This document shows, piece by piece, positions 1-64,000 of a DNA stretch of 64,000 nucleotides (position 1 is its first letter; the number at the start of each line of letters is the position of its first letter). The translations under genes and the position numbers were made by a program. Origin of the DNA: Allacma fusca. Its lineage: Eukaryota; Arthropoda; Collembola; Symphypleona; Sminthuridae. The stretch is taken from assembly GCA_947179485.1 (NCBI GenBank), contig OX359249.1, positions 34,272,250 through 34,336,249 of the forward strand. The letters run 5' to 3'. Under the pieces are notes generated by a model, which was not told where the DNA came from, made no database searches, and worked only from the letters and a program-made list of their open reading frames with translations.

Positions 1-247
1 GACGAAGATTTGATGTGTGTACCGCCAAAATGGATTGGATGAACGCAACTGTACATACAAACACCTTTTTGCACGGTATTTTATTTATTCAGTATATTTT
101 GTATTTATTTGTTTATTAGTTTTACCAAGTGGTGCATTAATATGCCGCAATCATTTATACAATAATGTTTAACTATTTACGTCGTAAACATTATATATTA
201 TACTTATAATGAATACCTTGTCAAATAGTATACAAAGTCGGCAATGG
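1..247. other. intergenic DNA, no gene seen
   Basis: AT-rich sequence without a convincing reading frame or splice signals. It ends at the target duplication of the first hAT element. Confidence 0.5.
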
Positions 248-255
248 CTACTGTC

Positions 256-1146
256 CAGTGCATCGCATGGGTACAAAAATGTTGTACTTGGACCTGAACC
301 TGGACCCAAATAGTGGGTACCGTCAAACATCGTACCCAAACCCGTACCTGAATAAAAGTACCCATTAAATAAATGTTGGTACCTAGACCTGATTATTTTT
401 CAAGTAGTTCGTACCTCTACCTGAATATTACCCGTACCCAAAATATACCTAATATATGGACCTGTACCTGAAAATTTTTCCTACTTACCTGTACCCAATC
501 AGGTACTTTAAAAACAATTACTTTAAACGATTCAACAGGATGACATTCAAAGGTTTACATCACAGCAATTACAAGCTAGAAAAAATTCTGCCACATCATA
601 ATCTTTGCAAAACTAGACATCTTAATGGAACTATAACTTCTATACCATCTGAGGTATTGCCATCTTTAATTAAATCTTCCACTTCCAGGACATCCTCCGT
701 AACCAAAATATCATTTAACGCCATTTTTACTGAATCACAAGTGGAATTTGTAATTACACGTACTTATTGCTGGCACGTTGTGCTAAGCCAACCGTCTCTA
801 TTGTAAACCGTATGCTTTTTCAAAAATTACGACGCACTCCTGAAAACACGCTGAATATCAAACTATACCTGTAGGTCGGGGATAGAGTCAAATACTACAC
901 TAGAGGCCTCGTAACAGGGATTTGTGTTTGTTAAAGTACCCACATTTTCGGGTATTAATTTGTCAGGTCCAGGTATATTCGAAGCTTATACCTGTTCCTG
1001 TCAGGTACAGCCCAAAAAATTCCAAGTTTGTACCTGTACCCAACACCTGGTTCAGTTTGGGTACGTAAGCAGAGTACCTATTTCGCACCTGGACTTGTAC
1101 CTGTACCCAAATACTCAGGTACTACCCGTACCCATGCGATGCACTG
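256..1146. mobile_element. non-autonomous hAT element 1 (GTACC-rich MITE)
   Basis: An 891-bp element bounded by perfect 19-bp terminal inverted repeats, CAGTGCATCGCATGGGTAC on the left and its reverse complement on the right. It is flanked by an identical 8-bp duplication, ctactgtc, at 248-255 and 1147-1154. The CAGTG terminus and 8-bp target duplication are hAT hallmarks. The outer parts are dense in GTACC(C/T) motifs, probably subterminal transposase-binding repeats. The interior lacks a transposase frame, so it must have been moved in trans. Short frames inside (456-806, 924-1234) are artefacts of the repeats. Confidence 0.88.
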
Positions 1147-1154
1147 CTACTGTC

Positions 1155-2824
1155 GATGGAAAGCAGTGACAATGACAATAAAGTTCTTATATATCGAGAG
1201 CTGTACAATCTTCAATACCGAACTTGAACTATAAACGTACTCGGACAAATAGTAGCAACAATAATAGTAGATGAATCATTCATCCACTGATTTATTTTCG
1301 TTGTAATATTTTTGTAGTAAATAGTATCTCAGATTAAAAACTTACGAAGGGACAAACGGATAACCTAGCCTCATAAGACAGCATGCGTCTTTCTTATTAC
1401 TTAATCTACCACATACAAAATATGGAACACGGACATAATCCCACCGTCGTATCCTGCGAACTAATTCCCTCTAACAAATATCCCGAATACAATAATCCCA
1501 CTGTATTGGCGCAATCACACTACGGGAAATAAACAATTCTATTCTACTATAGAAATTTTACGATCTCTTCATGAGTATACGTTTTAGTCAGTGATAATAA
1601 TGGGAAAATGTAACATTATAATAAGTGGAAATACATTCTTAGGGAATCTGGAAGAATCTCGGATTTTTATTAGGTTGAAAAACCACTATAACGCCCACTG
1701 GGCCAATGTCGGCACAAGGAAATGCATCACGTCTAGGTTTGTAAACCACATGGGTTCTATCCGATTGTAGATCATAGTCCATCCTATTTGACGCATCACT
1801 CATGACAGTCAACCGGGTTGGTCAAGATAACAATGAAACTCAAATATACCGAATTTTCCACTTCAATTAAAATACAAGTTAAAGTTGTAAGCTTTAACTA
1901 GAGCCGACTTACTTATTATAAATGTCTTAAGTACAAGTAGGAATGAGGCACTACGTGAGATTAGGAAACAGGAATTACTGAATGTTGATATATTTAGGCC
2001 AACAATAGTAGTGTTGCAGTTTGTTTACACGGAAATCTTGACGGGTATTAGTTATAATAACCACCCGTTACTTATGAAAGCCTTAAAATAATTGATTGTA
2101 ACTGTTAAAAATGTTCAGCACTCGAGCCCTGCAAGTAAAAAAAATAATGTCAGTTTTCACGTTCACTGTCGTCTTCTGAATTTTTTAGTAACTCATATTA
2201 CCTGTATGTTACTCTAATTCTAGACGCATCATCGTTTAGAAACATTCATACCTTGGCTGTACTTTTACAAAACCGAAAAAAACAAACTCAGGATTTTTTT
2301 TATTCTCTATTGGTGAGGCGTACATTTACTACTGACTAGCCGTACATAACTGAGTTTGTATATTTCATGACTTCGTCAGTTGCCGTTATTTAGTAACTTG
2401 AGGAAGAAAGGTAAATATGTGGTATTTACATCATGTACTTATAACGTTTGAACCAATGTACAATCGTTGTGCTTTGACGTGACCAGCGTGTTACCAGTCA
2501 TGCCAACAATGAGTTATATACATTTTACTACCACAGTGGTTCCAAAATGTGTATTCACAACCTGGCAGCAGAAATGGGTTTTACGCCCATACGGTCGAAA
2601 TACGTGTTTGATATTAGGTGGTCTGCGAACGAAGTATGTTGACTTTGCACACTGATTGTCATTTAATAAAAGCAGATTTAGAGCTGATTTCGAGTGACAA
2701 AGAATTTGATGACAGGTCACGGGAAAAAGCAAAATTTATGCACGCAAAAATCACAGATAAAGCGTTTTTCTTTCTCTTTGCGAATTGTTGGATATATTAG
2801 CAATATTTTCAAATAAGTGTCTTA
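1155..2824. other. intergenic DNA, no gene seen
   Basis: Overlapping short frames occur on both strands near 2467-2800, but none has homology I recognise or paired splice sites. Confidence 0.45.
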
Positions 2825-2832
2825 CCTTCCAG

Positions 2833-3355
2833 CAGGGTTGGGGTTTTTTTGGTTTTTTTCAAAAAAACCAAACAACCAGGTTTTTTTTGGTTTAAACCGG
2901 GTTTTTTTGGTTTAAACCAGGTTTTTTTGGTTTAAACAAATTTTCAATCCAAAACATTCATTAATATGCAAAAACATGTGGATTTGAACAAATTTACTTG
3001 TTTCAAAAACTCAGTATCACAAAGCATTAAATGTTTAATAATTTAGATATAATTTTAACGATAAATTTGCAGCATAAACACAAGTTTGGCATTTTTCATT
3101 TTACAAACGATTCCGAATTTCTAAATGTACAAGACTAAAGGCTAATAGTATTATTTACTTCACTAAAGTTTAACTACACAATATCACAGTAACTGCACAA
3201 GTTTTGTGCACGACGAAATATAAGCATTTTGGATTGAAAATACTAAAATTTCAGGTGTTTGGTTTAAACCATTGGTTTTTATAAAAAAACCGTTTGGTTT
3301 AAACCATGGTTTAAACCGTGGTTTAAATCATTTGGTTTAAACCAAACCAAGCCTG
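2833..3355. mobile_element. non-autonomous hAT element 2 (GGTTTAAACC-rich MITE)
   Basis: A 523-bp element flanked by the 8-bp duplication ccttccag (2825-2832 and 3356-3363). Termini are imperfect inverted repeats: CAGGGTTGGGGTTT on the left and, on the reverse strand of the right end, CAGGCTTGGTTTGG. Both ends carry arrays of the palindrome GGTTTAAACC and poly-T tracts. The centre is AT-rich with no coding capacity. Target size and CAGG end point to hAT. Confidence 0.8.
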
Positions 3356-3363
3356 CCTTCCAG

Positions 3364-5404
3364 ATACAAGACGGGCTAATGCTTTCTAAAGCTCAGGTCG
3401 TTAAGTAAGGTATAAAAGATATTTCGAACCTTAAAGTGTCTTGGATTTATATTGGAAAGTATACACAAAATTAGTTAAACGAATGCAAATGTCCCAATAT
3501 ATGCTCAAAGGGCACGTGTTCCATAGCTCCATATGAAAATTGTCCTAATGTGGGGAAACGCTATTAGTGTTTAAAGTTGCAAATTCTATAAATCTAAGCG
3601 AATATAGAAGCCGCCTTTACTCCGTACGAGTTAAAACGTTATTTCCCTCTTCAATTGTTAGAATCTTTCAACGTATTTCAAAGCCCAATCCCATGCAGAT
3701 TGTTCAGTAATGTCAATCAATTGTTAAAACTTTAACTCTAATTTTGAACTGACCGAAACCTTATCTATGTTTGACAGCATTTGCCCATTTTATCACTTTA
3801 GCAATCGAGACTGTTCCAGGATAAAATTAGAATGGTCTGTAGTGTTAAGTAATGTGGTAACAAATAATTTTTTTGAATATACTTTTGAAGATCATTCGAA
3901 GCTTTGGCCTTTAACTTTATCTCACTTTATTTCACTTTATTATTTAATTTGGTCACACTTCTCAACGAAGATCGTAAAGTGTATGCTCAGCACTGAATTT
4001 TTTAGTTAAATTGCAGAATTTAGTTTTAGCATAATAAAATCTATTTAAGAGAAAGAACTAACAAGTCTGCATTTGGATATTCTTAAATTGATATCACGAG
4101 TAAAAACAAATGGACCCAAGGATTTCACAACGATTGATACAATAGATTATACTAAAACTTTTTTGAAAGATCACTTCAAAGTTGAAGCAGCTAACGTTGG
4201 AGGTAGATGTCCGAATCCCGAAAAATTTAAAAACCTTTAAGAAAAGTGATATGTTCTACATATGGTTTACCTAAAAAGTGCAGTATATTGATTTTCCTTT
4301 TGTTAACCTCAAAACAGGTGTAGTGTTCGTGTGAAATTAATTAATGTAATTCAATATACTAACAAACATTTAAAGGGTTCATGTGCACTTAATATTTGAT
4401 TTCGTGGAGTTACGGGAATTATTAATAATTCAGTAAATTCCCTATAATATCATAAAACTATGTAAACCCTGAACGGTTTAATTGTTTTGGTGGGTGTCGT
4501 TGTGATACCTTAATCAACAATAGACTTTCTCCATCGCTCCTAAAAAGGAGACATTTAATGTATTTACAAATAAAATGTATTACCTTGTAAAGGAATAAAA
4601 AATAGCAACATTTTCCATATAATTGTATTTGTTCTTATTTCTTTGTTGCTATGGAGTCCATACTGTTTGCAACAAAACAAAATGCAAAATCATTGACGTA
4701 AATAAATCTTCGACTCTATATTTGGCATTATAAAAGGTACAAAAATGGCCAACAGGCAATTGGTGGAGTCTGTTTCTAAATGAATATGAAACCATTTGAC
4801 CAGTACGTAATAACGCGGCGTGCTGTTGTTTGTTCTCTACAATTATATTAAAATGGTTTCAAACGCTGCTGAATTGTATTAGTTGTACATAAATTAAAGT
4901 CTTTATACCACCAAAACCATTTTCAAGGATTTTTCTAGCGATACCAATAACACGGATTGTGAACGATTGTAGTAGCGATGGTTGTCGTCATTATTTACAT
5001 GCAATGTTGAAGTATGGCTCATTTTTTTATTTCATTTTTGCAAAAAATATACTTTAAAATCAAAATCAATAAATTTGTTTTCTTTTTAGCATTTCGTTTT
5101 TGTTTACTTGAACAAGCTTCAGATATGATAACCAAGAGTTCAACTTAATTCTATCCAAGTCAACAAAAAATATTACCATTTCAGAATGCAAACGAGTAAA
5201 AACAGAATTCCGCAATGTTAAACAAGTTACCAACAAGCTGCTATGTTGCATCTTAGAATTTGTATGGTTAATTCGGGTGAATAGAAATTGTGACTAGATT
5301 CATTCGATCTTTGGCTTGAAAACCATGAGCGTGGTCTTGATTTTGTCCTTGAGATAATTGGAATTTCTTTCGTGTTGTTTTCTTAAAATCTAATTCTTTG
5401 ATGT
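3364..5404. other. intergenic DNA, no gene seen
   Basis: AT-rich spacer. Short frames at 3767-4009 and 5066-5251 have no recognisable similarity and no supporting splice signals. Confidence 0.45.
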
Positions 5405-5409
5405 TGGTT

Positions 5410-5742
5410 TCCTAAAACTAGTTTACTTCAAACATTTACACTTTATTTGCTTTAATCATTTCATGTAAAATACAATGAGTAGGATAGGGCTTCCCCGTCC
5501 AAGACTCTAACTACTCCTTTAAGTCAGAGAGACCCCGACTCTAAAGAGATACTGGCTCCTCCAACTGACAACAGCCCCTTTTATACTTTCTGGAACTCAA
5601 ATCTATTGGTCGTTAACTTTAGCCAATAACTTAATCACAATTACAAACGTAGTTAAATACAATTTAACTTAATTTAACAATCAATACAAACTTTAGTTCA
5701 TCATACCTTTGGTGGCTAGGACAAAGTAACAGCTATGTTACA
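5410..5742 (-). mobile_element. LTR of a Ty3/gypsy-like retrotransposon (probable 3' LTR)
   Basis: On the minus strand a purine-rich tract (reading AGGGGTGGAGGTA just above 5742) is followed by TGTAACA, the expected polypurine tract and TG start of a 3' LTR. Inside are a TATAAAAGG box (about 5577-5585), an initiator-like TCAGTT shortly downstream, and an AATAAA signal near 5440-5450, as in an LTR promoter, R region and polyadenylation unit. The far end is uncertain: I place it near 5410 by a CCAACA sequence. It lies downstream of the integrase relic at 7640-8200, the order expected for the 3' end of the same element. No second LTR copy is seen in the window. Confidence 0.6.
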
Positions 5743-5906
5743 TACCTCCACCCCTAATAGGGGAAAATCTATGTAACCATAAAGTCTTATTAGTTTTCCA
5801 CCTAAATTCGGTAACAGTTCCCGAAGACGCAGATCTTTTATCATGAAACATTAATGGAATTTTCCCCATACCCATACATACATCATAATCAATTTTCCCA
5901 TCACAT

Positions 5907-6631
5907 TTATAAACAGGAAAAAATTAAAATGTTGTACTCCGGGATCTTCTTCAGTCTGAATTTGATATTACCAAAGTCATGCATCATTGTAGAGAGCTGT
6001 GAAGCGTTTATAATAATATAGTCCGGAATTACAATTGGTTTATTTTTTGGTAGTGTCATGGTTACTGCCTCTTCACGCGCAGCTGTTTTAATTTGAACCA
6101 CAGACATTTTTGGCACAAATGGAACGTATTGCGATTTATTCAAATATGGCCTCTCAATTCTATTCTTAGTCACCACGTATTTAATTTCTTCCACCTTTTT
6201 CTTAATCTCGGCTTTGACAAAAACTGCGTGCCTTTTGTCCGTCATTTTCTTTTTCTCGTCCTTCATTTGGTCCCATTCTTTCCGACTTTCCTGAGAATGC
6301 ATTTTTAAGGCCTCATTCTTAAAACTTTCTTGGCGAGCCATTGACTTCGCCAATTCCCTCTCCAATTTAGATGGTTTCTTACGCCTAGAATTTCCCTTCG
6401 CTAGTACTATTGATGCAACACATTCCCTTTTCCGCAACATACGAACTCGATCTGTGACTAATTCTTTTGCTGTGAATGACAATTAATAAAATTACATATT
6501 TACATTTACGCTAACATTTCTGATCACACTGCACAATTTAAACTCATACAATTATAATAAACCATACCAGCTTGATCCCTTCGTGGTACAATGTAATTAG
6601 AAATGGAAAAGGCTTCACGATCAAATTCTAA
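5907..6631 (-). CDS. unidentified lysine-rich protein, two exons, 5' incomplete
   Basis: Two minus-strand exons join in phase. Exon A (6568-6631) follows an acceptor ending TTTTCCAG, encodes a stretch with SISNYIVPRRDQA, and ends phase 1 at GTATGG. Exon B (5907-6469) follows an acceptor ending TTCACAG, continues with KELVTDRVRMLRKREC, and stops at 5907. The protein is rich in Lys, Arg and Glu and is probably helical. I do not recognise the family. No ATG is seen in exon B, so the start lies upstream, perhaps beyond the MITE at 6854-7324. It sits between gypsy integrase and LTR remnants. It could be a host gene invaded by transposons or a passenger of the element. Confidence 0.5.
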
Positions 6632-6853
6632 CTGGAAAATGGTATGATAGAATGATAACGAATATTTAGCACTTCTTTCCTCCACTGCTGGCTTAAGACT
6701 GAAGTATGAACTTATTATTGATAGTATATTTGGTTTGTTATAATCAAATGAATATTATCTCGAATATATCCTTAGTGACAATATTAACAATTTTCAATTT
6801 TATTAACCATCCGCCCGTTTGGATGTCATTATTAAAAATAATTTGGCCATTTA

Positions 6854-7324
6854 GGGGAGTGACACAAATGACATCATCACAGTTGAAGGCATTTTGCTAC
6901 TCCCCTACCCCTTCATCATTGGGTATCATTTTTTAGTCCAGCCACCCACCCTCCTTGGATTGTGATATCATGAATGCGCATTGTATGTTTGAAATGTTGT
7001 AGTAGCCGGTAATTTTGAATCCACGTGGATTGATAATTTGCAGGTGTAAAAATAAACAATGCATTCCACTTTAGCGTCCATCTATTTTTAAAAAACTTTT
7101 GAGAAAGGAATAGGATTTTTTATCATTACAGTTATTACATTAGGGCATTATTTTATTTCCCGAAAATGATTGTTAATAATTTATTGTAGTGAGTAATGTA
7201 TCTGACGAAATACAACGATGACATCATGTAACGAAAAATTTACCCACCCACTATGTCACTTGCTGTCACTATATCCCGGTTATACCTACCTACTACGCTA
7301 GTGATATCATTTGTGTTACTTCCC
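6854..7324. mobile_element. Harbinger-type MITE 1
   Basis: A 471-bp element with imperfect terminal inverted repeats (GGGGAGTGACACAAATGAC on the left; GGGAAGTAACACAAATGAT read from the right on the other strand). The flanking duplication is TTA (6851-6853 and 7325-7327). GGG-starting termini and a TWA duplication fit PIF/Harbinger. No transposase frame is present. Confidence 0.75.
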
Positions 7325-7639
7325 TTATTATTATTGTAAATTCAAAAGCAAACGTCATGTTTGTGATACTACCCCCATATAAATTTTGTTTTTAAATTAA
7401 AAGAAATCATTATTCCTGTCATAAAAATACTGATAATTTTTTTAATTCAAATTCATTTGTAAGCTACCATGCTAATTGTATCCAATTATTTCACTACAAC
7501 CATGTTCTATTTCTTTTAACACATCTGATGGAAGGTTCAACTTCCATTTATACAACTCAATTATGCAATTCATTCTTTCTCAAGTACTCTCTCTGCTCCA
7601 TTCACTCCTACATTTTATTCTCATCTGCCGCTTACTTCG

Positions 7640-8200
7640 TCATATATCATTTGTCTTTATTTCTGAAATATTGTAAACATCCACGTTTGCTGGTTTTAAA
7701 CGAGACACATGGACCCGTCCTATAATTTTGGAGGACATTTGGCATTGGAGCTCACAAATATTGTTAGAACACATTCTATTTATAATGAATGGACCGCAAT
7801 ATTTTTTACAAAGAGAACTAGTGATTCCCTTTGCTGTATTAGATATATTTAACGCCATTGTATAAACTAAATCTCCGTTTCTGATTTATTTTTATTGTAA
7901 ATTGCCAAATACCATAATTTATTATATTATGTATTAGATTTTGCAATATTTAGTATGAATTGGATACGATTATTGATATCATCATCTCGATTTATATTTG
8001 AAAAATCAATTTTCAACTTTGAATCACAAGGTGTTCTCAACTCCCCACCAAAATTTAAATAGGCAGGTTAAAATCCAGTTGTATCATTTATAGATGAATT
8101 AATAGCAAAATTAATTTCATCTAATTTACAATCCCATTCAACATATGATTCAATATGTGTAATTATTCTGTCTTTTATTGTAGTAGTAGATTTTTATTGA
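7640..8200 (-). pseudogene. Ty3/gypsy integrase C-terminal part, decayed
   Basis: The minus strand translates to the end of a gypsy-type integrase. First comes EWDCKLDEINFAIN, then a NFGGELRTP motif (about 8030-8190). Next is the C-terminal domain with CKKYCGPFIINRM and IGRVHVSRLKP (7660-7830). At least two in-frame stops and a frameshift separate these blocks, so the gene is dead. It belongs with the RNase H fragment at 11000-11248 and the LTR near 5410-5742, on the same strand and in the order RNase H, integrase, LTR. Confidence 0.8.
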
Positions 8201-8700
8201 TCTGGGACTGAGCCCCTTCAATATGTACTATAATACAGCATTTTGTCTTTTTTAACAATGTTTTGCTATGTAATCGAAATAGTTGTATAGTGATTTACAG
8301 AAATCATACTCATTCTTTTTAAGACTATTAAACCAAAAGAACTTGCGGTCCGTTTCAAATTCTGTCTTTTATTGTTCTACTATATCTCTCCCAAGTAATA
8401 ATAATTACTAACATGTACTAATTATTATTTGAATTAGTACAACATGACATATTAGTTCTGACAAAGATTTCGAAGGTATTTTTATCAAGCTTACATGAGG
8501 AAGTGCGTGCATGCCATATTTTCTCCCCTCCCTCCGTTGATTGATGCGGACATGAATTGCTATTGCAATTGTATCATCTTATTTATCTTCTCATGTGATA
8601 TTCCCCCCTACGGTTGGTCTTGTCTCTCCGTCGCGTCTCCTCTTGCTTCCTAAAGTTTCCAAGACACCCTTAGCTCTTGCTGGGCATTCGGGTAAATAGA

Positions 8701-8728
8701 CACATACATACATACATAGATAGATATA
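8701..8728. repeat. short ACAT/ATAG tetranucleotide tract
   Basis: Tandem ACAT units passing into ATAG units. It lies just beyond the 3' side of the non-LTR remnant and could be the microsatellite-like tail left by such an element. Confidence 0.5.
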
Positions 8729-8780
8729 AGGGCTTGAAATTGATCCGCTAAGCCAGTTCAATGACTATATCAAAGATGCC

Positions 8781-9251
8781 TTAATGCAAACACGATTTAC
8801 ATATTAAGATATCATTGGAAACCTTATAAGAGGGTGAGCATATAGTGGTGTGTCGTGGGACATATACACAGAGGCAAAACTTACCACCTTTTGCCTCCAT
8901 ATTGTTTTTAAAGCTGTTGTCTTTATTGCAGTAGTTAGTTAGTAGGGTTGCCGGTGTGGATTTTGGCAGTGCTATGCAGGTGCGCAGTGGATCGATGTCA
9001 CTACCCCCTGTCACAGTATTACCCAGCCCTGTTATTTTGTTTTGAATTAAGAGGGGTTCTTGGATGAGAGCTATGAAGGTGTGTGGTTTGGTTTGGGAGT
9101 TGGTGTTCTGTAGCATCACTCTGTCATGCAGACCGCATATAGATGCGGTTCCGCTGTATGAGTGATGCAGGTTAATTTGGACCACATCTACTTCCAGGTT
9201 TTGGCTTGTGTCATCCCTGGTTTGTAGACGTGGCCCCTGAGTCCGGTTCAC
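8781..9251 (-). pseudogene. non-LTR retrotransposon endonuclease domain, fragment
   Basis: The minus strand encodes the start of an apurinic-like endonuclease of non-LTR retrotransposons. It opens with VVQINLHHS and contains FIALIQEPLL, followed by a KITGLGNTVTG-type segment, the usual first strand and catalytic-glutamate motif (QEP). The frame stops after about 156 residues and no reverse transcriptase follows, so ORF2 is truncated or internally deleted. It sits directly downstream of the ORF1-like frames at 9248-10976. Confidence 0.72.
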
Positions 9252-10976
9252 TCTAGTGCCCCTTTTTTCTCACCCTCACCTGCCAACACCACTTCGTTCA
9301 CCCTATCTCTTGCTACTATTTGTGCTAAATATAGTAGGACTGATTTATAGTACAGAGTGCCCTTACTTTGCTGGAGATATTCCGTGGTGCTGTGGTCCAT
9401 TCCAATTTTTAGGAACCTGTTCCCACCTCCCACAGGCCATCCTTTTTCTTCCACCTGTAGTTTGTTCCTCCAGAACCAGTTACTTGTGTCCAGCCCCTCG
9501 TTTATTCTTTCCAGTCTTTTGCAGAAAGCTCCCCAGAGCCCCCTTCGTGCCAGAGGGTTAAACCGTAATTCACCAGCTCTGGTCATGTTTCCACATCCTC
9601 CCATTTGCATGCCCGAAATTTCCTTAATCCCCGGTTTTCACATTGCCAGGTTAATTGAGGTGCACAGTCCCTCACAAATGCCACTGATTCTGGGTTCCCA
9701 CAGCTGATCCAGATCCGTCCCTCCGTGAGACCAGAACCAGTTATCTTCCATGCTGTGTCCTTCTGTTCAATCTCTGAGTCAAGGATCTAGTCCAGATATT
9801 TACGTAGTTGCTGCACATCTTCCGCTTTCATCCAATCATTTGGGCTTGCCACTGGAGTCAAGATCACAACATGTGGACCCTTCCCCAGGTCTTCCCATTT
9901 GATTCTGGGCCTTACTTCATTTGTTTTCTGTTTCAGTTTCCATTTCAAATTACTTCCAGCTGTAGCTGGCTCTGGCGCTGGTTCTGTCACTACCTTCTTT
10001 GTTGGAGTTTTTCCTTTCTCTTGAGCTTCTCTTTTACGCTGAGCTCCGAATTTCCGTTTATTTTCTGTCTTGTTTCCAGTTTTTGATGGCACAGTTGATG
10101 GTACACTGTGAGATTCGTCCTCCGAGTCCTTGAGGATCTCTTCTTCCAAAATCACATCCATGTCCACCTCCATCGTTGACACTTTCCGTTTCTTTTTTTC
10201 TCCCACTGCTTGATATGATCCAGTCATAGGACCGGAAAAGAGTCCTGATCCTGGACCTTCATAAGCTGTTGGTAGTAATTTGTTATTAGCAGTTAAATTA
10301 TTTTCAGTGTTCAGGTAATGTTCCGCCTTAATTAAAAGGTTTGGCAACATTGTGCAGTTTTCCTCCAGGTTAGCTACTAAAAGTGAATCAGGTGTTTTGC
10401 CTGTAATATCACTGCTCCATTGAGTACCATGTTGCCAGATCTCCTGGCTTGTTCTTAGTTTGTGAGTCTCCATAATTCCATTATTGTTGTAATAGAAGAT
10501 GGTCCTCGCTTTGTGATTACTTTTACTGTTGCATGCATAGTTTATATTGCTATTGTTTCTCCCCAGAAATAATTTCTCGGTCTCAAACAGCAGCTGGTTT
10601 ATTGTCTTATAATTAATAAATTGTTTGGAGCTTTCCTTTAAGTTGCAAGTTATATCTACCTTGCTTCGTTCAGGTTTGTCCCTGTTTTTTAATTTAATCT
10701 TTATTGGTCTTACAAGTTCCCGGACCTTCCTGGTTACTCCTGAGTTCGCCCCCATCGCTAGGCCCCTCTCCGCCAAGATTTCGGTCCATTTTCGCTTCCT
10801 AAATACACTGATTTCCCAAATTCTGAAAAATACTGTAAGAGCGTTTTATATGCCGTGCTTCCTTTTTCAAGCTCCGCGCCACTCTCTGCATCACTAGATA
10901 GTTTAACTATAAAATTATCAGTATCTGGATCAGCATCTTTGCAATATTCCATAACTTTTGATAAAATTTTCTTCAT
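9248..10976 (-). pseudogene. non-LTR retrotransposon ORF1-like region, frameshifted
   Basis: Three minus-strand frames follow one another. 10758-10976 begins with ATG and reads MKKILSKVMEYCKDAD. 9787-10776 is long and contains KKKRKVSTMEV-like basic runs and ends near HVVILTPVASPNDWM. 9248-9610 contains LDTSNWFWRNK and RFLKIGMDHSTTEYLQ, resembling the DUF4780-type domain found in arthropod retroelement ORF1 proteins. The frames are separated by stops and shifts, so this is a decayed ORF1 preceding the endonuclease remnant. The domain assignment is by eye and moderate. Confidence 0.6.
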
Positions 10977-10999
10977 TTTGACATTTTACTAAAGTTTTC

Positions 11000-11248
11000 C
11001 TATTTAGGGAATTCTATATTATGAATTAAATTTACCTCATACATTCTCGATAAAGCTTCATTATGTATACGTTTTCTATAAATGACATTAAATTCATATA
11101 CCTGTAATTCTAACATCGATCTAGCTATCCTACCTGTAGGATCCTTTATAGTTTCAAGAGATGTAAGAGGTTTATGATCAGTTTCCACTGTAACTTTAGT
11201 CAATTCTATATATGAATATGTGGCAAGCAGAGCATCAGCCAATGTCAA
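11000..11248 (-). pseudogene. Ty3/gypsy RNase H fragment
   Basis: The frame carries the end of a gypsy RNase H: VETDHKPLTSLETI, DPTGRIARSMLELQVYEFN and HNEALSR match the family's conserved DHKPL, GR(I/L)xRWxLxLQ(E/V)Y and NxxADxLSR blocks. It breaks off near 11000, where the non-LTR element begins, and the integrase of the same strand resumes near 8200. This suggests one gypsy element split by a nested insertion. Confidence 0.75.
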
Positions 11249-13480
11249 ATGAGTTGGACATAGTCACATGTTGATCCAGCAACATTTGTCACCCTATATA
11301 TGCAACAAGAGGTATCACGATACAATGAGTATTATAAGCAAATTTTTACAAAATATATTTTATTATAATACGAATTAAAATATATTCTAAAAACCAGATT
11401 TATGCATTACTATGACTTCGAAATGGAAAGAAATACCGATACAGATATTGTCTGGTCAACATTCAACTAGGGTGTCCATATTATTTAAATCCCAAACCAG
11501 GACTTATACATAAAATAAAAAACCTCTATCTAGTAGATGAAGTTCTTTTGTAGGAAAAACGCAACGTATTTTCTACCAGTTACCCTCGCTGGGGAGTACA
11601 TATCAGTTGCATTAAGGACTTCCAAAAAATAACTTCAGAAGTTGTGTGCTCTTGTCTACATTTGTGATATATTTCACATATTTTTTCACGACATTCAATG
11701 ATTGTTTTCTGAATCAATTAAATAATAGCTAATTTTAGACAGCATAACGTATTTATCAAATATTGCGTTCATATATGTTTTGATGCTTACTACTTCAACT
11801 GCGGCTTCTAACTCACTAACACTGAACTCATTTCGCAAATTCAGACACTTTAAATGTTGTGCCAGTTAGCTTCGGCAAAATTATATCATTCTTTAATACT
11901 CAGCAAAAGTAGTGCCAAACACTAACATTCTTTTAAATGCAGCTGTATCTTTGTCGCATATATATATAAATTGACTACTCATTTTAGCCCGTAAATAGCT
12001 TGAATGACTTTTCAACAACTTTCACATTTTTTTTTACCAAAACTGTTACTTTTTGTGGCCTAAGGTTATTGAAGATACAATCTTCAAATTTTCGAAAATT
12101 TATCGCACTAATCCAGAAGTACGGCCAAAATAATTTAAAGAATTCAGAAAAAGCAACATTTACCTGATTATTAGATTCGCCACTACTGTCATATTAAGAT
12201 ACATTATACGCGATTGCGCGCATAGGATAACCCACAATAGGACCAATAGGTGGTGTCCCCAGTTTTCTGTCAGTATTGGTATTATATGCTGGAGATTTAA
12301 TAGGGTATTTACGTACAAATACCAAAATGGCACGGCACGTTAAGACAACATTTTACCTGTACTGTTTGTGGAGCAACAGGTTACATCAAACCAACTTAAA
12401 AACAATAGTAGTATTTGCATTCGACAGATCAGGACTTTACGTCTGCTCATCAGGTCATCAGGTTTGCCTATCTCAAATCAGGACAGTCCTGATGAAATCA
12501 GGACTGATAGACGCCCTAATCTACACTCGCACAAAATCTCATTCCGATCATGAGTGGAAACGGGCCCATCTTTTATTGGGTTTGAAAATAATTAAATATA
12601 TTCAGTTTAAAAAAACGAAGATACTTTTATGTTCTTAAATGTAAAAAAAACTAGTACTGGATCTGGGTGGAATTAGAAGAGTAATGAACAAAACACAAAG
12701 TGTAAAATGTAAACACACATGAGTAAAGTTACATATTAGACATAATTAGTAAATTATTTTAAAATATCCTAAATTAATTAAAATCTACTTAAAAACTCAC
12801 TCATTTCAACGATCATTACGAAACCCTAGTCAACATTTCGGCGGGGTATTCAAGATACCGATTTGGGGGCGTCAAAAGACATTCGAAAATGACAACAACT
12901 TTTGACTGGGACGTGGTATCTTCTTAACAAAACAATGAAGGTAGTTTAGGACAATGAGGAGTAGGTTAGTTTGGTAGGAAATCAGTGCCGTCACTACAAT
13001 TTAATACGTTTAAAGTTGAAACACCTTTGCTTCTACAAGGACAATGCTGTAATCTCTAATAACGGATACACTGTACGGTATTTTTGGTTCACAAATGTAT
13101 TTCCACATTTAATGAATATTCTCTTTAATGAAATACCTGCGATCATATCCTTTCCGTTCACTGGGTTCTCCCAGAATTCGTCTAGGTTGTCCGACATTAT
13201 GAACCTGCCCGAAATCCCACTTATTACGGTCTCCATGTCCTTTTGTTGCTTGTTGAATTTGGTAGTAGACACGCAAACGGAGAAACAAATAACTGATAAG
13301 TACTGGCAGTTCCCAGCTACGTAGTGTGATCCACACTCATTGTAAGTTAGATGTAGCCAACCCTTTTATGTATATAGTATTTGCAAAGGGATAAAAATTT
13401 AATGATTCCTTTTAGTTACAATTTTGAAGATATCCAAAAGATGTCTATCAAAAGGCTACAAAACAGGCGAGGAAATATTG
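11249..13480. other. intergenic DNA with ATCAGGAC repeats
   Basis: No gene recognised. Around 12425-12520 the motif ATCAGGAC and its complement GTCCTGAT recur in both orientations, which suggests the end of a degraded DNA transposon, but I could not find bounding inverted repeats. Frames at 12276-12638 and 12971-13324 have no recognisable product. Confidence 0.4.
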
Positions 13481-13489
13481 TGCAATGAA

Positions 13490-13965
13490 ATTTTTTTATA
13501 AAAATCATCGCTACGCGATAATTTGAGGCTTCGCGTAAGGTGGCATTAGCCACCGCCGTTAAAGTATGATGAATTTGGAGCTTTTCCCAAAATATCAGAA
13601 TTTTTTTCAAAAAAACTATTCGGCCGATTTTAACGACATAAGCATTAGCCATTCCGATTTACATCAACAATATTCACAAAAAAATTCATTGAAATACATT
13701 CAGTAGTTTTGAAGATAACTGTCATTTGACTTGATACCCAAAATTTCACTAATAATTATTGAAATTTTTTGAAGAAAGCAATCATTGTTTTCTCAAAAAC
13801 TATCCGGTCGATTTGAAACAAATACGAACTCAGCCTTAATTTTGACACAAGTAATATCCATACAAAATTTCATTGAAATCGGACCAGTAGTTTTTGAGTA
13901 ATCGTGTGGAAGGACACACGGACAAGGCTATTTTACTGGGGGGCTGACGCCACCCTAAAAAATGG
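13490..13965. repeat. dispersed transposon-derived repeat with internal duplication
   Basis: Two diverged copies of about 200 bp follow each other. Each has a segment like AAAACTATCCGGTCGATTT (13600s and 13795s) and a segment like TTCATTGAAAT with CAGTAGTTTT downstream (13687 and 13869). Similar 'fallen-in' segments are widespread in arthropod genomes. Hairpins such as ggtggcattagccacc (about 13540) frame it. No open frame survives. Confidence 0.5.
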
Positions 13966-14084
13966 TTTATACATGTGCTTCCTTGTATGTAGTATTACAT
14001 TCAGTACGCATATAGTAAACGAGCACTACGCATATAGTAAATTGTGCAAAACGTTTCATATTCGATTTTGAAACACCATGGACA

Positions 14085-14312
14085 AGTACTCCGTAGCACG
14101 TAGTGCTGATCTTAGATGATTTTTTTATTTTGCCTCAATTTACTTATCTTTGTCCAGTACATATAAATGTGACCAGTACGAGGGAAAATTAAATACACGC
14201 TTCCTTGTACACACCACATTACTGTTAAGAACCCTTGTTGCCACATTCCGCCGGCGCTTCGCCCCCTGGTGACTTAGCACGTAGTGCTGATCACAGATGA
14301 TTTTTTAAAATT
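14085..14312 (+). repeat. dispersed repeat family A, two partial copies
   Basis: The motif TAGCACGTAGTGCTGATC followed by a T-rich run occurs at about 14095-14120 and 14275-14312. The second copy is preceded by GCTTCGCCCCCTGGTGACT. A related copy lies at 32137-32195. The common core contains a near-palindrome AGCAC-AGTGCT. Confidence 0.55.
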
Positions 14313-14315
14313 ATA

Positions 14316-14935
14316 GCACCCAAGCCCGTTACCAATCAATTTTGGGTGCACCCAAACCCGTACCCAAAACCCTGGAACCGGAAACGAAAGTTCATATATT
14401 CAAGGATAAAAGTTATACGTTATATGTACTGATTGTTTCAATTTTTGATAACAATGGCTACACATAATTGCACTCATTCTATTTGTTATATTTCATTCTA
14501 CTTTTGGTAATTGATTTTGTAAATTTTAAGCCACTTTACAATTGATAAGAACAACATACGCATATAGTTAATTTTTATTGTCATATTTCATCATTAGACG
14601 TGGGATGATCTGTTCAAACAAAGAGCATTTGCCTCTAAACTACAACAACGACACAAAAATAGTCGGTCACACCACGCCAAAGTAAACCAATCATGTATCG
14701 TTATGCTCGCAAGATTCCTCTGTACGCGGGTACTCATGAACAGAAACGGGTTTTTGAGCATACCGTTCCCGATCCTGTTGGGTACAGATCCCATTCAGCC
14801 TGTATTGCACCCGTTCCCATATGCGTTCCTGTTCCCACATACAATAATTGGAAAGGTTGGTACCCAAACCTGTACCCACACTTTTAGGAGAAAACATTTT
14901 GTACCTCTATCATACCCGTTCCTTTTCTAGCCATA
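14316..14935. repeat. degenerate GTACCC-rich region, probable decayed hAT element
   Basis: Both flanks of this stretch carry CCCGTACCC and CCCGTTCCC motifs like those in hAT elements 1 and 4, with a less repetitive middle. I could not find matching inverted repeats or a target duplication. Short frames at 14594-14930 are repeat artefacts. Confidence 0.45.
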
Positions 14936-15088
14936 TTTTAGTCTGGACAGGCTGAGATTCTGGGATATATGGATGTAAATTATGTCCGGTTCAGGCAGAG
15001 GTGAGATATGTGTGCAGCAATTGTTTTTTAAGTCCTGTATTTATTTAATTCAAATAACATTTCAAAAATTGATTCATGTTACAAGAGT

Positions 15089-15873
15089 TTAGCGATACTT
15101 CATAATCTTGAAAGATGATTGTAACTGTGTTTCAACTTCCTCTCTCTTCCGTTTTTGGCAGGTCTTCAAACTTATCTTGAACTCTTCAAGTTTGGTTACC
15201 GTAACGCGCTTCACGGTCTGCAGGCACGTGGTCAAATTTTGTTTCACCCTTTTGTCTTTTGCTTTACTAAGCATGATGATCCCTCCCTCCAAATAATCAA
15301 TAAAACTCAGCAGTTGTTCGATAGCCTCGGTCTGCAGCTGGTCCGCTTCATAATCAGCTCACTGACGCAGGACAACCTTTGATGCAACACGGCCAAATGA
15401 TTTTCAAATTCAGCTGTTAAAGGTCCACAAGCTCTGAAAGGCTTTAAGGGTGCCGTACCTGTAATAAATTTTTAAAAAATAGAGACATTTGGCACTCTAT
15501 ATAACCTGGATCAACATATATATACTTCCTGCACCCGAGTCTCCTGCATGAATGTACATGCATGCAAGAACATGCATGCAGGAGACGACTATCAACAGAG
15601 ACTGAAATGTGGTGTACTTCTACTGTGAGTATCTGCACATGTCTGCGATTCTGGAACTTCAAAGAATTAATTATTTATTATTAATTGGTTACCATTGATA
15701 TTCGCTGGTGGCTCCTCGGGTGATGTTATTAATGATGAACATAGGTTCCTTGCCCTTGAAAACAATTTGCTTACAGTTGATGACATAACACGAAAGATGC
15801 TTCTGCTTACTTCTTCCCTGTAACTTACGCGTACGTTCACTACTGGATTATAAATGAACGCGTAAGCACACAT
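15089..15873 (-). pseudogene. unidentified two-exon frame with one frameshift
   Basis: Exon A (15693-15873, ATG at 15873) reads through VMSSTVSKLFSRARNLCSS and ends phase 1 at GTAACC. Exon B begins at 15458 after TTTATTACAG and joins in phase, reading LTAEFENHLAVLHQRL. That frame stops near 15320, but an overlapping frame then runs on as ADYEADQLQTEAIEQLLSF and continues to a stop at 15089 with a Lys-rich helical sequence. One frameshift (or an assembly error) would restore a single coiled-coil-like protein. I do not recognise the family. Confidence 0.45.
15539..15586. repeat. perfect 12-bp inverted repeat (hairpin)
   Basis: GTCTCCTGCATG (15539-15550) faces CATGCAGGAGAC (15575-15586) with a 24-nt spacer that is itself rich in ATGCAT. 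It lies inside the intron of the unidentified minus-strand frame. Confidence 0.7.
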
Positions 15874-16755
15874 CGTGAAGGCACCACTTTAACAACTCAA
15901 AATCGGTTCGAAATAAAGAAGGAACGAGCACTGCACAGCCAGCCAATGATGTTCGCTGGTGATACCGTCTCTCAGGACGGACGGCAATAAATTAAAATAG
16001 TATTAAAATACCTAGGTGCAATGCCGGATGTCATTAGTACGAAGATGATCTGACGCCCAACAAGCATTAAGACATTAAAGCAGTGAAAATCACGAATTTA
16101 CGAATATCGGGCATTGTATTACACGATTACAGTACCCGCCGGATATTTGTGTTAACAGTAAAGCCACATACTATAAACCTTAAGTGGATTTGCATTTTGT
16201 TTGGTTCTAATTGGCCAACACAAACGGCAGTAACCGTCATTTAACCGTGCTAACCTAGGCCTGGTATCCTGTTACCCGAATGGGCCCTAAAAATTAATTT
16301 AAGTTGCTGGTATTATATGGGACACATTTGCGTCGTCGGTTTTGCCTTAAACAAGTAATAAACAAGTATTTCAGAAATATAGCCTGAGGGGACACTGTTG
16401 TGACGTCACAGGGTCATCCCGGGACGTCGCTTATGGGAATCCTACACGAGGTTACACATGTCTGGTTGTGCCTGTTTCAGGTATGCATCTTCCTGCATTT
16501 TGTCACTGAAATTTCGACATTTTGCAGAAAACGATAGTAGTATCTTAAAGAGGCGATTGGGAAAATCCGAATAACTGATGTAACCCTAAATTGTCACAAA
16601 TTATCTGTCGTAGCCGAATTATAAGGTTTTCTTTGTAAGACTCGTAAGATACAGATAAATGTCATTGATTTTGAGATTTTTTGAGACAAACGAGCGGTCT
16701 CATTAATAAATCTAGAGAATATTTCAGTATATCTTTTGATTTATACGTCAGACAA

Positions 16756-18183
16756 TAGTGGTCGGATCGATTCAATTTGATTCGAATTTTTCAATTTGAT
16801 TCAATTTGAAGCTTGAATTGAATCGAAAAACCGATTTTCGATTCAATTTGCCCCAAAGCAATTCAATTCGATTCAATTCACTCAGTGAATCGAATTGAAT
16901 CGTAAATCGAACGATTCAGGCGGGAAAATGCAAAATTTTCCTTATGTTACTGGAGTGTCGTATACACATTATAAAGGGTACTAGCACTGCACAGCCAGCT
17001 ATTGCTGGCTTTGAAAGGCTTCATAGCTTGTTGGTTCAGTCGAATAGCACATGATTCAGAAATACACCCCAGTTGTAAATACATTCATATTACATACTAC
17101 AAATAAGCCGGGTAGTTAGCCTTTAAGGTAATTTGTAATCACAATCGCAAACCAATAGGAGATGTTATCCGATAGCGGATCAAGCCACCACAGGACGGCA
17201 GGTGGTGGATAACCCCCATTTCCCAAGTGCAACACCGACGAAGTCTAGTGGTTTGATCCGCCAGTATTAAAATTCCATTGCTGAAATAGTTTTTTTCTAA
17301 TAGAATATTTTTTAAATGACCTTTTCTCCTGAAATACAACTCCGTATGATTATAATCTAACATTACAGAACTTTTTTAAATATCCAATTTGCAATTTGTA
17401 CTCGCAAAACTATAAAGCGTCTCTAGGAGAGAGAGTGAAGATTTAAAAATGTCCCCTCATCGTCAAATCCTAGTATTAAGAAAGCCAGTAGCCTTATTAA
17501 AGCCTTTTTAATTGCAACAATTTACAAAACTTCTTTAAAACACAATTACTTTTGTATGTACCTTTACCGACCTTGATATTTTCTTTAGACTTATCCCTCG
17601 AAAAGCAACATACAGTTGTCTATGTGAAAATTAACGCCAACTTTACCAAAACTTTGTCCCCGACATTTATTAAGTTACTGTCTTTGCAAAGCGTACTCTA
17701 AAATGTCTCTTCTCTTTAATATAAATGGGTAGCCACCGTTTATGGCACTATAAATGTAGCCCGTGACAGTATCACTGCCCTTGCTACTACTTGCTAAGCC
17801 ATATAACCTTTATGGTAATTTGTATCCGCGAACCTATAAAGCGCGTTTAGGAGAGGGAGGGAAGTTTTAAAATAGTCGCTTCAACACGCGCGTTTTATAT
17901 TTTAGAGATAGTAAAAGCTACGCTAAAATAACAAACGTTGTGGTATACGTAGTATTTGGAATTTGAATGACCGGAAAAAAAGTACCCGTGCGCAGCCGAA
18001 GCGGTTTTGATGAATTGTTTGAATTGCAATTCACATGATATGATTCGATTCAGTTCAGTACCCAAATCGAATCATTCGATTTGGCTTTGCTGCAAATCGA
18101 ATCGAAATACTACTGAATCGAATTGAATCGAATCGAATCGAATCGAAAATTTCCAATTCTGAATTGAATTGGTCCGACCACTA
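16756..18183. mobile_element. non-autonomous hAT element 3 (GAATCG-rich)
   Basis: A 1428-bp element flanked by the 8-bp duplication tcagacaa (16748-16755 and 18184-18191). Termini read TAGTGGTCGGATCGATTCAA on the left and TAGTGGTCGGACCAATTCAA from the right. Subterminal regions are arrays of GATTCAATT/GAATCGAATT. The interior contains a diverged direct repeat (about 17385-17450 versus 17810-17880, sharing CTATAAAGCG and AGGAGAG) but no transposase frame. Confidence 0.85.
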
Positions 18184-18921
18184 TCAGACAATGAAAAATA
18201 TTTTCTAGTTTGGTGTTAAATGATTGTTCAATATTTAATTTGATAATACAGCAGTTACCAATTTTATGCAGTCTGGTACGAGATGAGTTTGAAATTCATA
18301 CTTCATAAAAATACAGTAAAAGGTACACAATTGATTCGGACACATGGTAATTATATGTAAACCTTCCGAGCTTGAAAATACGTTGATGTCACCAAAATGT
18401 CTAAAATGTGGATGGAATGAACTAGACCCAATGTTGTGAACTTAAACTATAAATACTTGTGTTACACTACACCTAATCACATTCGGTTAGTTTTTTGAAG
18501 GAATATTTTAAATTTAATTGGAAAATTCATTTCAGGGATATTTGCCCTCAAGGGTGCCAAGTCTCGCATAATTTCTTATCGGCCAAAGAACTTTGGTAAA
18601 AAAAATAAAAGTATGCTAGGCTAAATTACACTGAAAAATATTTTTAAAAAGTATTAAAAACTCTCGAATCACTACCGTAAACTAAATCCAATATGTACCA
18701 AACTCTCTGCCGACTAGAGTACTGAGAGTTTGCTTGCCTAATAACAGAGCCGCTTAACCCAAATTAATTTGTATATTCAGACAAGACACTACAAAACTTT
18801 CCTTAATCGTTTGTACAAACAAATTATAAATAAAAAATTAACTTGAGGTAAATCTAACAAAGAAGCCTCTACGTGTCGTTACTTAGTTAACCTGCTGGAT
18901 TATATTTATTAGGGTCTACAG

Positions 18922-20647
18922 CAGTGCTCGGACTGGGTACAGAAACCGTGTACCCGTACCCATACCCGTACCCGAATATCGGGTACTACAAAATGCTGTA
19001 CCTATACCCGTACCCATACCCGAGTACCCGGGTAAATTATTTCAGTACCCGTACCCGCACCTGAAAATACAATGTAGTACCTGTACCCGCAATTTACCCG
19101 TACCCGTGTTGTACCCAAAACCTGTACCCGTACCCGAGTATCTATTGTGTGTACCCGGGTATTACTCGGGTACTGGAAGTTTGGCCTATTTAAAATCCCC
19201 GACGACATTAGCCTGCCCAGCTGAAAAATTGTAATTTGTCAATTTTTTGACCTCCATTAAAAGTGTCCGGCATTTTGGGAATTTTCCCTAGGCGTTAAAG
19301 ACATCCTATTTGAATTTTTTGAAAAAATTATTTAAGGCATTTTGTGATTTTTTAAATAAACACTGACGAAATTCCAATCCTACTACCCAAAATAATAACT
19401 TGCTGAATGAAATGAAATGTGTTCTCGCTAATTGGAATTGGGACGGATTCTTTAATACTAAACTCTCCATAACTTGCTTTTCAACTTCGAGAACAAGAAA
19501 CCATTTTTTCCCGGCTAATCGTTTACGGCTAATCGAACACTGTGTATAGAAAATGTTATACTGAAAAATTGAGTTGATCATAATTTTTCCAAGTCAAATA
19601 TTGCGGTTTCAAGTAATAAATGTGGGAGGCAATATTGAATATTCATTTTACATTACAGCTTTATAAAACAAACATTCGTAAACTGTCTCTCACATTTATG
19701 AAGCCCGAGACGGAAATTTTCGAAAAATGCAGGCAAAATAGGACTAAAATGCAACCCCATGGAAGTTTTGAACGCCAAGTTCAGATGTCTGTCAAGTTCT
19801 TTTAACATGAAAATTATCAAGATTAATCAAAGGGACTGAAATATAAATATTGCGTGCAAGGAACGATATTTTTCATTCTAAAATGTTATAAATATTCACC
19901 TCAATAAATACTCAAAGTGTCATAAATACCCAGAATTGAAAATGCTCAAATTGCCTGCATAAAATGCCGTGGCGTTTTCAAATGGGCAACCCTGGGTATT
20001 TGTACCGTTAAGAAATGGATCTGCTAATAAATGTATATTTATTCCGATCTTATCTCGTAATACGTCTTCAAATAATTGTAATGTTACGCTCCCAATGAAG
20101 CTAATTAAATTGAATCCCAAGAACCTCCCCCTTGAAATTCTTTGTTGATGAGCTTCACTATTTAAGTCGATAAACAGATGATTTCACTGACTCTATTTCT
20201 TTATTAGATTCCTTGGATGAATTATAAGAAGCGTTAGATTGCAACTACCACGTAATCATAAATGAGACGAAGCCACTTGGCTCTGTCACTAACGCAAGTA
20301 TCTATATACTACGAAATAAGCAACTCCACGGTTGGTAGGTCTTATTGTTAGCCATAGTAATCCATCCCATCAGGAATCCTTGAAGTACCCAAAAATACTC
20401 GGGTACAGCACCCACGGGTACAGGTATTTTACATAGTGATACCCGTACCCATTGGGTACTACCCGATTGCCACTGAGTGAGTACCCATACCCGTACCCGT
20501 ACCTGTACCCACTTTATTGCCTAAAATCAAAAGTACCCGGGTAGTACCCGCGTACTTGCGAGTACTCAACTTCTGTACCCGGGTAGTACCCATACCTGTA
20601 CCCGTACCCATTTACCCGAGTATTACCCGTACCCAGTCCGAGCACTG
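18922..20647. mobile_element. non-autonomous hAT element 4 (GTACCC-rich)
   Basis: A 1726-bp element flanked by the 8-bp duplication gtctacag (18914-18921 and 20648-20655). Perfect termini: CAGTGCTCGGACTGGGTAC and its complement. The outer 250 bp at each end are almost solid GTACCC/GGGTAC motifs. The 1.2-kb interior has only short frames (such as 19306-19581) without recognisable transposase. The subterminal repeats match those of element 1 although the terminal repeats differ after CAGTGC. Confidence 0.88.
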
Positions 20648-21039
20648 GTCTACAGCAGCACAACCAAACCATAATTACTGCTCTTTTATTCCTAAAAAAG
20701 GACTTGATTGGGTAGACCACGCTACTTTGATCAATGCACTTTTAAAACTGAATGCATGTAAATAGTCATGATATCTTATGATTTTGCGAGTTTCTTACAA
20801 TTTAGAGAAACTGCCAAATATGTACTCAATCTTAAATGGTACCCCTCAGGGAACAAAATTAGCACCATTACTATTTATAATTGTGATAAATTCAGTTCGG
20901 AAGAAGCCAATTCGAAATACAATGAAACCACATCCAATCTGGCCACCGTATTTGTTGATAATGTCAATAATGACAATTAAATATATTTAATGGGGCTGAA
21001 ATGTAACTCAAACTAAAAATTGTGCTCATTGTCAGTTAA

Positions 21040-21425
21040 GGGAGCGTACACAAATTACGTCACCCACAGGGTGGGTAGGTAGTTGCAGTAATTGGTGACC
21101 ATTGATGACATAGTAGTGGGGTTCACAACTGCAAAGATGACGCCACCAATATTTTCCGCCGTTTTTGAATGTTCTTTACATTTTTCATTTATATTGCGAT
21201 GACGCGAACTTAAAAGGATAGATTCATTCCTCAATTCAAAGCGCAGGGCAGAACCGAATGTTTCTATTACAATTTTGGTTTTGGCGCGACAGCAAGTTTG
21301 TCTGCGTAGTGACATCATCTGTGTACAGGGTGGGTGGATTCAGCAATAAATGACAAATGTTGATGATGGGGTGAGAGGGTCTGAAAAATCGACCTTTTTG
21401 GGTGACGTAATTTGTGTATGATCCC
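21040..21425. mobile_element. Harbinger-type MITE 2
   Basis: A 386-bp element with about 27-bp imperfect inverted repeats sharing TACACAAATTACGTCACCCA, preceded by GGGAGCG on the left and GGGATCA on the right. The flanking duplication is TAA (21037-21039 and 21426-21428). The core ACACAAAT is shared with MITE 1, so the two may be related families. No coding capacity. Confidence 0.78.
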
Positions 21426-21428
21426 TAA

Positions 21429-23748
21429 CCATATAGATTTAAGACGTAATAAGAAATACGATTAAGAAACGTTATATGGAATACCCCCACCTAATTGTCT
21501 CGTCAAAAAGCCAATCAAAGATTGTTTATATCAAGGAAAATAAAACAGTTCAATCATTTAGTTTAACAAAAATCAGCTGGTGTTTAAAATTCCGGACCTC
21601 GTTCTTTAAATACCCAAGATTCAGACATTCTCAGGCTAAATACAAGTCAAGTTAAAAAAACAAGGAAAAATTGTCTACTGGTCGAAAACATTTTTGTAAA
21701 CGTGCTTTACTTGGAACACAGTCAGCCGTTCCTTAAATTACCGGACTCGGGAGCTAAACAAATCAGATCGGATCGACAAAATATTTTAACTACACATTAT
21801 GAATTACGTACATTTTGTCATAATTTACAGTAGTACCTACTATTATCCGTTATGATTATATGTCATTGCTATTTTCATACTAGCTATGTACCTAATGATC
21901 ATATCGTTTGTAAAGGTCCTAGTCATGCACATACACTGACAAACAAATAACATTATTATGACAGGTGGTTCTTACTATCAAAAGTAACTCTTTTATATAC
22001 TATGATTTAATATTTTAAAAAATTGTACTACAAAAATACATACAACGGTCATGACTCGCGAAGTAACTCTTCTGTCGTAGCCTTACATTTCAAGTCCTGT
22101 CAAGGCCTCCAACCGGACTACGTTTACTTGTACGGTCTTTATGTTTCAAATGTTGCTGTTTATTGACATCAGGGCTCATAACATCAGCTCATTCATTGCC
22201 CTATGGCTGTATTTTGAAGCTGCTGGAAGGGCTCATTCAAATGTATTGTATTCGTCGAGTTTTTGGAGCATGTCCGTTAAATACATAGGTATATATAGTT
22301 AGACCTTAGTAAATATAAGTACTCTCCTGGATTTGTAAAGCCATAGAATTTAATATTCTGCTGATCATAGAGTAAGGTAGGGACTTAAAACCTGACGCGG
22401 TATTAAGGTGGGTAAAAACTCAGACTGCAGAGTATGAGTATAGGAGTAGAGCAGTAGTGTAATGGAATGAGTTGAGTAAGGGTAGTCATTTATTTAAAGG
22501 TGGAGCATAATGCTATACTTGAACGAACCCTCATTGTACGTTGGTCTTGGGTTTCTATTTACGTACTGGAATCGCGCTAGCTGTTAGTGTACATATTTAA
22601 TTTCCTCTGGTGTCTACTGGCTCTCTCAGCTCTCAGCTGCCTTTGTTGCTGTTTTTCAGTTCACTTAAGTAACTCTTGTCTCCCAAAAATTACAGTTGTC
22701 ATTTTAAAAACCATCCCAGTAAAGGTTAGCTTCTATGTGATACTACAAGTTAATTTCGTGATAGTTTATGTACAAGTGCCATCATCATTTTAATATTTAA
22801 GGTAATTACATATTTGGTTTCTACTATGATTAGTACAGTGCGTACAATTTATTACGTATGTACTTCCCTTGAGTCTGCAGGTCACAGTCCTTTGGTATTT
22901 ATATGTAGAGTATTAGTAATTCCAAGTAGCTCAAATTTTTTTAATGTTTCCTAATTTTGTTTCTGAACGGAACCAACCTGCCGAGTTAATTTTTCCTGAC
23001 ATTGTACGTACGCAATAGTTTGGTCACAATATAATAGTTTGAAACATATAAGTATGTATACATGTAGTTAGTGGTAAATTTTAATAGTATTTGAGTGTGG
23101 CAACTGGCAACGTAGTTTATTTAATAGTGGTGTGGTAGTATAAAAATAGTCTTGAAAGGTCGGAGGTGAAAAATTGATGTGTATGAACGAAGTAGGTACA
23201 TATAATTGTAAGAACTTAATTACTGTCAAAACTGTTATTAATGTATAATTACGTAATGATTTCTATAATGCGCCAAAGTGATGAAGGTATTTATGTATGT
23301 ACCTTGGAACATAATATATTTGTGTAGATTTGTTTGAGTTTCCTCAAGTACTGTATTGAAATTATGTACATGTAAGGTATGTCATGTAATGAAAAATATT
23401 TTTTAAGTGTAATGGTTTTGTGGCGATAATTCGAATTTAGCAGGGGTTAATTGTTGTAAACTTATTTTTGGGGATATCTTCCCTTCAGTCATAGATATGA
23501 TAGTAGACTTCGACGTCAATATGAGTAAGTAATAGCAGTTTGAAATTGTTTTGAAGTATTAGAGGTGATAATTATTTGAGTGAAGCAACCAGTGCTGGAA
23601 AGTTCTAAAGCATTTGGTACGTTGACAGTGTTGACATAGAGCAGAGTATTAATGATGTGATGATTGAGTATTTTTATTTTTATTTCATTTATGGAAATGA
23701 GGAGATGATGAAATAATTGTATATGTGCATTTACATACTTATTTTTAG
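21429..23748. other. spacer upstream of NRBF2, no gene seen
   Basis: AT-rich sequence without recognisable coding exons. An acceptor-like ATTTTTAG ends at 23748, so an untranslated first exon of NRBF2 probably lies somewhere in this stretch. I could not locate it. Confidence 0.4.
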
Positions 23749-23804
23749 GTCTCTCAGCACAGTGGATTTTCTGACCCTAGGGAGTTGTACCAAGTTTGAG
23801 TTTA

Positions 23805-25164
23805 ATGGAAACATCTTTGTTGAACAAGGTAATAAACCTTGAATGAGGTTTGGTCCGTTTGGTTGGAAATCATTAATATTGTTTTGTGCGGGTCGCCAGA
23901 TTCTTTATAATTTATAATCTACCAATTTATGTTGTACTGTACGGTAACCATAACTCTTGATATATATAGGCCCATCAAGCTGGAAGAAAAGCAGTCAAAT
24001 TATCAAAGCAAGGATTGTATGCTGAATCAGCTCTTCATCATATTGAGGCTGCCAAATTATTTCAACAGCTTGAGACTGCAATTTCGGATGAGTCTCTTGC
24101 TACTCGCTCATTGAAAGAACAGAGACAATACCATCAGCGGCAAGCAGAAATTGCGAAAAAAATAAGGTTAGTTAAGTGAGTAACATATTGCGCAGAGAAT
24201 TTTCATTTGACCTAAAAAAAACTTTCCAGGTCATTAGTTTTAGGTGAACTGATTTGGAATGAAAAGTCATCCCGTATATATTCACTTTTGTTTGACCTTT
24301 TGTAGGAAAAGCTCATTCCTTCCCTTTAGTGTGTTGGTAAATGTTGACATACAAAAATTAGTATTTTCATTCATTTTTTTCCACAGGATTTGGCTTTAAT
24401 TTTGTGAAAAAGTGGTATATGTTTTATTGTCAGAAAAATGAATGCGGGTAGTTCCCTGGAGGATAACATGAATACTTAGTTTGTGTGATAAGATATTCTG
24501 CTTCTATCATTTTAGAAAAAGCCAAATTTTTAAGCATTAAGTGGCACATTCGAATAGAGTAATAAAATTTAGTGCTTCAAATTTACAATGTACCTGAATT
24601 TTAGAGAACTTGCTGATAAGGAAAAGGGTAAAATTGCCATGACGGAACGAAATGGAATCAATGCATCTCAAACACGACAAGAAGGCCAACCAAAACAACT
24701 AATGGATCATGCAATACGAAGGAATTTCGAGGAAATTGATTCATTGCTACAAATTCTGTCCGACACAAAGACATTGCCACAAGGAAATGAAGAAAACAAG
24801 GGAGCACGTTTTATGGGGTACAGTAAATTTCCAAAAAGTGATAAAGACGTGATTGAAGAACTACAAACTGTCAACTCAAATCTGAGGTCTCTCGTATCAG
24901 AGGTAAGCCTAGTTTGAGTGTTACAAGTATTTGTGTGGGAATCAGGAATACAATATTTTTTATGTATTTTCAATTTAGTTGTGGGAGAAGCTGCGTATCG
25001 TACAAGACGAAAAGCTGACGCTTGAAAAGCGGCTAGAGTTGTATGAACCAAAGCCAGCTCCAAAATCTACTGATTTTACTGCGTTGATCGATCAACTGCC
25101 GGCTACAACCCCATTGCCTGAACTAGCTCCTCTGGAGCAGCCACCTGCGTTTGAATTCAGTTAA
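23805..25164 (+). CDS. NRBF2: NRBF2 (Atg38) homologue, regulatory subunit of autophagy PI3-kinase complex I
   Basis: Four coding exons: 23805-23828, 23970-24166, 24605-24902 and 24979-25164, all with GT/AG borders and matching phase (0, 2, 0), giving 234 residues. The protein starts METSLLNKAHQAGRKA, the usual beginning of the N-terminal MIT-like helical domain (about residues 1-70). A middle helix has DSLLQIL. A coiled coil (DVIEELQTVNSNLRSLVSE, then LWEKL and onward) follows. It ends in a short acidic, proline-rich tail (LPELAPLEQPP). This order matches vertebrate NRBF2 (287 residues in human), slightly shortened. The family binds ATG14 and stimulates VPS34-BECN1 in autophagy. An untranslated exon probably begins at 23749 after ATTTTTAG. 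Confidence 0.85.
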
Positions 25165-25435
25165 TTGTTGTAGAATTAATGCAAATGTTTGTGTCAGTGT
25201 ACACAGTTGAACCCCCTGTATTACCTTCACGGTACTGGGAGTATTTGTTCTTTGTTGTTGTTGTTTCCTCAGTGATTTCTGAAGCGGTGCAATTCTAATC
25301 TGAGAAATCCACATATGCAATGTGTTACAAAAACTATTAATATTTTTATCAAAGTTCGTTTGTACGTTTACAAAATAGTTCGAGTTTTAAGAGTATTAAT
25401 TTAAGATTATGGATATGCAAAGCAAATTTTTTTAC

Positions 25436-25441
25436 AATAAA
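25436..25441 (+). terminator. polyadenylation signal of NRBF2
   Basis: AATAAA about 270 nt after the NRBF2 stop, followed by a T/G-rich stretch. Confidence 0.5.
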
Positions 25442-25449
25442 GGAGTACA

Positions 25450-27950
25450 GCACTGCAGACTGTAGAATTGCTGACTCTCATATGAAGTATATAATTGCCG
25501 ATGAGGGTAAAATAAGTTTTTGCTAGTATACATACTTACGGCCAAGTATGTTACTGTGTTGGTTTATATTATGCATGAATTATGACTTTTTGGTTATTTT
25601 ATTTACTGATATTACTCCTGTGATGTTCCTATTTTTGTTACACAACAGTATAATATTGAGTTTAATTGTACGTGCGAGCTCGCTCTTGTACGTCTAGTCT
25701 TTACTCGTGTGCCCATGTCCATGTCATAAGTCGCACAAATATGTAGTGTATATATTTCACTACTGCATTCACTATACATATTACATTGCATTATATTCCC
25801 ACACTTGTAGTAAGTGCTTTTAAGAGAAAATATTCTTTGTACACTAGAATTGCTACATGTAGTATTTGCTTCGAACTTTCATTTTTTATATATTAACTTG
25901 AATTAAATGAATGTCTTGAAAATATGTTTCTAGTAAGTATTTACTCAGCTACAAGCGAAGTTCTGTAATCATTCACTACACAGCAATTCATATTCAGTCT
26001 CACCACAAGACATCATCCTTTTATTGTTTTTATTAGAGTAGTAGTTATGTCCCAGATTTCAGGTACCAACCGAATATATAATTACCACTCAAACATCTAT
26101 CACCTAAATATCACTGCTCAGAGCCATTTGCGAGTAGTTCCTCGGAATGGCTGTTGCTTTAGATTATTTCCGGGGGAAAACACGGATTCATGTTTATGCT
26201 GTACGAAATAATAGTATGTTAAATATAATTTCAATATTTCAATTCAATTCAATCAAAAAGTTACTTTATACCTATCATAATTCGAGAATGGATAGGACAC
26301 TTGAATTCTATGCAATTACTGCAGTTAATAGACGCTTTTAACCAGAAACCGATTTCAGCTGGAACTTAAAATATTGCAATTCGATCTAATCTTATAGTTA
26401 TTTCGCATATCAGACGAGTTCACGCGCTATATCGTATATTTCTAAGCCAGCAATGATATTTATTAGGGCGGTTGATAGTTAGCATTAACATATGTACCAC
26501 TATCTTTTAACGGGGCGGTAAATGAAATGTGGCGCATTCAGTCATTTTTATCCCCCCCCCCCTCCACGAAACAATGATCATTGGAAATCACATAACCAGT
26601 AGTCCTCTCCCTGCAATTATTACGTAATCACTTAAGTTCAAAGAATTTCGTATGCAAGCTTCAGTTTAGGGTTTGAGGATGATTTGTCAATTCAGTTGAA
26701 TCCCGCTCCCCCTACCTGTTATAATTTCGTAGTCAACTCACCTCTTTCGTGATAACACCTTGAAAGTTATGTGGCAACGCTTTTGTTACCAGGTGGCAAA
26801 ATATACCTAGGTACTTAAGTAACTGCACAATATTGCCTGAAATTACAATGTGGCGTTACACAAGACTAGGGTGGATGGGCTTTGCAAATTTAATAAGAGA
26901 TATACCAAATTACTGCCATATTGTTAAAACTAGAGTTACATATTTAGCGAACGTCAGTTTCGGGCTGCAATTGTGTACAAATACATAAAAACGTTTTCCA
27001 AGTTTGTATTGATTTATTTTCAAATTATTATTCCATTACACCATGCACCTATTTACACATCATAAAAAGATCACACGTTTTGAATAATATGTAAAGAACA
27101 TTAGTAAGTAATAAAATAAGGCATGTATTGTAATAATTATTAAATAATGAAAAGAAATAAAAGCTACCATTCTCAACCGAGGAACACTGAAAATTAATTG
27201 TGTAAAAAACGGGAATTCCAAAATGACACACCTAATCATTACTGATGTCATGACGAAGAAGGGGGCATTCAATTGTTAATTACCCTTTAGGAATTCAAAG
27301 CTAAAACAGCAAAACGAACAGCTGGTGACTTATTTATAATACTTGCAAATAATATTCCACCACAAGCTAGAAACAACAAGTTTTAAGTTTCGTAAATGCC
27401 GTTAATCAGTTAAATTTATTTCTGCTAATTTTGACATAGCAGCAAGTAATGTCTGCTGCTACGCTGCGCTGGCTAGCCCAAGCTCCAGAAATGTCCTGCT
27501 GAAATGCCAGTAAACACACCCAACCAAATGGCTAGCCTAATATTCTTACGTCTACAGACTTCGTGAAGGAATGTGAACATACATACACAATATCAGATTC
27601 TTCACCAGTAATTACTAACTAAATTGAATGAGTATATATCATTGATTCAACCTTAAGGAAAGGTGGGGTACAGATTTTGTTGAGCTGGTTTTGACGGTAC
27701 GTATTGAATATGCCTAATCCAGAAACGCTGGATCATGATCTCATGGCGAAAGAGACCTTGCAATATTACCAGCACTTGCACAAGTATATACAAAATCGAA
27801 TGATGCTATGCAACCCTTTATGGTTGTTTTTCGGTTCGAAATAATTGTAAAAGAATCATTAATTTTGACGAAATCCTACTCTAAATATCGACGATTTGAA
27901 CTTGTTGGAAAAAGGTTTATCCGTTTCCCAACGATGCTTATGTACAGCAA
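25450..27950. other. intergenic DNA, no gene seen
   Basis: AT-rich spacer between NRBF2 and the TRIR-like gene, containing a run of 11 C at 26552-26562. Short frames here (such as 26147-26341 and 27049-27272) lack similarity or splice support. Confidence 0.45.
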
Positions 27951-27964
27951 ATTATTGACAAGAC

Positions 27965-27970
27965 TTTATT
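27965..27970 (-). terminator. polyadenylation signal of TRIR-like gene
   Basis: AATAAA on the minus strand, about 33 nt beyond the stop codon at 28003. Confidence 0.55.
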
Positions 27971-28002
27971 AGTGTGAATACAAAAACGCAGGTAACTAAA
28001 AG

Positions 28003-29501
28003 CTACTTCACTAAAGGACGATTTTTTCGTTCTTCTTCACAAGATTGTTCTTTATACTTTTTTACTTCTGCCATGTACTGTCCCCAAGCATCTGTTCTTC
28101 CCTGTATTACAGTAAAACATTAATTTTATCCGTTATCTTGTGCCTACCAGGGCTACAATAATGATACCGAAAGCAACACAACAGTTTAAATAAAATCTTT
28201 GCAGAATATATTAAGGAATTATATGGTACGTAGTACGGAATCAGGAAGTATGAATAATTAGGTTCTTATTTGGTGCACGATAATATCGACATTCAAACAT
28301 ACAATATTCAGTCAGTTTTATAAAAGAGAAATTGTTCCAGGTTTTAATCTTAAATTGTATGTATAACCTCTCTCATTTTAGACTACGTTCAATCTAAAAG
28401 AGAATAATTCAGCAGTAACGTCTTCAAAGTAACGGAAACTGGAATTTCAGAGGGATAGGCAACCAGGCGAATACACTACGGGTTGGGACAAGCCATGGTT
28501 AACGATAATACGGTGGTTAGATTCATGTCTTTGATCCATGAGTTACCATGGAGGACGGAGGGACTAAGTACGTGTTGAGGTTAGAATGGAGTAGACAAAC
28601 GTCTCAACAGTTATTTTTTAGATATTAATAATTATTGTTATTAGCTTACTTGTGTTGCATTCCCGGCTCGCGGTTTTTTCACAATTCCTGTGGGAAGAAC
28701 CTTTCCCCCTCGCCTTTTACCCACCTAGAAAGAGCTTTCAAGTTACAACCAAGCGGACAGAAGGGATTCTGGCTTATTGTGAAACACAATAACCAACAAT
28801 AGGAGTAAAAGCTACAGGCACTTAAGACTGGTAATGTCTCCACAACGAAAACCAGTCCGTGCCAATCTCAGAAAAAACAATGAAGACAATACCATTATGG
28901 GAACTGGTTTTTTGGTATCCTTTTCCTCGTCTTTTTCATCAATTGCAGGGTCGGTTGAACCTGATCGTTTGTTGTCAGTTACTGCTGTTACTCGTTCTGG
29001 AGACGGTGGTTTCGGGATGGGTAAATAAGTAGACGAACTTTGCTGGGGGACTGGAGCTGGAGGATGGCTATAAGCTATATTAGCTGGGGGAGTATCTAGT
29101 CTCCATGGACTTGCATGATACTGAGTCCAATTATTTACTTGATTTGGGTAGTTACTATTATTATTATTATTATTGTAGCCATTACAAGTTGTACTAGCCA
29201 ATGCTCCAGAAGATAGATTGTTCCAGTCGGGATTAACTATCCCTGGTGGCGGGAATCTGTCATACCCGAATCTAGGCGGCATGGGCGGCGGTCCGCTTCT
29301 GTTAAACATGGGAGGGATGTGAACATTTGTGGGCAGTTGGCCATACATAGGGGGATATGGATTGCCAGGAGGAAACGGATAACCCCGGGCACCTATTGAC
29401 GGATCCGGAATTCGTCTCTGGTTCAAATCTTCTGCTGGACGCGAAGGGTAATTTCTGTAAGGTTCGCCGTAATCATACGAATTCTGATTTCCACTGCTCA
29501 T
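28003..29501 (-). CDS. proline-rich protein with TRIR-like (C19orf43) C-terminus
   Basis: Exon 1 (28893-29501, ATG at 29501) and exon 2 (28003-28101) join in phase 0 across a 791-nt intron (GTATTG to TAATACAG), giving 235 residues. The N-terminal 170 residues are low-complexity: Pro/Tyr/Gly-rich (YPFPPGNPYPPMYG), then an Asn run from an ATT/AAT repeat. An acidic stretch DEKDEEKDTKK follows. The last exon reads GRTDAWGQYMAEVKKYK and ends NRPLVK, which closely matches the C-terminus of telomerase RNA-interacting RNase TRIR. The rest does not align with TRIR by eye, so this may be a diverged orthologue or another member of the small C-terminal domain family. A 40-nt GT-AG segment just upstream (29507-29546) could be a tiny 5'UTR intron. 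Confidence 0.6.
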
Positions 29502-29549
29502 TTTATCTACAAAACGTATATAGTGTTTTAAATGATGGGCACTCACGTA

Positions 29550-31740
29550 ATTTCAATCTACCAACTTTCTACAATACAATAATAATAATTATTAATTATC
29601 CTCTAAATCCTAGAATTCAACTGTTACCAATCCCCGTTACAAACCCAGCCTGAGAACACAAGCCCCAGTCGTGGCTAAGGACGTTACAAGTGCTTCCATT
29701 AAGTCTTCTACTCCTCTTGTACTAACTACATATCTACTTAGCCCAATACAATCATCCACCTTCAAAATTTCATCTACTATCTCAAATTTTAGCCTCAAAG
29801 TAATTTTTAACCGTCTAAATTAATTACAAAACAGGACCATCCGCCAAACCCCGAATCAATATCCCAATAACATCACTACCACTGCTCGGTTACTCTTTGA
29901 CCCTTAACCTTGACTCACGTTCGACTAGTTACACATTTCTCCTACAACATGACAATAATAACAATGCTACGTACGTCTTCAACTTCCCAGTTCAACTTTA
30001 CAGCACAAAAAAAAACAACAAGCAATAATTATTATTACAGTATGCGCTATATAGTCAGTCCTGCAGTAGTAATAAATATTGTGCACCCCCAATAAACTGA
30101 ATGCGAGCATTGCATTGCGTTTCCATTAATTTATATTGGATGTCCTATATACAACCAGAAGGAACGAAATCAACTCCATTCGCTCCTTATAATTTAATCA
30201 AATTGGACAATGATACACAAACTAGATATACAAAATAGCTCTAAACTGTATCTCAGCCGTTCCAAAGTAAATACAATACTTATTAATAATAACACTAACT
30301 CCACTCAACTGCTGAATCCTGTCAGCAACCTTTTATCACGGAAATAAACCTTAAAAATCTACTAATAATTACTTCTCTCGATAGTCAACGTCGAGCCAAT
30401 TTGTAGTTAATGCGTATTTTGTAAATATTTGATACACTGCAAATACCAGGATGAAATAATTCCTTCACGAAGCAGCTTCTCCAAATTTTCAAACGCCTTC
30501 AAAAAAAACTATGAAGGTAGAAATCCACTATGTATAGGGAGAGGACTTGTACACTCAGCCAGCGCCAGCAATGTCTTTTTTATTTATAAATCACTCGAGA
30601 CACAAACGAAAGGAACAACGTCATGCAGGACCATCGCAGTGATCGCAGGACTCGGGATAAGTCTCTACTCAACGTACATACTGACTACAGTATATAGTCA
30701 CCAGTCACACTCTATATGCACAACACATATACTACACCTACGTGACTATATGTGGCACCGTCTTCCTTTACTTTACACAGTACACACACTCCGCATGATT
30801 CATGCACACTCAAAATTCAAAACCCTCAACCTCCACCTTCCCATTATCTCCTGCAACGTTGTTCTAGTGTCCGTCAATCCCTAGTAGAGAGCACTCACCT
30901 TCACCACTCAAACCCTGCAGTAGGATCGGAGCACAGTGTCAGTCAGGTCGAACCTCCCAAGGGCAACAGTCGCACTCCCATTAGTCTCAATTCTAATAAT
31001 TGTAAAATAAATATTCTTCGCAAAATAAGTATTCGTAACATTAAATTAATTTTTTATGAAGTGAAGTTATTTATTTATCCTACTGCTTTGGCATCCCATC
31101 CTTTATGCCCTAGAGATGTAACGCAGAGACAGAGACTATATTTCATTGTAGCTCAAACGCTCAAAGCTCAACACATGCAAATGCAAGTGGTCTCTGACTC
31201 CACTGGTACTAAAAAATAATAATTTGTTACGAGATAGTTGGAGTGTTGTAAATTAAAGATTTTTAATGAATTTTGAAATTTAATCAGATCTTGATGTTAA
31301 AATTCTTTCCTTCGGAGGTACTAATAATTCAGGTAAATCAAAACTCCTGAGGTTGTAGGTTAAAAGAAAGGAGGATTGTTATTGAAAGGGCTCATCCCTT
31401 GGACCTCATCAGATTAAAAGAGGCTATGCTTATATAAACCATAGTATGTATATAAACACATGGAAATACATTTGTATACAACCGTGAGGGACAGCTTGCG
31501 CCACCTACCGTCTCATATTTTAATTGGATTGAATTGTCTTCTACAAATGTTCCCATATTCAGCCACTAGTGGTCACTGCAACTAGTACGCGTAATTGGAA
31601 ACATATAAATTAGTAAAATACTTTTTCTCAAAATATAAAAGGGTATACTTGTATTTTCCTATTACTGTTTTTATGGAAGTATAAACAAGTAAATGCTAAG
31701 TACGCTACAAGTAAATCCTCGCCTTCAATATTACACTTAG
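29550..31740. other. upstream region of TRIR-like gene, no clear gene
   Basis: Long frames at 30429-30884 and 30752-31219 (+) have no recognisable product and no supported start. I regard them as chance frames. A sequence like TATAAACACATG with AAATACAT appears at about 31450 and again at 31825, indicating diverged dispersed repeats. Confidence 0.4.
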
Positions 31741-32195
31741 GGCCGAGTGTCACTTCGCCCCTTAGAGAATTTCGGCGGATGTTTCAGGGGCGAAGCGAAG
31801 CTGAAAGTCCCTGCGAATGTCGGGTATAAACACATGCAAATACATTGTATAAACACCGGGATTACGCCATTTATAATTATTGCGCTTGTTACTTACATTA
31901 AATTGTCAGTATCGATCGGTAGATGTTGTGAGAATTTGGTTGTAATTTGAATATCAGTGGGGAAGTTTTTTCAAGATTTGTATACGCATAGATTATTATT
32001 ATTTACATTATCACATGGGGTATTTTAATTAATCTTTAGATCAATATAATGCCGGCGGTACAAACGAATGTGGAGATATTTGCGTTTATTTTAGGGTTAT
32101 ATTATAGTTACTAGCTTAAGCTGTTACATCACGTAGTCTCGCTTCGCCCCTTAGTGACTTAGCACTTAATAGTGCTGAGCTGATCACAGATGTTT
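31741..32195. repeat. dispersed repeat family A, larger copy
   Basis: The motif CTTCGCCCCTTAG occurs at both ends (31754 and 32142). The right end continues GTGACTTAGCAC, AGTGCTGAGCTGATCACAGATG and a T-rich run, matching the copy at 14262-14312. Possibly a short non-autonomous element. No target duplication was found. Confidence 0.45.
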
Positions 32196-33011
32196 TTATT
32201 TCTGATGAGGACCCTGCGTGTGCCTTGTGCTCTGTGTACACTACACAGTCACTGTCACTCGACTAGACTATAGACTACTGCCATTGCATGTATAGTCAAA
32301 GTCACAGCATTAACTATGTACATACAGGGATTTCCATTGCAGCATTATTATTAGGCGGGAAGGATACATTGCCGGGCCCGAATTTTTACAACACTCGTCA
32401 TGTGCTCACCCTATCGCACAAATGATGCTGGGAGTGGAACTAAAGCGCGATATTAAGAACTAGTTTGGTAAGGTGATTTAAAAAGTAAATTGATTTCGGT
32501 AATAGTTCACCAATTGTCTGTCTGTAAGTAAGTGTAAGTATTTTTAATTAATTACTTGGGCTAGTAAGAGTCACTCCGAAAAATATACCATATGAGGTTA
32601 ATTATTTTGAAATTGCTATAATGTTCTGCATTCATGTGAAATCTTAATTTTTTTTACCTGTTAATTGTATTGTACTTACAATCAGTATTCCTCATGCCTC
32701 TTGTCATAGTGGTGTCCTTTTTAAATATAATACTCGGCACTTCAACTACTTCAACAGCTTCCGAGACTCTTAATATGACAGTGACTGAAATGGAATTCTG
32801 CAAATTCAAAATTATTCAATGCAGTGTATTTGTATTTTTGATTTGATTCTGTGTAGTGATCAAATTATTTTTATTGACTGAATGTTTTATTGTATTTGAT
32901 ATGTATTTGTACCCGGATTGATGGAGGTGACATTTGTATGGGTGCTATAACGATTGTTTACATTTTGAATTTGTTTGCTGCAGGTGGGCTGGCAGGGATT
33001 GGAAACTCAAG

Positions 33012-33050
33012 ATGTTACTTGGCATTAAAGTTGTTTGTATGACAGCGTAA
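33012..33050 (+). promoter_or_regulatory. uORF in CABIN1 leader
   Basis: A 12-codon frame (MLLGIKVVCMTA, then stop) ends two nucleotides before the CABIN1 start codon. It lies in the leader exon that appears to begin at 32984 after the acceptor TTTGCTGCAG. It could reduce or condition initiation at the main ATG. Confidence 0.45.
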
Positions 33051-33052
33051 CG

Positions 33053-36000
33053 ATGCTGCGTTTTAAAGCTCTAAATGGAGAAGAGAGTAGCTGCAGTGAG
33101 GCTGAGGACGATCCCTTCAGGAATAAGCCTACCCGAGAGGCTTTGGTGAGTTTGATTTTGTGGTTTTAGGTTAAATTATTAATAGCAAAGACTATGCAAT
33201 TAGTACAGGGTTTTTGAATTTTAGTGTAGTATTAAAGAGGGCTTTTAATAATTTTATAGGAAGAAGGTGCGGCATCGCTGTATAATACGGGTTTGCAACT
33301 GTTGTGTGAGTCAAAAAATGAAGAAGCGGCAGCGGTCTTTGAAGAAATTCTGGAATCGGCTTACTTAAATGTATGATATACTACCATGAACGGGCCTTAT
33401 GGTAGTATAAGGAGTCGTGAATTTAGTATTTACCAGTAATTTATTGAAATTGAGCTGTTGAAGGTTACTTATAAAATTGTGGGTAATGTGAAGTTTCTTG
33501 AAATATAGGATGAGGATGACAAATCTCCAATGCAGTCGCAAATGAGGCGAGGATGTCTTAAGAATTTGAGCACCATTTACGCGAACGACTGTAGTCGCTA
33601 CGAGTCCGCTCAGCGCGTCTTGTTGGAAGCTGTTCGATTGGATCCTAATAATGTCACTTTGTGGTGCCGCCTGGGACGTGTCGATATAAATCTGTCTGAT
33701 TACTACGAAGCTTACTACGCTTTTCAGCAGGGACTTAAATGCAGTCCTCACCATTGGATCTGTGTAGAAAATCTTGTCACTTTAGCTTTTGTATTAGGCG
33801 ACTACATATCGTGCTTATATTACTGTGGCTTGGGGCTAGAGAAAGATGCGTACTTTATTCGCGGGGCCGTATTTAGGGATGAGATATTCGAGTCTTCACC
33901 ATTTGTTGCGGAAACATGCAAGCTTTCGTTAGAGAATTGGGATAGTCTGTATTTGGCAGTGCCCTACGACCCATGCTGGAAAACTAAGTATTTAAAAGAA
34001 GCTCAGACGTTGATAGAGAAACGACGTGGAATTGTAACCCTTGCAAGGCAGAAGAAAGAAGAAGAGCAAAGCGAAAGCTTTATATGTAAAGACAGAATGA
34101 AATCCTTCACTTTGGCTGAGCTTTGTCAATCAATTTTTGATTTTCACCACAAGGTTCTTCATTTTGGGGTAATGAATGATTGTGTGTATATTTTTCCGCT
34201 TGATACGATTATTCCTACCACAGTTGGTCCTAATTTATATGTTAAAAATATCTAGATTCAAGCATTTTATAAACCAGTTGACATGAGTGCTTGCGTTCGG
34301 GATACGGATTGTGGGATGGAGAATAATGACGAAAATTCTATGGATGCTGCTAAAAGGATCGATGGCGCTGATGATACCAGTAGGCAGTCTCTCAATCGTG
34401 GTCGTTCGGGGGTCGATGAAAAGGATACTGGTAGCGGAGAAGCAGGATTTGATAAAAATAACGTTGTTGCAACGAATGGTATAGTATCTTTAGTACATTG
34501 TAGGCCGATAAAACATGTTGTATACCAACAGAGAGTTCATTATTTAGATCATCCTTACCGTCTAGAGTCATATCTGTAATTGCCTTAACTACATTATTTA
34601 AATTGGTACAGGAATTGCGGAGTTGCAAAGATGCTTAACTGATGAAGACTGTTCTCAGTCACAGCAATCTCAAGATACTCAGGAACCCGAACCAAAGAAG
34701 AAATCGAGAAAGGATGTGAAATGGTGGCAGTACGAGGGGAAAAGACGATCGCAGCGAGTTAGGGGGCATCTTATGCCTATTTCCCAAACCACATCGAAAA
34801 ATGAGAGAGGATTTGGGGAAACTCTCAAGAACTTAATCCATTCATCTTTGCTGTAAGTCACTTTAAGAGTAAGACTACCATCACTACATGTTCTTTCGTA
34901 AGTTATATGAAACTATTGGTAGTATTGCATTTAAAGTTATGGAGAACCGGAAAGAAGTTCTCAAGAAACCCACAAGCCCACCACGGAGACCGAATTAGAA
35001 TGCTATTTTGGCAGTCAACCCGAAATCGATGATGTGAAGAGATTCATTTGCACGTACGGGAAGACCAGATTCATAACGGTTATAACGGAGTTGGCTCCGT
35101 TTCTCTGCAAGCTAACTAACCATTCCACGTGGCCTACCAAACTTGTTAATCAGTATTTGGAATCGTGCAAGCATTACAGGTGAGTTTTTATCTGTTTACC
35201 GAAGCTTTGATGAAGTATTTCTGACTTAAGTGCTGTGTACTACACAACTTCCACTTCCCTTGATTTTGTTAGACGCTATCGCCAGGAACTAAACGAATGG
35301 ATGGCAGAAAACGATAGTGCCTTAAATTTGTTAAGACAAGACGCTCTTATCATCTTATCCATTGTGGAGTTTCGTTTGGATGATGCATCTCCTGGTACTA
35401 TAGAGGCATTGAAGTTTGACAGCGCATTTGTGTCAGATCTTGCATATCTTGAAATCGTATTATCCAATGGCCTGAAGAATGACGATCATCTCAGTATTCG
35501 CTATTATTGGTTTCGCGTCAACTACGAGCTCCTCCTAGCACAAGTTGGTCTCGGTTTGTACAAACTTGTACTACACTATTTGACACTCTTAGAAAAACTT
35601 TTGGAATTCGACCCCAGCTTCAATTTAAAGCTTGCTACTAAATCTGATAACCTAATAAGTCAGGATCAAGTTAAGAAAAAAATCAGGTTTGTGAAGAAAA
35701 TGGAAAACATTAGCCGCATCAGTGAGCTATATCAAAACCAGCAGTATGACGCTCTCATAGAAATCCTTCAGTTGTGCCTAACATCAGAAGATTACAGCTC
35801 AACGGATCTAATGAATAGGTTTTATCTCGCAGAGTCCTACTTCGCTTTGGGGAAATATAGCGAGTGCATTGCACAGTGTGTAAAAGTAGTGGGCCCATGT
35901 TTAAAAAGCCGCAATGATGAAATCCTTAGTAATTGTTTAAATTTAATTGAAAAAATGTGCATAGGAGAAAAGAATACATTATCGCTTGTTTCTATGAAGG

Positions 36001-39000
36001 ACAAGCGATCTTTGACTAACTCTATGATTGAAATACTTACCTGGAACGAAAACAAGGGAACTGTCTGTGAAACTGTTCTTATCATTCCATGGTGTATCTT
36101 ACATAGCGTTCTTTTTCATCTGGAAACCCAAGAGCCTGTACTGTACCTGGATGAAGAGACGGCCCCTAATTCAGTCGTACTGCTTCAATTTGCTCACGAG
36201 TTCCTAAATAGATCCAATAAATGTACAATTTTTGACGGGAAGTTACTCACCTACACGGTTGATGTGCTCTTTGCAATTAGAAAGACTGATGACCACGGCT
36301 CCTATGAAGAAACGAAACATTGTATTGAACAAGCTATATTTTGTTTGTACTCCCATCCCAGTAAAAAATCCAAATTGAAGTATTTAACTGAGCACTGTAC
36401 GAATGGAATTGATTTGCAATGGTCTAGATGTATTCAGCTGTACGAATATTACAAACCAGAAGATATCCCTGAGTTCGACTCATACCAGTCAATTAGTGCG
36501 GAAGTTGAAGGCTTATTTCAAAGAATTTTATCAGCAATGCCCGACGATCTCAAGCCTAAAGAACAAGATTACGAAGAAATGAAACAAGTGCTAGATGGTA
36601 GTATTAAGGAAAAACCAAACGAGACTAACGTCAACTTCCCCCTTCAACTAATTAATATCTACTACCTTTTGGGTGACCACTATTTTAAAACTAAGGATTG
36701 GACAAAAGCGGTCGAGTATTACACGTATGACTTAACCGTCATACCTTCCAGATTCGATTCATGGGCCGCAATTGCACTTTCCAAAGGAGAAATGATCAGT
36801 AGCAAACTGAATGCTTGTGAAAATTATGTTGCAGAAGAAGTTCTGAAAAACTCCGACATTGTCATCAATTGTTTTCAACGAGCTTTGGATTTGGAACCGA
36901 CCAATTCAAAAATAAGAATTGAATTCGGCTCTTTTGTTTACGCTATGCACTCGTTTTGTTCCAGATTGCTCAAAGGAGCCGAATCTTTAAGTTTTGATAA
37001 GTTTGACATTGTGGAAACGAAAAAAGATGCACTATTAAAGGAAGCAATTAACTGCTTTGAGCCGCTAGCAAAATCATACGGTGGAGTTAATGGGAACAGT
37101 GGAGATGATGATGAGCAGCATGAACTTTGGATACATCACTATTTGTTGGGTAAAGTCATGGAAAAACTGGATCATACTAATCCCGAGATGTTCCTCAACC
37201 AGTATGAATTAGCGGGCAAGCTCATTGCTGAACAAGGGGCTCCTTATCCTGCAAAAATCAACTTTTACAATCCCCCTGAACTCGCAGTCGAGGCTCTGGA
37301 GATTTATTATAGGTAGTGATATTTGTAGACCTATAAGGTAGTTTCTTTCTAGTAGGTAATATTGTTGTTCGTAGTTTGGTTTTTATATTTTAATTTTTAA
37401 ATAATTTGGCAGGATTCATGCCAGCATCTTGACGTACATTGAAAAACATGAATATGATGAAGAGAAAGAGTCAGTATTATCAGGATATATTAAAAGAGCT
37501 GCCTGCAGTCCTTTCGTGAAGTCTAAACAGAGTAGGGGTGGCGGTGGTTCAGAAACTAGTGAACGTAAGAGGAAGGCCAATGAAGGGTCTAAAAAGGTAA
37601 GGTCAATGTTACCTCAGAAATAAACTAACTCATTAATGTTATAATTACTTAACTCAAATAAGTGTTATGAATTTTTTAGGATCAGGTGGAGATACGAAAT
37701 TTGGTACAAGATATGCTTAAGAAGGTAGAAGAAATGATGAATAATGAAAGTAACGGAAGCAGTAGCTCTAGCTCAGATGAGGACGATGATGCTACTTCAG
37801 TTACTAGTTCTCAGGCTTCAACTCTGTATTCTTCTGAAGAAGAAAATACTAATCAGCCTTCTTTACCCCCGGTTGTACCAATGAGCTCGTTTGGGTTATC
37901 AGCATTTCAGGAGAAAATGAGAGAAAAGGAAATTCAAGAAAATAGAATTATGAAGGCCCAAACCACTGCAGCTGTTTCGAAATCCGCGGAGGATTCTAGT
38001 AAAGTTTCTTGTAGGCCGAGTAGCGCCACCAGTGTAAAGTCCGTACCTTCAGCGGAGCAAAATAAGTTTTACAAAGATTTTACAAGCATTAAGTACGGAT
38101 TACTTATATCTCAGTGCCTTTCTGCTCTTGAGGAATGTATTGTTCGATTTCCTCAGCACCACAAGTCCTACTTTCGAATTTCGTATATTTATGCAATATT
38201 AACGAAGAATAATTGGAAAATTTCTAAGGATTATCTCCTTGGAAGTGCCTCTACTGACAAAAAGAGAATTTCGGGGTTATTTGCTGACAGGAAGACTAAT
38301 AATTTTTTTAATGTAAGGTTTAATATAGTATTAACGAAAAAAATACGTTTACAATGGTCAATATATTTTCCTGATATAATGGTTGTAGGGTGTATGGAGG
38401 AATCCAGTTGATGATATTGACCGACCGGGAAGTTTTCCGTATCACATGGCTCGAACCATTCAGCATTTACTTGAAGTTCTTGAACGGCTCAATGACCACC
38501 AGCTGCTGGCGGAAGTTGCAATCGCATTATCCAAGGTTCCCGAACAGGATAAACAGTACCTCTACAATAGTGAGCGGCAGCAGTTTTCGCAGCAGGCGTT
38601 TTCGTCATGTGTGGGTGCTGCAAAACGATACTTTTCGTTAGCTCAAGATATTAAAGACGGAGCAATCTCAATTTTTGAAACATATCAAAAGCTCCAAAAA
38701 TTTAATGCAAAAGAGAACGTTCTTGCGTCTGTGTTACTGGATTGTTATAAACAATACCTGGAGAAGTTTGTAAGTCTGAATGAAACTATTTGGTTGCTGA
38801 TTTCCTAAAAATATGATTAAAAGATATGATACAAATTTTGTTTACTACATGCCCGTTAATTCGATTTTAGGGCCAGAGTATGGAAACAACAAGTGCAATT
38901 ACGCTTGATCATGCTTTTAAATTCTTCCAACACTTGACGTGGGCCTCGAAAACAAATCCTGGGTCTGCCAAAGTTATTGGTTCTAAAAATGCGAATTTAA

Positions 39001-41011
39001 TTGGCTCTGTTGCTCCAATAGTAGCCAATGTAGGAAGTCAAGATTTGATTTCTTTTATGGTAACCGTTTATAATACAAGCTTATTAGACGGGAAATGAAT
39101 GTGAACATTTAGTATCTTGCGTCTTTTGGTTTTAGGACGGAAAGACTACAAATACCGTCAGTGAAGTAACTGGAAGCTTAAAAGCTGAGAACCGGAAGAA
39201 AAAAGAATCTCTTGGGAGACAAGCAGCTGATAAACAGCAAGTTCTGAAATCTGTGTTCTCCACATCAAGTATTCAGGCATCTAGTTGGCCAAGGGTTGAT
39301 AAAAGCATTGCTGACAAAGATTTGGGACTTTCAAAGAAGAAGCAAAGTAACAATTTATTACCTTCAAATCTTCAGAACTTTGGGGATAACTGTTTTAATG
39401 TTGATTTTTTTGTGTAGTCCCTCCAAATGAACCTAATATACTTGCTGGAATGCAAGCAACTGTAACTCCCAAAGTTTTAAAGACCCATGCCTCTGTGTTT
39501 CCAAGTAATGAGGAGAAGATCAGAAGCTTACCGCCTACGAATTTCACAGAAAATAAATGGAAAAGTTATGTTCAATCCGAATACCTGAAGCAGACAGCAG
39601 GCGCTAACACGTCGGCAAATGACCCTGAAATAATTGACCTTTCGCATCATCGAAGTGATAACAGTAGGTTAAAAAGGCGAGCATCCGCAGATACTGATGA
39701 GGTCGACCCTGTGGCGTTAGTTCCTCCGAAGAAAGCAGCTATTCGCCGTGAAGGTTTAAGCTGGTCTAAGACCCAAGATGAAGCTAAGCTCGGAAACAGT
39801 GAAAAAGGCATTCAAATTATTAAGCCAACGACAGTCCCTACAAAATGTACGCCAATAGTCACTGTTTCTACGAAGAATACGCCGTCTGGCACAGCTCCTG
39901 CCATAGGCATACCAACGACTTCTACTTCGGGTGGTTCTATACCATTCAATTTATTTATGGAGTGCGTTAACAAAAATCCAAAAACGTATGATATTATTCT
40001 TGATGCAATTAATAAACAGTCCCTCACGAAACGCTACGACTTTTCAAGCCAACCTGCTCCCAACAGTAGCTCTGGAAAGTATATACCTTCGAGTCACGCG
40101 ATTCAGACTAAAATCTCCTCTAAGCAGCCAAATTCTCAGGATTCTTTGCTCATTGCACCATCCAAACCAGTAATAGTTAGACCAAGTAATGTACCGACAT
40201 CGTATTCACAACCATTGCCGTCACCAGCTCACTTACACAGTACTAAGGATTTTCGGGAAAAGGTGAAATTTCAAGCTGCATGTTCAAACCAACCTTCAAA
40301 AATGGGTGCTCCCGGTATTTCCAAGTCTGTTCCAGTGTCAGTGAATTCATTTTCGTCAAGAAACACATCCCCCTTCAAAGCTCAGACTACTATAGTGTCG
40401 AATCCAGCAAGTGATAAACCCAATCAAAGTATTGGGGGAATTACAGCTCATGATAACAATGCTACACCACCTCCAGCACACGGCCGCCGCACCAGAGCTG
40501 CATCCGAATGGAGTAGCGGGGATGAACCGGAAATTATAGATCTCACAACCCCACCCCGAAAAAATGACAGTGGTTTAAAAATTACAGAAATTACTAGCCA
40601 GCCAAGTAAGTACAGAATATTTACTGCACATCAGTGTTGATAATTATATTTTTATTTTAGGAGGAATTAATTACAGAATCGAAAAATTGATAAATATTTA
40701 CAGTATATCTGTATATTATAAAAATATATAAAAATGGATAGGTTAGGTATATAGATAAAAATATTATTTTGTTAATTATGGAATATTAATTTTTCTCGTG
40801 TTTGGTATCAGTTTGGCCTCAGTGTCAGCGATCTTTTGTAAGTATACATAATTTTTTATTTGCAGAAATTGTGAAACAGTCAGAAGAAATGTACTTTGTA
40901 GCAAGAACAACTACGAACTACCCTATGCCTCCGAAGAAAAAAATACAGGCGCGCCAACGAAATATGTCAAGTGAAAGTTCTGAAGAACCGGAGGTTATCA
41001 TCCTTGACTAG
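33053..41011 (+). CDS. CABIN1: CABIN1 homologue (calcineurin-binding protein cabin-1), complete
   Basis: Fourteen phase-consistent exons: 33053-33145, 33260-33370, 33509-34168, 34256-34478, 34612-34852, 34937-35179, 35273-37312, 37413-37596, 37680-38312, 38389-38769, 38871-39059, 39136-39346, 39418-40605 and 40866-41011. They encode about 2180 residues (human 2220). It starts MLRFKALNGEE. TPR-type repeats follow (ESAQRVLLEAVRLDPNN; YYLLGDHYFKTKDWTKAVEYY), and GVWRNPVDDIDRPGSF in exon 10 is the clearest family match. Exon 9 holds a Ser/Asp/Glu-rich stretch. The C-terminal third is Ser/Pro-rich and disordered, with three PE(I/V)I motifs. The family is part of the HIRA H3.3 chaperone complex and inhibits calcineurin and MEF2. 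Whether the calcineurin site is kept cannot be told by eye. Confidence 0.93.
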
Positions 41012-43985
41012 TTCTTCAAGCTTAAGTTTTTGAACTGTTGTTAATTTTGTACTGTTAAAACATTAGAAAAGTCGAGCAAATGCTTTCCGTACAAATTCAG
41101 CTCATATCTGTTGTCTTGCATTTCCATTTTTAAGTATGTGTAATCTATTAAGTTGAACATCTTTTGTTCAGTTCTATTCCACATCCATATACAATTATTT
41201 GATTTTCCGTTACTCTCTTGTTGGTGCTTATTTCATAATGGATGATTGGTGTCATTTTTATGGGCTATTTTGATTTAGTAGAGACTCCCATGCAATACGT
41301 GTACATTTAATGTGGATTTGTTAATTAATTACTTCTTGCTGTCATCTCCGTATGCACTAAATTCGTGCAATAGTACATTTACTGTTAACGGTAAAATTTT
41401 GTCCGTCTAATGTTTTCTCACTTATGTATTGTCTGCACGCGGTAAGATGAAATGCTCAGTTTTGCTTTTGTCATGTAAGCACATACTTTGATGCACAGCG
41501 ACAAGCCGAACTGTTGTGTTTACTTTCACAGTAGTATTTAAACACGTTTTAAATGGGTCAATATGAAGAATCAATTTCAAACCATATCTTTTCTACGATG
41601 TAAATACTTGCAGTAATGGTAGTGCCTCGTTTAAAGTCAACTTTTGCATGCGTCAGTCAGTCCAGATTATTTTTAGCGTGTTGGTTTCCATTGGATTATT
41701 TTCATTTATATGTATGCACGTACATTGTATGTAGTTCTAAACTTTAAAATTGTCGACCTGGCAAAAATTTCAGTCATTTTTATTAAGCTTTTTAAAATTT
41801 TCAGTACTACTTATTGTGATGTAGCTATGGTTGATTTTATTATGAATTTTGTCCCTGTGAATGTTGTGATTGTGAAATTTCAGGTTATCAAGAGGTAACT
41901 GTCGGTGGAGCTTCTTACCAAAAATTTTATTACATCTCATAAGTTCCAGAAATCCTGAACCATTGCTGTCGCTTGATCATGCGAATTTTTATGCTCAGTT
42001 TAGAGAAAACATTTTTAAGTTCCCGTAAATATTGAAATACTTCTGGTTATATTTGAACGTGGGAAAGTGGTTGCGGTGGGGCTCACTGAGCACCATGAGG
42101 TAATCAGAGACACAATTTTCTGCGCTTTTAGGGTAACAGGCCCAGAGTCAAATTCAACAAGTGACCGTGCACAACTAAAACAAAACAGTAAAATTGGTAT
42201 TCAAGAATTGTAACCATGGATATTTGGCGGCTGATGAACATGCTCTTCTAACAACTTATCGGTTGGCTGATGTAATTTATTATTATTGTTTTGGTCGTGT
42301 AGTTGATAGCATTGGTTGATGTATTTTCTATTTTCTTTGCATCTTTTACCTAAGTCCTGCCAGTTACCTGATAAGAAATCAGAATAATAATTACATTTAT
42401 TTTATTGAGTAATGGCTTCGTGAATTATCGGGACAATGGGAGCTAATTTGTGATTCCAGCTAACTTAAACATATATACTGTATGATATATTGTAAGCACA
42501 TGCATTCTTGCAAAGCTTGAGCTACGCTAGCTAATTGTAAGAATCTTCACCCAAACCCTAGAACATTAGTTGTATTTTTAAAGACTGAAAAACTGTAAAA
42601 TCTATTGAATATGAAAATAAACACAAGAGCATTTCCAAACTAAACTCGTGTGTTGGATTTTTGAAAATAGAACCATATAATATTAAAATATTTTACGTTT
42701 ACGCATAGTAAACTTGAAGTTGAAGTAAATATCCCACATAGATGAACTGCCAGTATCTACTAGTAGTCAAATCCTGATTATGAATACAGCGAAGCTGAGA
42801 GGTGAATTTTGTTGAGCAAGACAGCTATACAATAAAGATTAGCATAAAACATAGTAGTATCAGTACCACTAATTTTTGTCCTGAGCCACAAATAATACTT
42901 TATTTAAAGTCATATAATTGACATAATAATATATATTAAATAACCAGGGTAAAATTTCACTGAATATTAACAGTAAGCAACTTTATTTCTTGAAATATTT
43001 CGAACTTAGCTTTTCATCAGACCACTGATAAATCAGTTTTTATAAAGTCATCATTTGAATTGAATTGAAACTCATCACATAATCAGTCCGGTGATAATTA
43101 CATCTGCCAGCCCTTCACACGCATTTAATTCAATAAATTAATCATTATACCATGGATTTATGAATTGTAGGCTTGTGAATTGCTCTAAAGAGTTGCCATA
43201 AAAATAAATATATTTTCTTTACGCCAATCTTGCCACGTGCGGTCATGGGTACGGTCACCCTGGACCAACCAGGGTAGAAAATTCCGCCATGATTATTACA
43301 TTTAATTGCAACCCCCGGCCAACCTGTCGGTTTTAATGCTGAGGGCAAGAGTAAAAACATTTTTATGACTGCACCCCTGATTTTAAGGTCCGCAATCTCG
43401 AATGATTCTCCATTAAATTTGCTACAGAAGAAGACTTTCGAACAATTTTATGAATGCCGGACCGTCCACGAAAAAATGGCAAATTCAGTCATTCGTTTTT
43501 TCCTCATCTCTGTCACTTTTGCTCCGCCTCAATTTCCTCAGCCTTGCTCCGGGTCTCCTCATGTCCACAGTTCTCAACGTAGAGACCTGTATTATAGCTC
43601 CTTGGAAAGCCAATAAAATTTCCTACAAACTAGCGTTAAAATATCCTCTGAAAAAATTTCTGCGAGAATCAATAAATGAGGAAATTACAGAAAAACTACT
43701 TTGCTTGATGTTTTTTGACCCTGTGATCTCAAATATTGACCCAGGCCATTGAAATAAATTTTAGAAAATCTGGAACTAAATTTGTTACAAACTAGGGGGA
43801 TCAAAATTTCTGAACCACGCCTTGTTATGAGCTAAATGAGGACAAGTGATGGTCACCCTGTACCTCCATTGACGCAAACTGGGCTTGCCTCCGATTTTTA
43901 CTACAAACAAAACAAGCTATAAGTGCATACGAAAACCTTCCTTTTGCTCTTAAGATGCATTGCATCTGACCCATGTTGCTTTCAA
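41012..43985. other. CABIN1 3' region and spacer
   Basis: Probably CABIN1 3'UTR in its first part, then spacer. AATAAA-type signals occur, for example near 42613. Frames at 41710-41898 and 43145-43752 have no recognisable product. Confidence 0.4.
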
Positions 43986-43991
43986 TTAGTA

Positions 43992-45166
43992 ATGCCCATA
44001 TTTTTAGTCCATTTTGATTTTAATTTTTAATTCTCATATTTTTAGTCTATTTTGATTTCAATTTTTAATTCTCATATTTTTAGTCCATTTTGATTTTAAT
44101 TTTTAATTCTCATATTTTTAGTCCATTTTGATTTCAATTTTTAATTCTCATATTTTTAGTCCATTTTGATTTCAATTTTTAATTCTCATATTTTTAGTCC
44201 ATTTTGATTTCAATTTTTAATTCTCATATTTTTTTAGTCCATTTTGATTTTAATTTTTAATTCTCATATTTTTAGTCCATTTTGATTTTAATTTTTAATT
44301 CTCATATTTTAGTACATTTTGATTTTAATTTTTAATAAATATTTTTAGTCCATTTTGATTTTAATTTTTAATAAATATTTTTAGTCCATTTTGATTTTAA
44401 TTTTTAATAAATATTTTTAGTCCATTTTGATTTTAATTTTTAATAAATATTTTTAGTCCATTTTGATTTTAATTTTTAATAAATATTTTTAGTCCATTTT
44501 GATTTTAATTTTTAATAAATATTTTTAGTCCATTTTGATTTTAATTTTTAATAAATATTTTTAGTCCATTTTGATTTTAATTTTTAATAAATATTTTTAG
44601 TCCATTTTGATTTTAATTTTTAATAAATATTTTTAGTCCATTTTGATTTTAATTTTTAATAAATATTTTTAGTCCATTTTGATTTTAATTTTTAATAAAT
44701 ATTTTTAGTCCATTTTGATTTTAATTTTTAATAAATATTTTTAGTCCATTTTGATTTTAATTTTTAATAAATATTTTTAGTCCATTTTGATTTTAATTTT
44801 TAATTCTTATATTTTTAGTCCATTTTGATTTTAATTTTTAATTCTCATATTTTAGTACATTTTGATTTTAATTTTTAATAAATATTTTTAGTCCATTTTG
44901 ATTTTAATTTTTAATAAATATTTTTAGTCCATTTTGATTTTAATTTTTAATAAATATTTTTAGTCCATTTTGATTTTAATTTTTAATAAATATTTTTAGT
45001 CCATTTTGCTTTTAATTTTTAATAAATATTTATAGTCCATTTTGATTTTAATTTTTAATAAATATTTTTAGTCCATTTTGATTTTAATTTTTAATAAATA
45101 TTTTTAGTCCATTTTGATTTTAATTTTTAATAAAATTTTTAGCCCATTTTTCCCTTAATTTTTAAT
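43992..45166. repeat. 36/38-bp minisatellite array
   Basis: About 30 tandem units of an AT-rich repeat with the core TTTTTAGTCCATTTTGATTT. Two unit types exist: about 38 bp ending TTAATTCTCATAT and 36 bp ending TTAATAAATAT. Type 1 fills 43992-44330, then about 13 type 2 units, two type 1 units, and type 2 again to the end. A rare AGTAC variant unit appears at both type switches (44301 and 44844). Confidence 0.95.
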
Positions 45167-46070
45167 GCATTCATATTTGTCAATTGTATATTTAAATAAA
45201 CCTTATGTAGCTAATTTACATTTAATAATAAAAATTGTATAATTAATCGTATATGCAACTAGATGCTATTGCCTCTCTAACTATATGGGTAGGGAGGCCC
45301 GACGTGGTGAGCACTGTTTCTTGCGCTCCTTGCATTTGCACCGGTTGTCACGTTGTTGGTAACTCATTTAAACGACAGTGAACTGTTGACTCCTTTTGTG
45401 TGTCATTCTGGTGAGGGAAATTGAATCGGGTGAGAGTTCCTATTACGTATACATACGTACTATCTTGAAAATATATTTCTTTCCAATTAAATATAAATAA
45501 TATTTTCAAATTCAAAGAATTGCATGAAATAATTAATCGTGTTTTATGTAAATACTTTCAACCTTTACAGTAAATCTGAATTGTGATCAATTCGATAGAA
45601 GGTGAGGAGAATTAATTGTTATCGGATTATTTGTAATTAATTCAATTTTTTTATTATTGTTATTTTAATCAATAGATCAAATTTAATTTGTTTTTGATCC
45701 TTCATCCAGTTCAAGTTCAAATATCATTCTGTTTATCAGATTGATTTTCATTTCTTGATGATAATATTTAACACTTAAGTAAACAGTTGTGTATCAAACA
45801 TTAAGTGAACATTGCACTTTTTCAATTAATACTTTTTACTTTGACGGCCCTGCAATTCAGGTGTGTAACAAATTTAAAAAAAAATGTTATCACATATAGC
45901 CAGGGAAATATTTAGTGGAATCAATCATTTCGTGGGAACATAGATTGTAATACTTAGTTTTTGAAAGGTTCAGTAAGTAAATCAAGGGATGGATGATTGG
46001 ATTTTGGATTGTGAGAATTAAGAAGAAATAATTGTGTGAGTAATAGAAAGTATGTTTTGTTGTCTTACAG
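45167..46070. other. spacer and NDUFAF2 upstream region
   Basis: AT-rich spacer, ending in a good acceptor (TTTGTTGTCTTACAG, last base 46070). The NDUFAF2 leader therefore has at least one untranslated exon upstream, not located. Confidence 0.45.
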
Positions 46071-46082
46071 ATTGTTTTCAAA

Positions 46083-46770
46083 ATGCCTAAAGAAAGAGAC
46101 CTGCTGAAAATTATTTGGACAAATTTTATTAATTCTCTGAGACCTAGGCAGTTTAGAGGAAATCTAATGGGGGAAGATAAATTGGGAAATAAATATTTCG
46201 AAATTCCTGCAAGTAACTTGTTAGTTCAATTTTCAGTTATTAGTGTTGAGTGGTGAGACGGAAAGTCAGTCAAATGTGGTATTTTCATAGATCCCAGTAT
46301 AGGCAAAAGGAGGAACTCCCGTTACTTTGAGCCAAAAGTGAAAGATCGGTTTGATCAAGACCTTCCTTCGGAATGGGAATGTGAGCACTACGGAATGATG
46401 TTTAAAAAGGACAATTTCATAGAATAGATGTGTTTAGAATGCAATAAATTTTGAATTGCTCTAGCATGGCTCCGTAATCGTCGAGAGAATCCTCCAACTT
46501 TAGAGGAAATAAACAGGAATCACGAGATTTTGGAGCTAACCCGCAAGAATGCGGCAGAGAAAGGATACATACCGAAGACAGCAATTCAGGAGAAAATGGG
46601 AGTAAATTCTGATTTATTTGATGCCTCCGTACCATTAATTTATTATGATTAGACAAGTGGTTGAACAAAATTCTGATCTTTCATTTTGTATGTTTTCGTA
46701 GACTTTCCCAAGACACGAAGAGTACGAGCTAATGCCTGGGGAGAAAGAAGATTGGAAAAAAGAAAAGTAA
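46083..46770 (+). CDS. NDUFAF2: NDUFAF2 (mimitin) homologue, complex I assembly factor
   Basis: Four exons, 46083-46212, 46291-46380, 46465-46601 and 46702-46770, join in phase (1, 1, 0), giving 141 residues (human 169). The start MPKERDLLKIIWTNF is followed by MGEDKLGNKYFEIP, matching the family's GTDQFGNKYYYIP-type block. Exon 2 gives RYFEPKVKDRFDQDLPSEWE and exon 3 WLRNRRENPPTLEEI, equivalent to the conserved WxxWIRRxRxxPPTxEE motif of the NDUFA12/NDUFAF2 family. The C-terminal half is shorter than in vertebrates. The protein takes the place of NDUFA12 during late mitochondrial complex I assembly. It is convergent with SMIM15, as in vertebrates. Confidence 0.88.
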
Positions 46771-46847
46771 CATTTTCATTGAAGTAGGAAATATTCGGTA
46801 AAAAACGCCTGCAGTGCAGTGTAATACGTTGTTAATTTTAATAGTCA

Positions 46848-46853
46848 AATAAA
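46848..46853 (+). terminator. polyadenylation signal of NDUFAF2
   Basis: AATAAA 78 nt after the stop codon. Confidence 0.55.
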
Positions 46854-47217
46854 GTATGTACTTGATATGGTTATTGTATTCCTAATGTTTTCAATTGCTG
46901 GCATAATCGTTCTTAAATGTCATTTGGAGATACAGTAGTAATTCAGGGTAGAGCATGATTAGCTCTCCAAAAATTACTTTTAATCCAGTACAACACAAGA
47001 CATTATCTGTAAATGCCCTAATTAATTAACAAGCCTAACTAAAAATTAGGCCTCAGTATCCGTGTAGTCAATATGTAAACCCTAACACAAATACACTTAA
47101 TGTGCTTCAACGAGTAACTTGCGTACAACATTTCAGAGATCAGTTCAGAGTAACTTTTATTTGTGACATTCCTGGAATGTACAGAAATACGCACCACACA
47201 CGTACACAACATTGTTA

Positions 47218-47223
47218 TTTATT
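47218..47223 (-). terminator. polyadenylation signal of SMIM15
   Basis: AATAAA on the minus strand about 185 nt after the SMIM15 stop. Confidence 0.4.
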
Positions 47224-47407
47224 TTTACAAACATCCATGATAATTTATCTCAAATTCAAAAACCAATAGTAGGATAGTACTTGACGAGCGAGCCCCTTCA
47301 AATGCACATTAACTCAGGATAGATTCTCCACATTAAAATGTATAACTCCGCTCGTTTGTCCCAGCCCAGTCAATCATTGCAGCCGGTCTTGATCAAGTAC
47401 CCCTGAC

Positions 47408-47689
47408 TTAATCCTGTTTGCTGCTGTTACTCCGCAGGGTGCGAGTTGACCTGGGTTTCGTCGGTGAGGACACTCGCTTTGTACCTTTTTTCCTCTCCTT
47501 ATTGGACTGGGCCTCAAAAGATTTGGATAGCTTCCAGGACAAAATCATCGAGATAATGAAAAGCGGTGACAAACATAAGAAAAGGTAGTACAGGAAATCC
47601 CAGGGATTCTTCAAAATCCATATCACCCACTCTCTCCACCATTCCTCCAACGCTGAAGTACTACCAGTCTTCAAATCACCCTCGTCCAT
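47408..47689 (-). CDS. SMIM15: SMIM15 homologue, small single-pass membrane protein
   Basis: A single coding exon of 93 residues with ATG at 47689. The frame remains open upstream but without ATG, and TTGATTGATTCTAG just upstream may be a leader acceptor. After an acidic N-terminus comes EEWWREWVIWILKNPWDF. A hydrophobic segment follows (residues about 31-49, YYLFLCLSPLFIISMIL), then SWKLSKSFEAQ and a Lys/Arg/Ser tail. The KNPWDF, L(S/T)PLF and SWKL blocks match vertebrate SMIM15 (74 residues), whose function is poorly known. The tail is longer than in human. Confidence 0.85.
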   Translation of the reverse strand: MDEGDLKTGSTSALEEWWREWVIWILKNPWDFLYYLFLCLSPLFIISMILSWKLSKSFEAQSNKERKKGTKRVSSPTKPRSTRTLRSNSSKQD

Positions 47690-47759
47690 CGTTTGTGTTA
47701 CTCTACTCAATCTAGAATCAATCAAAAAATACTTCCATTAATAACCACAATTACAGTAC

Positions 47760-50700
47760 ACTATCAAAATATTATTTCTCGCTACAGTAGTCTTTTCATA
47801 AAAAAATATACCAATATATAGAAATCACAACACACACACACAACACCCTCCATGCAACAGGAGTCACGGTAAATATTTAAAACCTCCATCCTAATCCCTA
47901 TCAAGGTTCATCACATTATCATATTATTACACGTTTATCATATATACGTAAAAATACATAAAATACTATATTACTGTTATTTCCACAATGTCCACCCCTA
48001 TCGATATCCAAATAGCAGTTACTTAATTACGAAATAAATAATATCTCACCACTTGATTTATTTCCAGAGCTGATGTTCCCCAACGTTTCCTGGCGGATGT
48101 CCTTTAGTAAATACTTTTAAGTACTTAGTCACTTTATAATTATTTTCAAAAAATTGACTCACTGTCAAACTTTAGTTAAATTGAGGATTATTGTAATAAA
48201 CAACTTGCATTAATGGATGCGCTGAGCCGAATGTCAATTTTAAATAAGGACTTTACTTTGATTTCTCCCTCTTGATTTGCAAGGAAATAACTGGTCCTCA
48301 GACATGGGTTAATTAAATGTGAGTAAATTCATATTACGGCGGAATGATCAGATCAGATCACCTCCTCCTCCTATACATGCTATAACTATACTCATATATA
48401 AGGACGGGCAGGATTTTGTTCACGAAGTAAGTCCATACAAGGGATATGTACATGTAAGGGCTCTTAAGAGAAGAGTAGCATGGAAGAACCTATACTTCGT
48501 TTCAGAAGTAATTGCTTATGCTGTGCTGGAGGATGGAATGGAAACGGAAACTGTTCCGCTACCAATGCCAAACCTGATACCATTTATTAGGGAGTATCCT
48601 AAATATGTATATACATATGTACGTCCAATGTAATTGCATTGAGTGCGTGCATCCAATGCGTGTGCGTAAGCATCTCCAGTTTTTTAAAGTTCCAGTTTCC
48701 AGTTGGTGCTGCTGCCTACTGCCCGCATTGTAGGCGTTGTGCGTGCCGCATCATATTGGAAAATCCAGTACGAGACCCAAAATATATGCGTAAATATTTA
48801 TAGAAGAAATCATGAGGGATTTTTTACCTTCGAATAGCCCAGATAGAGTTCAATAGAGTACGTATGTACATGTCTAAAGTAAAGGCAAAAATACAAATAA
48901 ATGAAGGATCACAAATCACAGGGCCTTGTTAATGGGAAGAGAGTCATCTGTGCGTTGGAGTTGTTTGTATGCGTGTGTGATTAAAATATCGAGTCCCATT
49001 TTTTTAGTATTGATGAATGATATGTAATCATGTTCGTAGATATAGGTACTCAAATACTTTTATTCTGTAATAATAAAAAACCATCAAGCTGCTGTAGTCA
49101 CAGGTTGAAGTTGTGTATATGTACGAGCCGTCATGTAAATTAACGTCAGTAGGGTGAGACTACTGGGCTGGAAACTTGTATTGTCACAAAACCTTTGCCC
49201 TGATGTTGGGTAGGCATGGAAGGACTAATTAATTGCTTGTTACATGAGTGTATCTTCCTTTTTTTGTAATTTTTTTTGCCATGGGAAATGTAGCCTCCTA
49301 TACCTTGTAGACTATATGTTTTTCAATGTGTGGGATGGGGGCTGATTGAGAGGAGACTATGGGGATTATTGCTATTGCTATCTGAGACTTGATTGGATCA
49401 GTGATACTGCGATATATTCATACACAATTTTATCTTCGGAGATCATTAATTCGAACAGGGGGTTGAGTTCAATGAAAGTCTCTGTTTTTGAATTGGAACT
49501 GGGCAATCGGAAGGTATAGTGATGAGTAGGGAAGATCCAGGACGGGAGGGACGGGAGGGATACATGTAGTTTATATTGTGAGATTTTAAAATCCTCAATG
49601 ACGAGATGCATAAATAAAACTAGTTATTAAGTCATAAAGGAGAGTTTTAATGATTCACTAAAAATTTACAAGTGGCTGATATGATTTATATGTAGTACTT
49701 ATACTGTGGTATGACTTTCTCCGTAGTTAATATTAGTAAGAGTCACAACTCCCACGACATGGTACAAGAAGCTTAATGTTCAACCCCTGAGAAAGTATCC
49801 TCTTGAAAAAGTGTATGTTTTGGGCAATTTAGAATGTACATATGTACCTTCCGGGGGTTCACGCACATTTTAATTAGTGGTCCTGAAACCTCACTCTACA
49901 CGCGTTTTTAAAGCCTCCACTCCAGGTGACATATGCACTTATACATGAAATTACTCAATACATATGATTTACAAAAGCATACCTTCTGGGAAGAGCCATC
50001 GGCTGCTTTCACTATGTCCTAGGCTTACATGGCTTAGTTATGACAGTACGATACTAAATTGTTGTGACAAAGGGCATACAAGATGAATGGGGAGTTTAGA
50101 CTGAGAGATTAGGATCGTGATTATGAACAAATTTTGTCTCTATGAACTCATCGGGAGGGAAACTGGATGCGGAAAAATGACTCATCATATCACACACGTG
50201 TTAAGACAGTCACTTTCACCGATACTCGTTTCACTTCCAAATGACTGGCAATGAGAATTCTCAGAATAGTGCTTGTCCAGCGACATTCTTTCACTCACCA
50301 CTGACTGGCCTGCTTGCTAACCACAGTACGTCTATCAAATGTCGTGAGTCCTGAGCATTTATGTCATTTATGCTTCAACAAGTACCTTGATTGTGTTTTA
50401 TCAAAGAAACTTTGTTGTCAAACAAGTACTACTTGTAGGATCATTTAAATAATTACGGCAATGAAGAGTTGTTCTAGAGTAGTAAAGTGGTAAATACTGC
50501 CAGTTAGCGAACCGTCAAATGAAATGCATGCATTCACCCGAACTCTACTTGACTTGGACATACTGGCTTGTTTTTACGTACGGCACATAACAAACGTAAA
50601 ACCATGGTGGAACAAAACCCTGTGCTGCATGCCGTGGCGTAATCCGACTATTCCACTGGCTCCTGTCAGGGAAAAGGTATTACTGGAGTTAATACCTACA
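47760..50700. other. intergenic DNA, no clear gene
   Basis: The 104-codon frame at 48319-48633 (+) has no ATG at its start and no recognisable similarity, so I do not call it. The 49378-49611 and 50524-50745 frames are likewise unsupported. Confidence 0.4.
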
Positions 50701-50721
50701 TGTAATCGAATCATGATGACA

Positions 50722-53545
50722 TCACGTACTCATGAAAACCACTGAAGATGAAGCCGATAACTTTCGACGCCTGTTTGCTTTCACAACTCTTCTCAATATG
50801 ATCCCTGAATTGTCCCATGTTAAATTACGAGCATGTTTCGGCCTCTTTGTGGAATTGGATACCCTTCGACTAATTCGACGGTTTAAAGAATAGGGTTTAC
50901 AACGGGATTCTATTCTGATTTCTTGACACTGCTTGCACTGAACTTCGCAACACCACTGAAAACGACATTCACACCGGTATGAGACGGATAATGGTTTGGA
51001 ATTCCATCCACGGCCACAGCAAAGAATATCACATGAATCTTCCCCTTCAGATGTTGCATTGCATAAACGGTTTTCAGTACCGGTAAGACCTATCAGCACA
51101 AAGTATTCAAAATCAGAATAATTAATAATTGTCATGTTCATAGTAGTTCATAAAAAATGACTGTCATCCGGCCAAAGAATGATACACAATGTGTCCCATT
51201 ATTTGTAAATCCTTTTTAGAGATTTCACGAAACTTTTTTAAAAATAGATTACCGGAAAACATTGAAGTACAATAATAAACTAAATCATACCTCTGGATCG
51301 ATTTAGGTAGCAAAAATCTGGGGATTCCTCAAAATAGATCAAATTTGATTTGTTCGGTTTCTTTTGAAGTTTATCAACGGGAATCAGCCGACCAGCTGGA
51401 TCGATAGTGATTCTAATCGCCCCATCATATCCTGCTTTCAAAGAGTCTCCAATAGATCTCATACTGGGTAATGTCCTCCAACAGGTCTGCATTGTACAGG
51501 AGCCACTCAAGCCGTGGCATTTGCAGAGAGTTGGTGCCTGCTTTTCAAAAGCCTAAACTTGCACAACAAATCAAAAAGAATCAAAAACTACATTTTGATT
51601 CCTTTGAATGACATTTTAATAAACTTGTATGTACGCTGGCAAACAACAATGCGGTATTAAAATCTTTTTATGCTTGCAATTGTATGTAAGTATGTAACAT
51701 GTAAAGCATTTTGCCAAATCTGACTTCAACATTTCCATTCACAATACATCAAAGGGTTCCTCATTACAGAATACGGCCCAACAAAAAACACTGGATTTTT
51801 TAACAGAACTTTACTTCCTTGAAACTTGAAAACTAAATTTATATGGCAATTGTATTCCGAGGGCTATATTTTAACACTATGGACACTAAATCCTCATAAA
51901 ATTTTGTCATAAAAATATATCATCTAACTCTTCAAGATTGAAAAAAAATATACAATAATTGTCTCCCTTGCTCAAAACGATCAACCATTTCAAATTTCTC
52001 CAAAATTGATTTTGGGTTCGAAGTGTAAAATACAGACATGCTTTCATTTCCAGGATTACATTTCCTATTTGAATTATTTTAGATTCCCGTCTAATCGTAA
52101 GATAAACAAATAAGAATATACAGTTACACACCAGCTTGTTGTTTCTGCTCATTGAAGCATATTTTGCAGAAACGTGCTAACTAATGCTAGAATGCATAGC
52201 AAAATGTTTTTCGAAATTCACACACAATTATGAAGGGTGTATTGTAAAGTGAGTAACGCTCATACTTACTTGCATATAAATTTTTAGTTTTAATTATTTG
52301 AAAAAAGTTAAAATATTTTATGATTTAAAAAAGGTTTTTATATGTCGAGAAAACCATGGGCTATTGGTATTATTACTTAAGAAAATAGGGAATCAGTAAG
52401 TACACTTCTAAACTTACTTTTCTTCCGGCACGATTATTGTGTAAAGTAGCTTTTGTCTTTGCATCATGAATGTTACTTTCTCCAGCATCAATAAACCGAC
52501 GGACGAACTTTAAGCTAAAAATCACATTCTGTTCACAGCCTTTCCATTTAAACTTGGACGATTCCGTCGTTGTGTTAGATTTCTGTAAGTTATATTCATC
52601 CAATCAGTAAACCCTCACGTTAATCATAACTTGCATAGATTGATTGACTTGAAACAAAATTCATTGTTGTCTCTTCTTCTGCTGAAATGCTAATTGGAGA
52701 AGCATTAATTGATGAAACAAAAATATAAATAGTATCTTTAAAAAAATAATTTGACAATAAAATAAGTAACAAATTACTTCCTATTGAGATTTAAGACATT
52801 TGAACCTAATATTTGTGATTTCATCATCCCCCAAAATTTAGTATAACAAATAGAGTATCCGCAACTTTAAATTGAAATTGGAAGTTACCGTAGATTCTAG
52901 AGAACACCCACAAGATAATTTTCCGGACGAACAGTCCTTAGCGACGGAACTTATTGCACTTGCTGTAATGATTGCATGGATAAAAGACAATTCCCGCGTT
53001 CCCCCTAGAAACCGTGTCAAATAAATTATTACTACAGCAATTCAATCAAAACGTGCTTTCTAAAGGGATACTTTTGCTGAGAAAGAAATTTTATTGTAAC
53101 CTCGGACAAGATATTTCCCAAACACTGAAGGATCACGTTCGATTGTGGAACAATTCCATTTATTTGAACGAAACTGATATTGACACTCAGTAATAGCACT
53201 TCTAACTCCTTCAACAATGCTGTCAATAATTTCTGAATTTCTCTGACATATTTGCCGTTGCTTCCTAGAACCTTTCGGAATAAGTTCACATAAAATCCGA
53301 GGGTTTGAATCAACCTCCTTCTCAAATTGGCTCAAATACCTGTGGAAAGAGGTGAAAGAAATTAAAGATAGACAGACACACAGGTGAAAGTTGAATTGTA
53401 AAGACGATGTTGCTCGATGAAATGAAAGTTGCTTGAACTTTCGTATTTAAATAACGAGAACAACTCACCACCAATTAGAGTCAACCATCTGAAAAACTTC
53501 CGTTGAGACAATAAGAATACGAAGAAAGATATAATTAAGATACAT
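50722..53545 (-). CDS. Wnt2: Wnt family ligand, Wnt2 subfamily, with long basic C-terminal tail
   Basis: Six minus-strand exons (53469-53545, 53101-53339, 52889-53004, 52418-52582, 51291-51552, 50722-51089) join with phases 2, 1, 0, 0, 1, giving 408 residues. A signal peptide begins MYLNYIFLRILIVS. It is followed by SNWWYLSQ, like the SSWWYM start of mature vertebrate WNT2. Then come CELIPKGSRKQRQICQR, ECQYQFRSNKWNCS, FGKYLVRGGTREL, HNNRAGRK and CKCHGLSGSC, whose serine is the Porcupine acylation site. YFEESPDFC and the Cys-rich end CCGRGWN...FQWCCEVQCKQC are intact. The last conserved Cys is followed by 56 extra residues rich in Arg/Lys. Neighbouring ST7 supports Wnt2. Confidence 0.88.
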
Positions 53546-53549
53546 AATC

Positions 53550-54930
53550 ACAACATGGGATTTAAAAGGTGTCACAAAATAGTACCGTCTGACTAGACGG
53601 GTAAAGGAAATTTCGCCGGGCTTTTGTGCTAACTCAATAACCAGGTTGCGATTCTTAGTCAAACTAAATACGTAGTGCCTCCGAGAGTGGTGCAAGGTGG
53701 GTTGAAAACATCTTTGTCTATCTACTATTGTTACGTTTTGAAAATGTTTCGCCAACGCTAAATGGAGGCCATAATGTTTGTCATGAACATTTCTCCGACA
53801 CTCAGTGTTGGGGGAATTTGCCAGAGCGTGAGGGTTTGTCTCCTGTCTATTCGGCGGGGCTTCAGGAGATACGCCCAAATTTACTGGATCACCGAACACG
53901 GACTTCTGTCCAATATGATATGTAAGGTTACCTCTCTGTTTTCTGTCCTACAATGAACCGACGGTCCTCCTTCCTTCACGATTACATCTCACCATCCTCT
54001 ATCAGCTTTTATGAGTTTTCGACTCTTTGATCTCATCTCAACTATACACTAATCGTTTTCATTATTCCTTACATTGTAGTACCCTGTAAAGTTCGCTTTC
54101 TAGTCACAATCAAGCCGACATTCCACGAAGTAATAATATCAAAGTTTCCAACCCTGTCTTTGCGTGCTCTCTTGAAGCGACTATCATCATGATACTGGAA
54201 ACCACTATAGATTCTCAACAACTGACACTCCAAAACAGCTTCGAGACCCTTATGAAACTTTTACCAAGTCACATCTTGTGAACTGCCTCTCCAGTACTTG
54301 ACCATTTCAGTTTCTATCTATAGACAAACCTTTACTTACATATAACTGCAATACCATACGAAGTCTTCATTACTCCTTACGATCTAATGCCTCCACTAAT
54401 GAATTGTTCCTTTATTGCATTTTCTCTAAAATTACGATAATAAAATCATCAGTGGCATATTTTCATAAGTAGGCACAACACAACATCGTATATTTGTATG
54501 ACCACAGGCTCCAACAGTTTTATACGTCGCTACAATAAACAAAGCGTGAAGATACGCACATACACATACATAATAAATGTACCAATATATACATACACAT
54601 GTATTGATGTATACATTCACGGATATTACGGATTCACATAATAACTTGCGCGTGCATGTTTTCTCCTTTTAACCAAACAAAAATATTTTAGTGAAAAGTT
54701 ATGCAAATACATCCCTGATGCCCAATTGACTGTTCAGCTTTCACCGACTGCTATTTAATATCGGAAACCTACAATAAAGAATATAAAATTCTCCACAATT
54801 ATCAAAAAAATGTATTTAATATATTTAGTTCAGCTGTGAACCCGGGCACGGGCTGTTTCAACACTGTATTTTACTCTACGTCAGAACTATAGCCTGTCGC
54901 ACAAGCACATGACAAATAGTTTATAGAATA
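53550..54930. other. Wnt2 upstream region, no other gene seen
   Basis: Probable 5'UTR and promoter of Wnt2 in the first part. I did not identify a core promoter. Overlapping short plus-strand frames near 53728-53956 are not supported. Confidence 0.4.
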
Positions 54931-54948
54931 CTCTCTCTCTCTCTCTCT
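54931..54948. repeat. (CT)9 microsatellite
   Basis: Nine perfect CT units. Confidence 0.95.
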
Positions 54949-55196
54949 ATCAATAGTAAACCTTTCAATCACTGCTAAGAGACACAAAATCACCCGTATG
55001 TAAATACAGCTTCGTGCGACTACGACGCTGACTTTTGGCTACTTTAATTTTCCTTACGTCATCTCTTCGAGTATTACAATTTTGCAGCGTTCCGAAATAA
55101 ATAGAGTAAAGAGGTTGTAAGTGCTAAAATGGTTAAAATTAGACTATTACAAATAAACATCTGGACCCTGCCGTTTTTGCGACAGTTCCGCTACTT

Positions 55197-55260
55197 ATGG
55201 ATCGGGGCAAAGAGATATTTCCAGTCATTTTAAGCCTCTCTCTTTGTTATTTGCAGGTAA
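55197..55260 (+). other. candidate signal-peptide exon or recursive splice site
   Basis: ATG at 55197 opens MDRGKEIFPVILSLSLCYLQ, which looks like a signal peptide, and then meets GTAAGT at 55257. The same point is also a good acceptor: a pyrimidine-rich CTCTCTCTTTGTTATTTGCAG abuts GTAAGTATT, the form of a recursive splice site. No phase-compatible next exon could be proved. Confidence 0.25.
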
Positions 55261-58200
55261 GTATTTCTTCCAAATATGAAACTTTCAAACTCTCATGACT
55301 GATGATGACACTGAGAATAAGGATAGTGCTTTATATCGTACCTATTGTAATAAATATCCCCACAAATATTGTAATGTAGTTTCAAGATTACTCCTCCAAG
55401 CTGATTGGTAATACCCCAAGTAGATCAACATCATTCGGGGGTGCAATAATAAGTATTAGTACCGCATTATCTGATTTTGTGAGGTAATATAGGAGGATAA
55501 CAATAACAGAAGCGCGACGAATTTTGAAAGTCTTCTTGGATTACAGATTTAAGTATCTAAGCCGTTTGACAACTGTAACTGTGTATACGAAGGATTATGT
55601 GCTCATAATTGTAAACATCTATCCATGCACTGTGGAATCACTCATGCTTTTCTTGGTTTCCTGCAAATATATAATTATACATATGCACATACACGATTTC
55701 GTTCCATGGTGGGGTGTGGGGTGAAAACCCTAAAGTAAAACTTCATAAAACTCTAGGCGAAACTAAATATTTGAACACTATTTTCTCATTACTGCACACT
55801 GCCAGGAGTCTAATTAAGGATTCCTTCCTGCTTCATTGCTGGGACAAAGTCCCGCCTCCATATGACTGATGAGCTTGAAATCAAGAGTATGAGCTATTTT
55901 CAGAAGGTCACAGATTAAAACCTTTTAAATGAATTTATTACTCAGGACTTTAGCAAAAATAACATTGAAATGGTGACAAAATAGTGTATTATTTGTCAAC
56001 ATGATAACATTTTTTAGTTAACTAAAATTATCAACCTTGACTTACTTTACTGTTATAGCAATACACCGTCCTTACTACCAAAAGTCTATACAGTAAACGT
56101 TTTGCTCAAAAGACAAGGTATATGGTCTACATTAAACTTTTAGTTTAGTTATACAATACTATAATGGATGTTAACATTTTATAAGTTTATTACATGACGA
56201 ATAGATCCTTAAATATTCATATAGGTAAATATAAGTACGTTAACAACACTTACGCATCTGATATTTTGATTGTGTAGGAACAAAAAAAACTCCTTTGCAG
56301 CTTCCTGTTCTCAGAGTCTTTTGTCATATTCACAAAGGTCTACAGTGACAACAGCAAACATCAATTAGCGATAAAGTATATATATAAAAAAGACAATTTC
56401 AATTAAGTTCAGAGCACTGGTAGCTGACGACACCTTTTACATACACATCAATGTCACAATCTTTTACTGAACACTACATGATGTAGAACATATTTCCACA
56501 TCACCTTCACAAAAGATCTCACGAAGTATCCTCCTAAAACCACGTAGCTTAACCCTAAAAAATTTGAGGTGCTTCCTCATGTTACGTACATCTATTTCTT
56601 CCCTTTTAGTACTCATCTTTCTCCATTTCATATTAGCAGGTTCTGTAAAAATAATTCGTTGCTAATTCACAAACTACTTGGAGAATCTGTCCACCTACAT
56701 GTACAATCAAGGGGAGAGCATTCAGGGCATATACATATTATCATAACCAAAACAATCTACTTTACCTCTGTATTTAACGTCCATGCATCATAATAAATTA
56801 TTATGTATTTGCAATTATTATTGTATCCATGAACCAAGTTTTGCTTTTACAGTGCATTTTTGTGCTTTGTTAAATGTCAAAGTATAAACAGGAAACTTGA
56901 CTTGTGTATCTCAAAATACTTGCGATTTTTTCTGATCAGTTTTTTCCCTCACAGTGAATCACAAAAAAGAAGTCTTTTGCATCGCAAGGGCAGAATTCCG
57001 TTTTAACTTGAAAAACCGGCTACCAGCGTTGACGTTAATGGTAAGTAATAAATATTTTTATCCCGGTATATCATCTGAATGTACATATAATGCGACATAA
57101 GTTGTACAATCCGTGCTTTATGCAGTAATATTTTTCTTTAATTTCATTTATAATGATAAATCTCTCAGCGCGAGAAAATCTCATGCATTTGATCATAATT
57201 CCCCAGTTAACCGTATAAATCACGTAGTTACATTGTAACAGACTGAATAATCACTTTTGGTTAAAGTCATAATCATTACAACATACACTGGTTCAATCAT
57301 AAATACGTAATTACCTACGTATACATAGTCCGCACAAATTAGTTCATAAGACAAAAACTACTGCGACAGGTTTAAATTCAGCGTTTTCTAAAACAAGTTC
57401 ATGCAGATGTAGGTCCTGGTCATAATGCACAAGTTGTTAAATACTAAACATTTAATATAGCCGTCTCTTCGTTCTACAAGTGAGATTAAGAATACAGACG
57501 ACTCTTATCAACGAGAAAGTAATGATCACTGCCGTCCGGTAACTTTTATTGTTGAGGTCGGAGGTAGACAGAAACTCTTAAATTAATAGTAGTAATAATA
57601 TTTCAGCAACATGCAAAAATCATATAATCTTCACACCAAAAGTCACCGACATGGAGGTTTGCGCGAAGGTCTTTAAAATGCGGTACAATATAATAGCTAT
57701 GGTTGGCCATGTCCAAAGGAAACAATCAGGTGTCGTTACAAATGTACGTGTGTGTGTGAGTAGAAACATAAGCCACCAAAGCTTAGGAGGTATGCATAAT
57801 ATGCGTTCATAATTGCTAAGTGAGTATTATAAACAGAACTTGAGTGAAGACTGCAGATTCTCAGTTTCAATATCATCAATAAAATTGTTACATCCATTCC
57901 AAATCTATCCTTTGTTTAGGAAACTACCACAGTAAACAATATTGTAGCGTAAAGAGTAACTTGTAGTTTTACGTAGGTAATTTTGGCTTTCAGACAGTCA
58001 AAATAAACATTTTGCACTATAATACTTAATTCCTCATTACTAATAGCTGAGAGAGTGTTGATTCTATGCAAATTAGACATCAACTGCGACCCAGAAGACA
58101 ATGTACACCACATGGCGAATGAAGTCTACCCAGTCATCATTTTTCGCTCCCAAATCATTCGAGCGATCTCGCAAGACGTGTTATCATAAAAAGAAAAGCA

Positions 58201-60990
58201 CTTTCTACTAGCCGATGACAAATGAGCAACAAACATTGGCATTGGCACACAAGTACACCTCAAAGATATAAATTACTAACTGCAAAGTTTCAACAGAAGT
58301 AAATGCTCTTCCTAAACAACATTTACAAAAACAAACCGTAAATAAGTTCTTAGATGTAAGAGACTTTATTATCTTACTTCAAAAGGGAAAAATTACATGG
58401 ACACATTTATAAACGTCTGACATAGTTTCGAGACATTTATCCCTAAAATGTTAACTCCACGACCTACATAAGCAAACAATGTTAATAATTTGGTATGACT
58501 AGTGACTAGTCTGTTGAGTTTATGGTAGCGAAGTATTAAAAACCCGTCGCAGGGTGCTATGACAACTTTTTAACCTCCAGATTCAGCACATAGAGCAACT
58601 GAACCTTACCTGAACCGACTGATACAATTATTCCAAATGAAAAAACTAAAATTATTAATCCAAAAATGTCACAAATGAGACATTTTACTTTGTCCAAGTC
58701 ATTGCATGCCCCACGGCAGCAACTAATCACATACATGATTCCAGCTTATTTCTCTATCGACATTAAAAGAATTTTGTAGATTAAGTACATTGTCATGAGA
58801 GCCAGGTGACATAACAGCGGCTTTCAGAATACAGAAATGGAATTTTTAATCCTACAGAAATATCCCAACGTTTCAGAGACCAGACTATCTAATAAATACA
58901 ATGTGTAGAACTTTCACTCAAAGTACTTTAATAAATTGGGGCTATCAAGACGCTTCTATATGAAATTATTATTTCAGGTATCAGTTTTGAAGAATTGAAA
59001 TACGTATTTAGTTCTTCAATTATGCCAATTAATAATGTAGGCTTTGATTGGCAACGCTTTTAAAGGATAATTTAAATTAGTAATAAAGTAACCTCTACAA
59101 GCCGTTCATATTTACAGAAAATTTCTGTAGGTGCATTTCTTTGATTTGAGTGAAAAGTGAAGAAAACTGTCCAACTCCTTTAAATAAATGCAACAGAGAA
59201 AGGGAAAATTTGTTGAAGTGAAATTATGCTGCACTGTACGTCTGAAAGTTTGTCTTGCACTGGTGAACACTGAGCTCAAAACGAAACAAGGATGAAATAA
59301 TAATTCTAAATAAATTCAACTATCTAATTTTTCAAATATGAATAAATGTGAAAATCTAGTACATATTGCGATTTTTTCAAACTCCACCGTGATTCTTGTA
59401 TCAGTCTACTTGCAACAGGTACTAATATAGTATTTTTTACAGAAAATTATGAAATCGTACTTACTATAAATTGCTAAAGGGGATACACGCAGGATACGAG
59501 CATACATTTGAAAACAGCCGAAAAATTAAAATCAAGTACATTTTCTTTTTGCAGGGATGTCATTGCCAAGAAATAGCCTGTGATTTTGGAGGTACATAAA
59601 GCCCATTAATAACATGAGCAAGTAATACGGTTGGACAGGCACCAGCGTTTATGTGTACTCTACGGTACCTAAGCGATATTACGAAGTTAAAACTAATAAT
59701 ACATCGAAATAGCAATATGCGAAACAGCCTAACACAGTCAAAATAATATTACTAACTATTATAATGCTACAAAAGAATAATAATAATTACTAAAATTATT
59801 CAGAGAACTAAACCGCCTGATGACGGACACTGACCGTATCCGAAAGCTCGCATATTGTCAATAAATCACTCGCATCATAATCCGAGTTAACCGATTAAAA
59901 TGCTCAGCCATATAAACAATAAACAAGCACCGACTAATTCTGATACGCTACCATTTAAATAAGAATTAAACCTTAACTACTCAGACATTCAATGTTACAA
60001 CCACTTAATTCATTATTCAATATGTACTTGAATATGCACACACGTTGGAAAAATTTCACAGTCAGGAAGGGGAACATGCATTGAAACAAATTAGTACTGA
60101 CTGACTACTGAATGACGTATGCAACTGTCACTAACAAGCCACCCAGCAGAGCCAACTGATGAAGCCATTTATTATTATTACACAGAAACTGAATAACAGC
60201 TTCTAAGAAATATTACGGTATAAAAGGTTTCAATAGTTGATAAATCGCGGTTACTTGCGAGCTATAGAGTCATCGATCTGTTATTCATCTAACTGTTCTA
60301 ATAGTTTTTATACTTTTGTCATGAATCGCAAAACGCAGAGTCTCTTCGTTTCTCTCATACACAGACAATTCAGTTAAACAATATAATTCTACCTAACTAA
60401 ACAACTAATGTACTTGTGGCCAAGATAATTTATACTTATGATTTGTCTCCACAATTCTCTACAAAGCTAAACTTATACAAAAATCAAATAAAAATTATTT
60501 CTACGTAAGAGATCAATTTTCAACTGCAGTTTTTTTGCCTCGACGAAAGCGGTAACGTAACTGGCAAAAACTATACTAACCAATTACACATAGGTATAAT
60601 AACATTGGAGTTTCAACTCTTCCCCAAAAGTTTAAACTTCAAGAGGCAAAAGGAAATTTTATAATCTTAAATGCTAAGAGAATTCTATGTTGACGTCCAC
60701 GATGCCATTTTCTTCGAAAACGTATTTTTGTGCAATCAGAATTATGCAAAATATATCACACTTAAAAACCGAGACCCTAAATAGCTTCATATCTTCTGTC
60801 TGTCTATACTATTAAGAATTAATAGAACAAATAATTAATGAACGATTTTGGGTCAACAGAGGATTTGCTGAAAATCATGTCACACTGCTTACTTGTACAA
60901 GCCAAAAACATGATGACGAATTGTAGCTTAAACAGCATTACGTCATAAGGTGTTAAGTCCAAACTCGCTGAGGTGGTTACACTGTAATAA
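55261..60990. other. spacer between Wnt2 and ST7
   Basis: Mostly AT-rich DNA without recognisable genes. Two exon-like plus-strand islands exist: 56955-57040 (after TCCCTCACAG, before GTAAGTAAT, open in one phase with EVFCIARAEFRFN) and about 59555-59591 (after CTTTTTGCAG, before GTACAT, reading GCHCQEIACDFG). I cannot assign them. Confidence 0.35.
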
Positions 60991-63747
60991 TTAAACACGG
61001 GATAGCATCTGAATAAGGCTCGACGGCAGAAGAGTTTCTAACTTGTCCAACAGATAAATTATTGGTAATGATAGCCACCCCACCACCTAAGGATTCCCAA
61101 AATTTAGGAAATTAAACTTTGCCTTTGTACATACAATATTTTTAATTCGCCGTTTTAACATACAGTTTCAGCAACATACCGTTTTCGCGACGACAGCCAT
61201 GTGATCAGGATACTGATGAGTTAGAAAAGCAATGAGAGCAGTAAAAGTACACAACCCTGCAGTGAACATGATAAAGAACGGAGTCTCACGTTCTGGGAAG
61301 ACGCTCACTTCATGATGTGCTGTTACAAAACAACAGTTCCATTAAAATCATATACTTTGCATACTGGGGCTACAAAAACACAATTAAGAGTACTAAATTT
61401 GATTACCCGGAAGAATCTCTCTGTCGGGACACTCTGTGCAAGGAGGATAGGGAAAGAAAAGATTGCCTTTCTCTAAGGGCCTGGGTATAGATGCAAAAGT
61501 TCCTTCCCATGTGCATGCCAAAAGTTGTAGAGCTCCATCAACTCGTTTCCAGTGTGGCAAATGGAAGAAAGCGTACGAGACAGCCTCAGAATCGCCGCGT
61601 TTCAGCAAATGTTCAGGTGGAAATACCATGGGCTTCAATTCCAGTAAATACTAAGAGAACAACCATTTGATTTACACTGTACTAATATTTGTGTGAGGTA
61701 CTTCGTTTGTACACTTTAAACACAAGGTAAAATCATTTACCTTAGGAACGTGAGGGTTGTACTCAACTGCTCTGTGAATGGCCTCAATGGCAGTCATCTC
61801 GGCAGAACTGAGTCCACGCTTAATCAGTCCTGATTCCGTCACGAATCTGTAATAGTAACCATGAATATGTTAATAGCGTCGGAATTAAATTGACATTACA
61901 AATACTCATCGATTTCTACTATCCCAACACATCTTTGACTGTCTTACTTGTCCGAAACCTGGCGAACTTTGAGTAATGCAGAAGTATAGCACAATGTTGC
62001 TGACCGTGGTACAGAACCATCGTCATATTTTGCAAGAACAGCTTGGACATCAGCATAGGCTTGCATCTCCAGTAAAGCTTCAATGAGATTTTCATGAACA
62101 TGGAGAACGCTCATGATGGGATGAACTTCTTTAGTTAACTACACGAATGTAACCCAACATAAACGCATTAAAATCTACCAATAATAAATTAGCATACATT
62201 TTGTGTGGAAACAAAAAGTCTCAATCTATACTTACATCTCGAAACATTTTCACAGCTTCCTTCAATCGACCTAACTTCCTAGCGCACATTGCTAAGCGTC
62301 TTTTGATATAAATAAGAACGTTAACATCTCTTCCTGGAAAACCATAAAATATTCAAACATCTGATCTCATTCATTCATTGATCACTGTGAAACTTGACAA
62401 ATGCACATACTGTGTAAGCTATCGCTGCTCGGGCCATGGATCTGGGATAACTGCGACTTCTTTAAGTTAGATTCCGCGGATTTCAATGCTTGCTTTAACA
62501 GCTTTTCACTATCAGTAATTGTGAGCGCTTCTTCTTCAGCAAGAAGAATATACGCTGTTGCACAGTCTGGATTCTTTTCTATTGCCCCTTTCGCAGATCG
62601 TATTCTCTCCTGAGGATTTCTCTCTCTCCACGCAGTCTGCATTACTACAATAAAAAAACATCATAGAGCATGTCATTTCGTACCAATTACCCTCAAACAC
62701 TACAAACAACTTTAAACTTACAGGAATACTCAGGTCTGTTAGAGTCATTATCACATGTAAAAAATGTTTGATGATCTTGAGCTGATAAATTCATGTCATA
62801 AAAAGTCAAAGGATCTTTCTTGGTTAAGTGAAAATATCGAAGATACTCAGCTCCTCTGAAGAGATTCAACGGATTTCTCCAAACCTTACAATCTGCAAAA
62901 TCAAAGAGTTTACATTACAAATCTAGTAACACAAATCCCAAGCACACTTTTCAATCAATTCTCCCTTTACTCCCTATCCATCAACCATCGTCAGCAAAGA
63001 ACCACGCAATGCCCACTACGTAATCCGCCTACCTCGGGGCCACAAAATTATACCCCATTGTAGCTCCCACTTGCCCACCCAAACCTGAACTCATGGATCT
63101 TCACCTGAAACCAAGTGTCCCAACGCATCCCCAGTCTTTACTGACGACATACCGTACACTTCCTCACATATGAACATAAGACAATTATCCTACCAGATGA
63201 CGACTGATTCTGACTTGTTGTAACAGTTCCATTCCCCTCACTACTAGCATTTCCATTAGTTGAATAGTCAGGTGGACCCAGTAAAGGACCCAAATGATTT
63301 AGAGAAACTTGTTCTATAAACGAAGTCCCATATTTCCTATAGTACCACCATTCAAATATCTGTAAAAAAAAAATCACAATCATTTTATATATCCCATCCT
63401 CTCCTCAACTCCTTTAATCCCCAAACGTTACTCACAAGAATTAGCCCCGAGATTAGGGAAGACGTGCCTGTCAGCGCCACATAGAACTTAGGTGTCAAAG
63501 AGCTGAGAAACATCGTAGCTGAAAGTTAAGGAATCAAACACTGAATTACTAATTTGTGACAATTTACTTTTCAAAATGACATTTCCAACAGAATCAATTT
63601 CCTACCCATTCCAATATTTTCACTTATTTTTAAAGGTCCCCGCAAGTAATACAGCACGAATACTACAAGAAGAAACCAGAATGCCCACAAATACGTCCAA
63701 GACCATACAATCCAATTTTTAAAGTTCCTCAAATGGATCAAAATCAT
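60991..63747 (-). CDS. ST7: ST7 homologue (suppressor of tumorigenicity 7), complete
   Basis: Eleven minus-strand exons: 63606-63747, 63436-63518, 63194-63359, 62722-62892, 62411-62644, 62236-62333, 61948-62138, 61741-61846, 61407-61650, 61180-61319 and 60991-61086. All phases agree, giving 556 residues (human 585). The N-terminal membrane segment reads [19 protein letters not shown]. Then come [95 protein letters not shown] and CTWEGTF. A C-terminal pair of hydrophobic stretches ends [12 protein letters not shown]. This is nearly collinear with vertebrate ST7, a multipass membrane protein with TPR-like helices. ATG at 63747 is the first in frame after an upstream stop. Confidence 0.95.
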
Positions 63748-63779
63748 TGCAAATTGCGATTGCGGCAAAATGCATGCAT
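63744..63779 (-). promoter_or_regulatory. uORF overlapping the ST7 start codon
   Basis: An 11-residue frame ([11 protein letters not shown]) in another phase ends in TGA that overlaps the ST7 ATG as ATGA, the arrangement that favours termination-reinitiation. A two-codon ATG TGG TAG lies just upstream as well. Confidence 0.45.
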
Positions 63780-64000
63780 TATACACTACCACATTTCACA
63801 GTCCCAATGGAGTAAATCTTTAAATTTTTCCTCCAATCACTGTCACTCTTGAATGCCAACCAGAAGATGTCCTTCCCTCCTTCCCCGTCTGCCCATTTGG
63901 ATCACTCAACGGCACTAATAAACGGCAAGCACACTCTCCCATATGGCCACTACACAGGGGCCATCTACATATAACACCCTCCCCTTGTTTCTAATATGTC
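63780..64000. other. ST7 leader/promoter side
   Basis: Probably 5'UTR and proximal promoter of ST7. It is less AT-rich and pyrimidine-rich on the plus strand. No TATA box is evident. Confidence 0.35.

Follow-up and report, generated by a model that had tools for sequence, protein, structure and literature searches.

Wnt proteins are secreted, lipid-modified ligands that act via Frizzled receptors, and the family is recognised by a conserved number of cysteines and by the serine motif CHGxSGSC. Vertebrates carry a WNT2B-ST7L-CAPZA1 block, a duplicate of the ST7-WNT2 block. SNP positions given in PMC5649647 indicate that ST7 adjoins WNT2 in human 7q31.2, with CAPZA2 beyond ST7 and the WNT2 3'-UTR lying towards ST7. 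A Wnt2-Wnt16 cluster has been described in amphioxus (PMC6060547), and atxn10-wnt7 and fbxl14-wnt5 are conserved pairs, a regulatory-block idea having been stated for atxn10-wnt7 (PMC8851819). Beside the ST7-Wnt2-Wnt16 linkage proposed below, Wnt9-1-6-10 and Wnt5-7 are other ancient Wnt linkages. None of the literature matches listed describes ST7 and Wnt2 as neighbours in a non-vertebrate. A survey of ancient metazoan microsynteny, reportedly published in Genome Research in 2012, may include the pair. Among the matches listed, the papers with both ST7 and Wnt2 were human studies only (PMC5649647, PMC5696175).

Examination of the window (the whole 64,000-nucleotide stretch of DNA analysed), located on chromosome X1 (C5) of the springtail Allacma fusca, revealed ST7 next to a Wnt gene, as ST7 is next to WNT2 in human 7q31.2. 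Both genes are on the minus strand, head to tail, and their coding regions together occupy exactly 50722..63747. The original prediction had described an adjacency without clear intervening gene, on a single strand and outside vertebrates, and it was borne out on all of these points. The features are as follows:

60991..63747, minus strand: ST7 gene, 11 coding exons, 556 aa, intact frame
63747-63606, 63518-63436, 63359-63194, 62892-62722, 62644-62411, 62333-62236, minus strand: ST7 exons 1-6
62138-61948, 61846-61741, 61650-61407, 61319-61180, 61086-60991, minus strand: ST7 exons 7-11
53546..60990, no strand: intergenic stretch of 7,445 bp, ST7 stop codon to Wnt start codon
50722..53545, minus strand: Wnt gene with 6 coding exons, probably Wnt2, 408 aa, intact frame
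53545-53469, 53339-53101, 53004-52889, 52582-52418, 51552-51291, 51089-50722, minus strand: Wnt exons 1-6, spliced model
53469..53545, minus strand: Wnt exon 1, hydrophobic start MYLNYIFLRILIVSTEVFQ and DSNWWY motif
50722..50898, minus strand: Wnt C-terminal extension after the last cysteine, 58 residues, lysine/arginine-rich, stop codon included

We consider it probable that this locus and the vertebrate ST7-WNT2 pair are orthologous, the springtail locus being a remnant of the gene order of the bilaterian ancestor.

A 517-residue piece of ST7, its exons joined by eye, matched Pfam family PF04184 with an E-value of 1.1e-264 over model positions 2-503 of 533, nearly the full length of the profile, and all ten genome-wide matches to this family reported among the best candidates scored fell inside the gene. 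The C-terminal exon was located by spliced alignment. Identity to the version of human ST7 taken for comparison reaches 365 of 546 aligned residues. The introns sum to 1,086 bp and the gene measures 2.8 kb, far shorter than human ST7. GT-AG splice sites are present in all 15 introns of the ST7 and Wnt genes together. In the Wnt gene, an early join of the exons lacking some linker residues matched PF00110 at E=6.3e-92 (positions 6-305 of 305), and the protein contains 24 cysteines up to the last one as well as CHGLSGSC. Its N-terminus, judged by eye, is hydrophobic and forms a putative signal peptide, and in the DSNWWY motif of exon 1 the codon of the second W is split by a phase-2 intron. From knowledge of the family, the product would be a secreted, cysteine-rich and lipid-modified ligand signalling through Frizzled receptors; ST7 is a membrane protein unrelated to it.

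An intervening gene, which according to the original prediction would make the adjacency coincidental, was looked for in the 7,445-bp gap by Rfam, tRNA, codon-usage, Pfam and genome-match checks, and none was detected. No Rfam family reached its gathering score in the gap, and no tRNA was found across the whole window. In the codon-usage scan the best ST7 exon scored 12.7 and the best gap segment 5.4. The scan is a weak one for short exons because the listed Wnt exons reach only 3.6; it was used in place of a hexamer coding scan in which all listed scores were negative and hence uninformative. The Pfam check covered the longest frame entering the gap (53468-53947; Wnt exon 1 forms its 3' end), alongside which the gap holds 70 others of at least 40 aa, and gave no match. 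Finally, 7,421 bp of the gap, searched against the genome with very common words skipped, matched their own place only.

Nine Wnt loci were found in the A. fusca genome, including Wnt4 and Wnt16, and seven of them could be named by trees. Naming the ST7-linked Wnt from its sequence alone was attempted with trees, AU tests, private residues and bootstrapped scores, and gave no firm subfamily. The trees (22, 19 and 18 rows) combined A. fusca Wnts with human references, without any WntA, and the ST7-linked Wnt forms a long branch in them. Phylogeny, the check proposed in the original prediction (there with all 13 subfamilies), places this gene weakly as sister of WNT2 and WNT2B (64/74 and 57/69, both unstarred) in trees without the three long human rows WNT8A, WNT9A and WNT11, the 64/74 tree also being without the Wnt found on C12; in neither of two free 22-row trees is it grouped with WNT2. 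A tree constrained to join it to WNT2/2B lies 0.45 log units above one of these free trees. AU tests did not reject that grouping, nor at 0.05 did they reject its joining to Wnt1, 3, 4, 5, 6, 7, 8, 9, 10, 11 or 16, the lowest p among these alternatives being 0.064 for WNT9A.

The highest spliced-alignment scores of the ST7-linked Wnt were 711 for WNT2, 707 for WNT2B and 667 for the next, WNT4; some other A. fusca Wnts, though, give human WNT2 and WNT2B higher scores than this gene does. Identity is 40.7% to WNT3, 40.2% to WNT5A and 40.0% to WNT2/2B, and private residues are held in common with WNT7A (10), WNT8A (9) and WNT2/2B (7), a measure that was right for five of the seven tree-named loci and wrong for Wnt4 and Wnt7. 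In a column bootstrap of BLOSUM scores the best match was WNT2 in 62% of replicates, WNT4 in 16%, WNT1 in 12% and WNT5A in 9%; this test named six of the seven tree-named loci correctly and misnamed the Wnt16 locus as WNT2 (WNT2/2B 59% versus WNT16 35%, the spliced scores of that locus also favouring WNT2/2B). The WWY motif is present in the Wnt16 locus too. Pattern searches for Wnt genes of other animals gave 15 matches in genome_contigs. In viral_contigs there were 92, and none in either set was a relative. A PDB search at E <= 0.001 returned Wnt3, 3a, 5a, 7a, 8a, 8 and WntD, and neither Wnt2 nor WntA.

The Wnt2 call of the original prediction stands as likely by way of linkage, and sequence comparison alone does not single it out. 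The Wnt16 locus at C5:33.79 Mb lies on the same chromosome and strand, 0.52 Mb from the ST7-linked Wnt, and its identity is firm (98/98 and 100/99 in two trees). Grouping of that locus with WNT2/2B was rejected (p-AU 0.027). The two genes were also considered as a recent copy of one another; their pairing was rejected (p-AU 0.0098), and they are therefore not recent tandem copies. This linkage of Wnt16 to the Wnt beside ST7 recalls the amphioxus Wnt2-Wnt16 cluster, with the differences that ST7 does not appear in the main text of PMC6060547 and that in A. fusca the Wnt2 identity is a deduced one. The CAPZA, CortBP2 and IFRD families are all on C5, as are ST7 and the Wnt. Four of six located human 7q31 families are on this chromosome when Wnt16 is counted (binomial p = 0.0047) and three of five without it (p = 0.023), IFRD (C5) and the AASS domain family (C10) having been added after CAPZA and CortBP2 were seen on C5. 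ING3 was assigned to C9 by spliced scores, which among three ING loci gave 489 for ING3 on C9 and 178 for the C5 copy, nearest ING1; it therefore counts against linkage on C5. The Shal family had no match anywhere in the genome and is uninformative. Since Wnt16 lies 0.52 Mb off, a similar cluster exists in amphioxus and 7q31 families share X1, the gene beside ST7 is likely to be Wnt2.

It is rather unlikely that this gene is instead WntA or a member of another fast-evolving subfamily, Wnt2 being the C12 Wnt or lost and the adjacency coincidental or a relic of an older Wnt block. Such an identity would agree with the lack of a firm subfamily in trees whose references are without WntA, with AU tests that did not reject the C12 Wnt together with WNT2/2B (p-AU 0.216, 0.257 and 0.386), and with those that did not reject both Wnt16 sequences with the ST7-linked Wnt as their older sister (p-AU 0.283 and 0.385). 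However, the bootstrap, with its misnaming of the Wnt16 locus, assigns the C12 Wnt to WNT4 (62%), WNT5A (29%) and WNT2 (2%), Wnt16 and three other 7q31 families sit on C5 rather than C12, and the chance of finding Wnt16 within 0.52 Mb of the ST7-linked Wnt is 0.27%.

It is improbable that the gene is correctly called Wnt2 but came to lie beside ST7 anew in the springtail lineage, a change made easier by their lasting presence on the same ancestral chromosome. In its favour is an orientation unlike that of human, where ST7 and WNT2 are presumably convergent. As far as WNT2 is concerned, human SNP positions bear out the changed orientation stated in the original prediction: its 3' end lies towards ST7 (PMC5649647), whereas the 5' end of the A. 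fusca Wnt faces the 3' end of ST7. CAPZA, near ST7 in human (PMC5649647), is 15 Mb away from it in A. fusca, and the local order on C5 has thus been shuffled. Against it, random placement of one named Wnt within 7.45 kb of ST7 has a probability of 3.8e-5 genome-wide and about 2.7e-4 inside the 55.6-Mb chromosome; for any of the nine Wnts it is about 3e-4 under uniform placement. An assembly error fusing two distant genes, of which no sign was found, is hardly credible for an intact-framed pair just 13 kb long in a published chromosome-scale assembly with a contig N50 of 1.0 Mb, a consensus quality of 58.7 and 98.82% of its sequence in chromosomes.

The neighbourhood shared by springtail and human suggests that ST7 and the Wnt have not been parted since arthropods and vertebrates diverged. 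If Wnt2 is right, their adjacency dates by parsimony to the bilaterian ancestor, and on that condition the bilaterian date of the original prediction holds, its 'or earlier' going beyond this evidence. Its use of the adjacency as an independent argument for Wnt2 does not, being circular: the adjacency gives the name, and the name then dates the adjacency. We infer the Wnt2 identity, the bilaterian age and a regulatory cause alike. The pair may have been retained because Wnt2 control elements sit in or beside the neighbour gene. Since the ST7 introns total so little, such elements would sit mainly in the intergenic stretch, which is a candidate place for them. As in atxn10-wnt7 and fbxl14-wnt5, a developmental Wnt is kept beside an unrelated gene; the differences are that the short introns of ST7 leave little space for intronic enhancers and that the A. 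fusca ATXN10 domain is about 0.55 Mb from Wnt5/Wnt7 as compared with 7.4 kb between ST7 and the Wnt.

Wnt2 and Wnt4 have been reported lost in insects (PMC3003278, PMC9389326), and PMC9389326 describes non-insect hexapods as non- or under-represented. Wnt16 of the springtail Folsomia is already published (PMC9631999, PMC7616481), and no springtail Wnt2 or Wnt4 was found among the literature matches listed. Because A. fusca has Wnt4 and probably Wnt2, the insect losses would postdate the springtail-insect split. Tentatively, ST7-Wnt2-Wnt16 might be a third ancient bilaterian Wnt linkage, with ST7-Wnt2, its tightest part, held by Wnt2 enhancers squeezed into about 7.4 kb of intergenic DNA in a compact genome; on this reading those enhancers could be located directly. 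If Wnt2 is right, arthropods and vertebrates alike have kept this gene pair adjacent, and the cause of conserved neighbourhoods in its family is not agreed on. The compact springtail locus narrows the search for that cause mainly to one 7.4-kb stretch.

Two intact genes, ST7 and a Wnt gene (hereafter the window Wnt), are transcribed in that order from the minus strand, and their coding regions together span exactly 50722-63747:

60991-63747, minus strand: ST7, ATG at 63747 and stop ending at 60991, 11 exons, 556 aa, intact
50722-53545, minus strand: window Wnt, ATG at 53545 and stop ending at 50722, 6 exons, 408 aa, intact

All introns of the two genes (15/15) have GT-AG ends. ST7 matches the Pfam family PF04184 (E = 1.1e-264) and shares 365 of 546 aligned residues with a working copy of the human ST7 sequence. 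The ten exon matches reported for PF04184 across the whole genome lie, without exception, inside this gene. The window Wnt matches PF00110 (E = 6.3e-92 for a preliminary joining of its exons), has 24 cysteines and contains the CHGLSGSC motif. A Lys/Arg-rich extension of 58 residues (50722-50898) follows its last cysteine; the human Wnts compared end within about fifteen residues of this position.

The original prediction placed the two genes next to each other on the same strand and in an orientation changed relative to human, and each of these points was borne out; it saw no clear gene between them, and none was found. In human 7q31 the 3' end of WNT2 is turned toward ST7; here it is the 5' end of the Wnt. 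The pair was also correctly placed outside the vertebrates, A. fusca belonging to the springtails (Collembola), which are hexapods but not insects. The gap between the genes is 7,445 bp. Rfam (gathering thresholds) and ARAGORN returned no match over the window, and codon scoring of the gap found no convincing exon, the genuine Wnt exons listed scoring low as well. Of 71 frames of at least 40 aa there, the Pfam scan took the longest (53468-53947) and gave no match; the 3' end of this frame is Wnt exon 1. When 7,421 bp of the gap were searched against the genome, with very common words skipped, the self-match was the sole hit.

The genome searched comprises 392,743,791 bases in 91 contigs. The published assembly is described as 392.8 Mb in 95 scaffolds, with chromosomes 2, 3, 4, X1 and X2 of 75.61, 66.08, 58.81, 55.59 and 48.07 Mb (PMC10427803), and contig C5, hence the window, would be on chromosome X1. 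The genome search with PF00110 gave 36 exon matches, grouped into nine Wnt loci, seven of which were named by spliced models and five trees. Among the human Wnt references, WNT3 and WNT5A are database sequences and the others working copies; the two of these that were checked, WNT7A and WNT8A, are identical to PDB. Besides the window Wnt, the loci are (paired figures are branch supports):

C9: Wnt1, Wnt6 and Wnt10, together (spliced models and trees)
C10: Wnt5 and Wnt7, a convergent pair (spliced models and trees)
C5, 33.785-33.803 Mb: Wnt16 (spliced models and trees)
C8, 48.69-48.70 Mb: Wnt4 (91/58, 96/92, 93/88, 93/90 and 90/72 in the five trees)
C12, 38.372-38.376 Mb: the C12 Wnt, by score about equally near WNT4 and WNT5A

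Wnt5 has a support of 61/98 in the tree without WNT8A, WNT9A and WNT11, and is starred in the other trees. The C12 Wnt is a WntA candidate; Wnt-pattern scans of two sequence collections returned no Wnt, and the tree comparisons covered Wnt1 to Wnt11 and Wnt16. Spliced models and trees assigned none of the nine loci to Wnt8, Wnt9 or Wnt11, and the window Wnt or the C12 Wnt could belong to one of these. Both Wnt4 and Wnt16 are kept in A. fusca. Wnt2 and Wnt4 are given as lost in insects (PMC3003278, PMC9389326), Wnt16 is reported lost in holometabolous insects (PMC3003278), and a Folsomia Wnt16 is already in print (PMC9631999, PMC7616481). No springtail Wnt2 or Wnt4 appeared among the literature matches listed.

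Taken by itself, the sequence of the window Wnt is compatible with Wnt2 and amounts to no more than a lean toward it. Its best spliced scores were 711 for WNT2 and 707 for WNT2B, against 667 for WNT4, and WNT2 was best in 62% of column bootstraps; on tree-named loci the score bootstrap named six correctly and misnamed the Wnt16 locus as WNT2 (59% vs 35%). In the trees, the window Wnt was sister to WNT2/2B at 57/69 in the tree without the long rows WNT8A, WNT9A and WNT11, and at 64/74 in the tree also without the C12 Wnt, but this grouping was absent from both 22-row free trees. Its WWY motif occurs both in WNT2/2B and in the Wnt16 locus. Identity and private residues slightly prefer subfamilies other than Wnt2, other A. 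fusca Wnts outscore it as match for human WNT2/2B, and none of 11 tested unions with other subfamilies was rejected at 0.05.

Linkage is the better argument for Wnt2. The Wnt16 locus on C5 is firmly Wnt16 (98/98, 100/99); AU tests rejected its grouping with WNT2/2B (p-AU 0.027), with WNT2/2B and the window Wnt (p-AU 0.030), and its pairing with the window Wnt (p-AU 0.0098). Placing the window Wnt beside the two Wnt16 sequences, as their sister, was not rejected (p-AU 0.283 and 0.385). The ST7-adjacent Wnt lies 0.52 Mb from Wnt16 on the same strand, a distance with a chance of about 0.3%, and a Wnt2-Wnt16 cluster is described in amphioxus (PMC6060547). The 7q31 families CAPZA, CortBP2 and IFRD are all on C5; ING3 is on C9, the AASS domain family on C10, and a genome search for the Shal family found no match. 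C5 makes up 14.2% of the genome and holds 4/6 located families including Wnt16 (p = 0.0047; 3/5 without it, p = 0.023); these families are a hand-picked, non-random set to which IFRD and AASS were added once the first results were known. Human positions in 7q31 come from a published source for CAPZA2, ST7 and WNT2 (PMC5649647) and are taken as background for the other families, and CortBP2, CAPZA and IFRD have additional human paralogues elsewhere. At C10:38.084-38.088 Mb, the saccharopine dehydrogenase C-terminal domain is matched by two sets in tandem, which suggests a tandemly duplicated AASS-like gene. Adjacency to ST7, first offered as an argument for the name, is circular in that role; the Wnt16 and chromosome linkages support the name independently, and the window Wnt is likely Wnt2.

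Other features were observed in the window:

33509-40637, plus strand: open frames that encode a large TPR protein, presumably CABIN1 (TPR_2, E = 6.8e-10 in a 700-aa frame)
43998-45166: 36-bp minisatellite (about 32 copies at 95% matches), in line with the GC drop to 20% at 44-46 kb
46047-47737: NDUFA12-family gene (plus strand, PF05071, E = 2e-6), taken to be NDUFAF2, tail to tail with a UPF0542 gene (minus strand, PF15086, E = 6.8e-20), taken to be SMIM15, less than about 1 kb away

On human 5q12, NDUFAF2 and SMIM15 are likewise convergent neighbours, and the two may form a second ancient pair in the window.

We know of no joint action of ST7 with Wnt2; the latter would be a typical secreted ligand of the Wnt family. 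For the wnt7-atxn10 adjacency, the explanation proposed is that introns of atxn10 house control elements of wnt7 (PMC8851819). By analogy, putative Wnt2 control elements would lie mostly within the intergenic 7,445 bp, since the ST7 introns sum to only 1,086 bp. ATXN10, the published wnt7 neighbour, is about 0.55 Mb from Wnt5/7 in A. fusca, which makes ST7-Wnt the more closely spaced of the two pairs here.

ST7 and WNT2 are known neighbours in human, and ancient neighbourhoods around Wnt genes are an established phenomenon. Among the literature matches listed, none described ST7-Wnt2 adjacency outside vertebrates; a survey of ancient metazoan microsynteny may include it. An age beyond the bilaterian ancestor, allowed for in the original prediction, finds no support here. 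If Wnt2 is right, the ST7-Wnt2 adjacency dates, by parsimony, to the bilaterian ancestor.
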